Origin: a virus
Direction: 5' to 3' (one strand)
DNA length: 64,000 bases
IMG/VR virus record: IMGVR_UViG_3300047557_002442
Span: 37,220 to 101,219 of that record
Shown: positions 1 through 64,000 of the stretch, piece by piece
Layout: every line of letters starts with the position of its first letter
Position numbering within the stretch: the first letter of the stretch is position 1
The notes under the pieces: generated by a model
What the model was told of the DNA's origin: nothing
Database searches by the model: none
The model's input: only the letters and a program-made list of their open reading frames with translations
Translations under genes and position numbers: made by a program

Positions 1-287
1 AGTGGTATTGTGTCAGGCATTCTACCCTTGAGAATATCGGGTTTATTAGCTACATAATCTTCACACATTAAGTGTACTTTAGTACCTCTTGATGCTGCTT
101 GATTTTTAACCTTATTGGCTTCTTCTGTACCAACTCTCTTAACCCATTCATCGATACCCTCTTTACTGAGTGAAGACAAAACGGATGTGACAGAGGGATA
201 TAGATCGTTGTCTACTTTGTAGAAACGTTTGCCATCTATCATCTGAGCATCCAACTCAGTGACTTCTAGCGGATGATGTATAAACAT
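1..287 (-). CDS. Partial PD-(D/E)XK nuclease-like protein (C-terminus outside window)
   Basis: Only the first 95 residues are visible; the gene runs off the left edge of the window. ATG is at 287, four bases after the stop of the upstream gene. The visible part contains YPSVTSVLS, then W-KRVG-EEAN, then RGTKVH about residue 73. This matches the N-terminal signature of the RecB-like exonuclease family found in T4-like cyanophages. The catalytic D/E-x-K part would lie beyond the edge, so activity cannot be judged. Family assignment is from memory of the motif order. Confidence 0.6.
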   Translation of the reverse strand, partial: MFIHHPLEVTELDAQMIDGKRFYKVDNDLYPSVTSVLSSLSKEGIDEWVKRVGTEEANKVKNQAASRGTKVHLMCEDYVANKPDILKGRMPDTIP

Positions 288-290
288 AAT

Positions 291-530
291 TTAGTAATCT
301 TTGATGGTATTGTTACCGCCAACCTTTTTCTTCATGTGCTTAAGTAGATCTTTGAATCCGGATGATGGTGTTCTTACACCTGCTGTAATTGGATCTACGC
401 ATCCTGGTACAGTTAGCATAACACGTTCAAGGTGGGGATTGTCGAGTTTGAATTGATCAAGCTCAGCAATCTTCATTATGTGTTCCTCTATCTCGCCAGT
501 GCTTGTATTACGAAATTCATATGTAGGCAT
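291..530 (-). CDS. Small conserved T4-like phage protein, FmdB-like start without zinc cysteines
   Basis: 79 aa. It begins MPTYEFRN, like FmdB-type zinc-ribbon proteins, but has a single cysteine (about residue 44), so no zinc ribbon can form. Short proteins with this start and a lysine-rich C-terminus are common in T4-like marine phages. Its ATG overlaps the TAA of the 43-codon gene upstream (TAATG), which suggests translational coupling. Function unknown. Confidence 0.65.
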   Translation of the reverse strand: MPTYEFRNTSTGEIEEHIMKIAELDQFKLDNPHLERVMLTVPGCVDPITAGVRTPSSGFKDLLKHMKKKVGGNNTIKDY

Positions 531-661
531 TATCTATTCTTCTTTATTTTGTCAACAACCTGTCGCTCATAATGCCTACGTCTGCTCCAAACAAAGTTAG
601 TCATATTGACCAAGCCTGTCTCAATTAAATCCATAATAATGTTATGCCAAAAGTAGTACAT
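530..661 (-). CDS. 43-aa hypothetical protein
   Basis: A short open frame starting MYYFWHN. It is supported by perfect overlaps at both ends: its ATG overlaps the TGA of the upstream gene (TGATG) and its TAA overlaps the ATG of the downstream gene (TAATG). It ends in a basic stretch (RRRHYERQ). No recognised domain; the gene call rests on the couplings and on filling an otherwise empty 130-bp gap. Confidence 0.55.
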   Translation of the reverse strand: MYYFWHNIIMDLIETGLVNMTNFVWSRRRHYERQVVDKIKKNR

Positions 662-834
662 CAAATAAGGTCCTCGTAGGTTAGTAGTTTCGTTGGGTTT
701 TTAGATCTTAAAATGTTAATTAGCGGTTTTATTTTTTTGTTCTCATAAAGCATCTTGGTTTTTCTTGATACATGTGTTGAATATTCTACTTCTTGGTATT
801 TTGGATCAGAATGCTTTTTAAGTGATTTGCTCAT
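661..834 (-). CDS. 57-aa basic hypothetical protein
   Basis: The frame is open further upstream inside the preceding gene, but the ATG at 834 (MSKSLKKHSD), one base after the preceding TGA, is the likely start. The protein is lysine-rich throughout and ends TYEDLI. Its TGA overlaps the next ATG. No recognised family. Confidence 0.55.
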   Translation of the reverse strand: MSKSLKKHSDPKYQEVEYSTHVSRKTKMLYENKKIKPLINILRSKNPTKLLTYEDLI

Positions 835-835
835 T

Positions 836-1261
836 TCAAGTCTCTTGCTCCTCTGGGTAGTCATCGGGAAAGGCCTTTTTAGCAATTTTGGCCGATATCT
901 TCTTAAAGGGTAGCTTTTTATCTTTGATATGACATAAGAGTACAGCATCGTTCTTATCAATAGACTCAAGCAATTGTATAAACAACATCTCACGTTTTAC
1001 TTTGCTAAGGTTAGGATTACCACCTTCAACAAAAAGATACAACTTCCTCATTTCGGATAACAATCTTCCTTCAAGATCGAGGAATTCACATGGTTTGTAT
1101 GGAGGGGTACCACTAGGTAGCATGAATTTAATGCCTGGGTGGAAAGCATATTGTAATAGTTGTCGAACAACAGGATTGCTCTTACGTAGTCCGTCAATTA
1201 TTGCGTCTTCAGTTTCAAGTTCAGATATTTGTTTCAGTATTGTGTACAGCGTTATTTTCAT
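836..1261 (-). CDS. Conserved T4-like phage protein (DUF6433-like)
   Basis: 141 aa. The pattern of a short helical N-terminus, a central PSGTPPYKP motif (about residues 50-58), then LYLFVEGGNPNLS and KREMLFIQLLE matches a family recurrent in T4-like cyanophages and pelagiphages near replication genes (DUF6433 as I recall it). No catalytic motif is evident. It starts right at the end of the RNase H gene and probably shares its transcript. Function unknown. Confidence 0.6.
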   Translation of the reverse strand: MKITLYTILKQISELETEDAIIDGLRKSNPVVRQLLQYAFHPGIKFMLPSGTPPYKPCEFLDLEGRLLSEMRKLYLFVEGGNPNLSKVKREMLFIQLLESIDKNDAVLLCHIKDKKLPFKKISAKIAKKAFPDDYPEEQET

Positions 1262-2112
1262 TAAAATTCACCAATATGTTCCATAAGCATTTTAAGTTTG
1301 TGTTTTACAAAGAAATTGAACAATTTGTCTCTTGTCTTACCTTGCTGGGATTCGTACTGTTCAAGTACTTTGTCTTGGATATCTTCAGGTATGAAGGTTA
1401 GATCAATCAACTGCTCATTTCTGTTCCAGTTCCGTAATAACTCACCTGTAAAGAATTCTTTTGGTTTTTGTATGTTAGCATACTTCTCAGGCTTAACCGG
1501 TCGTTGGCGTTCACCACTAACAAACACATCATCCTTTGATAGAATATTTGGAATTCCATCACCACGATCGCCCTTCAATATCAACTCTCTTGTAAATTTG
1601 ATAGGGTCTTCGTGTTTGATAAACTTCTTTCTAACAGGATCAAACTGCTGTACATTACCAAACACATGGAGCTGTACAAAGTCTTTATCACCTGATAGAA
1701 TAACTATCTTCTCACCAGTATTTAGCATTTGCCCATACTTTATTGTCAATGTACCAATCACGTCATCTGCTTCGGCACCCTCAACTTGAATTACTCTATA
1801 TGGAAAGTTATCTCTAAGATCATCGCGAATAGTATTCAAACAATTGAATATTTCAACCCAGTTTAATTCTGATTGTTCCCTGGATTTTTTACGGTTTGCT
1901 TTGTAGTATGGGAAAACTTGTTTGCGCCAGACATGTTTATCATCACAGCATATTACAAGTTCACCATAATCTTTGAATTTGGTTTTGAGGGATCGAATGG
2001 TATTGAGTACCATGTGACGAAGAATATCTTCGTTTATGTCGACATCAGTGTGGTTGCCAAGTTGTGCCATCAAGTTTGATATGCACACCTGGTTAAAGTC
2101 AAGGAGTATCAT
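1261..2112 (-). CDS. rnh: RNase H / 5'-3' flap exonuclease (T4 Rnh-like)
   Basis: 283 aa, close to the 305 aa of T4 RNase H, which removes RNA primers and flaps during lagging-strand synthesis. FEN/PIN-family acidic residues are visible in order: LLDFNQV at the N-terminus, CDDKHVWRKQ with the following YYKANRKK arch region, EGAEADDVIGTL near residue 117, and LSGDKDFVQL near residue 143. A short C-terminal extension is lysine-rich. Primase, helicase and UvsX are encoded in the same window. Confidence 0.9.
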   Translation of the reverse strand: MILLDFNQVCISNLMAQLGNHTDVDINEDILRHMVLNTIRSLKTKFKDYGELVICCDDKHVWRKQVFPYYKANRKKSREQSELNWVEIFNCLNTIRDDLRDNFPYRVIQVEGAEADDVIGTLTIKYGQMLNTGEKIVILSGDKDFVQLHVFGNVQQFDPVRKKFIKHEDPIKFTRELILKGDRGDGIPNILSKDDVFVSGERQRPVKPEKYANIQKPKEFFTGELLRNWNRNEQLIDLTFIPEDIQDKVLEQYESQQGKTRDKLFNFFVKHKLKMLMEHIGEF

Positions 2113-2121
2113 TTTAAAGTA

Positions 2122-2724
2122 TTATAAAGTAATCTTATCTTTATTTAGTTGTGTTATTCGAACGTGTTGTGCAAGTATATGCATCAGAGCTTGATGACAA
2201 TCTTCAACAACCCCATAATTATTCACGTCTACATGTAATGTAACATCAGCAAGACTTGAAGCTTTACCGCCATCAAACCCAACAAATGCAATACTACGCA
2301 TACTACTAATCTTTGCATACTCTAATGCTTTGATAATGTTTGCTGAATTGCCACTTGATGATATAACAATTAATACGTCATTAGGATCAGCAAACATTTC
2401 TAATTGGTAAGAGAATATACTGTCGTAATTAATGTCATTAGCAATTGCTGTTATTGTTGCGGTACTTGATGGTAATGACACAATCTTAGGACGTTTGTCT
2501 GTATCACAGTATATACATTTGGAATGGTCACAAAGGAAGTGATCACTTATAGCAGCTGATCCTCCATTACCACAAACATATATGGTATCTCTATATTTCA
2601 AAGCATCTTGTATTAATTCAACTGCCTTCTCTAGTTGTAGTCTATCAACAGATTCTAAACCACGAGCAATTGCAGTACTATACCAATCAATGTACTCTCC
2701 AATATCTTTTTTATCTGTTGTCAT
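2122..2724 (-). CDS. gmhA: SIS-domain phosphoheptose (sedoheptulose-7-phosphate) isomerase
   Basis: 200 aa, typical GmhA length. The SIS fold shows CGNGGSAAISDHF (about residues 51-63) and the phosphosugar-binding SSSGNS motif, followed by the C-terminal EDCHQALMHILAQ helix with the conserved metal/catalytic histidine. GmhA converts sedoheptulose 7-phosphate to D-glycero-D-manno-heptose 7-phosphate. The next gene in the operon is a heptose kinase-like GHMP enzyme, and the two overlap by 14 bp, so sequential pathway steps are likely. Confidence 0.88.
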   Translation of the reverse strand: MTTDKKDIGEYIDWYSTAIARGLESVDRLQLEKAVELIQDALKYRDTIYVCGNGGSAAISDHFLCDHSKCIYCDTDKRPKIVSLPSSTATITAIANDINYDSIFSYQLEMFADPNDVLIVISSSGNSANIIKALEYAKISSMRSIAFVGFDGGKASSLADVTLHVDVNNYGVVEDCHQALMHILAQHVRITQLNKDKITL

Positions 2725-3697
2725 ATACTACTTCACTTCCGCTATCGGTAAAATTAAATTTGAAGTGCTTGAGACCCATTTGCTCCATTCTCTGTATAAC
2801 CTTATACTGTTTAGACAAAGGTACATAAAGAAGTAGAAAGCCTCCACCACCTGCTCCAGCTATTTTACCACCCAACGCTCCATAAGTCAACGCCTCCCAA
2901 TACCATTCGTCAATGCTACTATTAGTAATATTTGATGAGAGCCCTTTCTTCAATGCCCATGCCTGACCAAGCAAATATCCAAAGTCGTCTACCTTTCCTG
3001 CATAAAGGGATTTTAGAGCTTGTCGACCATAGGAGATCATTCTTTGTACTTTATCCACCATATAGGAATCTGACTTCATATTATCGCTCTGCTCAGATAA
3101 AATATCAGATGCATTACGTTTTACACCAGTATAGAATAAAAGTAGGTTGTTATTCAGCTGATGTAATACATCACCCGAAATCGTAACTGGACTTACGTCA
3201 ACATGCTCGGGAGTGAATGTATAAGAGTTGAATCCTCCAAACGCTGCTGCATATTGATCTTGTTTACCAATTGGCTCATTACATTTGCTTATTTCAATAT
3301 CACATGCCGCCTCAGCCAAATCATATTTTGTTATTGGTACATCTTTTAATCTAGCCAATGCATTCAATAAACCGACAGTGTATGTTGAAGAGGATCCTAG
3401 ACCTGTTCCTTTTGTTGGAATCTGTGCATACGACGAAATCTCTATATTGGACTTTACACCCATCATCTTCAATGCTTCACGTACACGGTCATGCTTCAAG
3501 TCCCCAACCTTATCAACATGTTCAATTTCACTGTATACAAGTCTTATTCCAGGATATGATGTTTCACATACAGCTGTATGCATATATTGATCAATTGTTG
3601 TGGATAGGCAAAAACCTGGCTGCTGGTTATAGTATGCAGCCAGGTCACTACCACCTCCAAAGAAGCTTAATCTTAGTGGTGTCTTAACAAGAATCAT
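2711..3697 (-). CDS. hddA: GHMP-family D-glycero-D-manno-heptose 7-phosphate kinase-like protein
   Basis: 328 aa, the usual HddA length. TPLRLSFFGGGSDL at the N-terminus is the HddA-type substrate motif. The GHMP ATP-binding motif KGTGLGSSSTY is near residue 95 and the C-terminal glycine-rich GGKIAGAGGGGF loop is near residue 275. Expected reaction: phosphorylation of heptose 7-phosphate at C1. It overlaps gmhA downstream and abuts the glycosyltransferase gene upstream (shared boundary at 3697). Substrate is inferred from context; other sugar kinases of the family are possible. Confidence 0.82.
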   Translation of the reverse strand: MILVKTPLRLSFFGGGSDLAAYYNQQPGFCLSTTIDQYMHTAVCETSYPGIRLVYSEIEHVDKVGDLKHDRVREALKMMGVKSNIEISSYAQIPTKGTGLGSSSTYTVGLLNALARLKDVPITKYDLAEAACDIEISKCNEPIGKQDQYAAAFGGFNSYTFTPEHVDVSPVTISGDVLHQLNNNLLLFYTGVKRNASDILSEQSDNMKSDSYMVDKVQRMISYGRQALKSLYAGKVDDFGYLLGQAWALKKGLSSNITNSSIDEWYWEALTYGALGGKIAGAGGGGFLLLYVPLSKQYKVIQRMEQMGLKHFKFNFTDSGSEVVYDNR

Positions 3698-4692
3698 TAT
3701 ATTGTCTTATATGTGAATACTGGACCACTAACTATCTTGCGAGACTTTTCATCCGGATACTGAACTTTCAATGTACTTAACAAGTCAGTCCATTGTTGAG
3801 TAATCTTAGTCCAGTTATATCTTGAATCAGCATATGCTTTAACAAACTTCAAATAATCTTGAACCGGCTCTTGATGTACAACACTTATAGCATTATCAAG
3901 TGCTTGGTAGAATATATTAGCATGTTCTTGAGGATTATCAGATCCTTGATACTGGAATGTTAATCCACCGGATGTATCAGACAATCCTGCACGATTCGGG
4001 TGAACACATAACAATCCTGCTGACATAGCTTCAATCAGGCTACGACTATTACATTCTTGCCATATAGATGGGTATGCAAAGATGTGTGCATCTTGTAAAG
4101 CTTCTCGTACCTTATCATTTGTAGCAAAGCCATGATAGTTAATCTTAGGATGATTACGGCAACGTTCATATAATTCTTCAAACTGTGCATCAGCATCGTC
4201 CCAACCATAAATCTTATAGCTTGAGAATACATCTAAAACTATATTGTCATATTTCTCACACAATTTTTCAAACACAGGAATAAGCAATGCTAGTCCTCGT
4301 TGAGGTGTTGATGTGTATATGAGACGGATTTCATCTTTTGATTTCTCTTTGGCAGGGATTGGGTCAATAGCTGTTTCAATAACCGCTACATTTGGATCAT
4401 ATGGTACTCCTAAGAAGTTCTGGTATTGCTGATACTGCCATTGACCACAGAATACAATCTTCTGGAATCTACTACGACTATTAGGATCTTTTAGATGATT
4501 GGTTTCAGGATCGTGTGGTAAGTCATGGACCCAATAAACACGAATCTTCTCAGGATCTAAATCACGTACACGTGAGCAAATGATTTGAAATTCATCAGCC
4601 ACTCCTTCAGGCAGTCTTTCAGCAAGACCACGTTTCATCAACTCAGTACCACCTTGCGAGTTTTTAGATATTTCATTTTCTTCGAATGCCAT
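3697..4692 (-). CDS. Glycosyltransferase (GT4-like)
   Basis: 331 aa, no membrane segment. The C-terminal half has a GT-B fold signature: IRLIYTSTPQRGLALLIPVF, then KINYHGFATNDKVREAL, then PSIWQECNSRSLIEAMSAGLL, which matches the E-x7-E motif that binds the nucleotide-sugar donor. The N-terminus has the NSQGGTELM motif frequent in phage and bacterial glycan transferases. It sits between the epimerase and the heptose kinase, so it probably transfers a sugar made by this cassette onto DNA, a virion protein or host glycan (acceptor unknown). Confidence 0.8.
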   Translation of the reverse strand: MAFEENEISKNSQGGTELMKRGLAERLPEGVADEFQIICSRVRDLDPEKIRVYWVHDLPHDPETNHLKDPNSRSRFQKIVFCGQWQYQQYQNFLGVPYDPNVAVIETAIDPIPAKEKSKDEIRLIYTSTPQRGLALLIPVFEKLCEKYDNIVLDVFSSYKIYGWDDADAQFEELYERCRNHPKINYHGFATNDKVREALQDAHIFAYPSIWQECNSRSLIEAMSAGLLCVHPNRAGLSDTSGGLTFQYQGSDNPQEHANIFYQALDNAISVVHQEPVQDYLKFVKAYADSRYNWTKITQQWTDLLSTLKVQYPDEKSRKIVSGPVFTYKTI

Positions 4693-5669
4693 TATTTTGT
4701 TTCCTCTTTTTTATAAACATACCAATCCCATGCAGCTTTAATCATATCCTCTAAGATTTCATCATACTCGAATCCTGTTTCTTCAATAAACTTAGATGGA
4801 TTACATAATAAAATAGCTGGATCGCCTGGTCTTGGATTACCAATATCATATGGGACGTCAATCCCAATCACGTCTTCAAAAGTCTTTATTAACTCTAATA
4901 CCGATGTACCTCTCATTGTTCCCATGTTGAATGTATGATGACCTTTATTTGTCTTCATATAATCAACTGCGTGGAAGTGAGCTTTACAAATATCATTTAC
5001 ACTAATATAGTCACGGACTGCTGTACCGTCTGGGGTATCCCATTCCATACCATACACGGTAAGTGGGTTGCCCGTATAAGCAGCTTCCATGATTCGTGGA
5101 ATAATATGTGGGTAGTTCAATGGTTGGCCAACATCACCATAAGATCCAGCTACACAGAAATATCTGAATACCGTTGATGTGATACCTTTCTCATACAGCT
5201 CACCAAGAACAATTTCTGCCAAGAATTTACTACGGCCATATGGATTTGGTGAAGCCTTTGGTGATGATTCAGTAAGATAGCTTGTCGATGGATCATATAC
5301 AGCTGCTGTGCTTGAGAATACAATATGACCATCACGTTCAGCCCAGCCATGCTTCAATAAGTTACGTAACATGGCAGATGTGTTACCAACATTATTTTGA
5401 TAAAACTCAAAGGGATCTTCTACGCTAAGGGGAACAGATGCTGACCCACCTAGATGAAACACAGTCCTAATATTATATCGTTCACATATAACAGCAAAAT
5501 GTGGATCCTCATATCCACATGCAAGCGGTAAATCAACATATTGCTGTTTATCACCTGGCTTATACGCTCTATCACAACCTAATACGTTATATCCACGATC
5601 CTTACAGTGCTTAGCTAACACCGATCCGATGTATCCTGCTGACCCTGTTATAGCTATCCAATCAGCCAT
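4692..5669 (-). CDS. NAD-dependent sugar epimerase (UDP-glucose 4-epimerase-like, SDR family)
   Basis: 325 aa from the ATG at 5669, chosen because MADWIAITGSAGYIGS begins the Rossmann fold immediately; the frame is open upstream into the previous gene. Features: NAD-binding GSAGYIGS, the SSTAAVYD strand with catalytic Ser, YGRSKFLAE with catalytic Tyr-x3-Lys, and R-DYISVNDIC typical of GalE-type extended SDRs. Likely interconverts NDP-hexoses for the adjacent glycosyltransferase. Starts 8 bp inside the upstream cytidylyltransferase gene. Confidence 0.85.
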   Translation of the reverse strand: MADWIAITGSAGYIGSVLAKHCKDRGYNVLGCDRAYKPGDKQQYVDLPLACGYEDPHFAVICERYNIRTVFHLGGSASVPLSVEDPFEFYQNNVGNTSAMLRNLLKHGWAERDGHIVFSSTAAVYDPSTSYLTESSPKASPNPYGRSKFLAEIVLGELYEKGITSTVFRYFCVAGSYGDVGQPLNYPHIIPRIMEAAYTGNPLTVYGMEWDTPDGTAVRDYISVNDICKAHFHAVDYMKTNKGHHTFNMGTMRGTSVLELIKTFEDVIGIDVPYDIGNPRPGDPAILLCNPSKFIEETGFEYDEILEDMIKAAWDWYVYKKEETK

Positions 5670-6108
5670 TATTTGCCTTCTCCAACTCTGCATCAAAAAT
5701 ACGTTTTCTCAACTCCGTTGAACTAAAGCTATGATCTCGTTTGTTATACCAAACTTTGATACCACGATCCTCACAAATGTTCTTACCGGTGAACGGTTGA
5801 TCCCGGTACTCCTCACCTATAACTCTAACATCAATGGGTAATAGCTTCAACAAATCTTCAAGATCAGCCTCTGTCTCATAAATATAAATCTCATCTATCA
5901 ATGAACATGCTTTGAGTTGAAGTTGTCTTTCAACAATGGTTTGAATTGGTTTATTTTTAAATGAACGATCCCTGGACGGATCAACTTGTAGACCTACAAT
6001 AAGATAGTCACACACTTGCTTCGCTTGTGTAAGCATGTCAATGTGACCTGCATGGAACAAATCAAATGTTGAGCAAGTGAACCCTACTCGTTTTTCATTA
6101 TCAATCAT
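5662..6108 (-). CDS. HxGH nucleotidyltransferase (RfaE-C/TagD-like)
   Basis: 148 aa. The start is STFDLFHAGHIDML, the HxGH signature of cytidylyltransferase-fold enzymes, and the C-terminus contains SSTELRKRI, a variant of the ISSTxxR motif. Size matches stand-alone RfaE C-terminal or glycerol-3-phosphate cytidylyltransferase domains. In this heptose-like cassette it would activate a sugar phosphate to an NDP-sugar (ADP- or CDP-), but the exact substrate is not visible. First gene of the overlapping cassette. Confidence 0.82.
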   Translation of the reverse strand: MIDNEKRVGFTCSTFDLFHAGHIDMLTQAKQVCDYLIVGLQVDPSRDRSFKNKPIQTIVERQLQLKACSLIDEIYIYETEADLEDLLKLLPIDVRVIGEEYRDQPFTGKNICEDRGIKVWYNKRDHSFSSTELRKRIFDAELEKANNG

Positions 6109-6377
6109 ACCAACAATCCCTCAATTCTTTTGATACTATCCCAACGGAACGATCTCCACTGTTGCTTCTCAAGATCGAAAACCGGAAGAATGTTTTCATT
6201 GACAGTACGTTGTTTATCAGTCTTTCTTTCGTACTGCTCAATCAAATCGCTCTTCAGTGAGCACTTCATCACTCGCTCTGTTCCATCTGTTTTAGTGAAG
6301 GTAATATTGAATGGTCCTGTTTGCAAAAGACCAATCAACCATGCACGCGATTCTTTATCATTAAATTCTACTGCCAT
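6105..6377 (-). CDS. Conserved T4-like phage protein, SH3-like (WYL_2/DUF2693-type)
   Basis: 90 aa from the ATG at 6377, chosen because GAGGAG lies about 10 bases upstream; an in-frame TTG further upstream has no ribosome-binding site. FTKTDGTERVMKCSL and LPVFDLEKQQWRSFRWDSI match the small beta-barrel family I know as WYL_2 (DUF2693), widespread in T4-like phages and of unknown role. Confidence 0.65.
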   Translation of the reverse strand: MAVEFNDKESRAWLIGLLQTGPFNITFTKTDGTERVMKCSLKSDLIEQYERKTDKQRTVNENILPVFDLEKQQWRSFRWDSIKRIEGLLV

Positions 6378-6395
6378 AATATATATACTCCTCAA

Positions 6396-6599
6396 TTATC
6401 GTTTAACGATTGTGTAAAATTCCTTAGCTAGTTTAAGTGTACGGTTGTTCACCTTGACGATATAGAATCGTTTACCTTCGATATCTTCCTCATTAACTAA
6501 ATCTCCAGTATAGGAGTTATCATTTACTTTGTTTTTAAAGTAAAGATTTCTTCTCACCTCATATGAGGGTCTTCTGCTATTTCTTGTTAGTACTTTCAT
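6396..6599 (-). CDS. 67-aa basic hypothetical protein
   Basis: Basic small protein (MKVLTRNSRRPSYEV start). It overlaps the upstream TM-protein gene by four bases (ATGA). No family recognised. Likely a cytoplasmic accessory early or middle protein. Confidence 0.5.
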   Translation of the reverse strand: MKVLTRNSRRPSYEVRRNLYFKNKVNDNSYTGDLVNEEDIEGKRFYIVKVNNRTLKLAKEFYTIVKR

Positions 6600-6889
6600 G
6601 TGAACTCTTTTTCCGACTTAATAACTATTTTGTCATCTGGTATTTTCCATCTTTTACAGATATCAGTCAACAGGTTATCGAAATTATTTGACTGTCCTAA
6701 GAATACTTCATCTATATCCCAAGCATAGTATGTTTTCTTATCAGATGTGTATTCAATATGTATTGGGAATACCCAATCCTGATCCATTTTCTGCATTTTT
6801 CTTATGTTAATGTATGCTTCAGTAAAGTTAAATACAAATGTGACGACCCACCAAACCACAAAAGCAACTATAGCCCATACAAATATCAT
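6596..6889 (-). CDS. Hypothetical protein with N-terminal transmembrane helix
   Basis: 97 aa with one hydrophobic helix at residues 2-20 (tryptophan-rich, IVAFVVWWVVTFVF), then a soluble domain. Probably an inner-membrane anchored protein. It overlaps the RuvC-like gene upstream by four bases. Function unknown. Confidence 0.55.
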   Translation of the reverse strand: MIFVWAIVAFVVWWVVTFVFNFTEAYINIRKMQKMDQDWVFPIHIEYTSDKKTYYAWDIDEVFLGQSNNFDNLLTDICKRWKIPDDKIVIKSEKEFT

Positions 6890-7446
6890 GGTTGTTCCTT
6901 TTCGTATCCTAATGCACCATACTTACAGACATAATAACTATCTATAATGTCAGATGATGGGTTCCACTGCTTTTCACTCAAAGAAAACAAACTTTTTATA
7001 TCCAGGTTATTTTCTTGGATGAATGCAGTCTGCATTAACTCCTTGTTTGCATTACCCTTTCCAGTTGCAATCTTCTTAATTACAGTTGGTGGTATTGTTT
7101 CGTACTGATAGTGATACTTGAATAAAAGATATTTTAAGATACCAGTATTTTCCGCTATATGAAAAACCCGGCCCGTTGAACCATAACTATAATCCTCAAT
7201 GAATACCTTTTCGATACGATATTCCATTAAGCATTTTATAAGCCACATCGAGATATTTTCATAACGCTCAACTTGGCTATTATAAGTGGGGTACATAACT
7301 CCACGAAACTGATCATTGTTGATCAATCTCTTAGCATTATCTGCCATATAGTGAAAAGTACAATGTTGTATACTGTATTCTTCACTACCATTAAAAACGC
7401 ACAGTGCTGGAGACGTTAATGATAAGTCAATTCCAGCAATAGCCAT
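6886..7446 (-). CDS. RuvC-like Holliday-junction resolvase
   Basis: 186 aa. RNase H-fold catalytic acids are visible in RuvC order: AGIDLSLTSPALCV (Asp6), VFIEDYSYGSTGR (Glu/Asp about residues 85-86), KGNANKE, and the C-terminal SSDIIDSYYV acidic pair. RuvC-type phage resolvases cut recombination and replication branches before packaging. T4 uses the unrelated endonuclease VII, so this may be the functional substitute (inference). Confidence 0.78.
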   Translation of the reverse strand: MAIAGIDLSLTSPALCVFNGSEEYSIQHCTFHYMADNAKRLINNDQFRGVMYPTYNSQVERYENISMWLIKCLMEYRIEKVFIEDYSYGSTGRVFHIAENTGILKYLLFKYHYQYETIPPTVIKKIATGKGNANKELMQTAFIQENNLDIKSLFSLSEKQWNPSSDIIDSYYVCKYGALGYEKEQP

Positions 7447-7448
7447 TC

Positions 7449-7646
7449 TTAATCTTCATCCTCATCATCTTCATCAATGATATCATCATAATCTTCCTCA
7501 GCGAATCCTTCATCTATATTGTAGCCACAAAACGGACAAAATACAATTTCTTGTTCAGGATAGTCCGTTGATGTTACTACAAATTCAGTATCACACCCTT
7601 CACAATATATTGGATCACCAGACAAATATTCTTCTAGTTGCACCAT
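7449..7646 (-). CDS. Zinc-ribbon protein with acidic tail
   Basis: 65 aa. CEGC and CPFC knuckles about 18 residues apart make a likely four-Cys zinc ribbon; the C-terminus is almost entirely Asp/Glu. It overlaps the thermonuclease gene by 13 bp. Possibly a small regulator or nucleic-acid mimic, but nothing identifies the target. Confidence 0.6.
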   Translation of the reverse strand: MVQLEEYLSGDPIYCEGCDTEFVVTSTDYPEQEIVFCPFCGYNIDEGFAEEDYDDIIDEDDEDED

Positions 7647-8053
7647 GACTGCTTTGCCTCCCCGTGATATGGACGTGCCAAGTTATTTTGAATAAGAAGT
7701 GCTGATAGTTTTTGACCATCAATAATTACGTCACCAAGTACTCTACCACCAAATTTGTCCCACTCCTTCAATTCGACTTGAACCCTTTTAGCATTGGCTA
7801 TTGCTTTCTTTGTAAAGTCTGTAGCCGCTTGACCTTTTTGAGCTTCCTTCTCACATTTAGCTCTTGGAGCTTTTTCTGGTGTATCTACACCTAACACTCT
7901 AATTTTCAGGGTCTTTCCAAGTTCTGGTGGTAAGAAACTAGCTTCGAATTCAACCGTGTCTCCATCAACTGCTCTTGTAATTTTCCAATCATGAGATTGT
8001 GCTTGTGTATTGATGCTCGTGACTAGCAAGAGCGTTGCTAAAAAATATTTCAT
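7634..8053 (-). CDS. Secreted thermonuclease (SNase family)
   Basis: 139 aa from the ATG at 8053, chosen because it has GAAAGG upstream and begins a signal peptide (MKYFLATLLLVTSINTQAQS). The staphylococcal-nuclease fold follows: VDGDTVEF, IRVLGVDTPEK with the calcium/catalytic Asp and Glu, and DKFGGRVLGDV with the second catalytic Arg. The signal peptide implies periplasmic or extracellular action, for example degrading competing or host DNA at lysis (inference). Confidence 0.82.
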   Translation of the reverse strand: MKYFLATLLLVTSINTQAQSHDWKITRAVDGDTVEFEASFLPPELGKTLKIRVLGVDTPEKAPRAKCEKEAQKGQAATDFTKKAIANAKRVQVELKEWDKFGGRVLGDVIIDGQKLSALLIQNNLARPYHGEAKQSWCN

Positions 8054-8070
8054 GGTTACCTTTCTTATTG

Positions 8071-9063
8071 TTATGCCGCTTGACCCCAAACATCTGACCA
8101 ATCTCCAGATAGTGCACCTTTTGCATAATCAGTAGCACGGTTCTCAAAGAAGTTGGTATGTGTCGGAGCGTTAATCATCTCTTCGACCCAAGGCAATGGA
8201 TTCTTTTTGACTTTGAATATTCCCTTAAGACCTAGTGAGATCAATCTTCTATCTGCAATATATCGAATGTATTGTTTTACTTGTTCTGGTGTCAAATCTA
8301 TCATACTACTCATACCAAACGATAGATCAATAAACTTATCTTCAAGTTCAACCATTCTTTCTGCAATGGTATATATTTGTGATTTTAAATCGTCATTCCA
8401 TAGTTCGCGATTTTCTTCAATGTATGTTCTAAACAGCTTGATCATATTCTCAGCATGCATCGTTTCATCAACAATAGACCAAGTAACGATTTGACCCATA
8501 CCCTTCATCATTCCGTTACGTGGGAAGTTTAATAACATAATGAATGAGCTGAATAGTTGCATACCCTCAGTAAATGCAGAGAAGGCTGCAATGTTAGTGG
8601 CTACTGATTGTGGGGTACCATTCTTACTTGACAAATCCATGAAGTATTCATGCTTTGCCTTCATTGACTCATAATCTAGGAACTCACTATATGTTGTTTC
8701 AGGCATACCTAAGGTTTCAATAAGATGTGAGTATGCAGCAATGTGTAATGCTTCTCTCGCTGCAAATCCTAACAACATCATACGGACTTCAGGTTGTTGG
8801 AAGTATGGTAGATAGTTCGTAACATATCCACCGGCAACGTCAATATCGCCTTGTGTAAAGAACCTAAAGATATGTGTTAGAAATTGTTTCTGGGATGGTG
8901 TAATCTTATTTTTCCAATCTTTAACATCTTCCAGCATTGGTACTTCTGTATGCAACCAATGTGCTTGCTCATGTTGTAGCCAAGCTTCATATGCCCATGG
9001 ATAATTAAATGGCTTGAAAAAACTTCTATCTTCTGTTAACTTATACTTTACTTTCTTTATCAT
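8071..9063 (-). CDS. nrdB: Ribonucleotide reductase class Ia beta subunit
   Basis: 330 aa from the ATG at 9063, just after the preceding TAA; an alternative ATG at 9093 lies inside the upstream gene. Diiron ligands are visible as the HTEVPMLED acid, REALHIAAYSH (E-x2-H) and VDETMHAEN (E-x2-H). It supplies the tyrosyl radical to NrdA, encoded just upstream with a small zinc-ribbon gene between. Together they make dNDPs for phage DNA synthesis. Confidence 0.93.
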   Translation of the reverse strand: MIKKVKYKLTEDRSFFKPFNYPWAYEAWLQHEQAHWLHTEVPMLEDVKDWKNKITPSQKQFLTHIFRFFTQGDIDVAGGYVTNYLPYFQQPEVRMMLLGFAAREALHIAAYSHLIETLGMPETTYSEFLDYESMKAKHEYFMDLSSKNGTPQSVATNIAAFSAFTEGMQLFSSFIMLLNFPRNGMMKGMGQIVTWSIVDETMHAENMIKLFRTYIEENRELWNDDLKSQIYTIAERMVELEDKFIDLSFGMSSMIDLTPEQVKQYIRYIADRRLISLGLKGIFKVKKNPLPWVEEMINAPTHTNFFENRATDYAKGALSGDWSDVWGQAA

Positions 9064-9065
9064 TC

Positions 9066-9248
9066 TTAATATTTCCCGTCTGTTTTCATCCAACCTTTAC
9101 CTTTGTACTCAACACTTGGTGCAGCTAGAAATGTTCTTTCTAAACCATGTTTCTTACAAGTAGGACATTCAGTTGGATGAGGATCTTTGATAGATTTGTT
9201 TATTTCACAAAACTCACCACACATATTACATTTATAATCATATAGCAT
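9066..9248 (-). CDS. FmdB-family small zinc-ribbon protein
   Basis: 60 aa with CNMCGEFCE and CPTCKK, the two knuckles of the FmdB/CxxC_CxxC regulatory ribbon, and the typical Tyr-rich N-terminus (MLYDYKC). Located between nrdA and nrdB with 2-bp gaps, so co-translated with them. Role in reductase expression or redox is only inference. Confidence 0.75.
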   Translation of the reverse strand: MLYDYKCNMCGEFCEINKSIKDPHPTECPTCKKHGLERTFLAAPSVEYKGKGWMKTDGKY

Positions 9249-9250
9249 TA

Positions 9251-11053
9251 CTAACCCTCACAGGCAATACAGGTATCCCCTTCAGCAATTTGCTTAAGAT
9301 CGATCTCTTCAATAACTTGACGCTCTATCTTCTTAGCAACTTTGTCGGCTTTACCAATTTTTTCTGAACGGCAATAGTACAACGTTTTCAGACCCATCTT
9401 CCACGCCATAAAGTGTATAGCATGTAGATACTTAATATTGACGTTTGGTCTGAAGAAAAGATTTAGCGATTGTGCTTGATCAATGAACGCTTGACGATCG
9501 GCAGCATGCTGAATGATCCATCGTTGGTCGATCTCCATGGAAGTCTTGAAAACATCTTTTGTCCAGTCATCCATCCAATCCAGGTGTTGAACCGATCCAT
9601 CGTTTGCAATAATGGAACTCCATGTCTCATCATACCAACCTTCTTTCTCGTTCTCTGCTTGTTTACGAACAATCCTATCTAACCACTTGTTTTTGTTGAG
9701 GTATGAGCCAGATAATGTATCTTGTCTATAGGCATTTGCTCTATATGGTTCTATTGAAGGTGATGTATTACCCATAATAATAGAGCTAGAGGCATTAGGG
9801 GCAATAGCCATAAGATGAGAAAAACGATTACCAGTACCAACGGCATCTGGTGCTTCACCTCGCTCTGCACCAAGTTGTTTGTTTGCTTCATCCAGCTTCT
9901 CTCTCATATGTTTAAATATTTTAATATTTGTACTAGCTGCTAATGATGTTTCCCATGGAATGTTGTGCTTTTGTAAGTATGCATGATATCCTAAAGCACC
10001 AACACCAATTGACCTCTCTCTATTAGCACTGTGTATTGCACGACTTATTTCATTCGGTGCATTACTAATAAAGTGTGAAAGTACATTATCTAACATCTCA
10101 GCAACATCACGTAAGAACAATGGATCATCTTTCCATTCATCAAAGTATTCTAAGTTCACTGAAGACAAACAACATACTGCCGTACGATCTTTATCTGTTG
10201 GTAGAATAATTTCAGAACATAAGTTTGATTGTCTGATCTTCAACCCAAAACGCTTTTGCCATTCTGGCATCAATCTATTAGATGTATCAATATAATGGAT
10301 ATATGGTTCACCAGTCTGCATTCTCATTTCCAGAATACGCTGCCACAACTCTCTTGCAGGTACTTTATCGCGAACTTCACCATTGTGTGGATCTTTTAGT
10401 TCCCATGTATCATCAGCATCCTTATCAATCATACAACGCTCAATCAACTCCATGAAGTCGTCTGTAATATTGATACCATGATGAAGATTCAAACATCGCA
10501 TGTTTTGATCCCCAGTCGGTTTTCTCATCTCTAAGAAAATAAGGATGTCTGGGTGACTAATGTCCAAATAAGCAGCATAACTGCCGCGACGAGTCCTACC
10601 TTGACGATAAGCCAAACTACTTGCATCATAAGTTCTAAGATGAGGCATAACACCCACAGACTTATCATCAGCACTACGAATCCCAACGCCAATTCCAACA
10701 CCGCCTCCTAACATCGACAACCAATTGACTTCCGACAAACAATCAACCAACCCTTGTGCACTATCATGTAAGTAAGGCAGAAAACAAGAGATAGGAAGAG
10801 ACCTAGCACTACGCCCTGTAGACAAAATAGGAGTACTGTAAGATAACCAATGCTTGCTAGAATACTCATAAAGACGCTGAGCATGTTCTGGGTTAGATCC
10901 AAACTTCTTTGATACATATGCAAATCTTTCTTGTGGTGACTGTTCATTATCAAGCATGTACGATTCGCGTAATCTTTTGAGACCTAGTTCATCAAACAAA
11001 CTATCTCTGGTGGGATCTATCTTCACATCCCATTGAACATTTTCAATATCCAT
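9251..11053 (-). CDS. nrdA: Ribonucleotide reductase class Ia alpha subunit, lacking the ATP cone
   Basis: 600 aa against about 750 for T4 and E. coli NrdA. Active-site cysteines are in place: LPISCF (Cys90), NLCSEI (thiyl Cys, about residue 280) and VCCLSSVN. The radical-transfer pair is in LYYCRSE and the redox pair in the C-terminal tail (CIAC). The N-terminal allosteric ATP-cone is absent because SYMLDNEQ, normally after the cone, occurs near residue 31. Without it the enzyme should be insensitive to dATP shutdown, as known for some phage reductases. Confidence 0.93.
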   Translation of the reverse strand: MDIENVQWDVKIDPTRDSLFDELGLKRLRESYMLDNEQSPQERFAYVSKKFGSNPEHAQRLYEYSSKHWLSYSTPILSTGRSARSLPISCFLPYLHDSAQGLVDCLSEVNWLSMLGGGVGIGVGIRSADDKSVGVMPHLRTYDASSLAYRQGRTRRGSYAAYLDISHPDILIFLEMRKPTGDQNMRCLNLHHGINITDDFMELIERCMIDKDADDTWELKDPHNGEVRDKVPARELWQRILEMRMQTGEPYIHYIDTSNRLMPEWQKRFGLKIRQSNLCSEIILPTDKDRTAVCCLSSVNLEYFDEWKDDPLFLRDVAEMLDNVLSHFISNAPNEISRAIHSANRERSIGVGALGYHAYLQKHNIPWETSLAASTNIKIFKHMREKLDEANKQLGAERGEAPDAVGTGNRFSHLMAIAPNASSSIIMGNTSPSIEPYRANAYRQDTLSGSYLNKNKWLDRIVRKQAENEKEGWYDETWSSIIANDGSVQHLDWMDDWTKDVFKTSMEIDQRWIIQHAADRQAFIDQAQSLNLFFRPNVNIKYLHAIHFMAWKMGLKTLYYCRSEKIGKADKVAKKIERQVIEEIDLKQIAEGDTCIACEG

Positions 11054-11063
11054 AAAACCTCAG

Positions 11064-11648
11064 TTAATCTTTTTCGTTGTTGTAAATTTTGTCAAATAAT
11101 TTCTTTTGTTCCGTATACCACTCTTGCCAAGCCTTTGTCTGTTCTACTACTTCGTGGTAGATTCCGTAGTTTTCTGTGACGGTTCTTCCGACATCAGAGA
11201 TTTTAACTTCGGAGGTTCCTTCATAAGATTCGCTGGGGCTGTCGGGAACGACGGCTTTGGCGGCACTGTCATGAAGCAAGACGAAAGCATTAGGGACACG
11301 GCAATCATTGTCATACTTTGTAACGTATTGATCAACATACTTGACGATCTCATTTGTTTTCTCCTTAATCTGTATTATCTTTTTGTCATGCTTATCAGCT
11401 AACATTTTATTAAGATCTGTTGACTCTTGTTGGTATTGTTGAGCCTTTGCCTCCAATATAGCTATTTGTTCTCTCATATCCTTTTGACCAAATATGAGGC
11501 CTTCCAAGAATACTGAAGCACAAAATATTAAAGCTGCTATTGGATATAATAGTATACTTCTCAATATCGATGCTACTATTATACCACCAATTCCTACAAA
11601 AAGCAATAGATGAACTACCCAATCTGGGATTAAATTTATCACCCACAT
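11064..11648 (-). CDS. i-spanin-like inner-membrane protein (Rz-type)
   Basis: 194 aa. Two hydrophobic N-terminal stretches (about residues 9-28 and 30-52) are followed by a long coiled-coil region (EAKAQQYQQESTDLNKM onward). That is the plan of an inner-membrane spanin. The decisive point is a second gene with lipoprotein signal nested in another frame. In Rz/Rz1 systems the pair fuses inner and outer membranes at the last lysis step. The 2-TM N-terminus is unusual for Rz. Confidence 0.65.
   Translation of the reverse strand: MWVINLIPDWVVHLLLFVGIGGIIVASILRSILLYPIAALIFCASVFLEGLIFGQKDMREQIAILEAKAQQYQQESTDLNKMLADKHDKKIIQIKEKTNEIVKYVDQYVTKYDNDCRVPNAFVLLHDSAAKAVVPDSPSESYEGTSEVKISDVGRTVTENYGIYHEVVEQTKAWQEWYTEQKKLFDKIYNNEKD
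11147..11353 (-). CDS. Nested o-spanin-like lipoprotein (Rz1-type)
   Basis: 68 aa, wholly inside the i-spanin gene in a different frame. AAGGAG lies 7 bases before the ATG at 11353, a better site than most genes here. It has a signal peptide ending in lipobox MLSSC (Cys26) and a proline-rich mature part (TVPPKPSFP, KEPPK), exactly the Rz1 plan. It would be lipidated, sent to the outer membrane and bind the i-spanin. The nested layout matches lambda Rz/Rz1. Confidence 0.72.
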   Translation of the reverse strand: MRSSSMLINTLQSMTMIAVSLMLSSCFMTVPPKPSFPTAPANLMKEPPKLKSLMSEEPSQKTTESTTK

Positions 11649-11656
11649 ACTAACTC

Positions 11657-12325
11657 CTATTGATTTGTGAACTCGTCTATCATTGGAAACACTTCACTGA
11701 TTACCTTTGCACAAGCAATAGCTATATCAGCATGTTCCTTCTGTGTTCCGTTGGCAGAACGGAGTTCTATGTAATGTACCCATGAACGAAGTGTTCCGTT
11801 CATATATAAGCGAGAAACGGTGTTTCCTTCTGGTAATACTGCACGTGCTTGCTCTTTTGCAATCCCATTACTGATTGCCCATTGGTAGGCACGCTTTGCT
11901 TCCATAATAACAGAAAGCTGTCTATTTTCCCACTCTTCCTTCAAATATTCATCATCTGTTTCTACTGAGTTTTGACGATTCACTGGATCTTGAAGTCTTG
12001 CTTCTCTTACCTCAAAATCAAGGTCTGATGTCGGATCTGCATAGCGCTGACTAAATTCTTGGAATGAAAATGATCTATGACGAAGCATTTGTCTAGCTAT
12101 ATCACGGGTTGTAGTAATCTCGAGACATAGAGAGACCATCTCAAGAGGTGACCAATGTTTATGCTTTGTAAGATAGCGAATCAGTTTCTCACTTGTTTCT
12201 GTATTGTATTGATTTGCTGGATTTGATACTCGTGCACAGAATGCTACTAAATCTTGAGCATCTTCGAGTCCTTGCTGTTTTACTTCATCATGTGGTTGGG
12301 AGTAACTGATCAGTTTTATTTTCAT
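11657..12325 (-). CDS. thyX: Flavin-dependent thymidylate synthase
   Basis: 222 aa, normal ThyX length. The signature RHRSFSFQEFSQRY (RHRx7S type) is near residue 84, and EQARAVLPEG with the downstream TLRSWVHYI forms the rest of the active site. ThyX methylates dUMP using FAD, NADPH and methylenetetrahydrofolate. T4 itself encodes the unrelated Td, so this is a marine-phage-type replacement. Located between the spanins and primase in the same operon. Confidence 0.93.
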   Translation of the reverse strand: MKIKLISYSQPHDEVKQQGLEDAQDLVAFCARVSNPANQYNTETSEKLIRYLTKHKHWSPLEMVSLCLEITTTRDIARQMLRHRSFSFQEFSQRYADPTSDLDFEVREARLQDPVNRQNSVETDDEYLKEEWENRQLSVIMEAKRAYQWAISNGIAKEQARAVLPEGNTVSRLYMNGTLRSWVHYIELRSANGTQKEHADIAIACAKVISEVFPMIDEFTNQ

Positions 12326-12326
12326 T

Positions 12327-13322
12327 TCATACCTTTTTCCATGTTGCCATTCTTGCTTTTGCTGCTAAGCCTTGAAAGACGTTTTCATCTATAATCTTTT
12401 TGTAAGTACTAAGACCACTCATAACCATTTCATTTATATCTTTGTAAGGTATATATTCGGGCCATATGGCAACTTTATAACCTTGATCGATATATTTTTC
12501 TATCCTTCTAACAATCTCTTTATTACGAGGCTCATTATCAAACACAATAACTGCGTTGTCCTTATTGAGATCGGTAGGTAGATCTGCCCCTGCCATTGCG
12601 ATTGCATTAGGCAGAAACATAGAGTCAATTGGACCTTCCGTTACGTAGAAAGTCTTGTTCATATCTACAGAATCAAGACCAAATAGCTTTGGTTTTGAAT
12701 CGTCAATAACTATAGTTATATATCTAATTCCATCTTTAGAAAAACTTCTTCCTTGCAGGGCGAATAAAGTCCCTTCTTTATCGATAAACGGAATAACCAT
12801 GCGGGGTTCATCGATGCTGGCATCAAATTTATCTGGAATGAAAGTATTGACCCATGCTTTAAATTTTGGTACATAAAATAATTTTGCATGGAATGGAGTT
12901 GGAATTAATCTTGAGTCAACATACTGTTTTGCAGGATGATCCGGTCTTAACTGTGATACCTTCTTTAACATCTTGAGAGGAGACTCTTTGATAAACTTTG
13001 GCTTCTCGAAAGATGTTATATCAATAGGCTTTTGCTCTTGTGGAGTATGCTTAGCTACAAATCTTTCTTGAGCATATTCTTTATAGAGAGTTGGATCTAA
13101 TGTCTTAATAAAGTTACCGAGTGACATTGATGCGCCACAGTTATGACAATAGAATACTGTTTTATCAGCTTTACTAAGGATATAACCACGGGTTTTTGAT
13201 TTTTTAGTATGAGAATCCCCACATAGAGGACATCTGAAGTTATAGACGTTGTTTGTCTGTTTTTTGAAGCGTTCTAGTCTAGGGGAGAGTAAGTTTGCGT
13301 ATTTGTAATCAATAAAGTCCAA
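12327..13322 (-). CDS. 61: DNA primase (T4 gp61-like)
   Basis: 331 aa against 342 for T4 gp61. The N-terminal zinc-binding domain has CPLCGDSH and CHNCG knuckles. The TOPRIM region shows YVTEGPIDSMFL (catalytic Glu) near residue 228 and VIVFDNEPRN (Asp motif) near residue 259. It makes RNA primers for the gp41-type helicase encoded at 60.8 kb. A strong sigma70-like promoter with an inverted repeat lies directly upstream. Confidence 0.88.
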   Translation of the reverse strand: MDFIDYKYANLLSPRLERFKKQTNNVYNFRCPLCGDSHTKKSKTRGYILSKADKTVFYCHNCGASMSLGNFIKTLDPTLYKEYAQERFVAKHTPQEQKPIDITSFEKPKFIKESPLKMLKKVSQLRPDHPAKQYVDSRLIPTPFHAKLFYVPKFKAWVNTFIPDKFDASIDEPRMVIPFIDKEGTLFALQGRSFSKDGIRYITIVIDDSKPKLFGLDSVDMNKTFYVTEGPIDSMFLPNAIAMAGADLPTDLNKDNAVIVFDNEPRNKEIVRRIEKYIDQGYKVAIWPEYIPYKDINEMVMSGLSTYKKIIDENVFQGLAAKARMATWKKV

Positions 13323-13328
13323 TATATA

Positions 13329-13372
13329 ATCCTTTCGCTTAACAGCGTTATTATACTGCTAAACGAAAGGAT
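13329..13372. repeat. 17-bp inverted repeat overlapping the primase promoter
   Basis: Left arm 13329-13345 and right arm 13356-13372 match at 15 of 17 positions when one is reverse-complemented (core CCTTTCG...CGAAAGG). The 10-base loop contains the -10 box. This looks like an operator for a dimeric repressor or a 5'-leader hairpin. Confidence 0.6.
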
Positions 13373-13379
13373 AAGTCAA
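13350..13379 (-). promoter_or_regulatory. Sigma70-like promoter of the primase-thyX-nrd operon
   Basis: -35 TTGACT (13379-13374), 18-bp spacer, -10 TATAAT (13355-13350). It directs transcription into the primase gene (ATG at 13322). Confidence 0.7.
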
Positions 13380-13381
13380 CT

Positions 13382-13609
13382 TTATTTTATTAAATGTGAT
13401 ATGATGTATCCAATAACGATTCCACCACCGATAACCATCCATCTCCATTTTTCGAGATTGGTTAGTCTTTCCTCGATGTTAATGAAATGCCTCATCAAAG
13501 CATCATGCTGCTCTTTTTGTTCTGCTCTGAGCTCTTTGATGTCTGTTGCTATATTTTTTACTTCATTTTCCAAGACGGCAATCCTCGCTACTGAATCATA
13601 CATTTCCAT
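13382..13609 (-). CDS. Coiled-coil membrane protein (XhlA/hemolysin-like)
   Basis: 75 aa: an N-terminal coiled coil (VARIAVLENEVKNIATDIKE) and a single C-terminal transmembrane helix (WMVIGGGIVIGYIIS). This is the plan of XhlA-type proteins found next to phage holins, and a holin-like gene is just upstream. Probably a lysis-associated membrane protein. GGAGAA lies 9 bases before the ATG. Confidence 0.6.
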   Translation of the reverse strand: MEMYDSVARIAVLENEVKNIATDIKELRAEQKEQHDALMRHFINIEERLTNLEKWRWMVIGGGIVIGYIISHLIK

Positions 13610-13614
13610 GACAA

Positions 13615-13899
13615 CTATTCTCCAGCTTGATCAGATCCGGACTTGATAGCTTCAACTTTTTCTTGTCCACGTGTCCATGCACTGATACCTAAAATAGCAC
13701 CAAATGCAATATGTATCAATCCACCACCTTGCAATGTTAATGATTGCCACATAGCAATATGTTGACCTGGATTCCAGAATTGTAACAGGTTAAAAAGTAC
13801 TGGACCAAGAATAAAATCAAAAATATTGATAGCCATATATGTTACTGCCATCATAGGACGCCATTTCGTGGTCATCCAATCTTCTTTTTTAGCTGCCAT
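13615..13899 (-). CDS. Holin-like three-helix membrane protein (GTA_holin_3TM type)
   Basis: 94 aa from the ATG at 13899 (AAGGA upstream; an upstream in-frame ATG at 13929 lacks a good site). The pattern WRPMMAVTYMAINIFDFI, LFNLLQFWN, then WQSLTLQGGGLIHIAFGAILGISAW matches the three-helix holin family known from gene-transfer agents and T4-like marine phages. It would form the inner-membrane lesion that releases the endolysin, which is not in this window. Confidence 0.7.
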   Translation of the reverse strand: MAAKKEDWMTTKWRPMMAVTYMAINIFDFILGPVLFNLLQFWNPGQHIAMWQSLTLQGGGLIHIAFGAILGISAWTRGQEKVEAIKSGSDQAGE

Positions 13900-13918
13900 G
13901 TTTTTTCCTTTGTTATTA

Positions 13919-14164
13919 TTATACCACACTTGCTGCTGTTATTAGCCCATTTAAGACTTCATTGAGCAATTGTTTTTCCGCTGCAGCTGCAGCATTATCT
14001 GCAATTACTTCTTGGGATTTCAAGTCTTTCAATAGTTCTACATATTCGGGCTGGGACATTAAACCAGCCTCATATAATGTTTTATACTTATCTGCCTTGT
14101 CGGCCAGTCCTTTTACGTATTCACTACTTACATCTGAGAATTCTGATAGAAATTGTTTACTCAT
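13919..14164 (-). CDS. 81-aa hypothetical helical protein
   Basis: Predicted almost entirely helical, with an alanine-rich centre (IADNAAAAAEKQ). It overlaps the lipoprotein gene upstream by four bases. No family recognised. Its place between the holin-like gene and a lipoprotein suggests a lysis or virion accessory role only. Confidence 0.5.
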   Translation of the reverse strand: MSKQFLSEFSDVSSEYVKGLADKADKYKTLYEAGLMSQPEYVELLKDLKSQEVIADNAAAAAEKQLLNEVLNGLITAASVV

Positions 14165-14544
14165 TTTGGTTTCCTTACTACACTATATTGAATAGCTTTG
14201 GCGGAATCATGAATGGTTCTGAGCTTAATCTTGCAATACTCCTCACTCACGGGTTCACCACTAGCATATCTACTTTTGAGACCTTTTGTTATCTCAACCA
14301 AAGACTTTGCCATGTTGACAGTTTCATCATTATATGGTGTTACTGAGTCATAATTATAAAATTCAACAGATTGAATATACAATTCACTGGATATAACAAT
14401 CATTGAGTCTTTTTGTTCACAGTCAGCCAACTCAGCAGTTGTTCTAATTTTATTCACAAGCATGTGCTCAGTATCATTATATCTTGCCATGTTTAGTATT
14501 GAGCAGCCTGTTAATAACAATGCCATTAAGGTTATTCTAATCAC
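14161..14544 (-). CDS. Small lipoprotein, unknown function
   Basis: 127 aa with a short signal and lipobox LLTGC (Cys14). The mature part is helical and charged, with two further cysteines. It overlaps both neighbours by four bases. Likely outer-membrane or periplasmic; possibly related to superinfection exclusion or lysis, but nothing in the sequence decides. Confidence 0.6.
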   Translation of the reverse strand: MIRITLMALLLTGCSILNMARYNDTEHMLVNKIRTTAELADCEQKDSMIVISSELYIQSVEFYNYDSVTPYNDETVNMAKSLVEITKGLKSRYASGEPVSEEYCKIKLRTIHDSAKAIQYSVVRKPK

Positions 14545-15068
14545 TTTGGTGGACTCCTTCTCTCAATAGTCTTCATTAAATTAAATTTGTTTTTACGTCG
14601 CTTGATAATACCAGGAGGTTCACCCTGAGCTCCAACACCAACCCCTGCTATCTTGCCACCACTTACGACGTTAGCAGGACCCGCAGCTTCACCTTCCTCA
14701 TTTAGTTGCCTTTGCACCAAATGAATATAGTTTGGTAACATGTTTTCAACAACCAAAAACATCTCATCATCATCAAGATCCCTTAGGTAGGACTCTTCAC
14801 GTAGCAACAAAAGAGCAGCAGCATAAGATGCTATTCTTGTCTTACCACCAGGTACTGTTCCTAGTAGTTTCTTTAGATTTGCAACAAGCCTGTCAAAGTA
14901 TCTCCACGAATTCTTTTCTTCCATGGTTTTTAATGTTGAAGACTTTCTTAAAACCTTACCATTCTTATCAATGATACCATATTTGTAGGCATCCCATTTT
15001 TCAAATGGAGTTGCAAGTCTCTTGATAAACTGATACGTAACAAACGTGTCAACTACTGGACCCGACAT
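14541..15068 (-). CDS. Conserved T4-like marine phage virion protein
   Basis: 175 aa. FVTYQFIKRLATPFEKWDAYK, then WRYFDRLVANLKKLLGTVPGG and SYAAALLLLREE, is a strongly conserved pattern in T4-like cyanophage and pelagiphage proteins annotated as structural. No enzymatic motif. It ends in a glycine-rich, then basic tail. It abuts the next conserved gene with an ATG/stop overlap. Confidence 0.65.
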   Translation of the reverse strand: MSGPVVDTFVTYQFIKRLATPFEKWDAYKYGIIDKNGKVLRKSSTLKTMEEKNSWRYFDRLVANLKKLLGTVPGGKTRIASYAAALLLLREESYLRDLDDDEMFLVVENMLPNYIHLVQRQLNEEGEAAGPANVVSGGKIAGVGVGAQGEPPGIIKRRKNKFNLMKTIERRSPPK

Positions 15069-15463
15069 TATATTTTCCTTAGTGCCTGTACAATTCCTTC
15101 ATCCAACGGGATGTCTGATACACTTATGTTCTTACCATCTATTCCAATGTTATATACAAAATCTGGACAATAGTTTAGTAAAACAAGAAATGGAATTAAG
15201 TACGAGTAATATTTGTTTAATTTAAAAAATAACATCCGTGTTGTTGCTGGAACACCAAATGTATTATATAAAATTATTATATGGTTAAGGATGAGTCTCT
15301 CTTTGAGATCACCCTCTTCCTCATATCTACTAAACAACCTTTTTATATACTTGAACCTATTAAGGTCCTCATAAAATTCTAGCGTACTAAAACATGATGG
15401 GTTGTCATAATTCTTAGCCGCATATAATAAAAAGTTTGTTTCATCAAGTTTATCGCTGTGCAT
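15068..15463 (-). CDS. Conserved T4-like phage protein (DUF7207-like)
   Basis: 131 aa. FLLYAAKNYDNPSC, YIKRLFSRYEEEGDLKERLILNHIIILYNTFG and TRMLFFKL form a pattern recurring next to the preceding virion protein in marine T4-like phages. All helical, no catalytic motif. Function unknown; assignment to the DUF is from memory. Confidence 0.6.
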   Translation of the reverse strand: MHSDKLDETNFLLYAAKNYDNPSCFSTLEFYEDLNRFKYIKRLFSRYEEEGDLKERLILNHIIILYNTFGVPATTRMLFFKLNKYYSYLIPFLVLLNYCPDFVYNIGIDGKNISVSDIPLDEGIVQALRKI

Positions 15464-15469
15464 TATATA

Positions 15470-15829
15470 CTACCAAGTTTCGAGCAGAGCCCTCTTCCAT
15501 GTATTTGTCGACACACAAACATACACATACGTGTTACCAAATCTAACTTCACCTGTTGTACCATTTGCACTGGCACTTGCTGGTATATTGTTTAGATTAG
15601 CAACAGATACTTTTGTTGATATGGTCAACGTGTCAATCGTAGCTGTATTGGATACTGTTACTGCATGTTTCAATCCAACTGGCGTTGATACATTAGCGAA
15701 AAAATTTGATACAGTTACTTTTTTGTTACTCGGGCTAGTGTTGGGGCTATCTACTACCATGAGTAGATCGTCCCCAGACACACTCGTGAGCCCTTGTAAA
15801 TCAGTAATTTTTTTAGCTTGCGTAGCCAT
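15470..15829 (-). CDS. Short virion/tail-fibre-like protein
   Basis: 119 aa. The N-terminus (KKITDLQGLTSVSGDDLLMVVD) is typical of phage fibre and baseplate proteins that open with a short attachment helix. A beta-rich Ser/Thr/Asn region and a C-terminal GTTGEVRFGNTYVYVCVSTNTWK cap follow, a motif common at the ends of phage fibre proteins. Probably a minor structural protein. Confidence 0.6.
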   Translation of the reverse strand: MATQAKKITDLQGLTSVSGDDLLMVVDSPNTSPSNKKVTVSNFFANVSTPVGLKHAVTVSNTATIDTLTISTKVSVANLNNIPASASANGTTGEVRFGNTYVYVCVSTNTWKRALLETW

Positions 15830-15831
15830 TA

Positions 15832-16668
15832 TTATGCGTCAGGTAATACATCGTCATCGGAGCCATCTGTACTAATAGAACCCATAGCAACCAGAGTTTC
15901 GTATTGTACACGACCAGCACGGCCACCAGAACCAACAGTACGCAACACCCAACCAGCGTGTGCTACACCTTTGTTCTGAGCACCACCTACTACAGCAACA
16001 CCAGTAGCTGTTTCACCAGTTAATGTATGACCAGTTTCACTGACACTTGCTGTTAAATCTATTACGTCACCAGAAGGTGTAGCAGCTAGTTTGATAGTTG
16101 TTGAGTTGGCAGCAACTACATAATATTTAACACCTGATGTTAGACCTCCAACAACAGTATTACCAGCAGCAACAGTATATGTTAGTGCATCCCCTACCTG
16201 AAACTTAGTATTTGCAGTTGTCAGAGCAATAGTATCATTTGTATTTGAAACGGCACTCAAAGCATTAAATGTGATGCCTGTTGGTGCTGCAATTGCTACC
16301 GTTGGATTTGTTTCATAGCTAGATCCAGCAGCAGTAATATTCAGAAGTGTAATTTTACCTGTAGATAGATTAGCAAACGCATTAGCTGTTGCTGATGCAC
16401 CACCGCCACCACTGATTGTTACAGTAGCATTGCCTGTATATCCAGAGCCAGCTGATGTAATAATCAACTGCGCTACGTTACCAGAACCAACGGCATCTTC
16501 TGTTGGGTCTACAGCAAACATACCTGTTGTGACATTGGTAATAAATGCATCTGGTGTTGTGTTATCGTATAGGTTATCTCTATTTGTTGTATTTGGTGCC
16601 AACTTTACACTTGTTGGAGCCCAAAGCACGCTGTTAGAAGCAGCGTCTGATTTTCCCCATTGAGACAT
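15832..16668 (-). CDS. Virion structural protein, decoration-like
   Basis: 278 aa, low complexity and rich in Thr/Ala/Gly. It begins MSQWGKSDAASN and ends with GWVLRTVGSGGRAGRVQYETLVAM and an acidic DGSDDD tail, both seen in T4-like marine phage structural proteins. The middle has glycine-rich beta repeats (GSGYTGNATVTISGGGG). AAGGAGA lies 9 bases before the ATG. Probably a capsid or tail surface protein. Confidence 0.65.
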   Translation of the reverse strand: MSQWGKSDAASNSVLWAPTSVKLAPNTTNRDNLYDNTTPDAFITNVTTGMFAVDPTEDAVGSGNVAQLIITSAGSGYTGNATVTISGGGGASATANAFANLSTGKITLLNITAAGSSYETNPTVAIAAPTGITFNALSAVSNTNDTIALTTANTKFQVGDALTYTVAAGNTVVGGLTSGVKYYVVAANSTTIKLAATPSGDVIDLTASVSETGHTLTGETATGVAVVGGAQNKGVAHAGWVLRTVGSGGRAGRVQYETLVAMGSISTDGSDDDVLPDA

Positions 16669-16706
16669 TTGTCTTTCTCCTTAATTTGTACTTTTATATT
16701 TAGTTG

Positions 16707-17417
16707 TTATAAAACTTTGTGAACAGACATTAAATGCTCGTGAGACTGCGCAATATGATCATGAACCTTAGCACGATCAGCTGGTTTCAATTTGTCTGTT
16801 GCTGTCATTACTTTATGTGCAACATCATGTGGCACAAAGTGTGTTTTACCATTAGCAAACTTGACATCAGCACCACCTTTTTCATGTTTCATATCAGTTG
16901 CGACTTTTAACTGTACCGCAATGTGCTTGTCAGGTTCTGACTGAAGGTGCGGACTTTCTGGTCTATCTGGACCTTTGTCATCCTCTTCTTCGTCATCATC
17001 TTCAGACTTCTTAGCTGCTGGAGCTGGAGTCTTTCTTGGACGGCCACGAGCTTCATCAAGAATTCTTTTCAGTAACTCATTGCCTTCTTTAATGTGTTTA
17101 ATTTTGCTACCCATTTCAGCAGCGTCATCAAGTTCTGTATCTGTAAGGTGTTCACCAACCTTGATACCATGAGCAAGATTTTTGCCAACTTGATGTACCT
17201 TGTACATTGGCTTACCATCTTTTTTAACTTGGCTAACATGTAATGCATCTGGATGCAATGCTTCATTCATACTCTTCTCTTTTTTCAAACGATCCACGAC
17301 TGACTTGAGACCCTGCTTAGCTAGGTGTTTTGCAGAAGAATATCCCTGACCATACTTACCAGCCTTAGCAATTGGGTCTCTTGGTTTATCTGGTGTAAAA
17401 GGTGGTTTCTTATCCAT
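16707..17417 (-). CDS. Charged hypothetical protein, probably prohead/internal
   Basis: 236 aa, rich in Lys, His, Asp and Glu. It has a central acidic run (EDDDEEEDDKG) after a basic proline segment (RGRPRKTPAPAAKK), and a C-terminal helical His-rich part. Such composition is typical of T4-like scaffold or internal proteins. Neighbours are virion genes on both sides. No domain recognised. Confidence 0.5.
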   Translation of the reverse strand: MDKKPPFTPDKPRDPIAKAGKYGQGYSSAKHLAKQGLKSVVDRLKKEKSMNEALHPDALHVSQVKKDGKPMYKVHQVGKNLAHGIKVGEHLTDTELDDAAEMGSKIKHIKEGNELLKRILDEARGRPRKTPAPAAKKSEDDDEEEDDKGPDRPESPHLQSEPDKHIAVQLKVATDMKHEKGGADVKFANGKTHFVPHDVAHKVMTATDKLKPADRAKVHDHIAQSHEHLMSVHKVL

Positions 17418-17418
17418 A

Positions 17419-17913
17419 TTACATGCCTTTCTTTTTCTTATGATTCATGTGCATTTCAGATACTAAAACTTCAAGTTCTGTTATTGGAACACGCTTCTCA
17501 ATACCATGCTCAAACATAACATCATACCATTCAATCAAACCATCTGCATTTGGTGTAGCGTGTTGGCTATGTAAGGTTTTACCTTCACCAAGTCTTGAGT
17601 GTTTAACGTGAACAGCACAACAATGTTGCCCTGGGGTGTCACGTTCTTCGGCTTTTTTCATATGCATAGCTTCTTTAACATCTGACTCTTCTTTTGATAC
17701 TTTCTTGCCAGCTCGAAGTTTTGCAAAGTCCTCTGCATCAATTTTGTTTGGATCACCTGCCATAGCAGCGATTTTCTTTTGTTTTGCGGAAAGAACTTTT
17801 TCAGCAACCATACGGTCAACTTTTTTCTGTTCTTCTACATAGTCTTGAATGCTGTTACCTACTACACCCTTCACAGCGTCCATCAGACCTTTACTTACAT
17901 TAAATAATGCCAT
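17419..17913 (-). CDS. Conserved T4-like phage protein, probably virion-associated
   Basis: 164 aa from the ATG at 17913, chosen for AGGAG 7 bases upstream. The N-terminal half is helical and basic. The C-terminal part (CCAVHVKHSRLGEGKTLHSQHATP, then WYDVMFEHGIEKRVP) looks like a small SH3-like or KOW-type beta domain. It is co-transcribed with virion genes. Function unknown. Confidence 0.55.
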   Translation of the reverse strand: MALFNVSKGLMDAVKGVVGNSIQDYVEEQKKVDRMVAEKVLSAKQKKIAAMAGDPNKIDAEDFAKLRAGKKVSKEESDVKEAMHMKKAEERDTPGQHCCAVHVKHSRLGEGKTLHSQHATPNADGLIEWYDVMFEHGIEKRVPITELEVLVSEMHMNHKKKKGM

Positions 17914-17923
17914 TTTACTTCTC

Positions 17924-18538
17924 CTAGTCGTTGTCAATTATCTTTAATTTTCTTTGTGCTTTTAAATTTCTCGACAACGCGTAACGGCTGTTGTCTATAT
18001 CTTTATCATGCTCTGTTGTTTTTGTATATGATGGTACTAAGAATCTCTTCATTGCTTTCTGGAGGTCAAACTTCTGTGCATCAAAAATATTTCCTTCAGT
18101 ATCAAGATGCTTAGTAATTCTACCCAACACCCCATCCAAGAAATCAAACTTCTCTAACATCTTTGCATTAGCAGCATGTAGTTTGATTCGTTTGATATAA
18201 TTTTGTGCATCAGTAATGTCAAGAGGCTCAGCTCTTTCTTTTGAATCAACCTTCTCAACAAGAGCAAACAGTTGATCTAAAACAATAGCAGCTTTTTCCA
18301 TCTCATTAACATTTATGTCTTTTGGTAGATCAACAAATAACTTTTGTGCTTGTGGACTTACCTCAAAATGTTTCGTACGGTATGTACCAACAGATATTTG
18401 ATCATTCTCATCTGTCTCAACATCAATACGTTGTTCAATCATTGTCTTAATGATTGCTGTCTTTAGTGATTCGTACTGGCTTTGAGGTTTCACTCGACCA
18501 GTCATTAAGTCTTTAATTATATTTTCTACTGATCTCAT
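17924..18538 (-). CDS. Conserved helical phage protein
   Basis: 204 aa from the ATG at 18538, which overlaps the TAA of the Dps-like gene (TAATG). Begins MRSVENIIKDLMTGRV. Highly helical and charged, without cysteines or catalytic motifs. Position among prohead-type genes suggests a virion assembly role. No family named with confidence. Confidence 0.5.
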   Translation of the reverse strand: MRSVENIIKDLMTGRVKPQSQYESLKTAIIKTMIEQRIDVETDENDQISVGTYRTKHFEVSPQAQKLFVDLPKDINVNEMEKAAIVLDQLFALVEKVDSKERAEPLDITDAQNYIKRIKLHAANAKMLEKFDFLDGVLGRITKHLDTEGNIFDAQKFDLQKAMKRFLVPSYTKTTEHDKDIDNSRYALSRNLKAQRKLKIIDND

Positions 18539-18981
18539 TATTGACCTTTCAGAACAGATTTGAGCATCCACTCATGTTTCTTGTGAGCTTCAATTCTGGC
18601 TTGCAAGAAATTTGACAGTCCAATTTGACTATATCTTTCGGCCATATTATAAAGCTCTAACAACTTTGTTTGATAGATGTTGTTGTTAGCTAACAAATCT
18701 CTATACATTGTAATAGGATCAGCTGGCATTGCTGGTGTTTCTGATAAATCAGACAACTCATCAAATCTCTTCAATGTAGATGAAGTGTAGGCACCGAGTT
18801 GACGCACATGTTCAGCTAATGGATCAACAGAACCATAAACATCTGCATAAAACTCCCCAAAGAATTCATGGTCCTGTGGAAAATTTCTACCTTCCACATT
18901 CCAGTGGTAAACATTCGCCTTAAAATATAATTCAAATGTGGTTGCAAGTAACTTTTGCGTTTGATTAATTAGTTCTTCCAT
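18538..18981 (-). CDS. Dps-like ferritin-fold protein
   Basis: 147 aa, slightly shorter than bacterial Dps. The family's ferroxidase region is visible as YFKANVYHWNVEGRNFPQDHEFFGEFY with the conserved His and Asp/Glu, followed by the second-helix region PLAEHVRQLGAY. Dps shells bind DNA and oxidise iron to limit oxidative damage. Dps-like genes occur in some marine T4-like phages. Surrounded by virion genes, so it could be packaged (inference). Confidence 0.78.
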   Translation of the reverse strand: MEELINQTQKLLATTFELYFKANVYHWNVEGRNFPQDHEFFGEFYADVYGSVDPLAEHVRQLGAYTSSTLKRFDELSDLSETPAMPADPITMYRDLLANNNIYQTKLLELYNMAERYSQIGLSNFLQARIEAHKKHEWMLKSVLKGQ

Positions 18982-19400
18982 TATACATCCTTGTTATCTA
19001 ACGGCCCATTTGTAAGCCATGCATCACAGGTTCTTGAACCTGCACATTTAAAATGAAAGAGTGTGCAGTAACCTAAATTTGCTAGTTTGACCGTTTCTTC
19101 GGCACCACCATCTTCTTTCTCACCCTGCTTTATACCATCTGACATACATTTAATCATTTCATCAGAAACATTAAAGGCAGCACAGTTATGACATCTTGCT
19201 GTCTTTGCATACTCAACTGGTACATTCCACATCTTCGCTTTTGCCTTCCAAAACTCATTTGATGGTTCCATTGGATTGAGTGGTCCATATCCATATTCAT
19301 CTATTGCATGTTGTCTATTTTTAAGATTCACGTGTATATCATATGTTGCTATTGGGCAACTTGTTTTTTTCTCGAAAATGTATTGCTTGAATGTCTTCAT
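18981..19400 (-). CDS. Cysteine-rich protein with capsid-targeting-like N-terminus
   Basis: 139 aa from the ATG at 19400 (TAATG overlap with the upstream stop). It begins MKTFKQYIFE, nearly identical in pattern to the T4 capsid-targeting sequence MKTYQEFIAE of internal proteins. The rest has clustered cysteines (ARCHNCAAF, LGYCTLFHFKC, RTCDAW) suited to bind a metal or Fe-S cluster; similar Cys/His patterns occur in T4-like cyanophage proteins of unknown function. Likely an internal head protein. Confidence 0.6.
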   Translation of the reverse strand: MKTFKQYIFEKKTSCPIATYDIHVNLKNRQHAIDEYGYGPLNPMEPSNEFWKAKAKMWNVPVEYAKTARCHNCAAFNVSDEMIKCMSDGIKQGEKEDGGAEETVKLANLGYCTLFHFKCAGSRTCDAWLTNGPLDNKDV

Positions 19401-21550
19401 TAGCAATTCCACTTTCTTAAGGCTTTATTGATTCTTGAATCTGGATCTTTGGCTGTCTTAGCTGACGTCAATCTTTTCTTCATTCCACTCATACGAGCAC
19501 AGAATGATTTACGGCGCTTAGCTGCTTTACTATCAGGATCTAATTTAGATGGCTTTGTTGTTACAGCCATTGATAGTTTTGAACCAGGATTCTCTTTACG
19601 GTATGAAGCAATTCCTTTACGGTTTAGACCACCTTCTGGATTCTTACCAGCTTTACGCTGCCATGCTGGTGTCTTACCCTCGTCAAGATCAGCTTCCTCT
19701 TTCAAAGCATTGTCGACATAGTCATTAACATGCTTTTGTGCAGCTTCATGACTAATGTTGTGTTGTTTTGCAAGCTTCTTAGCTACCTGTACTGTTTTAT
19801 TACCTAGATGTTCGCTACCACCTATCTTTTTATAAGAAGCTACGTGTTTACCTAGATGTTGTTCAATGTCGGCATGCAACTCTGCCATCTTACCTTCATC
19901 TAATAGAAGGTCCTGAATTTGTTCATGCAAGTCAGAATCCATTTCAAAAGCCTTGCCACCAGATACAAACGAATTGACTCTAGCAAAAGCCCATTGCTGA
20001 GCTGTTTGTGTTGTATAATCTATTTTGTTCCAGTCAGCAATGCCTCTTTGGTAGACCTCTGCTAGCACATCATAAGGAACACCTGTCTTAAATGACTTGA
20101 ACTTTAAGGAAGTTTCTGCCGACTCTGAAATAGTTGCATTTTCTACCATTTCAACTATTGCATTGAATTGTTCAAAAGAAAGGTTTTTATTTTCTTTCTT
20201 TTCATCCTTTTTCTTCTCAGGCTCAGGCTTCTTAACTTGTGGTTGGTCAAAGGATACATTCTTCCAGCGCTCAATATTACCTAACGCTGTTGCTAGGATC
20301 TTATGTGAGCGTGATTCCTCAACATCTACCTCTTCTGTCTTTGTACCCCAGTTTTTAGCACCTGCTTTTCTACATTTTACTAAAGCACCAGAGGCATATG
20401 CACTAGGCCAAATCTTGTAACGAGATTTAACTTTATGATAACATGCATCTTTTTCTTCTGTAGCTACGTTGATAGCAGAACCGCTTCTTTCTGGATTGGG
20501 ATCCTGTCTACGTTTACGTTGAGCTGCCGCTGCTCGATCTTCTTTATCCATTGCACGTGCTTTAGCTAAAGGTAAACATTTTGGTTTACCTTCACCTTCT
20601 TCTCTTGCACATTGACCCTTAATGTTACCTTTAGTATCCATTCTTACCCACTTGTCTTGAAACCATTGTCTTATGTTTTCGTTCAGATCATGGTCCAACT
20701 CTTCATGAGCTTTGTCATGTATACCTTTGTGAGTCTTATGAATACTCGTATTCATTTTCTTCAAGTAACTCAAGCGCTTAGAGCGCTCTGACTCTACCTT
20801 TTGTTTATCATATGTTAGCTGTTCTGCAAATACAGCAAACGGCTCATTAACATCTTCCTTGACGGACTTGATGTGGCCTATGATCTCATTGGCATGTGGG
20901 TGTAATGCTTTTGGTAAACCAGCTTTAAAATGTTCGTGCTCACCAGCTCTTGCATGAGCTCGCATCTTTGTACCAGACATTCCAGAAACACCTTCAGCAT
21001 CTGGATCTCTTTCACCTGAGGACACAACCTTGATAGATTTGAAGTTGTAATGGCCTTCTTTGCCGTTATATTGTTTGAGTTTATCTTCATAATCCTTAGC
21101 ACGATCACTACCAGCAACCATTACCAAATGTTTGTGTCCAGCATCATGAAGTTTCTTAGCTGCATGTAAGAAGTTGGGCTCCTCTTTGGAAGATCCGTGA
21201 ATATTGACCCCATGAGGTTCAGCTACTTTCTTTAAGTAGTTAAGTTTGTGTTTTTGTGGGAGTGGATTACTAGATGTACCTTCAGAGTGACTTGCAAAAA
21301 CATGAGCACTACCGTTGTGTTGTTTTGCTGTCTGATGTACTGTATGAATTAGTTTTTCGTGGCCAGTCGTTGGTGGATTGAATCTACCAAAAGCCATCAC
21401 AGCTGTGGATTCTTTTTCTTCTCTAACAAATGCTTTATCTTGGTCATCTTTAGGATTGATAATAATCTCATCCTTATTACCTGCAGATAGCTTTCTGTTA
21501 AGTTTCTTGCCCGCTTGAGGCATCTTTTGTGTCAATTGATCTAATGGCAT
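19400..21550 (-). CDS. Large multidomain protein with N-terminal nucleotidylyltransferase-like domain
   Basis: 716 aa. Residues about 45-215 look like an NMN/cytidylyltransferase fold: AFGRFNPPTTGHEKLI (HxGH-type GH motif), VMVAGSDR and SGTKMRAHA. Then come several small conserved phage modules: WVRMDTKGNIKGQCA with KPKCLP, YHKVKSRYKIWPSAYASGALVKCRK, a helical region, and a C-terminal TPAWQRKAGKNPEGGLNRKG plus SFCARMSGMKK. These look like separate domains joined in one chain. AAGGAAAA precedes the ATG. Possibly NAD-related and packaged (inference). Confidence 0.65.
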   Translation of the reverse strand: MPLDQLTQKMPQAGKKLNRKLSAGNKDEIIINPKDDQDKAFVREEKESTAVMAFGRFNPPTTGHEKLIHTVHQTAKQHNGSAHVFASHSEGTSSNPLPQKHKLNYLKKVAEPHGVNIHGSSKEEPNFLHAAKKLHDAGHKHLVMVAGSDRAKDYEDKLKQYNGKEGHYNFKSIKVVSSGERDPDAEGVSGMSGTKMRAHARAGEHEHFKAGLPKALHPHANEIIGHIKSVKEDVNEPFAVFAEQLTYDKQKVESERSKRLSYLKKMNTSIHKTHKGIHDKAHEELDHDLNENIRQWFQDKWVRMDTKGNIKGQCAREEGEGKPKCLPLAKARAMDKEDRAAAAQRKRRQDPNPERSGSAINVATEEKDACYHKVKSRYKIWPSAYASGALVKCRKAGAKNWGTKTEEVDVEESRSHKILATALGNIERWKNVSFDQPQVKKPEPEKKKDEKKENKNLSFEQFNAIVEMVENATISESAETSLKFKSFKTGVPYDVLAEVYQRGIADWNKIDYTTQTAQQWAFARVNSFVSGGKAFEMDSDLHEQIQDLLLDEGKMAELHADIEQHLGKHVASYKKIGGSEHLGNKTVQVAKKLAKQHNISHEAAQKHVNDYVDNALKEEADLDEGKTPAWQRKAGKNPEGGLNRKGIASYRKENPGSKLSMAVTTKPSKLDPDSKAAKRRKSFCARMSGMKKRLTSAKTAKDPDSRINKALRKWNC

Positions 21551-21604
21551 AGATTTTCCTTTAATTATCAGGTTTGTCGTAACCTAACTGATATTATATA
21601 AGGT

Positions 21605-21612
21605 TATTTATA
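21605..21612 (-). promoter_or_regulatory. T4-type late promoter box
   Basis: TATAAATA on the minus strand in the gap between the HAD gene and the 716-aa gene, about 55 bases before the ATG at 21550. This is the consensus of gp55-directed T4 late promoters. Confidence 0.6.
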
Positions 21613-21619
21613 ATATTTA

Positions 21620-22246
21620 TTATTCAGGTTTGTATTTTTTGGTAGATCCGTCAGGCTGCACATGATAGGCATGGAAGTTGACGTTTGGGTGTTGTTCTTT
21701 CATTTTCAAGAAGTGATGTAAGTTTGTTTTACTATCATCATACATATGAACGGAATGAACATTACCCTTTTTGACATAGTCTGATATGATTTTTGTTTTT
21801 TTGTGTGCAGGTTGTTCATTGCCTGGAATGTTGCCCGCTCTGTGAACATGAATGTTATCTACATCAACACCGTGTTTTTTGAATGTATCTAAGAATTTGT
21901 GTTTGTTGTCAAAGTCAGCACGTGCTGTATTCATGATTACTTTTGAACTCGATCCCACTTTTGATTTGATATTTTGATGAATAGCTTTCATCTTGTTCAA
22001 CATCTTTGGAATAGGTTTTGATTCTTTTGCAAATTTATCAGCTGATCTGAATTCGCTGTAGTCATAACTATGTCCAGATGGTAGCTTATGGTCATTATAC
22101 TCTTGATTGGAAAGTTTTTGAACAGTTTGTCCATGTTTATTTTTTACATGGATTTGTGCATTAGTATGAAATAAAGTATCATCCACATCAAATACATGTA
22201 GACTACCTTTACTTTCTTCTATTAAATAATCTTTGAATGATTTCAT
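21620..22246 (-). CDS. HAD-superfamily phosphatase with capsid-targeting-like N-terminus
   Basis: 208 aa from the ATG at 22246 (TAATG overlap upstream). The first residues MKSFKDYLIEES resemble the T4 capsid-targeting peptide, with IEE/S fitting the gp21 protease rule (I/L)xE-(A/G/S). HAD motifs follow: VFDVDDTLF (nucleophile and acid/base Asp, residues 18-26), IMNTARADFDNK (motif II) and VHMYDDSKTN (motif IV). The order resembles polynucleotide 3'-phosphatase-type HAD proteins of T4-like phages. The next but one gene is ligase-like. Confidence 0.75.
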   Translation of the reverse strand: MKSFKDYLIEESKGSLHVFDVDDTLFHTNAQIHVKNKHGQTVQKLSNQEYNDHKLPSGHSYDYSEFRSADKFAKESKPIPKMLNKMKAIHQNIKSKVGSSSKVIMNTARADFDNKHKFLDTFKKHGVDVDNIHVHRAGNIPGNEQPAHKKTKIISDYVKKGNVHSVHMYDDSKTNLHHFLKMKEQHPNVNFHAYHVQPDGSTKKYKPE

Positions 22247-23553
22247 TAGGTTATCTCTTCCCAAACCATTGCTCCAACAGCATCATTACCGTTTGTTGCA
22301 CCTGTACCTGCAAGGGTAATAATAATGCCATTGTTATTTGCTGCAAATGGATCTCTTTCAAGTTGATATGCAAATAATTGCTCTCTTGATAGATTAACAG
22401 CAGCTCCCCCTGCACCAGCTGATACGTTCACATATCCAACTGTTGCGTCGCGACCTCCTGAAACGGCAGAAGCAGTTATATCATATTCAATCGGAGAATC
22501 GGTGTCTGCTGAAACCCATGATGCCCCTGTCAATGTTCCGCCTATAATAATTTTGTACCTATAGCTTGTATTATTAGTTACACCAAAGAATTCAACATCT
22601 TTTAATATAGCCAATGCATCTTTGAATGAGTCTTTTAATCTAATTGATACTACTGGCGTAAACGTTCCTGCTGTCGGCAAGTCTTTTGGCGATGTGATTG
22701 GTATGCTTATACTTCTTGCTTTACCTTCAAGTTGATATCCACCTTCGGAAACAACTGTGGAACAAATTTGTTTTATCTTAGAAGTAGATACTGTAGTACC
22801 TGTATTTTCTATTTCGTATCGGATAGGAAGGATAGCCGTGGTCATGTAGGTTGTTGTGTTTAAATTATCGTTGTGGAATATATGTGCTGGTATCATCAAA
22901 CCATCAACAACAAACCCACATCGTACATCTCCTACACCAAGCCACTCAACATCAATCCAAAAAATATTAGATTTGGTAATATCTAAATCACCACGATCAG
23001 GGTGTGCTGATTGTGAAGCACCGCCTGTACCATCAAACTTATCTACGTTCCAGTCAGCCTGGGCAACTCGTGTCTCTACTACCGTTCCTGACGTATATGT
23101 TCTAAGTACAAGATAATTTCCTGTACCATCGTTCTCAAAAAATATCCCATTTTGTGTATTAAAATATCCAACACGTTGTCTCAGGTTAGCTTTTTGAGCA
23201 GTCATTACAAATGTGTTCATAATGAGCAATGATTTACCAGGTTGATATGCAAAAACTCTTTTACTTTCACGATAACACCTATCGCCAGATGTTGAGCCTA
23301 CATTCATATCGATTGCAGATTCGTTCGTTTGGTATTGGGTGTTTGCTGTTCCACTCGTGCTTGTTATGAACTTACCATTATCTTGGTATCGATGGAAAGA
23401 ATCAAATAATGTCACTGGATTAGAAACTCTCAGACGACCAAATGCATCAGTGGCTGTGCCAGAAGCAGTAAATCTGCTACTAAGCATATTCACTTCGTAG
23501 ATGGTTTTACCATCTGCTAGATATCTTGACTGGTCTGTTCTAAATTGTGCCAT
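22246..23553 (-). CDS. Virion structural protein (conserved in marine T4-like phages)
   Basis: 435 aa, beta-rich, few charged residues. It begins MAQFRTDQSRYLADGKTIYE and contains TATDAFGRLRVSNPVTLFDSFHRY, a pattern I recognise from T4-like marine phage structural proteins. The end GTGATNGNDAVGAMVWEE is typical of an exposed fibre or capsid beta domain. TAATG overlaps at both ends couple it to the flanking packaged-enzyme candidates. Confidence 0.7.
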   Translation of the reverse strand: MAQFRTDQSRYLADGKTIYEVNMLSSRFTASGTATDAFGRLRVSNPVTLFDSFHRYQDNGKFITSTSGTANTQYQTNESAIDMNVGSTSGDRCYRESKRVFAYQPGKSLLIMNTFVMTAQKANLRQRVGYFNTQNGIFFENDGTGNYLVLRTYTSGTVVETRVAQADWNVDKFDGTGGASQSAHPDRGDLDITKSNIFWIDVEWLGVGDVRCGFVVDGLMIPAHIFHNDNLNTTTYMTTAILPIRYEIENTGTTVSTSKIKQICSTVVSEGGYQLEGKARSISIPITSPKDLPTAGTFTPVVSIRLKDSFKDALAILKDVEFFGVTNNTSYRYKIIIGGTLTGASWVSADTDSPIEYDITASAVSGGRDATVGYVNVSAGAGGAAVNLSREQLFAYQLERDPFAANNNGIIITLAGTGATNGNDAVGAMVWEEIT

Positions 23554-24746
23554 TATTCACTTCTTGCTAAAAAGTTTGCTCTACTGAATTCTTTTCTATC
23601 AACTAGTTTAGTTGGTCTATTATTTCTTACAGCGACAAACCCTTCTGGTTTTGCCTTTTGTCCGTTGATATGGTGTTCAAACTTCTGACTGTGGGACATT
23701 GCTTTGACCAAAACATCTTTTGCATCCGTCAAATGCTTATGCATTTGCAGAACATTATGAAAATGTTCTTTATTTTTATCAACGTGTTGTGCATGCTGAT
23801 CATGCTCACTCTTAACCTTACTTATGCTCTTTTCAGTTTTGAGCTTGCCCATCTGTTTTGTGAAATGATCCTTTAGATGATCCTTATATCCTTCCACAGA
23901 AGGCTCCTTGCCCGTCTTAACCGTTGAATTAATATAGGTTTTTAGGTGTGTCGTATGTGGTTCAGCAGATTTGAATGTGTCCGGATGAGCTGTATTAAAG
24001 TGATGAACGGCCTTATTAAGGTGATGTTCAAACTTTTGTTGTGCTTCCTTCGGATAATGCGCCTTAGACATATCGTGTTCTGTCGAAATTACATGTACAT
24101 CCGGGTGACTATTGAAGTGAGACGTGTTGGCATTGTATTTTGCCTTCATGTTTGACAGGTCATCACCATGATATGATGTGTGAACAGCGACTCCAATCTT
24201 AGAATTTGTGATTTTTTGACCTTCATCGCTATGGGCATGTGTTGAGTAGCTGATGACATTTGGCTTAAAATGGTATTTTCCACCTTTATGCTCGACGTCT
24301 CCATGTGGATTTGCTTCACTCTTCACACCTGAGTGCATGATATCCCCTTGAAAAACACCAGTTTTTGGTGTTGACTTTGGTAAATGCTCGAGAGCCGTCT
24401 TCAATTTTTGTGCTAGACCAGGTGCATGACCGTGATTTTTGTCAATATCTTCATGTGTATAGTTGATTTTTGGTGTTTTATTGAATACTGACTTAGACCC
24501 AACAAAGAATTTTCCTGTTTTTGGATGATGACCAAAGACAATTGATGGGGATCCATCATATTTTGTGCTAACAGACGTGCTATTTTTCTTGCCTGTTAAC
24601 TGATGGTGGACATCAGCAAGGTTATGATAGGCATGGCTGAAGCCTTTATCACCAGCATTCAGTACGTGATCTTCTGCATGTTCGAGATGAGTCAGCTTTG
24701 ATTCGTCAGAAGTAGCCTCAGTTATAAATGTCGAAAAGGATTTCAT
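23553..24746 (-). CDS. Ligase-like covalent nucleotidyltransferase (DUF6267-type) with capsid-targeting-like N-terminus
   Basis: 397 aa, very His/Lys-rich. MKSFSTFITE/A matches the T4 capsid-targeting peptide, including a perfect (I/L)xE-A cleavage site. A ligase-like motif set is visible: KYDGSPSIVF (motif I KxDG, Lys62), then KFFVGSK, GVFQGDIM (motif III, about 130-137), SKIGVAVHTSY (motif IIIa-like, about 182-192), EGFVAVRN (motif IV, 368 on) and KLVDRK (motif V). The III-IV gap is unusually long. I know the family only as a phage DUF, so the enzymatic reading is inference. Confidence 0.6.
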   Translation of the reverse strand: MKSFSTFITEATSDESKLTHLEHAEDHVLNAGDKGFSHAYHNLADVHHQLTGKKNSTSVSTKYDGSPSIVFGHHPKTGKFFVGSKSVFNKTPKINYTHEDIDKNHGHAPGLAQKLKTALEHLPKSTPKTGVFQGDIMHSGVKSEANPHGDVEHKGGKYHFKPNVISYSTHAHSDEGQKITNSKIGVAVHTSYHGDDLSNMKAKYNANTSHFNSHPDVHVISTEHDMSKAHYPKEAQQKFEHHLNKAVHHFNTAHPDTFKSAEPHTTHLKTYINSTVKTGKEPSVEGYKDHLKDHFTKQMGKLKTEKSISKVKSEHDQHAQHVDKNKEHFHNVLQMHKHLTDAKDVLVKAMSHSQKFEHHINGQKAKPEGFVAVRNNRPTKLVDRKEFSRANFLARSE

Positions 24747-24770
24747 AGGGGTTCTCTTAATTATTCTGCT

Positions 24771-24778
24771 TATTTATG
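24771..24778 (-). promoter_or_regulatory. Probable T4-type late promoter box (variant)
   Basis: CATAAATA on the minus strand, one base off the TATAAATA consensus. It lies about 25 bases before the ATG of the ligase-like gene and overlaps the preceding stop. Confidence 0.45.
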
Positions 24779-26200
24779 TTAATACAACTTACCAAACGGA
24801 CCAAACTTATCACCCTTCTTCATAGCCAAGAAAGTCATGTCGGTCATGAAGGACTCCATCTTCTCCTTAGGTAAAGATAATATAGAATTCAAGAACGTAA
24901 GTTGCATTAACTTTGCTGTTGCAACGTGACGATCTTTACCATTAAGTACGGCAATCATGTTCTTCACAAATTCATCCACTGTTGCAACGTTTGTCTTTGT
25001 CAAAGTGCTGACACTAATCTTACTAAACATCTGTTTATAGAGATTTTTCTTCTTCTCAAACTCTTCAGCTGTCTTTGGATAATTCTTATGATTGTTATCA
25101 AATGTGAACCCGTATTCTCTACAAAGTGTCAGTACCATGTCAACAGGAGCTTTACCAATACGAGCTGCAGACGCTTCTTTCATTGTTGGTTCGAATTTGA
25201 GGTTTGATGCAGCAACAGAATCGTTTCCCTTTATTTGGAAGTTGAATGTTCCTTGATCTCCACCAAACACAACAATCTTAGTTTCCTGGTTCTGGAATGA
25301 TGTTGGACTTCTCAATGATAGGTCAATCCTCATTTCTGTTACAGAGAAGTTATAGTTTTTCGTATCGACAAAGTCTCCATCATTGACATTGACTTCTTCA
25401 TACTGTGCTTGTTGTCCTGATACTTTCTTCAAGGACACACCAATCACTCGTCGTTGTTTAAACATAGTACGTAGTGTACTATTCAGTTCTGTAAGTGTTT
25501 GAGACTTGCCACCTGACGTTACTTTGTCAAGATCTCTCATTACGGATGCAACATCTTTGATCAACCAAATGTCTGCTGGATCCCATGTGTCCTTTTGAGA
25601 TATACCATACTTACTTTTAACAAGATCTGTTATATACTTCATAAACCCACCTTCACGATTGAAAACAGTGAATTGTGGATTTGAGTATTCTTGTAGCATT
25701 CTTTGTTGTTGAAGGAAGTAGATCTTCACCCACTCTTCAGTAATCTCAGGATATATCTCTTGAAGCTCAAAGTACTTTGGATCTGTGATAATATCTTGGT
25801 ACTGTGAGTACTTCATATTATCTTTCATGGCTCGTTTCATGATCCATGCAGATCCAAGTTCTTGTTTCCTTGTTGTAGTAGCATCAGCCCCAACCCCACC
25901 CGCTGTTTTCTTTCGGGATAGTTGGAACTTGATTTTGTAGCCATTCACGACAGCATAGAATGCTTCAGCTGTAGCCTGGCTGTTAGGAAGATCTTTGTTG
26001 ATCTTTTTGATATGTTCTAAGTTTGTTTCACTACACTTAATGACCCATTGCTTGCTTTTTGTTCTATCCCAAAAGGCATCTCCCAAGAATCCTTCATTAG
26101 GACTTGGGAGTTTTGTTAGCATTGTTGTCAAAGGACTTCTTAGGTCCGATGGTGCATGACTTAGTGTTGCATCTTTATAAAGTGAGAAGTTTGTTGCCAT
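24779..26200 (-). CDS. Conserved T4-like phage protein, possible PD-(D/E)XK fold
   Basis: 473 aa. The order RKQELGSAWIMKRAM (Glu), WDPADIWLIKD (Asp) and VIGVSLKKV (Lys) resembles the E...D...xxK core of PD-(D/E)XK nucleases, spread over residues about 112-275. The C-terminal third is helical. A consensus TATAAATA late box lies upstream. I recognise it as a conserved large protein next to packaged-protein genes in T4-like marine phages, not as a named enzyme. Confidence 0.5.
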   Translation of the reverse strand: MATNFSLYKDATLSHAPSDLRSPLTTMLTKLPSPNEGFLGDAFWDRTKSKQWVIKCSETNLEHIKKINKDLPNSQATAEAFYAVVNGYKIKFQLSRKKTAGGVGADATTTRKQELGSAWIMKRAMKDNMKYSQYQDIITDPKYFELQEIYPEITEEWVKIYFLQQQRMLQEYSNPQFTVFNREGGFMKYITDLVKSKYGISQKDTWDPADIWLIKDVASVMRDLDKVTSGGKSQTLTELNSTLRTMFKQRRVIGVSLKKVSGQQAQYEEVNVNDGDFVDTKNYNFSVTEMRIDLSLRSPTSFQNQETKIVVFGGDQGTFNFQIKGNDSVAASNLKFEPTMKEASAARIGKAPVDMVLTLCREYGFTFDNNHKNYPKTAEEFEKKKNLYKQMFSKISVSTLTKTNVATVDEFVKNMIAVLNGKDRHVATAKLMQLTFLNSILSLPKEKMESFMTDMTFLAMKKGDKFGPFGKLY

Positions 26201-26223
26201 GATAACCCCATACAGTAATGAGG

Positions 26224-26231
26224 TATTTATA
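26224..26231 (-). promoter_or_regulatory. T4-type late promoter box
   Basis: Perfect TATAAATA on the minus strand, 24 bases before the ATG at 26200. It marks the 5' end of the 26.2-to-13.4 kb late block. Confidence 0.65.
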
Positions 26232-26233
26232 GG

Positions 26234-26380
26234 CTACATCTCTTCTATGATACCTAATATCTCAGCTGCCACAATCAAGAGGCCTCCAAGTGGTAAGTAA
26301 CCATACATGATGCTTGCGCCAGCAATGATTCGAATGGCACTCTTCACCATACTAACATAAAAGTGGAAATCTCTTTTCAT
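26234..26380 (-). CDS. 48-aa small membrane protein
   Basis: Open frame starting MKRDFHFYVSMVKSA with a hydrophobic C-terminal helix (LGGLLIVAAEILGI). Stop TAG at 26234, just upstream of the late promoter. The ribosome-binding site is weak (AGAAAG). Supported mainly by amphipathic/TM composition and by filling the gap. Confidence 0.45.
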   Translation of the reverse strand: MKRDFHFYVSMVKSAIRIIAGASIMYGYLPLGGLLIVAAEILGIIEEM

Positions 26381-26397
26381 AATCTATTTTCTTTCTA

Positions 26398-26685
26398 TTA
26401 AGCTACGTCGTGATCTTTATCGATCGTTATAGTTATATCACCAACATCAAAATTAATATCTGAGTCAGCATACCCACCACATTCATCTACCCAGAGATTA
26501 TCATAATCAATTCCCCCGATATGATCATCAGACGCAAAATGATCGCTAAGGTCTTCTCTCGTCAACTGGTACGAAGCGCCAAGAAGAGCGTCATGGAATC
26601 TATCCGCTATCTCTCTCCACGTCAATGCTTCACCTTCAATCGTCGTCTTCGACCCTTCTTCTTCAAACTCTATTTTAAACTTCAT
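26398..26685 (-). CDS. 95-aa acidic hypothetical protein
   Basis: Strongly acidic, Asp-rich in the second half (DDHIGGIDYDNLW, SDINFDVGD). Overlaps the upstream membrane-protein gene by 11 bases. No family recognised. Confidence 0.5.
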   Translation of the reverse strand: MKFKIEFEEEGSKTTIEGEALTWREIADRFHDALLGASYQLTREDLSDHFASDDHIGGIDYDNLWVDECGGYADSDINFDVGDITITIDKDHDVA

Positions 26686-26878
26686 CTGGAAACACCCTTC
26701 CCGCTACATAAGCACACAGCCATCCCACAGTACCAAACCCCAAGGCCGCCATCACATTCCAGACAGGCTCAGGACCAACTTTGCCCTGCGCAATCAAGAC
26801 CCCAGTGAAAAATCCAGCAAGGAGCGATATAGTCAGAGCAAGGCGTCGTACAAACGGATTCTTAAAGAAAACATTCAT
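26675..26878 (-). CDS. Two-helix small membrane protein
   Basis: 67 aa with two hydrophobic helices (LTISLLAGFFTGVLIAQ and MAALGFGTVGWLCAYVA) joined by a short loop and a basic N-terminus. A holin-like plan, but small phage membrane proteins often look like this. Overlaps the upstream gene by four bases (ATGA). Confidence 0.5.
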   Translation of the reverse strand: MNVFFKNPFVRRLALTISLLAGFFTGVLIAQGKVGPEPVWNVMAALGFGTVGWLCAYVAGRVFPDEV

Positions 26879-27042
26879 TTAGTAACATCCTCATCATTTA
26901 CAATAAACACCCGACGACTTTTCTCTAAGATCTGTCGGATCCGCCAAGTCAAATACACAAACGTGCTAAGAAGCGTCAGAGCAACGGCAGTGCCGATCAC
27001 AGCAAGCAATAAAATAAAATTATACACCCAATCCGAAATCAT
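26875..27042 (-). CDS. Small single-pass membrane protein
   Basis: 55 aa from the ATG at 27042, chosen because AAGGA sits about 7 bases upstream. One TM helix (FILLLAVIGTAVALTLLSTF) and a basic cytoplasmic tail. Its start lies inside the preceding 46-aa gene. Unknown function. Confidence 0.45.
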   Translation of the reverse strand: MISDWVYNFILLLAVIGTAVALTLLSTFVYLTWRIRQILEKSRRVFIVNDEDVTK

Positions 27043-27160
27043 CTTCATCCTTACTGCATTCCTGATTTTGCTTCTTAGCAAATCTAATTAAATAAACAAT
27101 CATAGCGATCCAAGACAAGACCAGAATGATTGAAGAAATTAAAATGAAAGTATACATCAT
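27020..27160 (-). CDS. 46-aa single-pass membrane protein
   Basis: Starts MMYTFILISSIILVLSW; TM helix then a charged tail with NQECSKDEDD. GGAAGAA precedes the ATG, and the second ATG overlaps the TGA of the gene upstream (TGATG). Part of a run of four overlapping small membrane genes. Confidence 0.5.
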   Translation of the reverse strand: MMYTFILISSIILVLSWIAMIVYLIRFAKKQNQECSKDEDDFGLGV

Positions 27161-27351
27161 TTCTTCCCTTTGGTCAACGTCCATGGACCATTACACTCTG
27201 TAGCTTCTTGTATATCATGACTCCAAAGCATTAAACGATTGTAGATTGGATATATCCAAGCAAGCCCAGTCCAATTCATAGGAATACTCAGAACATGTCC
27301 AATGTAATACAAAATGTATGAGAGTACAAATCCTACTAATCTGAGAACCAT
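27157..27351 (-). CDS. Small membrane protein
   Basis: 64 aa. Hydrophobic N-terminal helix (LRLVGFVLSYILYYIGHVL), then aromatic-rich segment and a basic end. Overlaps the thioredoxin-like gene upstream by 16 bases. No family recognised. Confidence 0.5.
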   Translation of the reverse strand: MVLRLVGFVLSYILYYIGHVLSIPMNWTGLAWIYPIYNRLMLWSHDIQEATECNGPWTLTKGKK

Positions 27352-27581
27352 GTTGTCAACTCATCGTGTGTAGGTAATCCATTCTTACGCTTGATCTCTT
27401 TCCCATCCTCTAACATGATCATTGTAGGGACAGACCTTACTCCGTATTGTATAGCTAGTTCCATCTCTTTGTCAATGTCGACCTCCTTTACCATATGACT
27501 GTACGGATGATCATATAGCATCGCTGCGAGAGCCTTGCAAGGTTGACACCAGCTTGCTGAAAATTTTAGTACTTCTTTCAT
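27336..27581 (-). CDS. Thioredoxin-like protein
   Basis: 81 aa, the minimal size of phage thioredoxin/glutaredoxin-like proteins. FSASWCQPCKALA carries the CxPC redox pair; VDIDKEMELAIQYGVRSVPTMIML includes the cis-proline loop (SVPT). Likely reduces the phage ribonucleotide reductase or other thiol enzymes. It heads the small membrane-protein run, immediately downstream of the odd GC-rich spacer. Confidence 0.85.
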   Translation of the reverse strand: MKEVLKFSASWCQPCKALAAMLYDHPYSHMVKEVDIDKEMELAIQYGVRSVPTMIMLEDGKEIKRKNGLPTHDELTTWFSD

Positions 27582-27828
27582 CTCTATTCCTTATAGTATT
27601 AATGAGTGGGAATCATACGTCAAAAAACGCCCCCCTGGGTAGATTTATACAGCAGAGAATCATAGCGCTAAAAATCGCCCCCCGGGGGTATTTCAGGACC
27701 GTTCAGTATAATGCGAAAACGTGGTGAATCCAAGTAGCTCGAGAACTAGGTCCGCATCATCATAATATTTACGCGGAGATTCGCCCCCCGGGGTGTTTTT
27801 CCGCAGGGGATCTGCATAGACGCTTCTC
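27582..27828. other. Non-coding spacer with GC-palindrome/T-run elements
   Basis: No convincing gene. It contains three GC-rich palindromic blocks in otherwise AT-rich DNA: 27622-27639 and 27669-27688 (each G6 followed by CG and a T5-6 run when read on the minus strand) and 27782-27800 (CCCCGGGG then TGTTTTT read on the plus strand). They resemble short intrinsic terminators. Confidence 0.5.
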
Positions 27829-27987
27829 CTATACTGGCAGTACTCGTAAGCCTACGAACTTCCTACCATACTTCTTCTCGCACCAATCGATCAACTTCTT
27901 TTCGTCTTTTACTTTTGATTCTTTTACGATTAACTTGCTGAAGAAAAAGAAACATCTTTCTTTCAAAACTACTTCGTATCTAAACAT
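27829..27987 (-). CDS. 52-aa hypothetical protein
   Basis: Starts MFRYEVVLKERCFFFF, ends GLRVLPV; basic C-terminal half with an LIDWCEKKYG helix. AGAAGGGA lies about 5 bases before the ATG at 27987. Overlaps the next upstream gene by 19 bases. Confidence 0.5.
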   Translation of the reverse strand: MFRYEVVLKERCFFFFSKLIVKESKVKDEKKLIDWCEKKYGRKFVGLRVLPV

Positions 27988-28142
27988 TGCTGTCCCTTCT
28001 TGAGATAATAATCTAACTGCTGTATAATACTCTCTCTTGGTGACGCATACATTCTGACTGCAGTGCCTTCTATGCTACGTGATGCTTCTGCTAGAATGTC
28101 GGCCAGTGATTGTGTGTTATACTTGTCATAGTTAAACAGCAT
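27969..28142 (-). CDS. 57-aa hypothetical protein
   Basis: Starts MLFNYDKYNTQSLADILAEA; helical, soluble, ends QQCLDTK. GGGA about 9 bases upstream of the ATG. Sits between a tiny TM gene and the 52-aa gene. Function unknown. Confidence 0.5.
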   Translation of the reverse strand: MLFNYDKYNTQSLADILAEASRSIEGTAVRMYASPRESIIQQLDYYLKKGQQCLDTK

Positions 28143-28146
28143 CTTG

Positions 28147-28245
28147 TTATTCCCACTTAAATATACGTGCCATGATATCAGTGATGATGAATATAGAAAG
28201 CATGCCTATTAGACCTGCCAGTAATATGATGGTGTTCTCAATCAT
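28147..28245 (-). CDS. 32-aa micro membrane protein
   Basis: Starts MIENTIILLAGLIGMLSIF: nearly the whole protein is one TM helix, with a short charged end. AGGAGA lies 5 bases before the ATG at 28245, a strong site that supports translation despite the size. Confidence 0.5.
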   Translation of the reverse strand: MIENTIILLAGLIGMLSIFIITDIMARIFKWE

Positions 28246-28337
28246 GCATCTCTCCTATGCGTGTTATATACGGGGGGGTATATAAGCCCCTGTTTTTCCC
28301 GCGTGTATATACGGGGGGGTCTATAGACCCGGTGTTT
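28246..28337. repeat. Two direct GTGT(T)ATATACGGGGGGG repeats with hairpins
   Basis: Near-identical motifs at 28261-28278 and 28303-28319, each followed on the plus strand by a short hairpin (GGGG...CCCC ending 28290; GGGTCTATAGACCC ending 28330) and TGTTTTT. Possible antisense terminators or structured regulatory DNA, together with the three elements in the previous spacer. Confidence 0.55.
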
Positions 28338-28565
28338 TTAAGCCGCTGCTCTTTCATCCTGCATCAGACGTGACATGATGTATTTCGCACGGTTCATGTA
28401 CTTGCGAGCACGCTCTGTGTCAGGTTCGCCGAATTCGCCAGAGATCACTTCCTGTGCATCGCTCAAAATGCTCATTGCAAGCATCAATGGATCTTCTGTG
28501 GATTCTATCGCACGGTCAATCGCAGCTTGTGTGCAGCCATAACATTGTTTTTCAAAGTCGTTCAT
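28338..28565 (-). CDS. 75-aa hypothetical early protein
   Basis: Starts MNDFEKQCYGCTQAA (CxxC pair), helical, ends DERAAA. The leader carries a standard early promoter (within the upstream gene) and GGAGAGAGAC before the ATG. No family. Confidence 0.55.
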   Translation of the reverse strand: MNDFEKQCYGCTQAAIDRAIESTEDPLMLAMSILSDAQEVISGEFGEPDTERARKYMNRAKYIMSRLMQDERAAA

Positions 28566-28582
28566 GTCTCTCTCCTAATTAG

Positions 28583-28930
28583 TTAACCATTAGAGACATT
28601 ATCTAATTCCTCGGAAATTAAGTCAACCTCTTCATCATCCTTTTTGTCGAAATCTTCATCTTTCGGTTTGAACTTCCGACCGAACGCGAATCGCGCTTTT
28701 GACGTCTTGATTGCCTCGTATTGGAACCCGGGTGGGAGTGGTGGAGGAGTCCATTGATTAGGAGAGACAGACCCCTCCACTCCCAGCTTGACCATTTTGG
28801 CATCTCTTCCGTACGCTCTGCGAATGATGCCTGGAACGACATCGTATGATTGCAGGCCTCTAGAAGGGATGTCAATATAATGCTTGAATTCTTTTCCGTT
28901 TTGCTGTACGGTGGCTACTAGCTTATTCAT
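28583..28930 (-). CDS. Hypothetical protein with acidic tail
   Basis: 115 aa. Ordered basic N-terminal half (VVPGIIRRAYGRDAKMVKLG), proline loop (TPPPLPPG), acidic Lys/Asp/Glu C-terminus. Its last 14 codons contain a complete early promoter for the downstream gene. Overlaps the next upstream gene by 8 bp. Confidence 0.5.
   Translation of the reverse strand: MNKLVATVQQNGKEFKHYIDIPSRGLQSYDVVPGIIRRAYGRDAKMVKLGVEGSVSPNQWTPPPLPPGFQYEAIKTSKARFAFGRKFKPKDEDFDKKDDEEVDLISEELDNVSNG
28598..28626 (-). promoter_or_regulatory. Early promoter inside the 3' end of a gene
   Basis: -35 TTGACT, 17 bp, -10 GATAAT, all within the coding sequence of the 115-aa gene. It drives the 75-aa gene at 28.5 kb; leader ends GGAGAGAGACATG. 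Confidence 0.75.
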
Positions 28931-29192
28931 CTTGCTCCAGTTTGATTTTGCCTACTAATATCATTCCTCTTTCTTCTGCCGTTTCGAATAAAAAATGTTC
29001 TCCATATCTTCTATACACATACAGATACTGTGGCTCTTTAGGCTGTGGCTTGATGCGGAAATAAAATCCTTCATTATTCCACAGAGGTGACTGAACATTT
29101 TTCCAAGAGCCACTATCTAAAAACTTAAATTCAATCTCTGCGCCGTCAGCCCATGCATGAATCTCTTTCGCCCATTTGTGCGGCTTATTCAT
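28923..29192 (-). CDS. Conserved phage protein (HKWAKEIHAWADGAEIE type)
   Basis: 89 aa. The N-terminal HKWAKEIHAWADGAEIEFK and the following FYFRIKPQPKEP resemble a small protein seen in many phages and prophages of unknown function. Overlaps neighbours by 1 and 8 bp. Confidence 0.6.
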   Translation of the reverse strand: MNKPHKWAKEIHAWADGAEIEFKFLDSGSWKNVQSPLWNNEGFYFRIKPQPKEPQYLYVYRRYGEHFLFETAEERGMILVGKIKLEQDE

Positions 29193-29422
29193 CAGAACGG
29201 ATCCTTCTCTTGGAACAACTGCATTCTCTCTAGCTGGTCTGCAAGCTTCGCTGCTTCACCTGCTAAACGTGTGCTCTCACCTAAGTTGAATCCATACTTC
29301 GCTGTTGCTTCCTGGATGTCCTGTACATTGCTACTTAACGTATGCAGCACATGTACTAGCTTCTCTAACATGTACGGTGTTACTACTACTGACTTAGTGC
29401 TTGGTGCTATTGCTTGTGCCAT
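29192..29422 (-). CDS. 76-aa helical hypothetical protein
   Basis: Begins MAQAIAPSTKSVVVTPYMLEKLV, remainder helical (coiled-coil-like SNVQDIQEATAKYG). First gene after its own early promoter; TTAGGAGAGCAG precedes the ATG. Confidence 0.5.
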   Translation of the reverse strand: MAQAIAPSTKSVVVTPYMLEKLVHVLHTLSSNVQDIQEATAKYGFNLGESTRLAGEAAKLADQLERMQLFQEKDPF

Positions 29423-29454
29423 TCTGCTCTCCTAATCTCATTCAGACATAGTCT

Positions 29455-29483
29455 ATTATACACATGAACCTAATATAGGTCAA
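29455..29483 (-). promoter_or_regulatory. Early promoter
   Basis: -35 TTGACC, 17 bp, -10 TATAAT; leads into the 76-aa gene. Its spacer differs from the common early-promoter spacer. Confidence 0.7.
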
Positions 29484-29490
29484 CAGGCTT

Positions 29491-29733
29491 CTATCTCCGC
29501 TCTACACGCTCTTGACAGAAGACACATAGTCTCACACCAGGAATCAACTGCTGTCTCTTCAATGGGATCTCATCACCACATTCCTCGCAGTGAGTAAGGC
29601 TAGGCTGAGCCGCTTGTTCTGCGATTCTCCTGCGTACGTCTGCTACTGCATTCATATGTACGTGGATAGCATGGAGCTGAGCCATCTCTGACTCTTCCTC
29701 ATTATTGTAAACAAAATCATCCTGTGTAATCAC
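29491..29733 (-). CDS. TraR/DksA-type zinc-finger protein
   Basis: 80 aa from a GTG at 29733 (GGGGA about 8 bases upstream); an ATG at 29685 with GAGGAAGA upstream is an alternative. The C-terminus has CEECGDEIPLKRQQLIPGVRLCVFCQE, the four-Cys zinc finger of TraR/DksA proteins, preceded by a helix. Such phage proteins bind in the RNA-polymerase secondary channel and mimic ppGpp/DksA effects on host transcription. Confidence 0.75.
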   Translation of the reverse strand: MITQDDFVYNNEEESEMAQLHAIHVHMNAVADVRRRIAEQAAQPSLTHCEECGDEIPLKRQQLIPGVRLCVFCQERVERR

Positions 29734-29810
29734 AGAGTTATCCCCATGTTAAATTGATATTCCAAACTATACTTAATTCCCTGTGTAATCAGCATGTTCT
29801 AAGCCGCAAT

Positions 29811-30008
29811 CTATGCGGTTGCTAAGCTGCTTGAAAACATGTTTAAAATCGCTAGTTTAGCTTCTGCTTGTTCTGCTTCTGGCATATCCTTTACTGCTTC
29901 ATCTAATGACTCTTGTAATACTATTACTAAGTCCTTAGCTGTTAGGAATTGGCCTTTAGCTTCTATAGCTTCTTCTACTTCAATCAACATGTCTTTCATC
30001 TTGCTCAT
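29811..30008 (-). CDS. 65-aa acidic helical protein
   Basis: MSKMKDMLIEVEEAIEAKGQ start, fully helical and acidic. Overlaps the 26-aa gene upstream (ATGA). A small hairpin (CCGCA...TGCGG) spans its stop codon. No family. Confidence 0.5.
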   Translation of the reverse strand: MSKMKDMLIEVEEAIEAKGQFLTAKDLVIVLQESLDEAVKDMPEAEQAEAKLAILNMFSSSLATA

Positions 30009-30085
30009 ACTGACTCCCTTGCGATTATTTCATCACATTTGTTTATCAGTTTTTGAATCAAATCCAACAGTTCTTTGTCTTGCAT
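30005..30085 (-). CDS. 26-aa micro-protein
   Basis: MQDKELLDLIQKLINKCDEI: a short amphipathic helix. AGGAGATGTAAC precedes the ATG and the early promoter at 30114-30142 lies immediately upstream. Its TGA overlaps the next ATG. Could be a leader peptide coupling translation. Confidence 0.4.
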   Translation of the reverse strand: MQDKELLDLIQKLINKCDEIIARESV

Positions 30086-30113
30086 GTTACATCTCCTAAT
30101 CAATTGTAAGACC

Positions 30114-30142
30114 ATTATCGTTGAATTAAATATTTAAGTCAA
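30114..30142 (-). promoter_or_regulatory. Early promoter
   Basis: -35 TTGACT, 17-bp AT-rich spacer of the common family, -10 GATAAT. Upstream of the 26-aa gene and directly after the stop of the gene ending at 30143. Confidence 0.8.
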
Positions 30143-30316
30143 CTATAGTGTTCTTCCTTCTAACACTTTATCGAACAATACACCTAAACGTTCAGCAATC
30201 ACTCTTGCTTCTGGTGTCATAGAAGCTTCTAACTCTGCAGCTTCTCTATCCCATTGTTCTTGTTGAGCTTCTATCTCATCTTGTGTCATCTCTCTCATCA
30301 CCAATGTCTTGTCCAT
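30143..30316 (-). CDS. 57-aa acidic hypothetical protein
   Basis: From the ATG at 30316 (TTAAGGAGAGAGAC upstream). MDKTLVMREMTQDEIEAQQEQW: helical, Glu-rich, Met-rich. Resembles small phage proteins with TQDEIAQ motifs of unknown role. Confidence 0.55.
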   Translation of the reverse strand: MDKTLVMREMTQDEIEAQQEQWDREAAELEASMTPEARVIAERLGVLFDKVLEGRTL

Positions 30317-30341
30317 GTCTCTCTCCTTAACCATTAGAGAC

Positions 30342-30370
30342 ATTATCGTTGAATTAAATATTTAAGTCAA
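30342..30370 (-). promoter_or_regulatory. Early promoter
   Basis: -35 TTGACT, 17 bp, -10 GATAAT, followed by a leader whose TGTCTCT can pair with the AGAGACA beside the start codon of the 57-aa gene. Confidence 0.8.
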
Positions 30371-30375
30371 CTATG

Positions 30376-30564
30376 CTATCCATGTCCACTCATTTTCATT
30401 CGGTCATATGCATCACCTTCAGCACGGTCCTGATAGTTGGACTTAGCATCATCATAGCCTTCATCATACGATTCTTGCGCTAGAGACAATGTCCAGATTC
30501 TGAATTCACCCAAAGTCCACTCTCCTGACTTCACTAGATTGTATGCTTCTTTTGATGTTTTCAT
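30376..30564 (-). CDS. 62-aa hypothetical protein
   Basis: MKTSKEAYNLVKSGEWTLGEF start, then SYDEGYDDAKSNY; acidic/tyrosine-rich. Overlaps the upstream gene by four bases. No family. Confidence 0.5.
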   Translation of the reverse strand: MKTSKEAYNLVKSGEWTLGEFRIWTLSLAQESYDEGYDDAKSNYQDRAEGDAYDRMKMSGHG

Positions 30565-30734
30565 GCGTGTCCTACCTTACGTGTGAAACTACTAAATAGT
30601 GGATTCTCAGGCTCGATTCTAGCTAGAGCTGCATAGAACGTGTCGTTCTTCATCCAGCGAACTTTCTTCACTTTCTTCTCTGGATAAACATTGATGGTAA
30701 TACCGTTTTCAACATAACTACGTACAGGCTTCAT
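30561..30734 (-). CDS. 57-aa basic hypothetical protein
   Basis: ATG at 30734 is chosen because TGGAG lies just upstream; a GTG at 30746 is within that site. MKPVRSYVENGITINVYPEKK then KNDTFYAALARIEPENP. Small basic protein of unknown function. Confidence 0.5.
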   Translation of the reverse strand: MKPVRSYVENGITINVYPEKKVKKVRWMKNDTFYAALARIEPENPLFSSFTRKVGHA

Positions 30735-30735
30735 A

Positions 30736-30891
30736 TTACACTCCACATGCGGTCATGAAACGAGCACGGTCGAAACGCTTGTTCTGTGCCTTGCAGATAC
30801 TAGCTAATTGCTCTGCTAGTCTCTTCGCTTGTTCACGGTCTGTCAAAGCTGCTACTTCTGCTGCCATAATGATGAAATGTTTGCGTGTCAT
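30736..30891 (-). CDS. 51-aa conserved phage protein (MTRKHF type)
   Basis: MTRKHFIIMAAEVAAL, then DREQAKRLAEQLASICKAQN, ending RFDRARFMTACGV. This compact helical pattern is common in phages. AGGAGAGAGAT precedes the ATG; its own early promoter is immediately upstream. Function unknown. Confidence 0.65.
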   Translation of the reverse strand: MTRKHFIIMAAEVAALTDREQAKRLAEQLASICKAQNKRFDRARFMTACGV

Positions 30892-30917
30892 ATCTCTCTC
30901 CTAATCAATATGAATAC

Positions 30918-30946
30918 ATTATCGTTGATTTAAATATTTAAGTCAA
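30918..30946 (-). promoter_or_regulatory. Early promoter
   Basis: -35 TTGACT, 17 bp, -10 GATAAT; drives the MTRKHF gene. A large hairpin lies just behind it. Confidence 0.8.
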
Positions 30947-30958
30947 CTACACTAGCAA

Positions 30959-31037
30959 TTGATAGAACACTCTAGGAACCGTGTCGTTACGCCTAAAGTA
31001 GTATCAGTTAATAATATTACCTAGAGTGCTCTATCAA
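30959..31037. repeat. 18-bp stem, 43-base loop hairpin
   Basis: Arms 30959-30976 and 31020-31037 pair over 18 positions with one G-T mismatch (core TTGATAGA.CACTCTAGG). The stem covers the stop codon of the upstream gene and there is no T-run, so it is more likely an RNA stabiliser, processing site or recombination relic than a terminator. Confidence 0.65.
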
Positions 31038-31240
31038 TCACTAGAATCCGTTACTGCAATAAACCGCTTGATAGATTCATGCATGGTTGTTGCAAGATAA
31101 CGGTCTTCACCATCAAGAGTCTCTGCGTAATTCTGCAGTGCTATGCTAATCCTATTCATATGGCTCTGACTCAGCACTAATGTAAGTCCGTTGTAAGGAC
31201 CATCAATCTGCGTTAGAGTGTATTCCTTCTCGCCACGCAT
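31034..31240 (-). CDS. 68-aa hypothetical protein
   Basis: MRGEKEYTLTQIDGPYNG start, helical C-terminal part. TAATG overlap with the upstream gene. No family recognised. Confidence 0.5.
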   Translation of the reverse strand: MRGEKEYTLTQIDGPYNGLTLVLSQSHMNRISIALQNYAETLDGEDRYLATTMHESIKRFIAVTDSSD

Positions 31241-31434
31241 TATGCGGTCTCATCCATAGATACACTATCTACAGTGGTATGCAAGTATACTGGTGTAGCA
31301 CCGTAATCTACCTGACGTAACACAAAGTCGTCCAGGTCTTTACCTTTCAGACTGTCGATATCAAAATCATCAGGAATATCAATAGTTTGCTCGTATTCCA
31401 TGATAGTACTAAACTGAACTTTTAACTGTCTCAT
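31240..31434 (-). CDS. 64-aa hypothetical protein
   Basis: ATG at 31434 (GGAGAGAG upstream). MRQLKVQFSTIMEYEQTIDIPDDF: a small beta-rich acidic protein with the DIPDDFDID element common in phage hypothetical proteins. Confidence 0.5.
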   Translation of the reverse strand: MRQLKVQFSTIMEYEQTIDIPDDFDIDSLKGKDLDDFVLRQVDYGATPVYLHTTVDSVSMDETA

Positions 31435-31443
31435 CACTCTCTC

Positions 31444-31620
31444 CTAAGCGAACATTGCACGGCCAGCAGTCATGAACGTACGATAAGCACGCACCTCTTC
31501 TGGCTCAAAATCATCTAAGTTGTCACGCATGTATTCTAGCGTTTCCAACACCCCTGTATCGTGATCAACCGCAATCTCATTGATGATACGAACTGCTTCT
31601 GCTGTAGTCATTGTAGTCAT
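31444..31620 (-). CDS. 58-aa hypothetical protein
   Basis: ATG at 31620, with the standard leader TTAAGGAGAGAGAC. MTTMTTAEAVRIINEIAVDHDTG: helical acidic protein. No family. Confidence 0.5.
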   Translation of the reverse strand: MTTMTTAEAVRIINEIAVDHDTGVLETLEYMRDNLDDFEPEEVRAYRTFMTAGRAMFA

Positions 31621-31647
31621 GTCTCTCTCCTTAATCAATATGAATAC

Positions 31648-31676
31648 ATTATCGTTGAATTAAATAATTAAGTCAA
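31648..31676 (-). promoter_or_regulatory. Early promoter
   Basis: -35 TTGACT, 17 bp, -10 GATAAT. The TGA of the preceding gene lies inside the -35 box. Confidence 0.8.
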
Positions 31677-31846
31677 CTATGCTTGAAGTTATTCCAGTAG
31701 TCTGCAATTATCTGGTCAGGAGACAGTGTTTCAGCTATCACTTTGGCATGAATCGCTTTGATTGGCGTATTATCATACTGTGGCATCGAAACAAACCGCT
31801 CCAACACTTCTTGTAAGAAAACTAGCTCATCTTGTGTGAGATTCAT
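31673..31846 (-). CDS. 57-aa hypothetical protein
   Basis: MNLTQDELVFLQEVLERFVSMP: helical. GGAGGAAGC precedes the ATG, which overlaps the upstream stop (ATGA). Ends HAKVIAETLSPDQII...HS. No family. Confidence 0.5.
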   Translation of the reverse strand: MNLTQDELVFLQEVLERFVSMPQYDNTPIKAIHAKVIAETLSPDQIIADYWNNFKHS

Positions 31847-32148
31847 GCTTCCTCCAATGACTCTTCATAATAATCAAAGCAATCACGCACTCTACTTGAC
31901 TCAGACGTGTAGATCACATACTTACCAACTTCCATGCGGTATTCAGAGTCTATGTACTCGAAACCACCGTAGTATTGCAATGTACGGTCTTGACTCTTTA
32001 ACACAATCAATGCGTCATCATCAATCCACACAGTACTTGCAGCACGGTAGTCTAGTCCCAATTGCTCAGCATTTACACATGGTAAGTCTCTGATTACTTT
32101 ATGGATTTCATACTCTAAATCAAACACTAATTCTGCTACTTGGCTCAT
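31843..32148 (-). CDS. 101-aa hypothetical protein
   Basis: ATG at 32148 with TTAAGGAGAGAGAT upstream. MSQVAELVFDLEYEIHKVIRD start; mixed alpha/beta, acidic. First gene after its own early promoter. No family. Confidence 0.5.
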   Translation of the reverse strand: MSQVAELVFDLEYEIHKVIRDLPCVNAEQLGLDYRAASTVWIDDDALIVLKSQDRTLQYYGGFEYIDSEYRMEVGKYVIYTSESSRVRDCFDYYEESLEEA

Positions 32149-32176
32149 ATCTCTCTCCTTAATTAACCATAGAATC

Positions 32177-32205
32177 ATTATCATTGAATTAAATATTTAA
32201 GTCAA
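32177..32205 (-). promoter_or_regulatory. Early promoter
   Basis: -35 TTGACT, 17 bp, -10 GATAAT; drives the 101-aa gene. Confidence 0.8.
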
Positions 32206-32224
32206 CTATGATATGTTTAAATCA

Positions 32225-32264
32225 CTACACAATTGTACATGACTGAACTGTACAGAATGTGTAG
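32225..32264. repeat. Hairpin with CTACACA/TGTGTAG and TGTACA/TGTACA stems
   Basis: Two nested stems separated by a small internal loop lie between the gene ending at 32276 and the next early promoter. No T-run. It sits at the same relative place as the hairpin at 30959-31037. Confidence 0.55.
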
Positions 32265-32275
32265 TAACTTATTGA

Positions 32276-32665
32276 TTATTCATCGAAAGGGTCTGAGTCT
32301 ACTGTCAATGCGCCGAATACGATTCGACCATCGTCATAGCCAGTAGAGAAGGGACGTGTGAACTCCTCGTATGTAGCGAGCTGTTCGATAGTCTCATCAT
32401 CATAGGAATTGTCCTTGATGTCAGACTTTAAGATACAACCTACACTACCAGAGTCAACACAGATACGAGCACCATTGCTAGCGGGATATTCACCATCACC
32501 CCATGCAGTGCTATAGATAGCGAACTTGCGTCCGTCTTTGAGAGTGAACTCACCATCTAATGCACGTTGACCATTGTCTGGATATAGAAGGTCTACAACC
32601 TCGTCCCAAACGTCGTGCATCACATAGCATAAGTCACCAATGTAATATGTTCCAGCATTCATCAT
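32276..32665 (-). CDS. Conserved phage protein (YYIGDLCYVM type)
   Basis: 129 aa. Begins MMNAGTYYIGDLCYVMHDVWDEV and contains KFAIYSTAWGDGEY and SGSVGCI, a pattern widespread in phage and bacterial proteins of unknown function. GGAGACAAGATT precedes the ATG pair. Acidic C-terminus. Confidence 0.6.
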   Translation of the reverse strand: MMNAGTYYIGDLCYVMHDVWDEVVDLLYPDNGQRALDGEFTLKDGRKFAIYSTAWGDGEYPASNGARICVDSGSVGCILKSDIKDNSYDDETIEQLATYEEFTRPFSTGYDDGRIVFGALTVDSDPFDE

Positions 32666-32676
32666 AATCTTGTCTC

Positions 32677-33018
32677 CTAATCAAGATAGCCATAAGGCAA
32701 GTTCAGTAAGTAGCAGAGATAGTCATTATCACCATTCGTACCTTCTGCTTCATGTATCCAACGAATTGCAGTCTCACGCTCAACTGCACCCATCTGAATC
32801 CATGCAGTTACCTGAGCTTCGAAGCGACCCATTGCAAGTCTTTGTGCTTCCTGCTCTTCATCACAACGCTGATTCATCTCACGAATCAAGCCGTCCCACT
32901 GAACCTGCTTCTCTGCAGGAGTCAATGAAGACCAATAGTCATACCCAGTACTACCAGGACGTACACCACGTGCATCCTTGTGTAAATCACTATACAACTC
33001 ATCGCTATATGTAAACAT
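32677..33018 (-). CDS. 113-aa hypothetical protein
   Basis: ATG at 33018 with TTAAGGAGAGAGAC upstream. LYSDLHKDARGVRP-G, YDYWSSLTPAEKQVQWDGLI and WIHEAEGTNGDNDYLCYLLNLPYGYL: I have seen the DARG-RP/DY-WLHEAEGTNGDWEYLCY-LNLPYGY pattern in other phage proteins. Function unknown. Confidence 0.6.
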   Translation of the reverse strand: MFTYSDELYSDLHKDARGVRPGSTGYDYWSSLTPAEKQVQWDGLIREMNQRCDEEQEAQRLAMGRFEAQVTAWIQMGAVERETAIRWIHEAEGTNGDNDYLCYLLNLPYGYLD

Positions 33019-33042
33019 GTCTCTCTCCTTAACCATAGGAAC

Positions 33043-33071
33043 ATTATCGTTGAATTAAATAATTAAGTCAA
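33043..33071 (-). promoter_or_regulatory. Early promoter
   Basis: -35 TTGACT, 17 bp, -10 GATAAT; drives the 113-aa gene. Confidence 0.8.
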
Positions 33072-33077
33072 CTACAA

Positions 33078-33290
33078 TTACTTCCAATAGAAATCCTCTG
33101 GCTGGTATGCAATCTTTTGATCAGCAATCTCGTTCCAGATTTTACGGCATTCAACCATGTCTAGGGTGCTTGCTAACTCACGGATTTCCTTCAGTTGAGC
33201 CTCACCAGCTTTCCACTTACTATGGTCGTCTGAGTAGCTATAGGTCAAATCGTGATTTAGCACTAATTCGCGAAATTTATCGTAACTCAT
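33078..33290 (-). CDS. 70-aa hypothetical protein
   Basis: ATG at 33290 with AAGGAGAGACAT upstream. MSYDKFRELVLNHDLTYSYSDDHSKW start resembles short phage proteins with a conserved DxxYxYSDDxxxW motif. Helical C-terminus. No known function. Confidence 0.55.
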   Translation of the reverse strand: MSYDKFRELVLNHDLTYSYSDDHSKWKAGEAQLKEIRELASTLDMVECRKIWNEIADQKIAYQPEDFYWK

Positions 33291-33315
33291 ATGTCTCTCC
33301 TTAATCATTAGAGAC

Positions 33316-33344
33316 ATTATCGTTGAATTAAATAATTAAGTCAA
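33316..33344 (-). promoter_or_regulatory. Early promoter
   Basis: -35 TTGACT, 17 bp, -10 GATAAT; drives the 70-aa gene. Leader TGTCTCT can pair with AGAGACA near the start. Confidence 0.8.
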
Positions 33345-33518
33345 CTATGATATGACAAAGTGCTCAGTAACATCAACCCACACATTTTCATACTCTCTGT
33401 CGCATGTCTCCTGTGTGCTCTCCATTGCTTCTTCTGCGGATTTTTCGTTGTCATGTACACTCACAATGTCCCAACCATCGCCCCAGTCAGCAGTCACTAT
33501 CCATACGCTTTTAATCAC
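33345..33518 (-). CDS. 57-aa hypothetical protein (GTG start)
   Basis: IKSVWIVTADWGDGWDIVSVHD then acidic helix; ends EHFVIS. Start is GTG at 33518 with GGAGGA 5 bases upstream; it overlaps the preceding gene by 8 bases. Its TAG sits directly before a -35 box. Confidence 0.5.
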   Translation of the reverse strand: MIKSVWIVTADWGDGWDIVSVHDNEKSAEEAMESTQETCDREYENVWVDVTEHFVIS

Positions 33519-33729
33519 GAGTATCCTCCAGCTTTATGAAGTATTGTACAAGGTCGTCAAGAGGCTTCTTTGCTTCCACAGCATCTGCGGCTTTACGTAA
33601 GCATGTAGCTAAGCCATCTTGGCGGTTATGTGTGAATGTGGTGATGAGCTTGCGATTGATGCAAACTTCATACTTGTTAGGACCCACAGAAGTCGGAACG
33701 TCTGTGATGTTAGATATAATGATACTCAT
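33511..33729 (-). CDS. 72-aa hypothetical protein
   Basis: MSIIISNITDVPTSVGPNKYEV, then HNRQDGLATCLRKAADAVEA. Small alpha/beta protein. Overlaps the upstream gene by four bases. No family. Confidence 0.5.
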   Translation of the reverse strand: MSIIISNITDVPTSVGPNKYEVCINRKLITTFTHNRQDGLATCLRKAADAVEAKKPLDDLVQYFIKLEDTRD

Positions 33730-33986
33730 GCACGTAGTCCTGGACCTTTGTAGTAAGCACTGAAGCGATTAGCAAACTGCTTCAAACAGTCTGCACGACG
33801 TGATTGTCTGCAACGTTTGTCTAGTGGATTGGTACGACTACCACGATACCTGATACGATACATGCCAGGAAAGGCTTGACGGAACGCATCCAGGTACTCA
33901 ATCGGTATGTTCTTATACACGGAAGCTTCGCGTTGAATACTACTGTTCCACACGTTGCGCTTAAACGGTCTGAAATTGATAGCCAT
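33726..33986 (-). CDS. 86-aa very basic hypothetical protein
   Basis: Ar-rich in Arg/Lys with a PGMYRIRYRGSR core and a final CRQSRRADCLKQFANRFSAY segment. Could bind nucleic acid. Overlaps neighbours by four bases. No family. Confidence 0.5.
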   Translation of the reverse strand: MAINFRPFKRNVWNSSIQREASVYKNIPIEYLDAFRQAFPGMYRIRYRGSRTNPLDKRCRQSRRADCLKQFANRFSAYYKGPGLRA

Positions 33987-33988
33987 AA

Positions 33989-34171
33989 TTACTCCGAAAA
34001 TGCTGGTGTTGTGAATAGTTCTGGACGCTCTAACTCTACAAGTCTGATAGTATCACCGTCCTGTGCTACTTGTGCAAACTTAGCTAGTCTAGCACCAATG
34101 TCCTCAAACTCTACGTTCTCATCCGTACCAATCAAACTACCACTCATACCATAATATTCAATGTTAAACAT
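33989..34171 (-). CDS. 60-aa hypothetical protein
   Basis: MFNIEYYGMSGSLIGTDENVEFE start, small acidic alpha/beta protein. Preceded by an early promoter and AGGAGAAGAG leader. No family. Confidence 0.5.
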   Translation of the reverse strand: MFNIEYYGMSGSLIGTDENVEFEDIGARLAKFAQVAQDGDTIRLVELERPELFTTPAFSE

Positions 34172-34199
34172 AATCTCTTCTCCTAATCATTATGAATAC

Positions 34200-34228
34200 A
34201 TTATCGTTGAATTAAATAATTAAGTCAA
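34200..34228 (-). promoter_or_regulatory. Early promoter
   Basis: -35 TTGACT, 17 bp, -10 GATAAT; begins right after the TAG at 34229. Confidence 0.8.
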
Positions 34229-34549
34229 CTATGCTGCCAACTTCATGTCTACACGTAGAAACGAGTATGGGTTATAATAGCGAATTGGTGTGCGTTCTAG
34301 GTAAGACTCTTTGTACTCAGGCTTCTTACCAAACACTTCTTCATATGCCTTAAAGAATAGGCCAGCATCACAGTCTTCCTCAAGATATGCAGTGTCACCT
34401 TTGACATATGAGTAAGCACTGATTTTATCAGCAATCTTAAGGAACGCTAACTCCGTCAATCGTACAGCAAACCAACCATGACCTGGATCACTGTGGAAAA
34501 TGTACTTCTTCTTGCTCATGCGATACTTAAAGCCACTATCGAATTTCAT
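34229..34549 (-). CDS. 106-aa hypothetical protein
   Basis: MKFDSGFKYRMSKKKYIFHSDPGHGWFAVRL: the YIFHSDPGHGW-VV motif occurs in many small phage proteins of unknown role. TTAGGAGAGAGATT precedes the ATG. Alpha/beta, soluble. Confidence 0.6.
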   Translation of the reverse strand: MKFDSGFKYRMSKKKYIFHSDPGHGWFAVRLTELAFLKIADKISAYSYVKGDTAYLEEDCDAGLFFKAYEEVFGKKPEYKESYLERTPIRYYNPYSFLRVDMKLAA

Positions 34550-34577
34550 AATCTCTCTCCTAATTAACTATGAATAC

Positions 34578-34606
34578 ATTATCGTTGAATTAAATAATTA
34601 AATCAA
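34578..34606 (-). promoter_or_regulatory. Early promoter (-35 variant)
   Basis: -35 TTGATT, 17 bp with the common spacer, -10 GATAAT; drives the 106-aa gene. Confidence 0.7.
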
Positions 34607-34887
34607 CTACCATTGTAAGTACTAAACACGCGATCAACAGCATCCCGATTGAACCCGCCAATATGCCATTGATACTGACCATGTGGTGTACGACCGTGCT
34701 TATAGTCGTAGATAGTAGCTACTGTACCATCCTCGAATTCTAAGCACCATTCACATGTGACCTTTTCATCATCAAAGTCTGGACCCCAGTCTGGCTGACC
34801 AAACACCTCAACAAGCTCGTTGTATGTGGCACCAATATAGCCTTGCAAATGCGTACCACTTGGGTTTACATTCTTTTTGAAGTTCAT
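34603..34887 (-). CDS. Conserved phage protein (GTHLQGYI type)
   Basis: 94 aa. PSGTHLQGYIGATYNELVEVFGQP and CEWCLEFEDGTVATIYDYK match a protein recurrent in phages and prophages, of unknown function. Overlaps the 48-aa gene upstream by four bases. Confidence 0.65.
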   Translation of the reverse strand: MNFKKNVNPSGTHLQGYIGATYNELVEVFGQPDWGPDFDDEKVTCEWCLEFEDGTVATIYDYKHGRTPHGQYQWHIGGFNRDAVDRVFSTYNGS

Positions 34888-35030
34888 ACTAACTCCTTGA
34901 TTTGAGTGATACTAACTGAAGAAAAAGGAAAATCCTCACGGAATTCAGCAATAGCTGCTTCCTGTGAGGATGCGGTGTAATAGACATCATCAGTGATGTC
35001 GCAGTGTTCGAAAGTGATTTGATATTTCAT
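34884..35030 (-). CDS. 48-aa hypothetical protein
   Basis: MKYQITFEHCDITDDVYYTASS then AAIAEFREDFP, ends ITQIKELV; small beta-alpha protein. AAGGAGAGAACT precedes the ATG. Its TGA overlaps the next ATG. Confidence 0.55.
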   Translation of the reverse strand: MKYQITFEHCDITDDVYYTASSQEAAIAEFREDFPFSSVSITQIKELV

Positions 35031-35058
35031 AGTTCTCTCCTTAATCATTATGAGAACC

Positions 35059-35087
35059 ATTATCGTTGAATTAAATAATTAAGTCAA
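35059..35087 (-). promoter_or_regulatory. Early promoter
   Basis: -35 TTGACT, 17 bp, -10 GATAAT; drives the 48-aa/GTHLQGYI pair. Confidence 0.8.
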
Positions 35088-35501
35088 CTATACTTCATCA
35101 ATCTTAACTAAGAAACAGGTCTTTTCTTTGAATCTCTTGTATACATGCGAGACAAACCCCGTGGGTTCCTTCTCAACCACACGTAGCTTGAACATGAGCC
35201 TGTCATATTGTACTACAGCTAATGCACACAGTGCAAACGCTACCATAACTGCGATTACACCAAAGAAAGCCTGTGTAATGAATGTGATAGGAATACTATA
35301 GATAAACCATCTTGCAATCTCATATAGCACTGCTAGACCGTAGCCTATAGCAGAGACTATAAGAATCCACGTAAACAGTAGGCTGATCAAACCTCTGAAC
35401 ACATACTTACAGTATGTACAGAAGTCATATTGGTCTCGCCACAAACGGGTAGCTCCGTAGTTAGCAAGTTTATAGTGCCAATCAGTTGTTTTTACGTTCA
35501 T
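35088..35501 (-). CDS. Membrane protein with two or three TM helices
   Basis: 137 aa. MNVKTTDWHYKLANYGATRLW start with CTYCKY, then hydrophobic helices (LISLLFTWILIVSAIGYGLAV; FFGVIAVMVAFALCALAVV) and a basic C-terminal domain. Similar membrane proteins occur in other phages. It may act at the inner membrane in host takeover; no specific evidence. Confidence 0.6.
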   Translation of the reverse strand: MNVKTTDWHYKLANYGATRLWRDQYDFCTYCKYVFRGLISLLFTWILIVSAIGYGLAVLYEIARWFIYSIPITFITQAFFGVIAVMVAFALCALAVVQYDRLMFKLRVVEKEPTGFVSHVYKRFKEKTCFLVKIDEV

Positions 35502-35812
35502 ACTAATCCTCCAGATTTAGTGAAGCCTATCGTCGATTCGTTAGGATTACCTTCACCATGCTTCTCAACCCACGCTTCTACAGCTTTCCTAGCGTGCTCA
35601 CTTGTCATGTATGTACCAAGGTTCTTGCTCTCCACCCACTGCTCTTGTGGATAGTACACGAACGCTGTAGCTTTGCTACTAATGACAGAGTCTTTGATAC
35701 AACCTACTACAAGACCAGTCTCTTCATTGTAGTACTCTCGTTCTCTGTAGTAGGTGTCACCACTCCACTTATACGTAGGCGTAACCTTTTTCACTGATAA
35801 GCTCCTCTGCAT
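35498..35812 (-). CDS. 104-aa hypothetical protein
   Basis: Basic N-terminus, beta-rich middle (YYREREYYNEETGLVVGCIKD), helical ARKAVEAWVEKHG end. Overlaps the upstream gene by 44 bases. No family. Confidence 0.45.
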   Translation of the reverse strand: MQRSLSVKKVTPTYKWSGDTYYREREYYNEETGLVVGCIKDSVISSKATAFVYYPQEQWVESKNLGTYMTSEHARKAVEAWVEKHGEGNPNESTIGFTKSGGLV

Positions 35813-35939
35813 ACATCATGTCTTTGACATCAGCCTCAGACAAGTAACCTAAACACATCCGAATGACATAATCTTTATCAATCAGACCTTCATCAACCAT
35901 ATCCAACAACTTGCATGTATACTCACGTGCGCCCGCCAC
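35769..35939 (-). CDS. 56-aa conserved phage protein (GTG start)
   Basis: GTG at 35939 with AAGGAGAGAGTT upstream. AREYTCKLLDMVDEGLIDKDYVIRMCLGYLSEADVKDMM is a helical pattern found in many unrelated phages, function unknown. First gene of its early transcript. Confidence 0.65.
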   Translation of the reverse strand: MAGAREYTCKLLDMVDEGLIDKDYVIRMCLGYLSEADVKDMMYAEELISEKGYAYV

Positions 35940-35967
35940 AACTCTCTCCTTAATCAATTGAAATAAC

Positions 35968-35996
35968 ATTATCGTTGAATTAAATAATTAAGTCAA
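35968..35996 (-). promoter_or_regulatory. Early promoter
   Basis: -35 TTGACT, 17 bp, -10 GATAAT; directly follows the TAG at 35997. Confidence 0.8.
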
Positions 35997-36263
35997 CTAT
36001 AGTCCTACTTCAAACCAATCGACAGGAGTTCTTTTAGGTACTTGCTTTTCAATGTACTTGTTTGCTTCAGCAATAGTCTTGAATTCAATCACATTGTAAC
36101 TATTATCACGAAGTGGTCGGTACTCCATATCAACCGTTATGCCAAACAACTTCTCGAACCAGTTGTATTCGTATACGTAATAGTATTCAAGTTCGTAGTG
36201 AGGACCTTCATCAATACAATCTACGTGAACAACTCTGTACTTGATAGTCTTACACGTCGCCAT
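35997..36263 (-). CDS. 88-aa hypothetical protein
   Basis: MATCKTIKYRVVHVDCIDEGPHYELEYYYVYE start; tyrosine-rich beta protein with a helical KTIAEANKYIEKQ end. Overlaps the Api92-like gene by 14 bases. No family. Confidence 0.5.
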   Translation of the reverse strand: MATCKTIKYRVVHVDCIDEGPHYELEYYYVYEYNWFEKLFGITVDMEYRPLRDNSYNVIEFKTIAEANKYIEKQVPKRTPVDWFEVGL

Positions 36264-36768
36264 CTTCTTCCTCTTCTATATCTGCTAACATTTCATCAAT
36301 GTTCCAGTATTCACGCATATCGTCAGGAGCTTGAGCCAACTCATCATAAAACTCATCACCTTCTGCAGTTGTATAGAGGCCAACGAATCCCATACCAGGT
36401 TCGAAGTAGCTCAATTGTACTTCGAAACCAAGAGCTTCCAACTTATACATTAACTCAATCGGAGGTGACCATGCAGTATCAAAAGAAACGAACAAATCGT
36501 TTTCACTCAGTAATTGTACGTCGCCACCAAAGTCCCACTTCGTACCCCACTCACCTACACTGAATGCATACCAGTTTGAGTAACCATACTTCTCAACAAG
36601 CGCATCATCACCGTCTGTTAGAAATGAAGCTTCTGTACCTTGCAACTCCTCAGGAATTGGACAGAACTCGCTAGCGAACTTATCGTTCTCAAACGCTTCT
36701 GAAGCACGTTTGATCATTGCTGGGTCTTTGTGATGTAAAGATAGTGTATTATTGCACCAATTTGGCAT
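36250..36768 (-). CDS. Api92/YubB-like ferredoxin-fold protein (DUF1281-type)
   Basis: 172 aa. MPNWCNNTLSL is the defining start of the plasmid YubB and phage Api92-like family. WYAFSVGEWGTKWDFGGD and VSFDTAWSPPIELM are also characteristic. Very acidic tail (DIEEEEDGD). Function unknown, carried by plasmids and phages. Confidence 0.8.
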   Translation of the reverse strand: MPNWCNNTLSLHHKDPAMIKRASEAFENDKFASEFCPIPEELQGTEASFLTDGDDALVEKYGYSNWYAFSVGEWGTKWDFGGDVQLLSENDLFVSFDTAWSPPIELMYKLEALGFEVQLSYFEPGMGFVGLYTTAEGDEFYDELAQAPDDMREYWNIDEMLADIEEEEDGDV

Positions 36769-36802
36769 GATGTTGACCTCCTAATCAATTTAAAGTATAT
36801 TC

Positions 36803-36831
36803 ATTATCATGAAAATGTAAAATTAAGTCAA
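36803..36831 (-). promoter_or_regulatory. Early promoter
   Basis: -35 TTGACT, 17 bp with a diverged spacer, -10 GATAAT; drives the Api92-like gene. Confidence 0.75.
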
Positions 36832-37059
36832 CACCAGACTAACAAATCCTAAGATAACAATCATGACTATCAATACCACGAATCCACCAACATCATTTTC
36901 ATCTTTCCGACTATCCTCAAAGTAGTTGCGAGGTAGAAAGTATCCATTCATATCAACACCACGAGCGTCGCGTGCAAACTTGTAATTGTGATCGCTATAT
37001 GGATTATACGTGCTTTCCCACGTTGTATGAGCTTTACTATCAGGTTTAAACTTATACAT
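36823..37059 (-). CDS. 78-aa protein with C-terminal TM helix
   Basis: ATG at 37059 (AGGAGTGAAG upstream). MYKFKPDSKAHTTWESTYNP, soluble part, then FVVLIVMIVILGFVSLVLT at the C-terminus: a tail-anchored layout. Its last codons overlap an early -35 box. No family. Confidence 0.5.
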   Translation of the reverse strand: MYKFKPDSKAHTTWESTYNPYSDHNYKFARDARGVDMNGYFLPRNYFEDSRKDENDVGGFVVLIVMIVILGFVSLVLT

Positions 37060-37303
37060 CTTCACTCCTATCAATGATTGCGTTTCGCCACCAGTGTTCA
37101 CGCAATGGCTTAAATGTATCTAAAAAGAGTTGAAACTTATCTTTATCAGTAAAGTCACAATGTCTTAATAGACCTTCATGTGTTATGGTGAAACAGTTCT
37201 CGTACTTTTCTTTCCACCAACCTGTCATACGATAAAATTCGCCATTGGTCATGCCTTGAACCATTCCACCACCACCTGTAAGTATTCTGAATGTAACTCT
37301 CAT
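37052..37303 (-). CDS. 83-aa hypothetical protein
   Basis: ATG at 37303, just after the TAG of the ATPase gene. MRVTFRILTGGGGMVQGMTNG, aromatic- and Arg-rich. Overlaps the next gene by 8 bases. No family. Confidence 0.45.
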   Translation of the reverse strand: MRVTFRILTGGGGMVQGMTNGEFYRMTGWWKEKYENCFTITHEGLLRHCDFTDKDKFQLFLDTFKPLREHWWRNAIIDRSEDV

Positions 37304-37304
37304 A

Positions 37305-38186
37305 CTAACCGTTACACAACATATACTTCGCAAGAGATAACCAGTCGCGAGTTTGAGCCTTACGAATCTTAGTTACCATAATCAAAGTACGCAATGACAA
37401 CTCTTTAGCTTCATAACGATTGTCTTTGATTAGCTTCAATGCATCTTGCTTAACATGGGTATCCACATCAGGCATGAACGAGTCGCTGCTAGCGATAGTT
37501 TCCATGCGCTCAATCTTTTGGTCAGGAGTCATAGAGAGATCAACGCACATAGAACGTGTACGCAAAGCCTGATCGATCTTGCTCATGCTGATGTTGGATA
37601 TAAAGATTACACCACCTGTAAACGTAAACAAACGAGGTAAGTCATCTGTACGTGAAGTATTCCAAGTGATAGTACGTTTATCATACGAATCTAATGCACC
37701 CTTCAATAGGTTAAGTGCATCAGGGTCTTTCAAGATACTGTCGCAGTCATCAAACACCAAGATAGAGTTACGGTTCTCAAACAGAATACGGAACAAACCT
37801 TTTGCTGTCGAGAAGCCTTTGATAATACGATATGTGTTCTTAGGACTTACTTCATCTACTGGAGTTTCAGTAATGTCACGTAAGCCAGCAGCTTTCAATG
37901 CTGATGTAACAGAGTAGGACTTACCTAAACCACCCTCACCTGTAATCACAGCAGAAGGTGTCTGACCCTTAGCTACCATGGTAACTAACTGATTCACAAA
38001 GGCAAATCGATCATTGATATCGAACTCATTAGCTACTGTAGGAGCTTCCTCAGTAACTAACTCATCAACATACTGCTTACACTTACGTTGTACATACTGC
38101 TTAGAAATAGAACGAACGACTTCTACATCATTGACATAGCCAATGAAGCCATTCTTATCACCTGTAATAACAATTTTTGGACTCAT
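37305..38186 (-). CDS. AAA+ family ATPase
   Basis: 293 aa. Walker A ITGEGGLGKSYS (about residues 80-91) and Walker B ILVFDDCDSIL (about 141-151), followed by a sensor-1-like VIFISNIS and Arg residues after QALRTRSM. The N-terminal 70 residues are separate. Such single-AAA proteins recur in phages; role unknown, perhaps remodelling of a host complex. It has its own early promoter. Confidence 0.85.
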   Translation of the reverse strand: MSPKIVITGDKNGFIGYVNDVEVVRSISKQYVQRKCKQYVDELVTEEAPTVANEFDINDRFAFVNQLVTMVAKGQTPSAVITGEGGLGKSYSVTSALKAAGLRDITETPVDEVSPKNTYRIIKGFSTAKGLFRILFENRNSILVFDDCDSILKDPDALNLLKGALDSYDKRTITWNTSRTDDLPRLFTFTGGVIFISNISMSKIDQALRTRSMCVDLSMTPDQKIERMETIASSDSFMPDVDTHVKQDALKLIKDNRYEAKELSLRTLIMVTKIRKAQTRDWLSLAKYMLCNG

Positions 38187-38211
38187 ATATTTTCTCCTGA
38201 CCTATGAGTAC

Positions 38212-38240
38212 ATTATCAACAAAAAGAATAATTAAGTCAA
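38212..38240 (-). promoter_or_regulatory. Early promoter
   Basis: -35 TTGACT, 17 bp, -10 GATAAT; drives the AAA+ ATPase gene. Confidence 0.75.
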
Positions 38241-38603
38241 CAACGATTGAATATGCTTACAATTACCGCCTCTAAACTGGAATGCACTGCAAGTACACTT
38301 GTTATTGCCAGTAGGAGTGATAGTTACTTGATACACTGCACCCTTACTGCCATTCACAGTATACACTTTTGGTGCGGGTTGGCTCTTGAAAGAGTATGGC
38401 TTACCATCTACCTCTATGACCTTGGATAGTGGTATCACATGTACTTTCGTGTATGGATTAGTTCCTGCAAGTCTAATAGTGTTAGCATTGTCGTAACTCT
38501 CTGATTTTAGTACTTTACTTTCGTATACCACAGGATCCGCACTATAGAGCGTACGGTGAGTGTTCTGTACCTTCACACTAACTGTAGAACCTACTTTGAA
38601 CAT
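38232..38603 (-). CDS. SWIM zinc-finger protein
   Basis: 123 aa. A beta-rich N-terminal region, then a C-terminal SWIM motif: CTCSAFQFRGGNCKHI (C-x-C...C-x-H). SWIM domains bind DNA or protein in transposases, RecA-associated factors and helicases. The stop codon region overlaps the ATPase promoter. Target unknown. Confidence 0.75.
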   Translation of the reverse strand: MFKVGSTVSVKVQNTHRTLYSADPVVYESKVLKSESYDNANTIRLAGTNPYTKVHVIPLSKVIEVDGKPYSFKSQPAPKVYTVNGSKGAVYQVTITPTGNNKCTCSAFQFRGGNCKHIQSLLT

Positions 38604-38604
38604 A

Positions 38605-38790
38605 CTAGGCCTCTAACCCATTGATTTCTTTGGATAATGTGTTGAGTAACACATGGATTGCAGTCATTACTGCACATGGATTGTCGCTTGCGTTAGCGAC
38701 TGCTGATGCGTAGGTATATGCTTCACCCAATGAATCACGGTCTGCATACAAACCTACGTAGATTGCTTTTGATAATTCTTGCTTTGTCAT
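38605..38790 (-). CDS. 61-aa hypothetical protein
   Basis: MTKQELSKAIYVGLYADRDSLGEAYTYA; helical, one base from the SWIM gene. GGAGACCATT precedes the ATG. No family. Confidence 0.5.
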   Translation of the reverse strand: MTKQELSKAIYVGLYADRDSLGEAYTYASAVANASDNPCAVMTAIHVLLNTLSKEINGLEA

Positions 38791-38817
38791 AATGGTCTCC
38801 TAATTAACTATGAGTCC

Positions 38818-38846
38818 ATTATCTGGGAATTAAATAATTAAGTCAA
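38818..38846 (-). promoter_or_regulatory. Early promoter
   Basis: -35 TTGACT, 17 bp, -10 GATAAT; drives the 61-aa and SWIM genes. Confidence 0.8.
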
Positions 38847-38885
38847 CCGGGATCGAAATTGTTTGTAAATCTACACTAAAAGTTG

Positions 38886-39068
38886 CTATTTAAGAGGTTT
38901 TTTAAACTGCTCTTCTAACTCTGCATCACACTGCAGATCTTTTGTACATCTGTAGAGGTGCCCAGTCTGTGTGTTCATCACAATGACGTCACTAGTGTTA
39001 GGGTCAATGTTGAACGTGTAGAGACTGTTGTGTCTAAACTCAGGTGCTGCAGTTTGATAACCCATCAA
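38886..39068 (-). CDS. Small possibly secreted protein, start uncertain
   Basis: 60 aa if started at TTG 39068/ATG 39065 (MGYQTAAPEFRH). Upstream in frame the DNA encodes a hydrophobic stretch (IDILLAAITAALMGY) with no ATG/GTG, preceded by GAAGG and an ATT that overlaps the previous TGA. A rare ATT start would give a signal peptide. Mature part has two cysteines. Start unresolved. Confidence 0.4.
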   Translation of the reverse strand: MMGYQTAAPEFRHNSLYTFNIDPNTSDVIVMNTQTGHLYRCTKDLQCDAELEEQFKKPLK

Positions 39069-39096
39069 GGCAGCTGTGATTGCTGCTAGTAGAATG

Positions 39097-39252
39097 TCAA
39101 TGATTGTTTTCCTTCAATGCTTGCTCATAGTAGTGAACTCTTTTTAATATTTCACTCTGTTTTTCGTGCATATCTATTACTGATTTTTCACATTGATAAA
39201 ATAAGTATCCAAGATATATGAACATAACGAGGTAAATTAAAAGTTCAACCAT
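39097..39252 (-). CDS. 51-aa membrane-anchored coiled-coil protein
   Basis: MVELLIYLVMFIYLGYLFYQ: N-terminal TM helix, then a charged helix (KSVIDMHEKQSEILKRV). ATG overlaps the upstream stop (ATGGTTGA). The helix-plus-signal-like pair with the next gene faintly recalls a spanin pair, but evidence is thin. Confidence 0.5.
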   Translation of the reverse strand: MVELLIYLVMFIYLGYLFYQCEKSVIDMHEKQSEILKRVHYYEQALKENNH

Positions 39253-39706
39253 AATTTTTTTCCTTCAATGTTTTTTCATTAGCACGAGCAAAGTCAATTA
39301 CCCAATTATCAGAATCTGTTTTATCGTGATTTTCCCATATCTCTTCATCACTCAATGATTGCCATGTAGCAGGAATTGGAAATTTTTTGTTAGTTTCTAA
39401 ACATTGGTTATATCCCATTTCCCAATATTCATTTAACAATTCTTGATTAGGATGGGTGTAGAGTGGGATAGGTTCTGAACCTTTAGGTAATTGCTTTTTG
39501 GTTTCTGCAATGGCAGTAAAACTACCCATCTTTGACATCCACGCTACAGGCCCTTGCTTCTCTGCTTCTGCTAGTGCTTCTTTGCATTTAGCCAATGCAT
39601 CTTTTCCAGCATTCCATTTACCACCTTTAGTCCATTTCTCTATCTTCATACAGGCATTATCCAACGCTTCAATCGCCATCTTTAATGCTTCAATCTGTTT
39701 GTTCAT
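39245..39706 (-). CDS. Conserved phage protein (PVAW / PLYTHP type)
   Basis: 153 aa. A helical, alanine-rich N-terminus with Cys and Lys (KCKEALAEAEKQ), then GPVAWMS and PIPLYTHPNQ, both hallmarks of phage proteins found in early regions of many tailed phages, followed by a C-terminal WENHDKTDSD helix. Function unknown. Confidence 0.6.
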   Translation of the reverse strand: MNKQIEALKMAIEALDNACMKIEKWTKGGKWNAGKDALAKCKEALAEAEKQGPVAWMSKMGSFTAIAETKKQLPKGSEPIPLYTHPNQELLNEYWEMGYNQCLETNKKFPIPATWQSLSDEEIWENHDKTDSDNWVIDFARANEKTLKEKNYG

Positions 39707-39896
39707 GCTCGTATGCGCCTGTTAGTAATCCTATTGCATAAAGATAAATTGTTATTTCTGTAACGAGTGATGGAAACGTGAACCAATCCTGTATATTACA
39801 TTTTTCAATTAACCAATATGAACCTAGCCACACATTCGTGACAAATAGACTGAGTCCTACAAACTTTTGATTTTCAATATACCAGTTAGGCAACAT
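39690..39896 (-). CDS. Small membrane protein
   Basis: ATG at 39896. MLPNWYIENQKFVGLSLFVT then two hydrophobic segments (LFVTNVWLGSYWL; ITIYLYAIGLLTG). Overlaps both neighbours by 11-17 bases. No family. Confidence 0.5.
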   Translation of the reverse strand: MLPNWYIENQKFVGLSLFVTNVWLGSYWLIEKCNIQDWFTFPSLVTEITIYLYAIGLLTGAYEHEQTD

Positions 39897-40086
39897 TATC
39901 ACTCTCTGTATTCAAAGGTTGACCGGTCACTGGATCAAACTTCCATGTTTTTGATTCCCTCAACGATCTCTCAAAGAGACCTTTGATTTGACTTAGTAAT
40001 TTCTTTTCCACATCATGTAATCGCTCAATCTCTTGGGATTGCCATTGGATATAATCGCCTTGTGTTTTAACATCGCTTAAATTCAT
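39886..40086 (-). CDS. 66-aa helical hypothetical protein
   Basis: ATG at 40086 (GAAAGGAATCAAC upstream). MNLSDVKTQGDYIQWQSQEIERL, coiled-coil, then DPVTGQPLN. No family. Confidence 0.5.
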   Translation of the reverse strand: MNLSDVKTQGDYIQWQSQEIERLHDVEKKLLSQIKGLFERSLRESKTWKFDPVTGQPLNTESDNVA

Positions 40087-40102
40087 GTTGATTCCTTTCT
40101 GT

Positions 40103-40576
40103 TTATTCATAATCACCCATCTCTACAGACAGCCGTATCAACTTGTCTAATGCTTCTTCTCTTAAGTATGCTTCTTTGATTGCAATAGCATCCTCTAGTG
40201 CATTGTGAGGAATTGCTGACTCGTATGGTGGTAGTCTACGACAGACTTCCATTGTGAATCGTGTTGCAATGTTCATCATGTTACCTGGACTTGTATGTAA
40301 GACATCACAGAAGTACTTAATGTCATCAGGCCAGTCAGCAATCAAATGTATACTCTTATAATCTTTCAAGTATTCCCAAAGACGTTCATGAAACTCGTGT
40401 AATGGAATTGGTGCTTTGTGAAGGATAGGAAGTACATTCTTTACAACCCATGGGTCACACTCTAAAGGTTTAAACTCCAGCACTTCATAAAAGACTTTGT
40501 CATTCTCATCAATGATTGCCATTGAGATTAGATCACCTTTGAAATTCGTAAACTCTGTATCAATCCATAGTTTCAT
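40103..40576 (-). CDS. DnaQ-like 3'-5' exonuclease
   Basis: 157 aa. DEDDh pattern: WIDTEFTNF (Asp/Glu), HLIADWPDDIKYF (second Asp), and HNALEDAIAIKEAY (His and final Asp). Small stand-alone exonucleases of this type occur in T4-like phages (like DexA, but shorter) and may trim 3' ends or degrade host nucleic acid. Confidence 0.75.
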   Translation of the reverse strand: MKLWIDTEFTNFKGDLISMAIIDENDKVFYEVLEFKPLECDPWVVKNVLPILHKAPIPLHEFHERLWEYLKDYKSIHLIADWPDDIKYFCDVLHTSPGNMMNIATRFTMEVCRRLPPYESAIPHNALEDAIAIKEAYLREEALDKLIRLSVEMGDYE

Positions 40577-41209
40577 TTAAGTCCACAATCCTCTATAATA
40601 TTTTCCAAACAACATCAAACCATTCTCTATTGCTTTGTCATGTTTCTTGAGACCGTCCCAATCAACAACCGACTCTCTTTTCCATCTTACTGGAATCAAT
40701 CCGTTCTCATCAGCTTCACGATTGTCCCAATCTATCTCACCATACTCATGCCAGTAAGGTTCTTCATAGTTGTCATGAGTGAGTTGTTCAAATGCCCAAA
40801 TCATCTCATCCATAATCCAGTTCCAACGTTCGTGATTGTATGAACCTGTTTCGTTGTAGGTGTGGTTATCAGTCTCTGTTTGGAATCTAAAGTACCAAGG
40901 TCCGTCAGCATGATCAGTCCAAGGACAACCCATCTTCTGTTGTTTGACCTGTTTCAACATAGCAAGTATGATGGGACTCAAAGTACTATCCATAGACCAC
41001 GTATCATAGTAGTCGATCTTAACATAGTCAATCTTTGGATGTACTTTATCTAAGAACCACTGAATAGCTATCATGATAGGCTTTAGTACTGTATGTAGTC
41101 CTATCACCCAAGGTTCGGAGTAATCAATCTCACGCCAGAAACAAATCTTTTCAGCTATTGTGTATGGTGACAGCCAATGGTCACGATATCCGCTTTTGTA
41201 TATTTTCAT
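40577..41209 (-). CDS. Conserved phage protein, unknown function
   Basis: 210 aa, aromatic-rich. DYYDTWSMDSTLSPIILAMLKQVK and ERWNWIMDEMIWAFEQ are strongly conserved features of a protein present in many unrelated marine and enteric phages, never assigned a function as far as I know. It abuts the exonuclease gene. Confidence 0.65.
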   Translation of the reverse strand: MKIYKSGYRDHWLSPYTIAEKICFWREIDYSEPWVIGLHTVLKPIMIAIQWFLDKVHPKIDYVKIDYYDTWSMDSTLSPIILAMLKQVKQQKMGCPWTDHADGPWYFRFQTETDNHTYNETGSYNHERWNWIMDEMIWAFEQLTHDNYEEPYWHEYGEIDWDNREADENGLIPVRWKRESVVDWDGLKKHDKAIENGLMLFGKYYRGLWT

Positions 41210-41210
41210 G

Positions 41211-41375
41211 TTACTTCCTCACACATGTCCAACGAGCTCTTCTACCAGTCAGCTCATACATCTTTGCACCAGCAACTTCACAACTCTCACGACCATCAAA
41301 CTCTTGCATTACGAGTGTCTGGTGTGTATCACCAGCATAAAGTTGTATGTATACCATTAAAACCCAAATAGTCAT
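41211..41375 (-). CDS. 54-aa hypothetical protein with hydrophobic N-terminus
   Basis: MTIWVLMVYIQLYAGDTHQT then VMQEFDGRESCEVAGAKMYEL, ends WTCVRK. The short N-terminal hydrophobic helix and two cysteines suggest a secreted or membrane-tethered peptide. Shares one base with the upstream gene. Confidence 0.5.
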   Translation of the reverse strand: MTIWVLMVYIQLYAGDTHQTLVMQEFDGRESCEVAGAKMYELTGRRARWTCVRK

Positions 41376-41560
41376 TACACATCCTCCAACACTTTTAATT
41401 GTTTACTAAACCACCACATGCCTATGTACGCTAACCAGTCAATTGCATCATCTTTTGTATCGAAGAATGGTGACATTGGGTCATCAGCAGAACCACCTTC
41501 TTTAATCCAGACCCATCCATCATCATACTCATCATAGATTAAATTCAACTTGTACTCCAT
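41375..41560 (-). CDS. 61-aa hypothetical protein
   Basis: MEYKLNLIYDEYDDGWVWIKEGGSA then a WLAYIGMWWF aromatic helix. Overlaps the upstream gene by 16 bases. No family. Confidence 0.5.
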   Translation of the reverse strand: MEYKLNLIYDEYDDGWVWIKEGGSADDPMSPFFDTKDDAIDWLAYIGMWWFSKQLKVLEDV

Positions 41561-41829
41561 TTGACCCCTAATGCTTTCATCATTATTCTACGTATGATGT
41601 TAGGTTTCTTTTGAACTTTCAGAATGATGTTCTCAGGTTCGATATTGATAGTCACGTTGGTCCAGCTCAGGTTTGAAGCCGTTGTGATACCAGTACCATC
41701 TGATACAAGTATTCTGCCATCTAAAAAGTCTTCGTTTGTAAGCACACGTTTATGACAACGTTCGTAGTCTAAGTCTAATGGAATTTGCTCTACTAGTGGC
41801 CAAAAGAAATCAATTCTTAGTTGTTCCAT
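41545..41829 (-). CDS. 94-aa hypothetical protein
   Basis: MEQLRIDFFWPLVEQIPLDLDYERCHKRVLT, central TITTASN-like beta, basic C-terminal helix. First gene behind the early promoter at 41851-41879. No family. Confidence 0.5.
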   Translation of the reverse strand: MEQLRIDFFWPLVEQIPLDLDYERCHKRVLTNEDFLDGRILVSDGTGITTASNLSWTNVTINIEPENIILKVQKKPNIIRRIMMKALGVKWSTS

Positions 41830-41850
41830 ACAATCTCCTTCACATCAATC

Positions 41851-41879
41851 ATTATCCATAAAAGTATTAAATAAGTCAA
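41851..41879 (-). promoter_or_regulatory. Early promoter
   Basis: -35 TTGACT, 17 bp, -10 GATAAT. It points away from the plus-strand gene that starts at 41921. Confidence 0.75.
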
Positions 41880-41920
41880 CATAAGTAATAGTATAGAAAC
41901 ACTTTGGAATAACTTTTACT

Positions 41921-42523
41921 ATGAAATGTATCTTTTTAGTAACACACAAACTAAACAAGACTAAGACAGTCTCTGTTACGAATGGTGAAAAGGATATATT
42001 CGCTCTCTATTCACCTCGTGAAAATCTAATCGAGCTTCTTGAAAAGGTCGATGACAACTTACTTGACTATAGACTAGACTTCTGGAAAGAACAACACGTT
42101 CCTAAGTTTATTGTCAAGCCAACTCCTGAACCAAAACCACCTAAGAAAAAGAAACGTAAGAAGTATAGACTCTCTGCTAAAGGTCGTAAGGAACGTAGCA
42201 AACGAATGAAACTTAACAATCCTAACAAGGATGGTTGGAGACCTAGTCAACGTGAAAAAATGTCTGAACGAATGAAGGGCAATCAGTATGCCAAAGGTAA
42301 GACTCGTGACGAGGAAACAAGGAAGTGGTATTCGTACTTACGTAGCCTTCAAAAACCTAATCTAGGTAAGAAGTGGATTCACAATCCTTATACAAAAGAA
42401 GAACGATTCCTAGACCCAGGTCAGCCTATGCCACCAGACTTCCGCTATGGTAGAAACCCAGAGTTTATGGAAGAACTTATGATGCAGAAACTAGCGAAGC
42501 AGAATTACAAAGGTGGATGGTAA
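41921..42523 (+). CDS. Basic DNA-binding-like protein with NUMOD3-type motifs
   Basis: 200 aa, the only plus-strand gene in a minus-strand block. A variable N-terminal domain, a Lys/Pro linker (PEPKPPKKKKRKKYRLS), then helix repeats KGRKERSKRM, SQREKMSERMKGNQYAKG resembling NUMOD3 DNA-binding motifs of homing endonucleases. No GIY-YIG or HNH catalytic core is visible. Weak TTGGAATAAC site. Possibly a remnant or specialised relative of a homing-endonuclease gene. Confidence 0.55.
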   Translation: MKCIFLVTHKLNKTKTVSVTNGEKDIFALYSPRENLIELLEKVDDNLLDYRLDFWKEQHVPKFIVKPTPEPKPPKKKKRKKYRLSAKGRKERSKRMKLNNPNKDGWRPSQREKMSERMKGNQYAKGKTRDEETRKWYSYLRSLQKPNLGKKWIHNPYTKEERFLDPGQPMPPDFRYGRNPEFMEELMMQKLAKQNYKGGW

Positions 42524-42546
42524 AAGCCCCACAGAACGTGGGGCTT
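42524..42546. terminator. Bidirectional hairpin terminator
   Basis: AAGCCCCAC (42524-42532), loop of five, GTGGGGCTT (42538-42546). It begins at the stop codon of the plus-strand gene; read on the minus strand it is followed by TTTT, so it also ends the 42.8-kb transcript. Confidence 0.75.
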
Positions 42547-42581
42547 CGACCTACTAGGAGTTTTTATGAATCGCTACGATA

Positions 42582-42839
42582 TTAGATACCGTATGTCATA
42601 GCACGGTAGCCAGCAGCTACCAATGCACGTGATGGACTGCCTAAGCGATACTTAGTAGTCTCTACACCACGAGAGTTTACTTTACGGTTAGCATAGATTG
42701 CCAAACCTTCTTCGTGACGTAGTGAGTGAATAACAGCACGTGGAGCTTTGATCTTATATTGACCAGAGATTTGTGCTTCAGTTAATTCTTTACCTGCTTG
42801 GAACGCTTTACGCAATACATCTTTTTGACTCATTTTCAT
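42582..42839 (-). CDS. 85-aa winged-helix-like basic protein
   Basis: ATG at 42839 (AAGGATGTAAGT upstream). MSQKDVLRKAFQAGKELTEAQISGQYKIKAPRAVIHSLRHEEGL with YANRKVNSRGVETTKYRLG: a helix-turn-helix plus wing plan often seen in phage DNA-binding proteins. Own early promoter upstream. Confidence 0.6.
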   Translation of the reverse strand: MKMSQKDVLRKAFQAGKELTEAQISGQYKIKAPRAVIHSLRHEEGLAIYANRKVNSRGVETTKYRLGSPSRALVAAGYRAMTYGI

Positions 42840-42881
42840 ACTTACATCCTTTTCAAAAGTTAACATTACAAAAGAAATACT

Positions 42882-42910
42882 ACTATACTACACTTTATTA
42901 TAAAAGTCAA
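42882..42910 (-). promoter_or_regulatory. Early promoter inside a gene's 3' end
   Basis: -35 TTGACT, 17 bp, -10 TATAGT, overlapping the last codons and stop of the 79-aa gene; drives the winged-helix-like gene. Confidence 0.7.
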
Positions 42911-43127
42911 CAGCATCATATTCTTGTTCTAATACTTCTACTTCTGTCCACGCTGCTAAATGGACTAACTCTTTGTTTTTATTGTAACAACGAGAATACA
43001 TCCCATCAATCTTTTCAAACTTCAGCACTTCATTTTGTTTAGCTGGAATTGCTCTGTATTGTGGTACTGTTACTTTCTCGTCAATGATTCTAATTAGTTT
43101 GTTTCTTGGAACTTCGTATAACTTCAT
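42888..43127 (-). CDS. 79-aa hypothetical protein
   Basis: MKLYEVPRNKLIRIIDEKVTVPQ, basic/beta-rich, with AVDFYNKV at the end coinciding with a promoter. Overlaps the upstream gene by four bases. No family, though KLYEVPRNT-like starts occur in phages. Confidence 0.5.
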   Translation of the reverse strand: MKLYEVPRNKLIRIIDEKVTVPQYRAIPAKQNEVLKFEKIDGMYSRCYNKNKELVHLAAWTEVEVLEQEYDAVDFYNKV

Positions 43128-43387
43128 ACACCTAGACCCATTCCTGCCAGAATGAAGTCCTGCGCTTTCTTGAGCTTACTTGCTCTATTGCGAGTACTCA
43201 TAATTGCAAGTACGATTTGGTCTTTACGTGGTTGATGACCACCACCTGCCTGTACTACTTCACAGCAAAAGGTTTCAAACTCATCGTCACCCATAGTTTC
43301 AAATGCTGTGTATAGATTCTTGAGAGTGTCTTCTCCCAATGTATCATTCTTTAAACGTGGCTTACTTGATGTTTGTGTATCAAACAC
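43124..43387 (-). CDS. 87-aa hypothetical protein
   Basis: Basic N-terminus, helical core with two adjacent cysteines (FCCEVVQAGGG), ends AGMGLGV. Overlaps neighbours. No family. Confidence 0.5.
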   Translation of the reverse strand: MFDTQTSSKPRLKNDTLGEDTLKNLYTAFETMGDDEFETFCCEVVQAGGGHQPRKDQIVLAIMSTRNRASKLKKAQDFILAGMGLGV

Positions 43388-43676
43388 TGTGTATCTCCTT
43401 GTGATATTTTAAAACTGACTCTGCTCTTGCCGAAACCCATTTGTCTTTAGGTAAATGCATTCCTGTAGTACCATCCCAGTCATAGAACTGTCTATCATAG
43501 AACTTTATGACACAACAATCCTGATGTTCTGTTTGCAGTTTAGTAAGATCATCTGCCCATTGTTGCCACTGATCATCTGAAATGATCGGATCGTCTAAGT
43601 GATAGTACAGATACGAATGTATCAACATCTGTGCTCTACGACGTTTGATTAGTTGTTTGGCTTGTTTCTTATCCAC
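43380..43676 (-). CDS. DNA-ligase-domain-like small protein (LigA Ia-type)
   Basis: 98 aa. RRRAQMLIHSYLYYHLDDPIISDDQWQQWADDLTKLQ resembles the Ia domain of NAD-dependent ligases (Tyr, then D-P-x-I-S-D, then leucine-rich helix). No catalytic KxDG is present. Similar stand-alone domains occur in phages. Confidence 0.55.
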   Translation of the reverse strand: MDKKQAKQLIKRRRAQMLIHSYLYYHLDDPIISDDQWQQWADDLTKLQTEHQDCCVIKFYDRQFYDWDGTTGMHLPKDKWVSARAESVLKYHKEIHSV

Positions 43677-43791
43677 TTATATACACCCAGCAAATAAAGA
43701 TAAAGTAAGCTAATCCCCATGCAGCACCCCAACCCATACCAATCATTATAGCTACGATTATGTTGAGAATGAATGCCATAAACTTAGACAT
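43669..43791 (-). CDS. 40-aa membrane protein
   Basis: MSKFMAFILNIIVAIMIGMGWG, then GLAYFIFICWVYISG: two short hydrophobic helices. Start and stop overlap the neighbouring genes by 8 bases, supporting the call. Confidence 0.5.
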   Translation of the reverse strand: MSKFMAFILNIIVAIMIGMGWGAAWGLAYFIFICWVYISG

Positions 43792-44050
43792 TCATATATT
43801 CCTGAATTAAACCAGCAACGATACGTTCGTCCATATTCATTAGCTGAGATATCTCTTCTATAGAATACTGTGCTCTCAAATACTCTTCAATGGTTCCTAA
43901 CGTATTTTCTAACTGTCGTTTAGTATAACTCATTTGTTTTTCCTCATCAGAAATAATACTATCTCTTTTTCTGAAATTTAAGTCAACATAGTCATCTATA
44001 CGATCCAATGCGTCAGTTTGTTCGTAGGAATCTTGGAACGGATTCACCAT
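43784..44050 (-). CDS. Small helix-turn-helix-like protein with internal promoter and start
   Basis: 88 aa from ATG 44050 (AGGAGTAGCT upstream). An early promoter lies inside codons about 22-31, and ATG 43933 has GAGGAAAAACAA before it, so a 49-aa form (MSYTKRQLENTL onward) may also be made. The C-terminal EEISQLMNMDERIVAGLIQEYM looks like a helix-turn-helix. Possibly two products from one frame. Confidence 0.55.
   Translation of the reverse strand: MVNPFQDSYEQTDALDRIDDYVDLNFRKRDSIISDEEKQMSYTKRQLENTLGTIEEYLRAQYSIEEISQLMNMDERIVAGLIQEYMNV
43958..43986 (-). promoter_or_regulatory. Early promoter inside a coding sequence
   Basis: -35 TTGACT, 17 bp, -10 GATAGT, within the N-terminal third of the 88-aa gene; would produce the short form. 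Confidence 0.65.
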
Positions 44051-44052
44051 AG

Positions 44053-44343
44053 CTACTCCTGCTTAGATTCAGCGTCATCAATAGCTCGGGTCAATATACT
44101 TAATAGAATGTCATTAGCAACTTTCTGGAACTCGTCCATCTCAGACTCAATAAATCTTGATGTACTGTATAGATTATACTCTAATAAACTCTCATCCTCT
44201 TCATTGACCTTGATGTCCTGGTATGTATATTCAATACCTTCGTACTTACCTTCTGTAATTTTGATGAATGGTATGTCATCATGCATAACAACGACATACT
44301 CAGGTATAGTTAACGTAACATCTTGAATTTCAATAGTTTTCAT
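44053..44343 (-). CDS. 96-aa acidic hypothetical protein
   Basis: MKTIEIQDVTLTIPEYVVVMHDDIPFIKI start, beta N-terminus, acidic helical C-terminus. Similar small proteins occur in T4-like phages, unassigned. Overlaps the next gene by four bases. Confidence 0.55.
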   Translation of the reverse strand: MKTIEIQDVTLTIPEYVVVMHDDIPFIKITEGKYEGIEYTYQDIKVNEEDESLLEYNLYSTSRFIESEMDEFQKVANDILLSILTRAIDDAESKQE

Positions 44344-44606
44344 TCTTCATCCTTCATAATGTGGTGATCATGCACATAGATACTAGTGATAATACCACAT
44401 GCCCCACCTATTGCTGTAAAAAGTAACACAGTTAATCCACCAGTGGCGGCATACTTAACAAAAATAAAATTTGATACACTAATCAACATACTAGTAATTG
44501 CTGCTGCAGCATACTTACTATGCATGACGTTCTTACTCTGCATTCCAAGTAATCCAACTAAAAAGAATGCTGATACGAATACTATAACACAATCCCAAAA
44601 ACTCAT
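44340..44606 (-). CDS. Membrane protein with three TM helices
   Basis: 88 aa. CVIVFVSAFFLVGLLGMQS, then AAAAITSMLISVSNFIFV, then LTVLLFTAIGGACGIITSI; ends HDHHIMKDEE. A helix-SKNV-helix plan seen in several marine phage membrane proteins. Function unknown. Confidence 0.6.
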   Translation of the reverse strand: MSFWDCVIVFVSAFFLVGLLGMQSKNVMHSKYAAAAITSMLISVSNFIFVKYAATGGLTVLLFTAIGGACGIITSIYVHDHHIMKDEE

Positions 44607-44737
44607 AATAACCCCTTGATATATTTGTACATTTGTACATAGTATCTAAATTGCTTGGGTTCGTGCGTTGGACTCGATAGAGTGCCAAACAACTCGTACA
44701 TACTATCTAAATGCTGATTTAACTCTTCATCTGTCAT
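44603..44737 (-). CDS. 44-aa hypothetical protein
   Basis: MTDEELNQHLDSMYELFGTL then RYYVQMYKYIKGLL. Its TGA overlaps the next ATG. The -10 of the nearest promoter ends two bases before its ATG, so it must be translated from readthrough of the upstream transcript. Confidence 0.45.
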   Translation of the reverse strand: MTDEELNQHLDSMYELFGTLSSPTHEPKQFRYYVQMYKYIKGLL

Positions 44738-44738
44738 A

Positions 44739-44767
44739 ATTATCTATCTGTTTAGTATTTAAGTCAA
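44739..44767 (-). promoter_or_regulatory. Early promoter
   Basis: -35 TTGACT, 17 bp, -10 GATAAT. Transcription should start inside the 44-aa ORF, so its first served gene is probably the TM protein at 44.6 kb. Confidence 0.65.
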
Positions 44768-44946
44768 CACTTCTTATACTTACCACAGTTTTCCTCATCA
44801 TACTTCTGGTTATTCTTTATGATCTGGTGTAGAATGTAGGCATTTGAGCCTATGAACACAGCGTTCTGCTGTGCAGACATATTACTACATCCACTTATCG
44901 TTATAGAAAGCAATAAGCTCATTAGCACCTTTGTCTTGCCGTTCAT
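44764..44946 (-). CDS. 60-aa lipoprotein
   Basis: Signal and lipobox SITISGC (Cys20), mature part short with NNQKYDEENCGKYKKC. GGAG about 11 bases upstream. Overlaps the metalloprotease-like gene by 62 bases. Could be an outer-membrane or immunity lipoprotein; unknown. Confidence 0.55.
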   Translation of the reverse strand: MNGKTKVLMSLLLSITISGCSNMSAQQNAVFIGSNAYILHQIIKNNQKYDEENCGKYKKC

Positions 44947-45406
44947 ACGCTTCTTTCTCCCATGGTTGGTTCATATACGCATTATGTGTGGTTCCCATAT
45001 TCATACACTTCTTTTGTTCCCACATCCAACATGCTTTATTCATATTCCATTCCAAGCGCTTAGTCATATACTGTTCAGCATGCACAAGTTCATGTGCCAT
45101 AGTCTTAGCAAGACGTGACAATCGTTGGTTTATGTTGAAGTCAATCTCTACACAAATATACTTATTGTTTCCTACACATCTACCAGCTACACCATTGGCC
45201 TTGATATGTCGTAGTACAAACTTGATAGGTAGTTTCTTTTTGACTTTTGCGTTGATCTTAGGTACAAGTGTACGCTTCGCAGCCTTACAGACTCTGCGGA
45301 ACTCATTTATCATCTTTTCTGCATTGATAGTGGAATACTTCACCTGGTGTGAAACATACACGTTTGTATCTATTTCTACATCTGATGGTTTAATATATGT
45401 CGTCAT
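44885..45406 (-). CDS. SprT-like zinc metalloprotease-like protein
   Basis: 173 aa. TMAHELVHAEQY carries the HExxH zinc-protease motif (residues about 107-111), with PWEKEAYERQ downstream supplying the third ligand region. The N-terminal half is basic. A second HExxH protein with the same PWE-EAYER tail is encoded at 60.3 kb. Cellular target unknown. Confidence 0.75.
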   Translation of the reverse strand: MTTYIKPSDVEIDTNVYVSHQVKYSTINAEKMINEFRRVCKAAKRTLVPKINAKVKKKLPIKFVLRHIKANGVAGRCVGNNKYICVEIDFNINQRLSRLAKTMAHELVHAEQYMTKRLEWNMNKACWMWEQKKCMNMGTTHNAYMNQPWEKEAYERQDKGANELIAFYNDKWM

Positions 45407-45427
45407 TCTGTCTCCTTAACTTTAGTC

Positions 45428-45456
45428 ATTATCGAATGAATAGAATATTAAGTCAA
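45428..45456 (-). promoter_or_regulatory. Early promoter
   Basis: -35 TTGACT, 17 bp, -10 GATAAT; drives the SprT-like gene and follows the tRNA array. Confidence 0.75.
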
Positions 45457-45469
45457 CACTGAGAGTTGA

Positions 45470-45548
45470 TGGTGGGTCCCGTGGGATTCGAACCCACTAT
45501 CTATCGGTTATGAGCCGATTGCTTATACCAGATTTAAGCTTGAGACCC
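45470..45548 (-). tRNA. tRNA-Met or tRNA-Ile2 (CAT)
   Basis: Acceptor GGGTCTC/GGGACCC with one G-T pair, A73, encoded CCA; anticodon CAT in loop CTCATAA. One of three CAT tRNAs here, which fits the usual Met/fMet/Ile2 set; which is which cannot be decided from the gene. Confidence 0.85.
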
Positions 45549-45550
45549 TT

Positions 45551-45624
45551 TGGAGCGGGATAAGGGAATCGAACCCTCACCAAAAGATTGGAAATCTTTT
45601 GTTCTGCCATTAAACTAATCCCGC
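45551..45624 (-). tRNA. tRNA-Gly (TCC)
   Basis: Acceptor GCGGGAT/ATCCCGC, discriminator T, CCA encoded, anticodon TCC. Confidence 0.9.
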
Positions 45625-45815
45625 AGTCCAACTGTTAGCAACTTATGTCCTCACCGTTGGCGTTTGGACGGCCTAATACGTTTAGGAAGACGTTTGGGAG
45701 TTATCCTCCCTAATGACCGAATCCTCATACGTCTATAAGGCAATAACTGTAAATTCAGTTTAGCATTTGCACCCTGACACTACATCGCAGGACAAAGTGG
45801 CTCGGTTCATTTATA
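45625..45815 (-). ncRNA. Candidate structured non-coding RNA in the tRNA array
   Basis: 191 bp with no gene. On the minus strand an outer stem AGACGT/ACGTCT encloses GGGAG-CTCCC and is followed by CCTAA-TTAGG, then a CCGT..ACGG element. Position within the tRNA transcript recalls the T4 stable RNAs C and D. No homology claimed. Confidence 0.35.
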
Positions 45816-46382
45816 CTATGCTGCAAATCTTGAATATCTTGGTAGCTTAGCCTTCAAGTAATCCATTTGGTCAGCAACAACGTTTCTGTTTTGTAAAATA
45901 AAATGTTCCCAACGACATGGTCTATATGGAACATACAGTAAGTGCATTTTAGCTTCTTCTGGTGTTCTGTTAGACTTTGTTTCGTTACAGTCCTTACATG
46001 CAGTTACAGAGTTTTCCCAAGCATTAGTACCACCACGACTTTTTGGAAGTACATGGTCTCTTGTTAGCTTTTCAGGATGAAACTCTCCACCGCAGTAGGC
46101 ACAGATATGATGGTCTCTACGGAACAGTAAATGGTTGCCATGTGTATTGATAGTTGGTCTATCAAACCGACGTTTGCATTCACCTTCAATAGCGATAATA
46201 GATTTGGCAACAATCACACTACGGTCGCCAGTTTTTCTTTGAGTACCACCATGGAACGTAGCTATGTCATCACCTAGCTCCCATACTACTTTGTCTGATG
46301 CATAGTAGTGAATGGCTTCTTCCATAGAAAGCCATTTGAATGGATTGCCAGCAATGTCCAAACCTAATATTCTAACGTCCAC
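45816..46382 (-). CDS. HNH endonuclease
   Basis: 188 aa from GTG 46382 (AGGAGATATC upstream). The C-terminal HNH domain has CAYCGG, LTRDHVLPKSRGGTNAWENSV and CKDCNETKSNRT: zinc knuckles plus the DH-N-N core. The N-terminal 90 residues are of unknown fold. Typical phage or mobile-intron type endonuclease, embedded in the tRNA array; it may be a homing enzyme or a restriction-like nuclease. Confidence 0.85.
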   Translation of the reverse strand: MDVRILGLDIAGNPFKWLSMEEAIHYYASDKVVWELGDDIATFHGGTQRKTGDRSVIVAKSIIAIEGECKRRFDRPTINTHGNHLLFRRDHHICAYCGGEFHPEKLTRDHVLPKSRGGTNAWENSVTACKDCNETKSNRTPEEAKMHLLYVPYRPCRWEHFILQNRNVVADQMDYLKAKLPRYSRFAA

Positions 46383-46390
46383 GATATCTC

Positions 46391-46807
46391 CTATTCCACT
46401 TCTATCCAGGTGTAATCACCCAGCCATTTTACTTGACAGATATAATCATAATGTTTAGGTGCACCACAACTCCAGTCTGTTGGACCATGTCGCGTTAGTA
46501 GTGTACCACCACGCTTCATATCTCTGGCTAGCCAGTATGTTTCTCCATTATGAATCTGGAAGTCATACTTAGCAGCATGTACCCAATCCGTTACTTCTAA
46601 CCTTCGTTTGATACTCTCGGCCTGTTTCTGTAGTACCTTAACAAGGTCCATGATACGGTCATACTCTTGTTGAGCGTGCATACGAGCAACATTCAACATC
46701 ACATCCTTTTGCTGAGTAACTGGAACCAACTCGAACTTTGGTGCTCCTATATCCATTGGATATGTGAGACTGTGATGCCGCATTGGATCTTGATCAGTTA
46801 TTTTCAT
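46391..46807 (-). CDS. DUF2452-like conserved protein
   Basis: 138 aa. TYPMDIGAPKFELVPV at the N-terminus and the C-terminal DWSCGAPKHYDYICQVKWLGDYTWIEV match DUF2452, found in T4-like phages and marine bacteria, function unknown. In between, a helical VKVLQKQAESIKRRLE segment. Lies inside the tRNA array. Confidence 0.75.
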   Translation of the reverse strand: MKITDQDPMRHHSLTYPMDIGAPKFELVPVTQQKDVMLNVARMHAQQEYDRIMDLVKVLQKQAESIKRRLEVTDWVHAAKYDFQIHNGETYWLARDMKRGGTLLTRHGPTDWSCGAPKHYDYICQVKWLGDYTWIEVE

Positions 46808-46845
46808 ATCATAATATTCATTGACAACTTGGATGTTTTATTTAT

Positions 46846-46920
46846 TGGTAGGAGCACAGAGACTCGAACTCTGAAAGTCTGGTTAAAAGCCAGATATGAT
46901 AGCCATTTCATCATACTCCC
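46846..46920 (-). tRNA. tRNA-Lys (TTT)
   Basis: Acceptor GGGAGTA/TGCTCCT, A73, CCA, anticodon TTT in CTTTTAA loop. Confidence 0.88.
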
Positions 46921-46922
46921 AT

Positions 46923-46999
46923 TGGTGCGGATGGTCAGATTCGAACCGACACTTTACGGATTTTAAGTCCGTTGACTCTACCTATTGGCCTACATCCGC
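46923..46999 (-). tRNA. tRNA-Leu (TAA), short variable loop
   Basis: Perfect 7-bp acceptor GCGGATG/CATCCGC, A73, CCA, anticodon loop CTTAAAA. The variable loop is only about five bases, whereas bacterial tRNA-Leu has a long arm. Confidence 0.8.
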
Positions 47000-47061
47000 A
47001 GCTGGAACTTCATAGAGATACAGGCTCTCAGTTCCGATTGCTTTCCTGTATTGCATTATAT

Positions 47062-47138
47062 TGGTGCCCAAGGAGGGATTCGAACCCACACTGTACAGTG
47101 TTTGAAACTGTCGCCTCTACCTATTGCGCTACTTGGGC
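47062..47138 (-). tRNA. tRNA-Leu (CAA), short variable loop
   Basis: Acceptor GCCCAAG/CTTGGGC, A73, CCA; anticodon stem ACAGT/ACTGT around TTCAAAC. Class I variable loop; one mismatch in the T-stem. Confidence 0.78.
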
Positions 47139-47189
47139 ATTGTCTTACCTGTAAGTCATATTACGAATTATGACTTAGATATAAGTGAC

Positions 47190-47264
47190 TGGTGGTAATG
47201 AGTGGACTTGAACCACTAACATTCTCCGTATGAAGGAGGTGGACTACCATTGTCCTACATTACC
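47190..47264 (-). tRNA. tRNA-Met or tRNA-Ile2 (CAT)
   Basis: Acceptor GGTAATG/CATTACC, A73, CCA, anticodon loop TTCATAC. Confidence 0.85.
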
Positions 47265-47271
47265 TAAATTC

Positions 47272-47346
47272 TGGGGTCACCGAGGAGGTTCGAACTCCCA
47301 CTGTAAGAGCCACAATCTTACGTGCTGCCATTACACTACGGTCACC
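47272..47346 (-). tRNA. tRNA-His (GTG)
   Basis: Anticodon loop TTGTGGC, C73 with the extra 5' G (G-1) that is the histidine identity element, CCA encoded. One G-G mismatch in the acceptor stem. Confidence 0.85.
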
Positions 47347-47449
47347 ATTGTTGCTGTTCTCCCCCACTCTCGGATTGCAGCATATATGAGCTTAACGTAC
47401 TCATATTCCCTAGAACGTCTACAGGCATAGGCGCCTACCCTGTAAATTC
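47347..47449 (-). other. 103-bp spacer with palindromic hairpin
   Basis: No gene. The minus strand carries TACAGG-g-TAGGCGCCTA-tg-CCTGTA, a near-perfect hairpin, close to the start of tRNA-Trp. Possibly an RNA-processing element. Confidence 0.4.
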
Positions 47450-47523
47450 TGGCTCCGGTGGAGGGAATCGAACCCCCACTAACGGTTTTGGAGACCGCTG
47501 CGCTACCATTACGCCACACCGAA
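47450..47523 (-). tRNA. tRNA-Trp (CCA)
   Basis: Anticodon loop CTCCAAA, G73 as expected for Trp, CCA encoded, acceptor TTCGGTG/CACCGGA. Confidence 0.88.
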
Positions 47524-47531
47524 GTAAAACT

Positions 47532-47609
47532 TGGAGCATAGAGTGGGATTTGAACCCACGGGGTTACAGTTTTGCAGACTGTTGCTTTGGACCACTCAGC
47601 CATCTATGC
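47532..47609 (-). tRNA. tRNA-Cys (GCA)
   Basis: Anticodon loop CTGCAAA; T73 (U73) is the Cys identity base; acceptor GCATAGA/TCTATGC. Its first bases contain the TAG stop of the preceding protein gene. Confidence 0.88.
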
Positions 47610-48011
47610 TTCGATTGGGAACAACTCCGTAAACTTAGCTGTCATAATTTCAACTAACTTAGGGTCTCTATAAGCATAGTCATCTTCGATCTCTAAGTTG
47701 ATTACTTGTTTGTAACTAAAGTCTGTAATCACATTTGCCAATTCATTCTGCATAGCATTGATTTCGAGTTGCTGGAATGAATCCATACAAAGTATAACAT
47801 CAGCCCAAACAACCAATGCATGTGTTACAGGAACAATGGCATATTCCAAACTGGTCCCTGCACATCTGGTATTAAAATTCCAAGGTGGGCTGCTAAGTAT
47901 ATGAGCAGCGGTAGGAGAGCGCAAACAACCAGCGCTACACACAGTAAGTACTCGGCGATGTCTTCCTTGATACGCATTTTGCACAACTCCTAATTGATTT
48001 CTTTTAATCAT
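47604..48011 (-). CDS. Low-molecular-weight tyrosine-phosphatase-like protein
   Basis: 135 aa from ATG 48011 (GGAG 6 bases upstream). VLTVCSAGCLRSPTAAHIL holds the Cx5R phosphatase loop; the C-terminal EIEDDYAYRDPKLVEIM provides the general-acid Asp region. Likely a phosphatase for arsenate or tyrosine-phosphate type substrates, or a regulator. The stop codon lies inside tRNA-Cys; an early promoter is upstream. Confidence 0.75.
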   Translation of the reverse strand: MIKRNQLGVVQNAYQGRHRRVLTVCSAGCLRSPTAAHILSSPPWNFNTRCAGTSLEYAIVPVTHALVVWADVILCMDSFQQLEINAMQNELANVITDFSYKQVINLEIEDDYAYRDPKLVEIMTAKFTELFPIEA

Positions 48012-48030
48012 CATTTACTCCAAGAAATAC

Positions 48031-48059
48031 ATTATCATGTATCGCATTTATTAAGTCAA
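48031..48059 (-). promoter_or_regulatory. Early promoter within the tRNA array
   Basis: -35 TTGACT, 17 bp, -10 GATAAT; starts right after tRNA-Phe, drives the phosphatase gene and downstream tRNAs. Confidence 0.75.
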
Positions 48060-48060
48060 C

Positions 48061-48136
48061 TGGTAGGACCCCACAGAATCGAACTGTGTCCTCATGCTCT
48101 TCAGGCACGCGCGCAGACCACGTACGCCAGAGTCCT
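48061..48136 (-). tRNA. tRNA-Phe (GAA)
   Basis: Anticodon loop CTGAAGA, A73, CCA, acceptor AGGACTC/GGGTCCT. Confidence 0.88.
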
Positions 48137-48143
48137 ATAAATC

Positions 48144-48220
48144 TGGTCCTCGGAGGTGGAATCGAACCACCACTCTATCGATTATCAGTCGATTGTTTTG
48201 AACCATTAAACTACCCGAGG
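48144..48220 (-). tRNA. tRNA-Ile (GAT)
   Basis: Anticodon stem ATCGA/TCGAT around CTGATAA, A73, CCA, acceptor CCTCGGG/TCCGAGG. Confidence 0.88.
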
Positions 48221-48222
48221 TT

Positions 48223-48297
48223 TGGCGCGGCTGGTAGGATTCGAACCTACATAAGAGGGCTTAGAAGACCCTTGCACATCCCTTGTACCACAACCGC
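48223..48297 (-). tRNA. tRNA-Arg (TCT)
   Basis: Anticodon loop CTTCTAA, G73, CCA, acceptor GCGGTTG/CAGCCGC. Confidence 0.88.
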
Positions 48298-48302
48298 AAA
48301 AC

Positions 48303-48378
48303 TGGCACCCTTGGAAGGAATCGAACCTCCATCATGACGTTCGTAGCGTCGTATTCTAATCCGTTGAACTACAAGGGT
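48303..48378 (-). tRNA. tRNA-Arg (ACG)
   Basis: Anticodon loop CTACGAA, G73, CCA, acceptor ACCCTTG/CAAGGGT. Wobble A34 needs inosine editing by host TadA. Confidence 0.88.
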
Positions 48379-48379
48379 A

Positions 48380-48889
48380 TTACTCTTCCACAATCTCGTC
48401 GTCAGCCATCAAGATTGGACATAATTTTTCTACACTGTCAAACATATGTCTGAGTCTATTTTTATCATATCCATACGAGTCTAATTTGTTTAATACTTTT
48501 TCATTAAAGTCTGGAGCAGCTTCTCTATGATGACGGTGATGTCTATAGAATGAATGCATTCTAAACAATCCATATGCATGCTTTGTTGATAAAGCCATAA
48601 TTGCACATGCACTATCACAATGATCTAAACTATACCAATAAACGTTTCCATGTTTATTAACTGCATCCATTGCTTCAAACAAATCAGCACTTGTGCCACC
48701 AGCACTTGAAACATAGAAACTTATAGTCTTGTTAGGATTACTCTTAACTATTTGAATAATCTCATCATACTCTTCTTTGTCTAGCTTACCGACTATTCTA
48801 TATTCACTGTCAGCTACCTTCTGTACTACAGGAATAGTAGCAGTACAAGCAGTTAATAATAAAAGTATGAATATAAGTTTCACATGCAT
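48380..48889 (-). CDS. Lipoprotein with ClpP/SppA-like serine-protease fold
   Basis: 169 aa. Signal and lipobox LLTAC (Cys15). FYVSSAGGTSADLFEAMDAVNKH resembles the glycine-rich ClpP oxyanion region and HCDSACAIMAL the nucleophile-Ser turn; the following SFYRHHRHHRE may supply the His. ClpP-fold periplasmic lipoproteins are rare. Role unknown; could process envelope proteins. Confidence 0.6.
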   Translation of the reverse strand: MHVKLIFILLLLTACTATIPVVQKVADSEYRIVGKLDKEEYDEIIQIVKSNPNKTISFYVSSAGGTSADLFEAMDAVNKHGNVYWYSLDHCDSACAIMALSTKHAYGLFRMHSFYRHHRHHREAAPDFNEKVLNKLDSYGYDKNRLRHMFDSVEKLCPILMADDEIVEE

Positions 48890-48895
48890 CCTAAT

Positions 48896-48971
48896 TGGCG
48901 ACCCGTAAGGGAATCGAACCCTTATGTCCCACTAGACAGGCGGGCATAATAATCCACTATATGAACGGGCC
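48896..48971 (-). tRNA. tRNA-Asp (GTC)
   Basis: Anticodon loop CTGTCTA, G73 (Asp identity), CCA, acceptor GGCCCGT/ACGGGTC. Confidence 0.88.
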
Positions 48972-48976
48972 AAAAC

Positions 48977-49050
48977 TGGTTGCGGGCGTCCGAATTGCAC
49001 GGCGTCTCGAGCTTATGAGGCTCGCGAGCTACTGTTGCTCCACCCCCGCA
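48977..49050 (-). tRNA. Initiator-like tRNA (CAT) with degenerate elbow
   Basis: TGCGGGGGTGGAGCA at the 5' end, TAGCTCG and CTCATAA are as in bacterial fMet tRNA; A73, CCA. But the D-loop lacks the GG pair, the T-loop reads TGCAATT instead of TTCAAAT, and the T-stem has mismatches. May be defective or specialised. Confidence 0.65.
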
Positions 49051-49056
49051 GTAATC

Positions 49057-49132
49057 TGGTGCCCCCTGTCGGATTTGAACTGACAACCTATCGCTTACAA
49101 GGCGATTGCACTACCAATTGTGCTAAAGAGGC
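49057..49132 (-). tRNA. tRNA-Thr (TGT)
   Basis: Anticodon stem ATCGC/GCGAT around CTTGTAA, A73, CCA. Confidence 0.88.
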
Positions 49133-49133
49133 A

Positions 49134-49209
49134 TGGTACTCAGTGTAGGAATCGAACCTACATAATCTATCTTGTAAGGATAGTCTCTAACCACTCGAGT
49201 CAACTGAGT
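49134..49209 (-). tRNA. tRNA-Val (TAC)
   Basis: Anticodon stem CTATC/GATAG around CTTACAA, A73, CCA, acceptor ACTCAGT/ACTGAGT. Confidence 0.88.
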
Positions 49210-49425
49210 ATAGGTGTTAAGCTACTCGCACTACCGAGCCCTTAACTGAGGTGTTTACCCTGTCTCAACTGTGGCCCTTATGGATGGTACAGTCTCAACC
49301 CACGAATCTTTCAAGGCTCCCTACAACGGGACTTCGAGGTGGCCGCTAAGCCGTATCGTGTGCACCCTGCTCTTATGGTTTGGCAATTACCCACTTTCTT
49401 CAAGTAAAAGTGTAAACTAGTGTTC
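49210..49425 (-). ncRNA. Candidate structured non-coding RNA in the tRNA array
   Basis: 216 bp with no gene. Minus-strand hairpins include GTTAAG..CTCG..CGAG..CTTAAC near the 3' end, CCC..GGG, and CACTTT..AAAGTG near the 5' end. Shares CAGGGTGCA with the spacer at 45.6-45.8 kb. Unknown function. Confidence 0.35.
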
Positions 49426-49499
49426 TGGAGCGGATAACGAGGTTCGAACTCGTGATTCAACCTTGGCAAGGTCGTGTATTACCACTATACTATATCCGC
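49426..49499 (-). tRNA. tRNA-Gly (GCC)
   Basis: Anticodon loop TTGCCAA, T73, CCA, acceptor GCGGATA/TTATCCGC-type pairing. Confidence 0.88.
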
Positions 49500-49500
49500 A

Positions 49501-49567
49501 TGGTGGGGTGTCTTAACAGTGTACTTCCGACACCCCGAACACGTAATGTACACACGTGCCTGCAGCT
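49501..49567 (-). other. Spacer with tRNA-like CCA-ended hairpin
   Basis: On the minus strand GGGGTGTC pairs with GACACCCC around a 16-base loop and is followed by ACCA, just like an acceptor stem with encoded CCA but without the rest of a tRNA. Perhaps a tRNA remnant or minihelix. Confidence 0.4.
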
Positions 49568-49639
49568 TGGTGGACCGTGAGGGAGTCGAACCCTCCAGGA
49601 GTTGCGTGCAAGGCATCTCTGTACCCCGGTACACAGCCC
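49568..49639 (-). tRNA. tRNA-Ala (TGC)
   Basis: Anticodon loop CTTGCAC, A73, CCA, acceptor GGGCTGT/ACGGTCC. One mismatch in the anticodon stem. Confidence 0.85.
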
Positions 49640-49713
49640 ATAATACATCTAGGCACTGATGAGTCAGTTGTTTAAAACTAGCGCTCAATGGAATCCCGCT
49701 TCGTTCCTAAAAC

Positions 49714-49789
49714 TGGTCTCGCATGAAGGACTCGAACCTTCGAACTCTCCGCCCCAAACGGAGTGGTATAGCCGCTAACCGAATGCGAG
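49714..49789 (-). tRNA. tRNA-Pro (TGG)
   Basis: Anticodon stem CTCCG/CGGAG around TTTGGGG, A73, CCA, acceptor CTCGCAT/ATGCGAG. Confidence 0.88.
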
Positions 49790-49796
49790 ATAAAAC

Positions 49797-49873
49797 TGGC
49801 TGCCTAGGGAGGGCTCGAACCTCCGACATCCTGATTAACAGTCAGGCGCAACTACCAACTGTGCTACTAGACA
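49797..49873 (-). tRNA. tRNA-Asn (GTT)
   Basis: Anticodon stem CCTGA/TCAGG around CTGTTAA, G73 (Asn identity), CCA. Confidence 0.88.
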
Positions 49874-49882
49874 ATAATTCTT

Positions 49883-49929
49883 GGGATCATGTTGGCCAAG
49901 GCCTTTTTCGTGCTTGGCGCCGCGATCCC
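49883..49929 (-). other. Stable stem-loop in GC-rich spacer
   Basis: GGGATC/GATCCC outer stem with CCAAG/CTTGG inner stem on the minus strand, in a spacer of 116 bp that is GC-richer than its surroundings. No gene. Confidence 0.4.
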
Positions 49930-49989
49930 TCCGGCCTCCTCCCCACAACTTCAATTGTTGCCGCTCAAAGTTGCCCGAGGATATTTGTT

Positions 49990-50067
49990 TGGTGGGCTCT
50001 CTCGGACTCGAACCGAGACGCAACTCGTTCTAAGCGAGCTAGGTATGCCAATTCCCGTCAAAAGCCC
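49990..50067 (-). tRNA. tRNA-Leu (TAG), short variable loop
   Basis: Acceptor GGGCTTT/AGAGCCC, A73, CCA, anticodon loop CTTAGAA, T-arm CTCGG/CCGAG. Variable loop of about five bases instead of a long arm. Confidence 0.8.
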
Positions 50068-50069
50068 TT

Positions 50070-50161
50070 TGGCGGAGAATATTGGATTTGAACCAATGAT
50101 ACGATTTTACTCATATTCCTTCTTAGCAGGAAGGTGTCTTAAACCACTCGACCAATTCTCC
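50070..50161 (-). tRNA. tRNA-Ser (GCT)
   Basis: Class II tRNA with a long variable arm, anticodon stem CCTTC/GAAGG around CTGCTAA, G73, CCA. Its 5' half is also the 3' end of a protein gene. Confidence 0.88.
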
Positions 50162-50518
50162 GTATTCTGTTTCAGGGTCAATAATAAGAACTGTTCTAGG
50201 TACTATATTTTTATTAATATACACAACCTTATTATCATCTGCCAAGTAGAATGCCCACCCATCAATTAACGTACGATCAACAGGGACAACCTTACCATTT
50301 ACAACAGACTTTGATGCTAATTCGTATCTATTTGACACCCTATTTTTTATTCGCTCTCTATATTTTACTTGCAATCTATATGTCTGTCCACATTCATCAA
50401 CTGCAATTAAATCAATAGGGGAATGATCATCAAATGCAGGAAACACATAGAATCCCTTTTCTTGAAGATCATCAATAACTTTAATTAACCCTTTAACACC
50501 TTTTTGATTTACATTCAT
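50123..50518 (-). CDS. PD-(D/E)XK endonuclease-like protein overlapping tRNA-Ser
   Basis: 131 aa. GFYVFPAFDDHSPIDLIAVDECGQTYRLQVKYR is a clear PD-(D/E)XK core (P-x-D, then Q-V-K) of the PDDEXK_5/I-Ssp6803I kind. An N-terminal helix (KGLIKVIDDLQEKG) completes the domain. The last 13 codons and the TAA lie inside tRNA-Ser. It may be a homing-type nuclease associated with the tRNA array or a junction resolvase. Confidence 0.72.
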   Translation of the reverse strand: MNVNQKGVKGLIKVIDDLQEKGFYVFPAFDDHSPIDLIAVDECGQTYRLQVKYRERIKNRVSNRYELASKSVVNGKVVPVDRTLIDGWAFYLADDNKVVYINKNIVPRTVLIIDPETEYGELVEWFKTPSC

Positions 50519-50550
50519 AATTATATCCTAAATAATTATTTATGTAAGCC

Positions 50551-50571
50551 CAGAGGTTGAGTCAACCTCTG
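50551..50571. promoter_or_regulatory. Perfect palindrome upstream of the nuclease gene
   Basis: 10-bp arms CAGAGGTTGA/TCAACCTCTG around one base. On the minus strand it contains a TTGACT that could be a -35 box, so it may be an operator; a clean -10 is not evident. Confidence 0.5.
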
Positions 50572-50650
50572 TTACAAATAAAATTGGGCGGTTTTCTACG
50601 CTCTCCTAACCTCGAATACATTAAGTCGTAGCTTTCTCCCAAAATAAAAC

Positions 50651-50741
50651 TGGCGGAAGGATGGCGGAATCGAACCCCTGGCTATCCCTAGCTCGCTCTG
50701 CTTTCAAAACAGACGCAACATCCCCGGTTGCATAACCTTCC
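50651..50741 (-). tRNA. tRNA-Ser (TGA)
   Basis: Class II with variable arm GCGAGCTAGGGATAGC, anticodon stem TCTGT/GCAGA around TTTGAAA, G73, CCA. Confidence 0.85.
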
Positions 50742-50748
50742 GTAAAAC

Positions 50749-50823
50749 TGGCAGAGGTACTAGGACTCGAACCTAGACGAACAGCTTCAAAGACTGTTGT
50801 GCTAACCATTACACTATACCCCA
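50749..50823 (-). tRNA. tRNA-Gln (TTG)
   Basis: 5' TGGGGTA as in bacterial tRNA-Gln, anticodon loop CTTTGAA, G73, CCA; weak first pair typical of Gln. Confidence 0.88.
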
Positions 50824-50830
50824 ACAAAAC

Positions 50831-50913
50831 TGGTGGGTGTTGAGGGAATCGAACCCCCTTGCCGAAGCAACTGTTTTACAGACAGCCGTCAATTCCAGTA
50901 TGACCTAACACCC
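50831..50913 (-). tRNA. tRNA-Tyr (GTA)
   Basis: Anticodon loop CTGTAAA, class II variable arm TTGCTTCGGCAA as in bacterial Tyr, A73, CCA. Confidence 0.88.
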
Positions 50914-51062
50914 AATAACCATATAGAAACACACTCTGACTCATCCATTTGGCGTCGACTCCTTTTGAATGCGTTGGATTAATAACCCTCCAACCAGGAC
51001 CCTTTCGGTCTTCATTACTCATAGCTCGCGATCTAATTTCATGAATTGAATGTGCTTTTATA

Positions 51063-51138
51063 TGGTACACGGTACGGGAATCGAACCCGTCCTACTGACG
51101 TGAAAGGCCAGTGTTCTAAACCGATAAACTAACCGTGT
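51063..51138 (-). tRNA. tRNA-Glu (TTC)
   Basis: Anticodon loop CTTTCAC, A73, CCA, acceptor ACACGGT/ACCGTGT. First tRNA of the array in transcription order. Confidence 0.88.
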
Positions 51139-51163
51139 GTAAAAACATCCAAATTGTTAAAGA

Positions 51164-51192
51164 ACTATACAACTAATTAAATATTATGTCAA
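51164..51192 (-). promoter_or_regulatory. Promoter of the tRNA array
   Basis: -35 TTGACA, 17 bp, -10 TATAGT; the best -35 match of the series. Transcription proceeds into tRNA-Glu. Confidence 0.75.
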
Positions 51193-51210
51193 CAACTTTT
51201 TCAATACCGC

Positions 51211-51247
51211 AAAAACAAAAACCCCGAGATTTTTTAGGTCTCGGGGT
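51211..51247 (-). terminator. Intrinsic terminator
   Basis: Perfect 9-bp stem ACCCCGAGA/TCTCGGGGT, 9-base loop, then TTTTGTTTTT on the minus strand. Ends the small transcript from 51.4 kb before the tRNA promoter. Confidence 0.85.
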
Positions 51248-51276
51248 CTGTGTATACTTTTATTGTACTATTAGGT

Positions 51277-51399
51277 TCACATACCCGAGTCCTTGAAATG
51301 ATTATAATCCCATGAGGCTACAATCGTAGCAAAGCCGCGCTCTGTTCTCACGGAACTGAGTGCTATCTGCGTCGGTTGTTTTAACATGGGTTGTAACAT
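51277..51399 (-). CDS. 40-aa protein in its own small transcription unit
   Basis: MLQPMLKQPTQIALSSVRTE, then GFATIVASWDYNHFKDSGM. It is the only gene between a strong promoter (51432-51460) and a strong terminator (51211-51247). GAGAAAAGAA precedes the ATG. The monocistronic unit suggests either a regulatory peptide or a stable RNA with a coding part. No homologue recognised. Confidence 0.5.
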   Translation of the reverse strand: MLQPMLKQPTQIALSSVRTERGFATIVASWDYNHFKDSGM

Positions 51400-51431
51400 T
51401 TCTTTTCTCTCGTAAATTTCAATATGTGACT

Positions 51432-51460
51432 ATTGTATCTTTTATTTATAATAAAGTCAA
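51432..51460 (-). promoter_or_regulatory. Early promoter of the 40-aa unit
   Basis: -35 TTGACT, 17 bp, -10 TACAAT on the minus strand. It sits back-to-back with the late promoter of the curli operon. Confidence 0.65.
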
Positions 51461-51509
51461 CAGAGGAACACAAATAATATGAAAATAATTTCAAATGAAG
51501 ACTTTATAT

Positions 51510-51517
51510 TATAAATA
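51510..51517 (+). promoter_or_regulatory. T4-type late promoter of the curli/cyclase operon
   Basis: Perfect TATAAATA on the plus strand, 18 bases before the GTG of the first gene. It marks the operon as late-expressed. Confidence 0.65.
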
Positions 51518-51534
51518 TAACAGGAGGAATAGCT

Positions 51535-51810
51535 GTGGATTTTTTTAAACTTGTAGCAGAAGTAGGTTTTCCAATTGCCGCAGCTGTTGCTGCTGGTTAC
51601 TTTGTCTTCTTAACTTTAAAGTTCATTCTTGCAGGAGTTACATCTTCTGTCAAAGGAATGAGTGGTATCATCACAGCTCTTGATAAAAGAGTAGCAACCA
51701 TGAACCATGATGTTGTACGCATTGATACAAAAGTTAGTCATGCTTTAGGTATCCCACCTGATTTAGATAGAATCGCACGTGCCGAGCAATCTGACGCTCG
51801 TCGTGACTAA
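51535..51810 (+). CDS. Small membrane protein, first gene of the curli operon
   Basis: 91 aa from GTG 51535 (AGGAGGAATAGCT upstream). EVGFPIAAAVAAGYFVFLTLKFI is a single TM helix; the rest is a charged coiled coil ending DLDRIARAEQSDARRD. A paralogue lies at 52046 (same GFPI-AA-GYFVF motif). Perhaps an inner-membrane adaptor of the exporter or a holin-like protein. Confidence 0.6.
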   Translation: MDFFKLVAEVGFPIAAAVAAGYFVFLTLKFILAGVTSSVKGMSGIITALDKRVATMNHDVVRIDTKVSHALGIPPDLDRIARAEQSDARRD

Positions 51811-51923
51811 ATCAACTACCTATCACTTTGATTTCATTATATTTTTGATGTAATGAATGACTCTTAAATTATTACGTTTCTGATTTTATTATATTTTTAT
51901 TAACTTAATATTAAGGACATAAT

Positions 51924-52055
51924 ATGTTCAAAGAACGTAATCTCATGTTCCAAAAGGAACGTGATCGTATGATATGGACTGATCTGGATTTGGCGATTGG
52001 TTGTGTCGTAGCTTATTTCATTGGTATGATTATAGGATTTCTATTATGGATATAG
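51924..52055 (+). CDS. 43-aa membrane protein
   Basis: MFKERNLMFQKERDRMIWTD, then a C-terminal TM helix (LAIGCVVAYFIGMIIGFLL). AAGGA lies 7 bases before the ATG. Its TAG overlaps the start of the next gene (ATGGATATAG). Confidence 0.55.
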   Translation: MFKERNLMFQKERDRMIWTDLDLAIGCVVAYFIGMIIGFLLWI

Positions 52056-52318
52056 CAGCATTAATTAGCAAGTATGGGTTTCCTATAGTTGCGGCAGCAG
52101 GATTAGGGTATTTTGTTTTCTATGTATGGAAGTGGGTAACAACTGACATTAAGCCAGTTGTTGGTGAATCGAATCAAGTTCTTATTAACTTGATCGATCG
52201 CGTAAGAATGTTAGATAACGACCTAATCAGATTAAATCAAAGAGTAAACGTTTATCTTTCATTGAAAGAATCAAATGATAAAAAATCTACCAATAATATT
52301 GATAGCAGTAGTAACTAG
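52046..52318 (+). CDS. Small membrane protein, paralogue of the 51.5-kb gene
   Basis: 90 aa from ATG 52046 (an upstream open stretch belongs to the previous gene). MDIAALISKYGFPIVAAAGLGYFVFYVWKWV mirrors the paralogue; the tail is coiled-coil (DRVRMLDNDLIRLNQRVNVYL). Tandem duplication. Overlaps csgF by 44 bases. Confidence 0.6.
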   Translation: MDIAALISKYGFPIVAAAGLGYFVFYVWKWVTTDIKPVVGESNQVLINLIDRVRMLDNDLIRLNQRVNVYLSLKESNDKKSTNNIDSSSN

Positions 52319-52754
52319 CGTATATGGTGGTGAACTTGTACATCAATTTAATAGCCCTTCCTTCAATGGACAAGGGTTCAGTAGTCACGTATTAACAATC
52401 AAGCAATTAGAAGATCAAGCAAAAGAAAAAAATGAAGCTGCTGAAGATGCAATAAGAGCAAGAGCAGAAGCAGCTGCAAAAGATACCCCACAAGCAAGAT
52501 TCATTGCAAACTTAGAATCACGTATATACAGTCAACTTGCAAAACAATTAACAGATAGTATGTTCGGTGAAGGTGCTACATGTGTAACACCAGGTGTGAT
52601 ATGTGGTACAATTGATAACCTAGGTGGTAATTCTATCACTTGGATGCTTGGTGAAGGTAGTAATTCTGGTAACATTGTTATTACAATCCAGGACTTAAAC
52701 AACAGTAGTAACAGAACAGTAATGGCCGTACCTGTTGGTACGTTCTATTTCTAG
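52275..52754 (+). CDS. csgF: CsgF-like curli assembly factor
   Basis: 159 aa, E. coli CsgF is 138. Signal peptide (LPIILIAVVTSVYG), then ELVHQFNSPSFNGQGFSSHVLTIKQLE, matching the CsgF start E-L-x-F-x-N-P-S-F-G-G-N that inserts in the CsgG pore. The helical middle and the beta C-terminus (NIVITIQDLNNSSNRTVMAVPVG) correspond to the CsgF tail. Located immediately before csgG, with which it forms the outer-membrane channel cap. Confidence 0.78.
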   Translation: MIKNLPIILIAVVTSVYGGELVHQFNSPSFNGQGFSSHVLTIKQLEDQAKEKNEAAEDAIRARAEAAAKDTPQARFIANLESRIYSQLAKQLTDSMFGEGATCVTPGVICGTIDNLGGNSITWMLGEGSNSGNIVITIQDLNNSSNRTVMAVPVGTFYF

Positions 52755-52763
52755 GAGCCGTCA

Positions 52764-53576
52764 ATGAAAAGCCTCTTAGCTTTGTTAATGGTTACTTTAT
52801 TGACTGGATGTGCTTCCTCTATGGTTGCTGGTGCAAAGAAATTTGAAGCACCAGAAGTCCAACAAGGGACATATCTACAACAGAACAAAATTGATGTACC
52901 AGCAGATGGACCAATTCCAGTTGCTGTATATTCATTCCAAGATAAGACTGGTCAACGTAAAAATGTTCCAAACATTGCCAGCTTTAGCTCAGCTGTAACA
53001 CAAGGTGCTGATGCTTACTTAATCAAGGCTCTACAAGATGTTGGTGAAGGTCGTTGGTTCACTGTGGTAGAGCGTGTAGGTTTAGATAATCTAATCAAAG
53101 AGCGTCAAATGATTAGACAAATGCGTGAACAATATCAAGGACGTGATGCAAAGCAATTACCTCCAATGATATTTGCTGGAATACTGATGGAAGGTGCAGT
53201 AACCGGCTACGATTCAAATGTTATGACTGGTGGTTATGGTATGAGAGTGCTCGGTATTGGAGCACAAACTCAATACCAATCAGACAGTGTAACTGTTACA
53301 TTAAGAACAGTCAGTGTCAATACTGGTGAAGTACTAACAACCGTAACTATAACTAAAACAATTCTTAGTTATATGGACAAATTTGGTATGTTACGATTTG
53401 TCGAAGCGGGTGAGCAAGCAATCGAGTCAGAGAGTGGTGTAAGTGTAAACGAAAGTATTAATCGCGCTACAGACTTAGCAATCCAAGCTGCAGTGATTGC
53501 TACAATCAAAGAAGGTGTTCGTAAAGGACACTGGAGCTACAAAGGGCAACCTATTGTAACTCCATTAATAAACTAA
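52764..53576 (+). CDS. csgG: CsgG-like curli secretion pore lipoprotein
   Basis: 270 aa, E. coli CsgG is 277. Lipobox LLTGCASS (Cys16). PIPVAVYSFQDKTGQRK, SSAVTQGADAYLIKALQDVGEGRWFTVVERVGLDNLIKERQ and PMIFAGILMEGAVTGYDSN are the CsgG family core; GIGAQTQYQSDSVTVTLRTVSVNTGEVL covers transmembrane hairpins. It should form the nonameric outer-membrane pore that exports curli-type subunits. GGAG before the ATG. Confidence 0.92.
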   Translation: MKSLLALLMVTLLTGCASSMVAGAKKFEAPEVQQGTYLQQNKIDVPADGPIPVAVYSFQDKTGQRKNVPNIASFSSAVTQGADAYLIKALQDVGEGRWFTVVERVGLDNLIKERQMIRQMREQYQGRDAKQLPPMIFAGILMEGAVTGYDSNVMTGGYGMRVLGIGAQTQYQSDSVTVTLRTVSVNTGEVLTTVTITKTILSYMDKFGMLRFVEAGEQAIESESGVSVNESINRATDLAIQAAVIATIKEGVRKGHWSYKGQPIVTPLIN

Positions 53577-53587
53577 AGGAGTAACAA

Positions 53588-54370
53588 ATGAAACTGTTTA
53601 GCAAACTATTTGGTATGGTGGCTTTAAGTTTCGCATTGTCATCTTTTGCTGTTGAAGCAACTGGACCAAATCGTGTATACATTGAACAAATTGGTAGTTC
53701 TAACTTGATTACAATTGAACAAGTTGGTGGTACTAATGATGTTGGTGGTACTGCTGGTTCAGCAACTGTTGACCAAACTGGTGTTACAACATTGACAGTT
53801 ACTGCACCTAGTGCAACAAACTATGGTACAGTAAATGGTAGTTCAAACCAATTGTCAATAAACCAACGTGGTAATGTTAACCAAGCACAATATAACGTTA
53901 AAGGTAATAACAATACCTATACAAGTAACGTGACTGGTAATGGTAATCAAACAAAACTAAATGTTGGTGATACAAACACAAGTGGTCTTCGTAATACTGT
54001 TAATGAGACTATAAATGGTAACAACAATATGCAAATTACTACTGTAGTTGGTAGTGATAATGCATTGTCTACAACTGTAACTGGTAGTAACAACCAACTT
54101 ACAAATACAGTAACAACAAGTAATGCAGATGTAACACATACTATTACAGGTAGTCGTAACATAGTAAACACACAACAAATTGATGCTGCTGGTGCAAATG
54201 GCCACAGCTTAACAAACTCCATCGTTGGTGATTACAATAGCGTTACAACACAGCAACAAGGTACAAACGATACTACTGTTAATATTGCAACAACTGGTGA
54301 TCATAATACTGTGACAGTACGTACAAGTAGCACAACAATACTCAACCCAGTTTCAGCAATCGCAAGATAA
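53588..54370 (+). CDS. Curlin-repeat (CsgA/CsgB-like) amyloid subunit
   Basis: 260 aa. Signal peptide (FGMVALSFALSSFAVEA). Mature part is Asn/Gln/Gly/Thr-rich with curlin-type repeats: NRVYIEQIGSSNLITIEQVGGTN near the start and several SNQLSINQRGNVNQAQ, GNNNTYTSNV, GNGNQTKLN variants. Such repeats stack into beta-solenoid amyloid. The adjacent pore genes make it the likely exported substrate. Repeat regularity decays toward the C-terminus. Confidence 0.85.
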   Translation: MKLFSKLFGMVALSFALSSFAVEATGPNRVYIEQIGSSNLITIEQVGGTNDVGGTAGSATVDQTGVTTLTVTAPSATNYGTVNGSSNQLSINQRGNVNQAQYNVKGNNNTYTSNVTGNGNQTKLNVGDTNTSGLRNTVNETINGNNNMQITTVVGSDNALSTTVTGSNNQLTNTVTTSNADVTHTITGSRNIVNTQQIDAAGANGHSLTNSIVGDYNSVTTQQQGTNDTTVNIATTGDHNTVTVRTSSTTILNPVSAIAR

Positions 54371-54371
54371 A

Positions 54372-55466
54372 ATGAAATACTGGTTTGTTATTTGTTTGCT
54401 ACTAATTAGTACAATTAGTTGGGCAGCAATAGGATCCGTCGTCGATACAAAAGGAACCTCTTGCTCCATTGAACGTGGAAAGCAAAAACTACCTGGTGAT
54501 AAAGGTGTTGGTATTGAAAGTATGGATACCTATATCACTGGTAGTTGTGTTGCTAACATTACATTCAAAGATGATACTAAAGTCAAAGTCACAGAAAATT
54601 CCAGACTTCTCATAGATGATTTTATTTTTGATCCAAAGCAATCAGATGCTGGAAAGTTAGCATTAAAGGTTGGAATGGGTACTGTTCGTTATGCATCAGG
54701 CCAAATCGCTAAAAACAATCCACAAAAAGTAGATATAAAAACGCCAACAGCTACTATTGCTGTTCGTGGTACAGATTTCAATATGACTGTTGACGAAACT
54801 GGACAGTCATTAATTATTCTTGTTCCTTCATGTAAAGAAGGTGAGAAGATAAAACAATACGAGCTTGAAGAGAACCAATGTAAGGTTGGTAAGATAGATG
54901 TAATTACAGTTGGTGGTACTGTTAGTCTTGATAAGGCATTTGAGGCAACATATGTCACAAGTGCAAACTTACCCCCAACTCCACCTGTTATCATCAATAC
55001 GGTTGAGGGTAATATCAGTAACAGTTTGATTATTGCAAAACCACAAGAAGTAATGAGAGCAAGTAGAGATAATAATAAGGCCAAACGTGATCTTGAGTTT
55101 GAGGAAGAGCAAGCAGAATCAAATAGACAGATTGTTCAAAGAATGAAACAGATGGAAGAACCACCTCCAGCTAAGGTTATGCCATATACATTTGATAATG
55201 GTAGCAAGGGATGTAATCCTTCAATAAACGTTTGTGTGGTTTTTGAAAAGCAGGATGTTCCTGAAGTACAACTAAGGGGTAGAGGGGTTGCCTTTCGTAG
55301 TAATCCTGATCACTATGATGAAGTAAAGACTCAAGGTTACGACTCTAATACGACCGTTAACATCACACATGATGATGCACCAGCAACTGCTTTGATAGGG
55401 TCTGGTGATCCAGGTGGTAACATTGTGAACATAAGACAAAATACTGGAGTTATAAAGACACAATGA
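54372..55466 (+). CDS. FecR-domain secreted protein
   Basis: 364 aa. Signal peptide (FVICLLLISTISWA). Residues about 20-150 form a FecR domain: AAIGSVVDTKGTSCSIERG, SRLLIDDFIFDPKQSDAGKLALKVGMGTVRYASGQ, and PTATIAVRGTDFNMTV. The C-terminal third is charged and low complexity (KAKRDLEFEEEQAESNRQ). FecR proteins transduce envelope signals and are often found beside CHASE2 cyclases in bacteria; here a CHASE2 cyclase is two genes away. Confidence 0.85.
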   Translation: MKYWFVICLLLISTISWAAIGSVVDTKGTSCSIERGKQKLPGDKGVGIESMDTYITGSCVANITFKDDTKVKVTENSRLLIDDFIFDPKQSDAGKLALKVGMGTVRYASGQIAKNNPQKVDIKTPTATIAVRGTDFNMTVDETGQSLIILVPSCKEGEKIKQYELEENQCKVGKIDVITVGGTVSLDKAFEATYVTSANLPPTPPVIINTVEGNISNSLIIAKPQEVMRASRDNNKAKRDLEFEEEQAESNRQIVQRMKQMEEPPPAKVMPYTFDNGSKGCNPSINVCVVFEKQDVPEVQLRGRGVAFRSNPDHYDEVKTQGYDSNTTVNITHDDAPATALIGSGDPGGNIVNIRQNTGVIKTQ

Positions 55467-56581
55467 AAAAACTCCTTCTAATTTTACTACTCCTATGTAA
55501 TGTAGCTTTGGCTAACACAACAGGGCTATCATATACAGTATGTGCTGCAGGAGGTCCTACACCTACAAGAACCTGCTCAGGTAGAACTATACTTGCTACT
55601 GGTGTAAGTCAGAATATTAATTTTGACTGGGGTGGCGGTGGTGTTATGGGTACAGGTAGAGGTGATGGTGTTCTTGTAAACTGGCAAGGGTTTATATTAT
55701 GGCCTGGTACAAGTGGACAACAAACTGTATTTTTCTATTCCGCTTCAGATGATGGTTTCAGTGTAGCTATAAACGGTACATATGCAATCAACAGTTGGCG
55801 TGAACAAGGTGCAAGTTGGTACAATGGTAGTGGTAGTATGACTCTTACTGCTGGACAAGTATATGCTGTCGATATATGGTACTATGAAAATGGTGGTGGT
55901 GCAGCTGCTTTTTGGTATTGGAATACTGGCAGTGGTATTGTACTTGTACCATCAACAAATCTAGCAACAACAAATAACTATTGGGTACCAAGTCTTTGTT
56001 GTGGAGGTAGTAGTGCCCCTATTACAATTGATCTTACGCATTCAAATAGACTGAATACTTTCACAAACCGTACAACAAATGATAGTCGTGTATATGTTGA
56101 ACAGATTGGTAACTTTAATGAAGTCACTATACAACAAACTGGAACAAGAAACAACTACCTAGAATATACTGGTAATGGAATGTCCAATGACGTGAACGTA
56201 ACTCAATCTGGTAATGCTTCAACCACTGCAAATTATATCGATCTCAATGTAAGTGGAAGTAATAATACAGTCAACATGACTCAAACAAGTACTGGTGGAA
56301 CCAAGAGTATGTTTGTGGATGTTCAAAATAACAATAACAATGTTAATATACAGCAGAAGGATAATGGAAGTCATTACATTGATCTAACTATAACTGGTGG
56401 TAGTAAGAACATTGATATTCTTCAGCAAGGAAGTGCTGCTCATCGAGCAGATATAACCTTAACTGGAGCTAGCCCAAGAGATTTGTCCCTTACCCAAACT
56501 GGTACTACTCAACAATCATATAGTATCAACAGTAATTGTACTTCATCGTGTCAACCAATCACGGTGATACAGGGACAATAA
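55463..56581 (+). CDS. PA14-like domain fused to curlin repeats
   Basis: 372 aa. Signal peptide (LLLILLLLCNVALA). Residues about 45-170 resemble a PA14/GLEYA carbohydrate-binding fold: VLVNWQGFILWPGTSGQQTVFFYSASDDGFSVAINGTYAINSW with GQVYAVDIWYYENGGGAAAFWYW. From about 210 onward, curlin-type repeats (NDSRVYVEQIGNFNEVTIQQTG, NDVNVTQSGN) nearly match the other curlin protein. Possibly the nucleator or an adhesive tip subunit. Confidence 0.78.
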   Translation: MKKLLLILLLLCNVALANTTGLSYTVCAAGGPTPTRTCSGRTILATGVSQNINFDWGGGGVMGTGRGDGVLVNWQGFILWPGTSGQQTVFFYSASDDGFSVAINGTYAINSWREQGASWYNGSGSMTLTAGQVYAVDIWYYENGGGAAAFWYWNTGSGIVLVPSTNLATTNNYWVPSLCCGGSSAPITIDLTHSNRLNTFTNRTTNDSRVYVEQIGNFNEVTIQQTGTRNNYLEYTGNGMSNDVNVTQSGNASTTANYIDLNVSGSNNTVNMTQTSTGGTKSMFVDVQNNNNNVNIQQKDNGSHYIDLTITGGSKNIDILQQGSAAHRADITLTGASPRDLSLTQTGTTQQSYSINSNCTSSCQPITVIQGQ

Positions 56582-56589
56582 ATACATAT

Positions 56590-57120
56590 ATGAAAAGAAG
56601 ACCATTGTGTTTTATAACACGCGATAAAGAATATGAGCTTATCCAACAACTATTAACGATAGTAGATAGCTCTACATTTGATCCTGATAATACAGCTATT
56701 ATTATGGCATCACCAGATTACTCTGCAACCGTTGCAATGCATTTATCACATGCATGGTCACAGAGAGGGGAACCACTTCCCATAATACCAGTTGATGTTG
56801 CATATCCTGACGAAACCCATTTGGATTATTACAATGCCAAGTTCCAGCATGAGTTTGAATGGTGGACAATGGCTAACAATCATCCAAAGAAACTTGTGTT
56901 GGTTGAAGCAGGAATCATCAGAGGTGGTAACTGGAAGTGGTTATTACAAACACTAATAAGTGAATATGGATATGCACGTGAGGATATAACTCTTATAGCC
57001 TTGTGTGAGAATATTCATTCAGAAGTCAAATCTGATTATGTTGGGCAATACTTTGACAATGAAAAAGAAGAGCTAATGTTTTACTACGAAAGGTATAATA
57101 AGCATTGGCCAATTTTTTAA
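56590..57120 (+). CDS. Conserved protein of unknown function in the curli/cyclase operon
   Basis: 176 aa from ATG 56590, chosen because the open frame before it lies within the previous gene. No signal peptide, so cytoplasmic. LPIIPVDVAYPDE and KKLVLVEAGIIRGGNWKWLLQTL suggest an alpha/beta (Rossmann or phosphoribosyltransferase-like) fold, but the PRPP motif is not canonical. Lies 9 bp before the cyclase gene. Confidence 0.6.
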   Translation: MKRRPLCFITRDKEYELIQQLLTIVDSSTFDPDNTAIIMASPDYSATVAMHLSHAWSQRGEPLPIIPVDVAYPDETHLDYYNAKFQHEFEWWTMANNHPKKLVLVEAGIIRGGNWKWLLQTLISEYGYAREDITLIALCENIHSEVKSDYVGQYFDNEKEELMFYYERYNKHWPIF

Positions 57121-57129
57121 GGAGTACCA

Positions 57130-59154
57130 ATGAAAAGATTGCTTTCGCCATGGCTTGCACTTTTAACTCTTTCACTTCTTGTTGTTCTAAGAATTTCAGA
57201 TCCGAGTTTCATTGAGAGTATTAGATTAAGATATTTCGACACTCTAATCACAAGCCAGCCTCAAACAATATCCCAACAAATACATGTAGTTAACATCGAT
57301 GATGCAGCCATAAATAAGTATGGTCAATATCCATTCCCGAGAGGTCAATATGCAGAAATTATACAACATCTTTACAGCAATGGTGCTGGGTTGGTTGTTG
57401 CTGGGCTGTATCTTCCTGACAGTGATCGTTTTGGACAGGACAGTCGACTGGCTGACATCCTGGATAAGCACCCTGTAGTCTTTCCACATACTGGAGTTGA
57501 TTATGAGGTTAATAAAGAAATTTATAGACCAGGTGTGTCCGAAATTGGTAGTCCTGCTTCTTCTTTTGCCGTTAGTTATCCTGGTATACTACCCAACGTT
57601 CCTGCTGTTAATGAACATGCTGCTGGTATTGGAGTAGTTAATGTTCTGCCTGAGATTGATGGTGTGGTTCGTCGTGTACCTATGGTCGTTGCCAGTGCTG
57701 GCAGACTCTACCCATCCATTACTCTTGAGACCCTTAGAGTCGCAGCAGGGGATCCAAGTTTCCAAGTCAAATCCTCAGACTATGGAATCGAAGCAGTTAG
57801 AATCCCTCACTTCAAAACAATCCAAACAGATGCTATCGGAAGAGTCTGGATTGACTGGTCTACAAAACCAACAGAACATTCACTTGCGAATCTACCGAAA
57901 TCTTTCGACGGATCAATTGTTATATTGGGAGTCACTGCTAGGGGACTCAACAACCCAGTTGCGACCGCCAGAGGAGAGATCTATCCTCATTATCTACAAT
58001 CTGCCATATTAGATACTCTTGTATCTGGAAAGAACATAAGCAGACCTGATTGGATGGATGGGGCTGAAATACTTGGTACAATTTTATTAGCTATTATAGC
58101 TATTCTTTTAACGAGGTGGACATATGGGTTTGTGGCTTTTGGTATTATTATCGGTGCTGTATATTATACTAGCAGTAGTGCATTTGGGACGTACTCCTAC
58201 TTGGTTGACTGTAGCTTCCCAATTGTTAGTCTATGCTTTGTTTATATACATTCTTATACAGTCAAGTTCCTGTCTGAGCTAAAACAGAAACTCCAAATAA
58301 AGAAACAATTCGGTACATACTTGTCTCCTGCAATGGTTGAAAAGTTGCAGAAGAATCCAGAGCTTTTAGCTTTGGGTGGTGAGTCAAGAGAGTTGTCTAT
58401 TATGTTTACGGATGTTCGTGGTTTCACTACTATCTCTGAACATTATGGTAAAGATGTACAAGGTCTAACCAAGATTATGAACCGTTACATGACTGCTATG
58501 ACTCGTAAGATTATAGACAATAACGGTACACTTGACAAATACATTGGTGATGCACAGATGGCATTCTGGAATGCTCCATTAGATGAACCTAACCATGCTA
58601 AGAAAGCTGTCAAGACTGCATTAGAGATGCTTGAAGATTTGGAAGCATTCAATACTGAAATTAAACGAGAAGGTATACCAGCTTTTGGTATGGGTCTTGG
58701 TATCAATACTGACACAGTTGTTGTTGGTAACATGGGTTCCGATCAACGTTTTGATTATACTTGTCTTGGTGATGGAGTCAATCTAGCTTCAAGACTTGAA
58801 GGTCAAAGCAAACCTTATGGTGTTAAGATTGTAATTGGTTCTAAGACGGCTGAACAAGTTAAAGATGAATACCCAGTTGTTGAATTGGATTGTATTGCTG
58901 TTAAAGGTAAAACAGAAGGTGTTAACATTTATAGTATATGTGCTTATCAAGAAGACCACTACAAACTTCATAAGAAGTACTTAAAAGCATACTATGATGG
59001 TAATTGGGAAGATGGCGGAGCTATTTTCCTTGCGACACAACTTTCTGCAGATGGTCCACCAGATATGAGACAATACTATCTTAATATGATAGAAAGAATG
59101 TCTGAAGGTAAGCCTGATAACTGGGATGGTACATACAGAGCTACGTCAAAGTAG
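57130..59154 (+). CDS. CHASE2-domain class III adenylate cyclase
   Basis: 674 aa. TM helix at about 7-22, extracytoplasmic CHASE2 (about 30-310: QQIHVVNIDDAAINKYGQYPFPR, GVVRRVPMVVA), then three TM helices (about 315-385) and a cyclase domain. Catalytic residues are intact: SIMFTDVRGFT (metal Asp, ~425), LDKYIGDAQMAFW (substrate Lys and second metal Asp), FDYTCLGDGVNLASRLE (Thr and the transition-state Asn/Arg). AAGGAG before the ATG. It should make cAMP in response to an envelope signal. Confidence 0.9.
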   Translation: MKRLLSPWLALLTLSLLVVLRISDPSFIESIRLRYFDTLITSQPQTISQQIHVVNIDDAAINKYGQYPFPRGQYAEIIQHLYSNGAGLVVAGLYLPDSDRFGQDSRLADILDKHPVVFPHTGVDYEVNKEIYRPGVSEIGSPASSFAVSYPGILPNVPAVNEHAAGIGVVNVLPEIDGVVRRVPMVVASAGRLYPSITLETLRVAAGDPSFQVKSSDYGIEAVRIPHFKTIQTDAIGRVWIDWSTKPTEHSLANLPKSFDGSIVILGVTARGLNNPVATARGEIYPHYLQSAILDTLVSGKNISRPDWMDGAEILGTILLAIIAILLTRWTYGFVAFGIIIGAVYYTSSSAFGTYSYLVDCSFPIVSLCFVYIHSYTVKFLSELKQKLQIKKQFGTYLSPAMVEKLQKNPELLALGGESRELSIMFTDVRGFTTISEHYGKDVQGLTKIMNRYMTAMTRKIIDNNGTLDKYIGDAQMAFWNAPLDEPNHAKKAVKTALEMLEDLEAFNTEIKREGIPAFGMGLGINTDTVVVGNMGSDQRFDYTCLGDGVNLASRLEGQSKPYGVKIVIGSKTAEQVKDEYPVVELDCIAVKGKTEGVNIYSICAYQEDHYKLHKKYLKAYYDGNWEDGGAIFLATQLSADGPPDMRQYYLNMIERMSEGKPDNWDGTYRATSK

Positions 59155-59299
59155 TGAGTACTATGGCCAGATAAGTATCAACATACCAGCTAATAATATT
59201 GTTCCGAGTTCGAATAAGAGTTCCATATTACTATCTAGTATTTCAAATATTAAAATTTGAAGAAGGTTTTATTAAGTTTTTATTATTAGGAGAACCGAT
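59155..59299. other. Intergenic gap after the cyclase operon
   Basis: About 145 bp, AT-rich, with no gene I can support and no clear hairpin. No TATAAATA box is visible, so the promoter of the next two genes is not identified. Confidence 0.4.
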
Positions 59300-59656
59300 A
59301 TGAAAAAGGTTCTAGTTTTACTCTTATTATCGCTAAATGCTATGGCAGTTGATTATAGCGATCACAAAGAACTCTATATGGCAAATGAAGCAGGTGGTGA
59401 AATTGTACTTACATTAGAACCCTGTGCATTTGCCGAAGCGAAGAAGCTTGGTTTTGAAAATAGATCATATGCTACTATTGCTGATGGTAGCATTAAGGAA
59501 GAGGGCTGCTGGCTTGCTCCAGATATGAAGGATGCTCCGCAAGTTCAAGGAATAGCTATTATTCCAATAGTAAACTTGTGGTACGATAATATAATCCTAC
59601 CGTTCCCTCAAAATATGTTTGAGCCACGATTACGAGCTCGAAAGGATACAATATGA
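59300..59656 (+). CDS. Small secreted protein (GCW type)
   Basis: 118 aa with signal peptide (VLVLLLLSLNAMA). Mature part contains GGEIVLTLEPC and EEGCWLAPD, a two-cysteine pattern shared with the next gene. AGGAGAACCG precedes the ATG. Family seen in several phages, function unknown. Confidence 0.6.
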   Translation: MKKVLVLLLLSLNAMAVDYSDHKELYMANEAGGEIVLTLEPCAFAEAKKLGFENRSYATIADGSIKEEGCWLAPDMKDAPQVQGIAIIPIVNLWYDNIILPFPQNMFEPRLRARKDTI

Positions 59657-59952
59657 GGGCAATAGCTTTTACTTTATTATTATCATTCTCAACTACTATA
59701 CTTGCTGATACATATCTCGTGTATGTTATCAATCAATATACAAGAGTTGTTTTAAATAAGCGTGAGTGTTTAGTTCCAGGATTGAATGGGAATGCTGCAG
59801 TTGTACAAAATGCTAAAGGACAATATATACAAGGTTGTTGGCATGTTGATCGTAACAACAGCAACCATGTTCGCATTGATTGGAATAATCCAGCAGCACC
59901 TGGCGACTTTAGCGTTATCGAAGCAAATAAATTTAATTCTGTTACAGAATGA
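59653..59952 (+). CDS. Small secreted protein (GCW type), paralogue
   Basis: 99 aa with signal peptide (AFTLLLSFSTTILA). KRECLVPGLNG and YIQGCWHVDRN repeat the C...GCW pattern of the preceding protein; the ATG overlaps its stop. Likely a disulfide-bonded periplasmic domain. Confidence 0.6.
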   Translation: MRAIAFTLLLSFSTTILADTYLVYVINQYTRVVLNKRECLVPGLNGNAAVVQNAKGQYIQGCWHVDRNNSNHVRIDWNNPAAPGDFSVIEANKFNSVTE

Positions 59953-59963
59953 TCTCCAATTAG

Positions 59964-59993
59964 AGACTAAATAAAAAGGTTTAGTCTTTTTTT
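59964..59993 (+). terminator. Intrinsic terminator of the curli/cyclase block
   Basis: AGACTAAA/TTTAGTCT 8-bp stem with 8-base loop and a run of seven T, directly followed by GGAGG for the next gene, so some readthrough must occur. Confidence 0.8.
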
Positions 59994-60002
59994 GGAGGAA
60001 GT

Positions 60003-60179
60003 ATGACAGAGTCGCATAAAAGAACCATAGCACGAGCTATCTGCTGGCGTATCGTAGCAACACTAATTACTGCTGCTTATACTGGTTTAGGTGGAGCTAT
60101 TATTATTAATGTTTGGATGACGTTAGCACACTATATACACGAGCGTGCTTGGTTGCGTTGGTCTTGGGGTAAAGCCTAA
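60003..60179 (+). CDS. DUF2061 membrane protein
   Basis: 58 aa. MTESHKRTIARAICWRIVATLITAAYTG, then INVWMTLAHYIHERAWLRWSWG, the DUF2061 pattern (R-x-K/R-x-I-x-W-R and Y-x-HERxW). One or two TM helices. TTGGAGGAAGT precedes the ATG. DUF2061 proteins occur in marine bacteria and phages; function unknown. Confidence 0.75.
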   Translation: MTESHKRTIARAICWRIVATLITAAYTGLGGAIIINVWMTLAHYIHERAWLRWSWGKA

Positions 60180-60382
60180 TCTGTAGCGTGCTTTTCAATC
60201 CACATATTGATAAAAGCGTTTGCTTCAAATTCATCTTTGAAGAAGTTTGCAATTGATTCACGTGAGACGATGTTATACATCACTGCCATAATACCAGCTT
60301 CACTACTACTTAATTTTATAACCCAGTTGTGTATTCTTACTGGCTTAAGTGATATTAATTTGAATGTCTTTTTGCGCGCCAT
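60176..60382 (-). CDS. 68-aa hypothetical protein
   Basis: MARKKTFKLISLKPVRIHNWVIKLSS; basic, helical C-terminal half with KDEFEANAFINMWIEK. Overlaps the metallopeptidase gene by 38 bases. Converges with the DUF2061 gene (overlap of 4 bp at the ends). No family. Confidence 0.5.
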   Translation of the reverse strand: MARKKTFKLISLKPVRIHNWVIKLSSSEAGIMAVMYNIVSRESIANFFKDEFEANAFINMWIEKHATD

Positions 60383-60797
60383 AGTACAACTCTAGTAATT
60401 GTTTTTCTCTTTCATATGCTTCGATCTCCCATGGTGCGTTGTCGTCATCACCTTCATACTTCTCACCACGGAATTTCATTACACCACGTTTTGACTCAAC
60501 AAGTTCTTGTAATGCATATTGTTTAACATGAACCATTTCATGAGCAAGTGTCTTTAGAATCTCTTCTTCATCTATATCTCGAAGTACTTCAACAACAAAA
60601 TCGATATCATACGAATCATAATTGATTAACTCTGTGAACCCATCTGCCTCTGAATCAAGGTCATTGAGGATATACACTGTAAGGCATATCTTGTCACGGG
60701 TTCTCTTCGGTATCAGGTGCTCAGCGAAAAACGTAACTGCTTTCATAAGCATCTTCTTCTGAGTCTTAGATCTGACACCTTTTATAGTTATGATCAT
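60345..60797 (-). CDS. SprT-like zinc metallopeptidase-like protein
   Basis: 150 aa. KTLAHEMVHVKQYAL has the HExxH motif near residue 64; PWEIEAYEREKQLLELY resembles the PWEKEAYERQ of the protein at 45 kb. Short for a protease, with an acidic EKYEGDDDNA insert. Overlaps the gp41 gene by four bases, so it is expressed with replication genes. Confidence 0.75.
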   Translation of the reverse strand: MIITIKGVRSKTQKKMLMKAVTFFAEHLIPKRTRDKICLTVYILNDLDSEADGFTELINYDSYDIDFVVEVLRDIDEEEILKTLAHEMVHVKQYALQELVESKRGVMKFRGEKYEGDDDNAPWEIEAYEREKQLLELYYGAQKDIQINIT

Positions 60798-62161
60798 ACG
60801 AAGCTTTCGAACTTACCCTTCATGTCTCGTTTACCAAAGTCACTCTTATCAAAAACAGGTGTATCGTCAACAATATCATCTTGAGCAACTTGCTCTACAT
60901 TATAAAGTCTCATCTTACTTCTGTCAACACCTACAACAAACTTTCTATGCATTGCTGGATCGTTGTAACGGTTCTTTAATTGCTTAACCATAATCTGACC
61001 AAGGTCTTGTAGTTCTTCTGTACTAATCAAAGCAAACATGAAGTCTGCTGTTGCTGGAAGACCAAAGGACTCACTTGTATCTTCTAAACCAAGATCTGTA
61101 CTTGTGAAGCCAGCTCTTGTTGTTTGTGTTGCACTAACAATTGGTACACCAGCCTCTACTGCTAAGCCTCTTAGCTCTTCCGCAATAGATTTGATATAGG
61201 TATAACTATTTACATTACTTCCATATTTAAGTCTTGATGATGTACAAATGTTTAGATAGTCAATGTAAATGATATCAGGTGTAAATGCTCTCTTAATCTT
61301 TAGTTCGTTCAGTAAGTGTCTAAAGTGAGCTGCTCCAGCAGAAGCTGTTGGATACTCTTTGATAATTAGTTTACCTTTTGTTTTACTTCTGACACGTTCA
61401 ATCTTTTTCTCATACACATCTTTAGGTAGGATGGAAATAGTGTCCAATGGCTCATTAAGTAAGTTAGCATCAATACGTTCGGCAATCTTTTCCTCAGCCA
61501 TCTCTAATGTAATATAAAGAACGTTCAGGTTCTGCATTAGGTTTGTTGCAGCACAGTGACACATGAACAAAGACTTACCAACACCTGTACCAGCAAGAGC
61601 AATGTTTAATGTCTTAACTGGAATACCACCTTTAGTGATTGTGTTAAAGTAATCTAGATCAAATGGGACACGTTTCTCTGTAACGTGATAGAATTCATAA
61701 CGCTTCTCAAAGTCGTCAATGAAGTCGTGACCTACAGCTGTGTCGAATGATACAGCAAGTGCATCAGATAGAATCTCAGGGATAGCACCTTTGCTTGTTT
61801 TACCTTTACCATCAAGGATCTGAATAGATTCCATGATAGCATTATACACTGCTTTGTCTTGACAGAACTTCTCAGTTTGATCAATCAACCAATCTAAGTC
61901 AACTGGTTGTTCTTCGATCTCTTGAATCTTGGATCTAAGTTGTTTGTTCTCTTCTTCCGAGAGTCCAACAAAGTTATCAAGTTCAACATCAATTGCTACC
62001 TTAGTTGGTGGATTACCATACTTGTCGACATAGCTTACAATCAGATCAAACAGAACTTTCTCAATACGAGACTGGAAGTATTCTGTCTTTATGAATGGTA
62101 AAACTTTTCTAAGGTATTGCTCGTTATAAACTAATCCACTAAAGATTGCATTTTCAATCAT
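60794..62161 (-). CDS. 41: Replicative DNA helicase (T4 gp41/DnaB-like)
   Basis: 455 aa against 475 for T4 gp41. Walker A ALAGTGVGKSLF (about residue 200), LYITLEMAEEKIAERI (DnaB H1a region), DIIYIDYLNIC (Walker B), and VSATQTTRAGF (H3/H4). The N-terminal domain has the IENAIFSGLVYNEQYLRKVLPF fold. It unwinds the fork and interacts with the gp61-type primase at 12.3 kb. Overlaps uvsX by 8 bp. Confidence 0.92.
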   Translation of the reverse strand: MIENAIFSGLVYNEQYLRKVLPFIKTEYFQSRIEKVLFDLIVSYVDKYGNPPTKVAIDVELDNFVGLSEEENKQLRSKIQEIEEQPVDLDWLIDQTEKFCQDKAVYNAIMESIQILDGKGKTSKGAIPEILSDALAVSFDTAVGHDFIDDFEKRYEFYHVTEKRVPFDLDYFNTITKGGIPVKTLNIALAGTGVGKSLFMCHCAATNLMQNLNVLYITLEMAEEKIAERIDANLLNEPLDTISILPKDVYEKKIERVRSKTKGKLIIKEYPTASAGAAHFRHLLNELKIKRAFTPDIIYIDYLNICTSSRLKYGSNVNSYTYIKSIAEELRGLAVEAGVPIVSATQTTRAGFTSTDLGLEDTSESFGLPATADFMFALISTEELQDLGQIMVKQLKNRYNDPAMHRKFVVGVDRSKMRLYNVEQVAQDDIVDDTPVFDKSDFGKRDMKGKFESFV

Positions 62162-63182
62162 CTGTCATTCCACTTCCGTAACTGAATTCTTGTTTTGCTA
62201 CTTCTTCAATTCTATTCAGCACTTCCTCCGTGAAATATTCTTCTGGGTTACGTGTAATCTCTTTACCAAACACCTTACGGCCATCTGGTAACTCATATCG
62301 AGTTGAGCTCTTAGTAAAGATACCATACTTTTCTGCTAAGTCAATCAATCCGTAGTAACGATCTAAGCCTTTGTCGTAAGTAAGTAACACTTCGACCTGT
62401 CCATTTTCTTTTGAGAGTCTTGACTTGAACATCTTGACTTTGATGATGTTTCCGATAACTTCATCTCCGTCTTTTTCTTTCTTTTTGCTGAGCATTGCAA
62501 TAGTGCTGGCAGCATACTTGAGTCCTGTACCACCTGATATCTCCTTCGTTGGAACATATGAACCTACAACCTCGTACACATGGTTGGTAACTAACATAGG
62601 TACTCTAACCTTTGCTAGCTTCAACGTTAGTACTCGGAATGTAGCCTTAATTACCTGTGACTTAGTCATGTCACGAGTATCCTTGCCTTCTAAACTATCT
62701 TCCATCTCTTTGGATGTAGATAGTAAGCCAAGACTGTCAAGAACAAACATCATTGGTGGACGTTTGTCTTCTGGTTCCTTCTCATAGGCATCGATCATCT
62801 TCAATGCATGAGTTTTAAATTTCTGAATAGTATCAGGTTCTGCTAGGATGACCCGAGTAGTATCAATACCACGTGACTCCATCATTTGTTTGGTTACAGC
62901 AGCCTCTGTATCGTAGTAAACTACTCCTCCTGTTGGGTTCTTCTCAAGGAAGGCTCTAACGACACCAAGGACGAAAAAAGTTTTACCAGTAGCGGACTCT
63001 CCTGCAAATGCAGTAATCTTATTATCAGGTATGCCGCCAAAGATGCTGCCTGAGAGAGCAGCGTTGAGAGCATAGCTGCCAGTATCAATAAAACCCCCAA
63101 ACTCAGCACTACCAGTGCCGTCAGAGGCAATGCAAGTATCCTCATCTTTTATAGTCTCCACTAAATTTCTAAAAAAGCTCAT
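62154..63182 (-). CDS. uvsX: UvsX-like RecA-family recombinase
   Basis: 342 aa against 391 for T4 UvsX. FAGESATGKTFFVLG Walker A (about residues 60-70), VVYYDTEAA, MMFVLDSLGLLSTSKE Walker B, LVTNHVYEVVGS. The acidic C-terminus typical of UvsX/RecA is short. It forms the presynaptic filament for recombination-dependent replication. Directly upstream of gp41 in the operon. Confidence 0.92.
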   Translation of the reverse strand: MSFFRNLVETIKDEDTCIASDGTGSAEFGGFIDTGSYALNAALSGSIFGGIPDNKITAFAGESATGKTFFVLGVVRAFLEKNPTGGVVYYDTEAAVTKQMMESRGIDTTRVILAEPDTIQKFKTHALKMIDAYEKEPEDKRPPMMFVLDSLGLLSTSKEMEDSLEGKDTRDMTKSQVIKATFRVLTLKLAKVRVPMLVTNHVYEVVGSYVPTKEISGGTGLKYAASTIAMLSKKKEKDGDEVIGNIIKVKMFKSRLSKENGQVEVLLTYDKGLDRYYGLIDLAEKYGIFTKSSTRYELPDGRKVFGKEITRNPEEYFTEEVLNRIEEVAKQEFSYGSGMTDD

Positions 63183-63191
63183 TATATCTCC

Positions 63192-63362
63192 TTAAAAGGG
63201 TGCTGGCTCAAAGTTGTTCCAATCGATAGCAGATTCAACAGGAACCCGCTCAAGTGTCCAACCTTCACGCTTGCTTATGTAGTGACGTGCTTCCGCTCTA
63301 CTATAGAACGAACGCATACGATCTCCAAACTCATCAACTGCAAAGTATTTGTATTTTGGCAT
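63192..63362 (-). CDS. 56-aa conserved phage protein
   Basis: MPKYKYFAVDEFGDRMRSFYSRAEARHYISKREGW then DWNNFEPAPF. The start MPKYKYF-VDEF and the AE-ARHYI-KR motif recur in T4-like marine phages upstream of uvsX. ATG overlaps the end of the next upstream gene (stop at 63362). Function unknown. Confidence 0.6.
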   Translation of the reverse strand: MPKYKYFAVDEFGDRMRSFYSRAEARHYISKREGWTLERVPVESAIDWNNFEPAPF

Positions 63363-63967
63363 TATTTGAATGTTACTAAAGAATCTTTATCAATCTCAAT
63401 TATACCAGATTTCTGATCATTAATCAACTCTAATTCTTTTTTTCTATCAAAGCCTGTGTATGCTGCTAGGAATAAAATCACTGCTAATGGATCAAAGACA
63501 GACACAATCAACATAATAACCCATCTCACAGCTTTTTCTAAATCAGAGGCTGTACTATCTTCTTTAAATAGCTGAGCAATGTATTTAATTGGTCCTACTT
63601 CTGCATCCTGCTTCAGTGACTCTTTACGGAGGGGAAGTGATTTTAAATTCAATTCTTTGATTTGTTTTGACGCGTCGGAGATTTCCGAGTTCGCTTTGCT
63701 ACGTTCTCTTGCTTGGGACTTTCTGATATTGACGGCTTTTTCGGGCTCTGTTTGGTCCACAAGCCTGTCCATAGATTCAATAGTTTTTTGAGCATTTGCT
63801 ATCCTTTTCTTTTCTGAGTCTATTTGTTGATCAATCAACTTTAACTCTATTGATGTGTCTCCAGCACCTACTGTTTGATCAATGTGTGCCTTTGATAAAA
63901 ATCCAAATGTTCCCATACTTGTAATAAACATTAAAATTACAATGGAAACAATGAGATATGACTTCAT
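63362..63967 (-). CDS. Membrane protein with coiled-coil middle (conserved in T4-like phages)
   Basis: 201 aa as read from ATG 63967; the frame stays open to the window edge, so the N-terminus may be longer. TM helix at about 3-22 (SYLIVSIVILMFITSMGTFGFL), long coiled coil (about 45-115), then a second TM near 145-170 (WVIMLIVSVFDPLAVILFLAAY). The FGFLSKAHIDQ motif is conserved in marine T4-like phage membrane proteins. Function unknown. Confidence 0.6.
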   Translation of the reverse strand: MKSYLIVSIVILMFITSMGTFGFLSKAHIDQTVGAGDTSIELKLIDQQIDSEKKRIANAQKTIESMDRLVDQTEPEKAVNIRKSQARERSKANSEISDASKQIKELNLKSLPLRKESLKQDAEVGPIKYIAQLFKEDSTASDLEKAVRWVIMLIVSVFDPLAVILFLAAYTGFDRKKELELINDQKSGIIEIDKDSLVTFK

Positions 63968-64000
63968 ATAAAGTGGACATACTTTCCAATGTCTATGAAG

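Follow-up and report, generated by a model that had tools for sequence, protein, structure and literature searches.

A curli (type VIII secretion, T8SS) module including a FecR gene and an adenylate cyclase gene was described in pelagiphages in 2022 (PMC9599517), curli genes without a cyclase having been noted earlier (PMC7029224). The pelagiphage modules display the order csgF, csgG, curlin, fecR, second curlin and cyclase, with small membrane protein genes upstream. Some phages carried csgFG and FecR genes without a cyclase (PMC9599517), which implies that curli function does not strictly need the enzyme. A comparable locus occurs in Methylophilales phage Melnitz; the corresponding paper discussed the pore only, though the Melnitz annotation includes a cyclase, and no clumping was seen among infected cells (PMC9004378). 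On the bacterial side, FecR genes accompany CHASE2 sensors in FecR/CHASE2-cyclase clusters of Campylobacterota (PMC9239204) and in a Burkholderia biofilm operon where the CHASE2 protein is a kinase (PMC5192318). Among open-access papers, none was found that reports enzymatic activity for such a phage cyclase.

The locus presented here is a further case of the published kind, cyclase included. It shares its gene order with the pelagiphage module and with Melnitz, whose cyclase is 39% identical to ours, as is that of pelagiphage HTVC008M. In contrast to the pelagiphage module, it contains three additional genes (orf176, dn1 and dn2), its cyclase and those of similar phages form a supported clade of their own, and the second substrate residue of its enzyme is Thr (T544) instead of Ser. 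New elements of this study are a second, extensive group of T4-like phages, the near-invariance of catalytic residues (Melnitz excepted), purifying selection, enrichment of a promoter motif, two Caulobacteraceae loci, and FecR genes lying directly before CHASE2 cyclases in other Alphaproteobacteria. An earlier note had read the gene as a phage-encoded class III cyclase with a CHASE2 sensor, acting late on an envelope-stressed cell. This interpretation was partly supported; its curli context had been missed, and the gene proved to be the terminal one of a curli and FecR module, not a stand-alone oddity.

The window (the whole stretch of 64,000 nucleotides analysed here) belongs to a virus record of 101,219 bases. 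A DnaB-like helicase gene and uvsX adjoin the cyclase gene on the minus strand, while T4-like virion structural proteins and ribonucleotide reductase are encoded left of the module. The virion protein that was tested had its nearest relatives in cyanophages and Puniceispirillum phage HMO-2011, and the helicase in Stenotrophomonas phage DLP6, cyanophages and Melnitz. Judged by these genes, the record is that of a T4-like phage. The nearest virion and helicase relatives (cyanophages, Melnitz, DLP6) were too distant for naming a host, which is presumably Gram-negative given the outer-membrane pore encoded in the module. As the gene functions look bacterial, a phage-bacterium chimera or bacterial contamination of the cyclase region was considered; it was rejected and its probability is negligible, since phage genes flank the region on both sides and the same module occurs on tens of independent viral contigs and in the isolates HTVC008M and Melnitz. 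Elsewhere in the window, 26 tRNA genes covering most amino acids lie on the minus strand beside the curli module (45470-51138). A plus-strand open reading frame (41921-42523) displayed a weak NUMOD3 match below cut-off and possibly encodes a homing endonuclease. Another region (19400-21550) encodes a large protein with a cytidyltransferase-like N-terminus and a C-terminal part common to many PHROGs, an unusual fusion.

The module comprises nine genes in the order tmA, tmB, csgF, csgG, curlin, fecR, PA14-curlin, orf176 and cyclase (Table 1). Intergenic gaps range from -44 to +11 bp from tmB onward and from -4 to +11 bp between csgF and the cyclase gene, the latter being the last gene of this tight, operon-like curli module. 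Genes csgF, csgG and a curlin-repeat gene are thus adjacent in a phage genome, with fecR and the cyclase gene in the same cluster. The curlin assignment is the weak member of this set: its Curlin_rpt match (0.003) falls under the Pfam gathering cut-off, and its loose strand motif was more frequent than the shuffled mean without going beyond the shuffled maximum. PA14 was also observed in loci L005 and L024 and in HTVC008M, and the PA14-curlin protein could be a fibre-borne adhesin binding carbohydrates. Genes dn1 and dn2 are occasional members, with homologues near the modules of L072-L074. A known domain was sought in orf176, dn1 and dn2 and none was found.

Table 1. Features of the curli-cyclase module and of its predicted cyclase, in window positions
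Feature	Position	Strand	Basis
TATAAATA, T4-type late promoter motif, module head	51510..51517	+	exact match, 25 bp ahead of the start of tmA
tmA, 91 aa single-TM protein, first module gene	51535..51810	+	GTG start, AGGAGG at 51522-51527
tmB, 90 aa single-TM paralogue of tmA	52046..52318	+	sequence similarity
csgF homologue (curli pore accessory protein)	52275..52754	+	Pfam CsgF 1.5e-9
csgG homologue (curli outer-membrane pore)	52764..53576	+	Pfam CsgG 1.1e-49
curlin-type repeat protein, candidate amyloid subunit	53588..54370	+	Curlin_rpt 0.003, homology, position
fecR, secreted FecR-domain protein	54372..55466	+	Pfam FecR 5e-10; alignment; fold match
PA14-curlin, PA14 domain and curlin-like repeats, secreted, candidate fibre adhesin	55463..56581	+	PA14 1.3e-6
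orf176	56590..57120	+	PHROG 29004 1e-38; 7 loci, i.e. some modules only
CHASE2 class IIIb adenylate cyclase (predicted)	57130..59154	+	674 aa; Pfam domains, alignment, model
membrane helix 1 of cyclase, residues 8-23	57151..57198	+	AlphaFold model
CHASE2 sensor, residues 16-322, including parts of flanking helices	57175..58095	+	Pfam, model
membrane helices 2-4 of cyclase, residues 309-394	58054..58311	+	AlphaFold model
cyclase catalytic domain, residues 420-601	58387..58932	+	Pfam, alignment, fold match
dn1 and dn2, a pair of small secreted proteins encoded after the cyclase	59300..59952	+	signal-like N-termini

This association is not confined to the window. Genes tmA, tmB, csgF, csgG, curlin and fecR were each recorded in 53 of the 56 window-like loci with enough upstream sequence, and the same genes in 17-19 of the 19 HTVC008M-like loci. 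Even where the cyclase gene is divergent from fecR and csgGF (L066, L070, L079 and L081), the genes are still together. The search of other phage genomes that the earlier note had proposed uncovered the cyclase on many viral contigs in addition to HTVC008M and Melnitz: relatives were encoded in at least 595 and at least 585 stretches in two overlapping viral scans. Other phage matches obtained by tblastn (Acinetobacter phage MD-2021a records and a faecal phage) were confined to the catalytic domain, with identities of 27-29%.

The head of the module carries TATAAATA, which we take to be the T4 late promoter motif. Of 48 distinct regions upstream of tmA in window-like phages, 21 contained the motif (dinucleotide shuffles gave a mean of 1.6 and a maximum of 6), and in HTVC008M-like phages it preceded csgF in 14 of 22 (shuffles 0.5, maximum 3). 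It was absent or almost absent upstream of the genes inside the module (tmB, csgG, curlin and fecR). The total number in the window was not above chance (4 against 5.4 expected), so that only position and conservation carry weight. When the loci were viewed more widely, a late-type motif was also displayed by 32 of the 371 other genes that have free space in front of them, as expected for late genes of T4-like phages. In the window, a TATAAATA site precedes the cytidyltransferase-like fusion gene as well. From the place of the motif and its conservation we infer that the module is transcribed late in infection, which gives the late expression formerly just asserted a promoter-based argument.

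The two genes at the module head, tmA and tmB, occupy the position of genes called histidine kinase in pelagiphages (PMC9599517). That 'histidine kinase' looks like a pair of single-TM proteins of about 90 aa, too small for a kinase. Neither a holin nor a histidine kinase assignment was retained, as no Pfam match was obtained for either; tmA and tmB are possibly a holin-like or regulatory pair. They bear on a reading in which the whole module would time lysis, CsgGF acting as a gated pore or pinholin, tmA/tmB as holin-like proteins and the cyclase as a timer that monitors the periplasm. Such a role was proposed for CsgGF of Melnitz (PMC9004378), and it would suit both the late promoter motif and the presence of two small single-TM proteins in nearly every module. 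However, the curlin-repeat and PA14-curlin genes are conserved and would be superfluous for a pure pore, and tmA/tmB lack a Pfam holin match; we consider lysis timing quite unlikely.

The cyclase open reading frame spans exactly 57130-59154, with an ATG start behind a good ribosome-binding site (AAGGAG at 57119-57124). Its product matched two Pfam domains, both above the curated cut-offs: CHASE2 at residues 16-322 (E 5e-35, 121.6 bits against a cut-off of 26.3) and Guanylate_cyc at residues 420-601 (E 2e-19, 70.7 bits against 21.9). The AlphaFold model, built on an alignment of 55 sequences from which the Melnitz row was left out, had a mean pLDDT of 89.8. It displayed an alpha/beta CHASE2 domain surrounded by helices 8-23, 309-327, 333-355 and 362-394, i.e. 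one helix before the sensor and three after it, as in CHASE2 receptors. The predicted enzyme has its CHASE2 domain in the periplasm and its cyclase domain in the cytoplasm. The cyclase domain closely resembled those of CyaB from P. aeruginosa (3r5g; Z 24.1, 2.1 A over 188 residues) and CyaC from Spirulina (Z 23.2, 1.9 A over 186 residues), the VIA/Foldseek matches spanning this domain alone. Both known enzymes share the catalytic residues of the window cyclase but carry other sensor domains, and their identity to it is about 34%, in the catalytic domain only. The Guanylate_cyc match and the cyclase fold, together with phage genes on both sides, bear out the assignment as a phage-encoded class III nucleotidyl cyclase.

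Conservation of the active site, another claim of the earlier note, was confirmed by alignment with solved cyclases and 160 phage homologues. The metal-binding aspartates are D428 and D474, the substrate lysine is K470 with T544 as second substrate residue, and the transition-state pair is formed by N551 and R555, which completes the set of two Asp, Asn and Arg typical of class III cyclases. A Lys/Thr substrate pair is the class IIIb combination, and CyaB likewise displays Thr at the second position in the alignment. ATP is hence the expected substrate, and the residues point to an ATP-specific class IIIb enzyme. Thr at this position has also been described as a probable predictor of regulation by bicarbonate among sAC-like cyclases (PMC3383692). 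Across the 161 phage cyclases, D428, K470 and D474 were invariant, R555 was present in all except one incomplete sequence, and N551 was missing only from Melnitz and that same incomplete sequence. Position 544 was occupied by Thr in 81 sequences and by Ser in 78. The Melnitz cyclase (L082, 9935-11983) differs by S for N551 and D for T544; with its catalytic Asn lost, the enzyme may be weakened or inactive in one lineage or more. A degenerate pseudo-cyclase was rejected for the window and, Melnitz and the incomplete sequence aside, for the 160 phage homologues.

Selection acted unevenly along the protein. Over 588 sequence pairs, median dN/dS was 0.09 in the cyclase domain and 0.20 in CHASE2, with 0.34-0.35 in the membrane and C-terminal parts, values that provide a ranking rather than precise estimates because pairs are non-independent and many synonymous distances are large. 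On this ranking, the cyclase domain is the most constrained part and appears to be under strong purifying selection.

The gene order csgF-csgG-curlin-curlin-fecR-cyclase was also found on two Caulobacteraceae chromosomes (L084, 5992-12049; L187, 6245-12262), which represent the direct bacterial counterpart of the phage module. The second locus comes from another species, and its FecR is 93% identical to that of the first. Both loci lie among unrelated cellular genes: those for glycosyltransferases, an S9 peptidase and a TonB receptor around one, and around the other genes that, judged by sequence alone, resemble those of acyl-CoA dehydrogenases and amidohydrolases. Their cyclase is 45% identical to that of the window and falls within the phage-curli clade, and their FecR and CsgFG are homologous to the phage proteins; in contrast to the phage modules, they are chromosomal and lack tmA/tmB, PA14-curlin and the late promoter motif. 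Such loci are rare: a FecR resembling that of L084 to this degree turned up in 1 of 385 genomes sampled from the class and in 2 of 199 from the family. In a tree built by a quick method, the curli-linked cyclases of phages and Caulobacteraceae formed one starred clade apart from other bacterial cyclases, inside which the Caulobacteraceae pair joined the window-like phages with a support of 93 (unstarred) and the HTVC008M clade stayed outside. Transfer between Caulobacteraceae and phages in either direction fits this tree. The shared gene order, along with the altered active site of Melnitz, could suggest that the cyclase came along as a passenger of a bacterial curli operon and plays no part in infection. 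Against this, a gene of 2 kb has stayed intact in hundreds of phages that diverged deeply; the low dN/dS of the cyclase (about 0.09) argues strongly against a decaying passenger, a reading that we judge highly improbable.

Phage FecR proteins displayed, upon alignment, a signal-like hydrophobic N-terminus, the FecR domain and a C-terminal curlin-like strand (GGxNxITIxQ). In a structure model, poor beyond the FecR domain, the fold of this domain resembled the periplasmic part of anti-sigma regulators (4m0h and 6ovk). Neither a cytoplasmic anti-sigma domain nor a membrane helix, both expected of a FecR anti-sigma regulator, was found before the FecR domain, where the signal-like segment is the sole feature. 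Pairing of FecR with CHASE2 cyclases also occurred in bacteria. Among 80 bacterial loci of cyclase relatives, nearly all named as Alphaproteobacteria, 45 contained a FecR gene (L084 counted), which in 31 of these ended 7-370 bp upstream of the cyclase gene. As in the Campylobacterota clusters (PMC9239204), the FecR gene immediately precedes that of a class III cyclase with a CHASE2 sensor; outside Caulobacteraceae, these loci differ from the phage module in that no curli genes were found and in the mostly much larger size of their FecR proteins. In L086-L163 (Bradyrhizobium and other Alphaproteobacteria), giant FecR-domain proteins, often 900-3000 aa, are encoded directly upstream of the CHASE2 cyclases and are probably large proteins of the surface whose sensor is linked to cAMP. 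The recurrence of the gene pair in phages and bacteria makes FecR the best candidate partner of CHASE2, and a contact between the two proteins may be conjectured from this association.

A phage-encoded cAMP receptor was also considered and rejected: searches of this record, which is a fragment, and of 14 related phage records, among which those of Melnitz and HTVC008M are complete, gave no cyclic-nucleotide-binding domain. The reader of the signal would therefore have to be supplied by the host. The two Caulobacteraceae genomes encode 6 and 7 such domains.

The gene is thus most likely that of a late-expressed, catalytically competent, cAMP-forming sensor within a phage curli module. In our best model, which we hold to be somewhat better than an even bet, curli are produced late and FecR and CHASE2 feed back into host cAMP. 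Points against it are the phages with csgFG and FecR but no cyclase, the altered Melnitz enzyme, the lack of clumping among Melnitz-infected cells, and a FecR model that is poor outside the FecR domain. CsgG and CsgF would form an outer-membrane pore, through which curlin and PA14-curlin would leave the cell to build surface fibres. The periplasmic FecR protein would be the likely partner of the CHASE2 sensor, and both would report the state of the periplasm, e.g. export of fibre subunits. Upon this report, paired cyclase domains would turn ATP into cAMP, to be read by cAMP-binding proteins of the host. More specifically, though with less than even odds, the module may be a complete second-messenger device spanning the envelope, a viral sensor-effector loop in which late FecR-CHASE2 would sense curli subunits or fibre assembly as its ligand and target host regulators through cAMP, a possible benefit for the phage being that fibre-mediated aggregation is coordinated with the end of infection.

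A cyclase active in host takeover would act differently, raising cAMP in order to reprogram host metabolism, motility or surface via CRP-type regulators, its operon sharing with curli genes reflecting common origin and late timing only. Retention of the catalytic residues, the constraint on the catalytic domain and the need for a host-encoded reader all agree with such a role. However, late expression leaves little time for reprogramming, and the near-constant co-occurrence with csgF, csgG, curlin and FecR, rearranged modules included, together with the retained CHASE2 domain, points to a module-specific signal. We therefore regard host takeover as unlikely and favour curli-linked feedback.

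So far, phage modules of this kind were a curiosity of SAR11 and OM43 phages, and the present results indicate that they are widespread. If the model is true, lytic phages would carry their own sensor-linked second-messenger enzyme tied to surface fibres, which would be an unusual way of steering the host.
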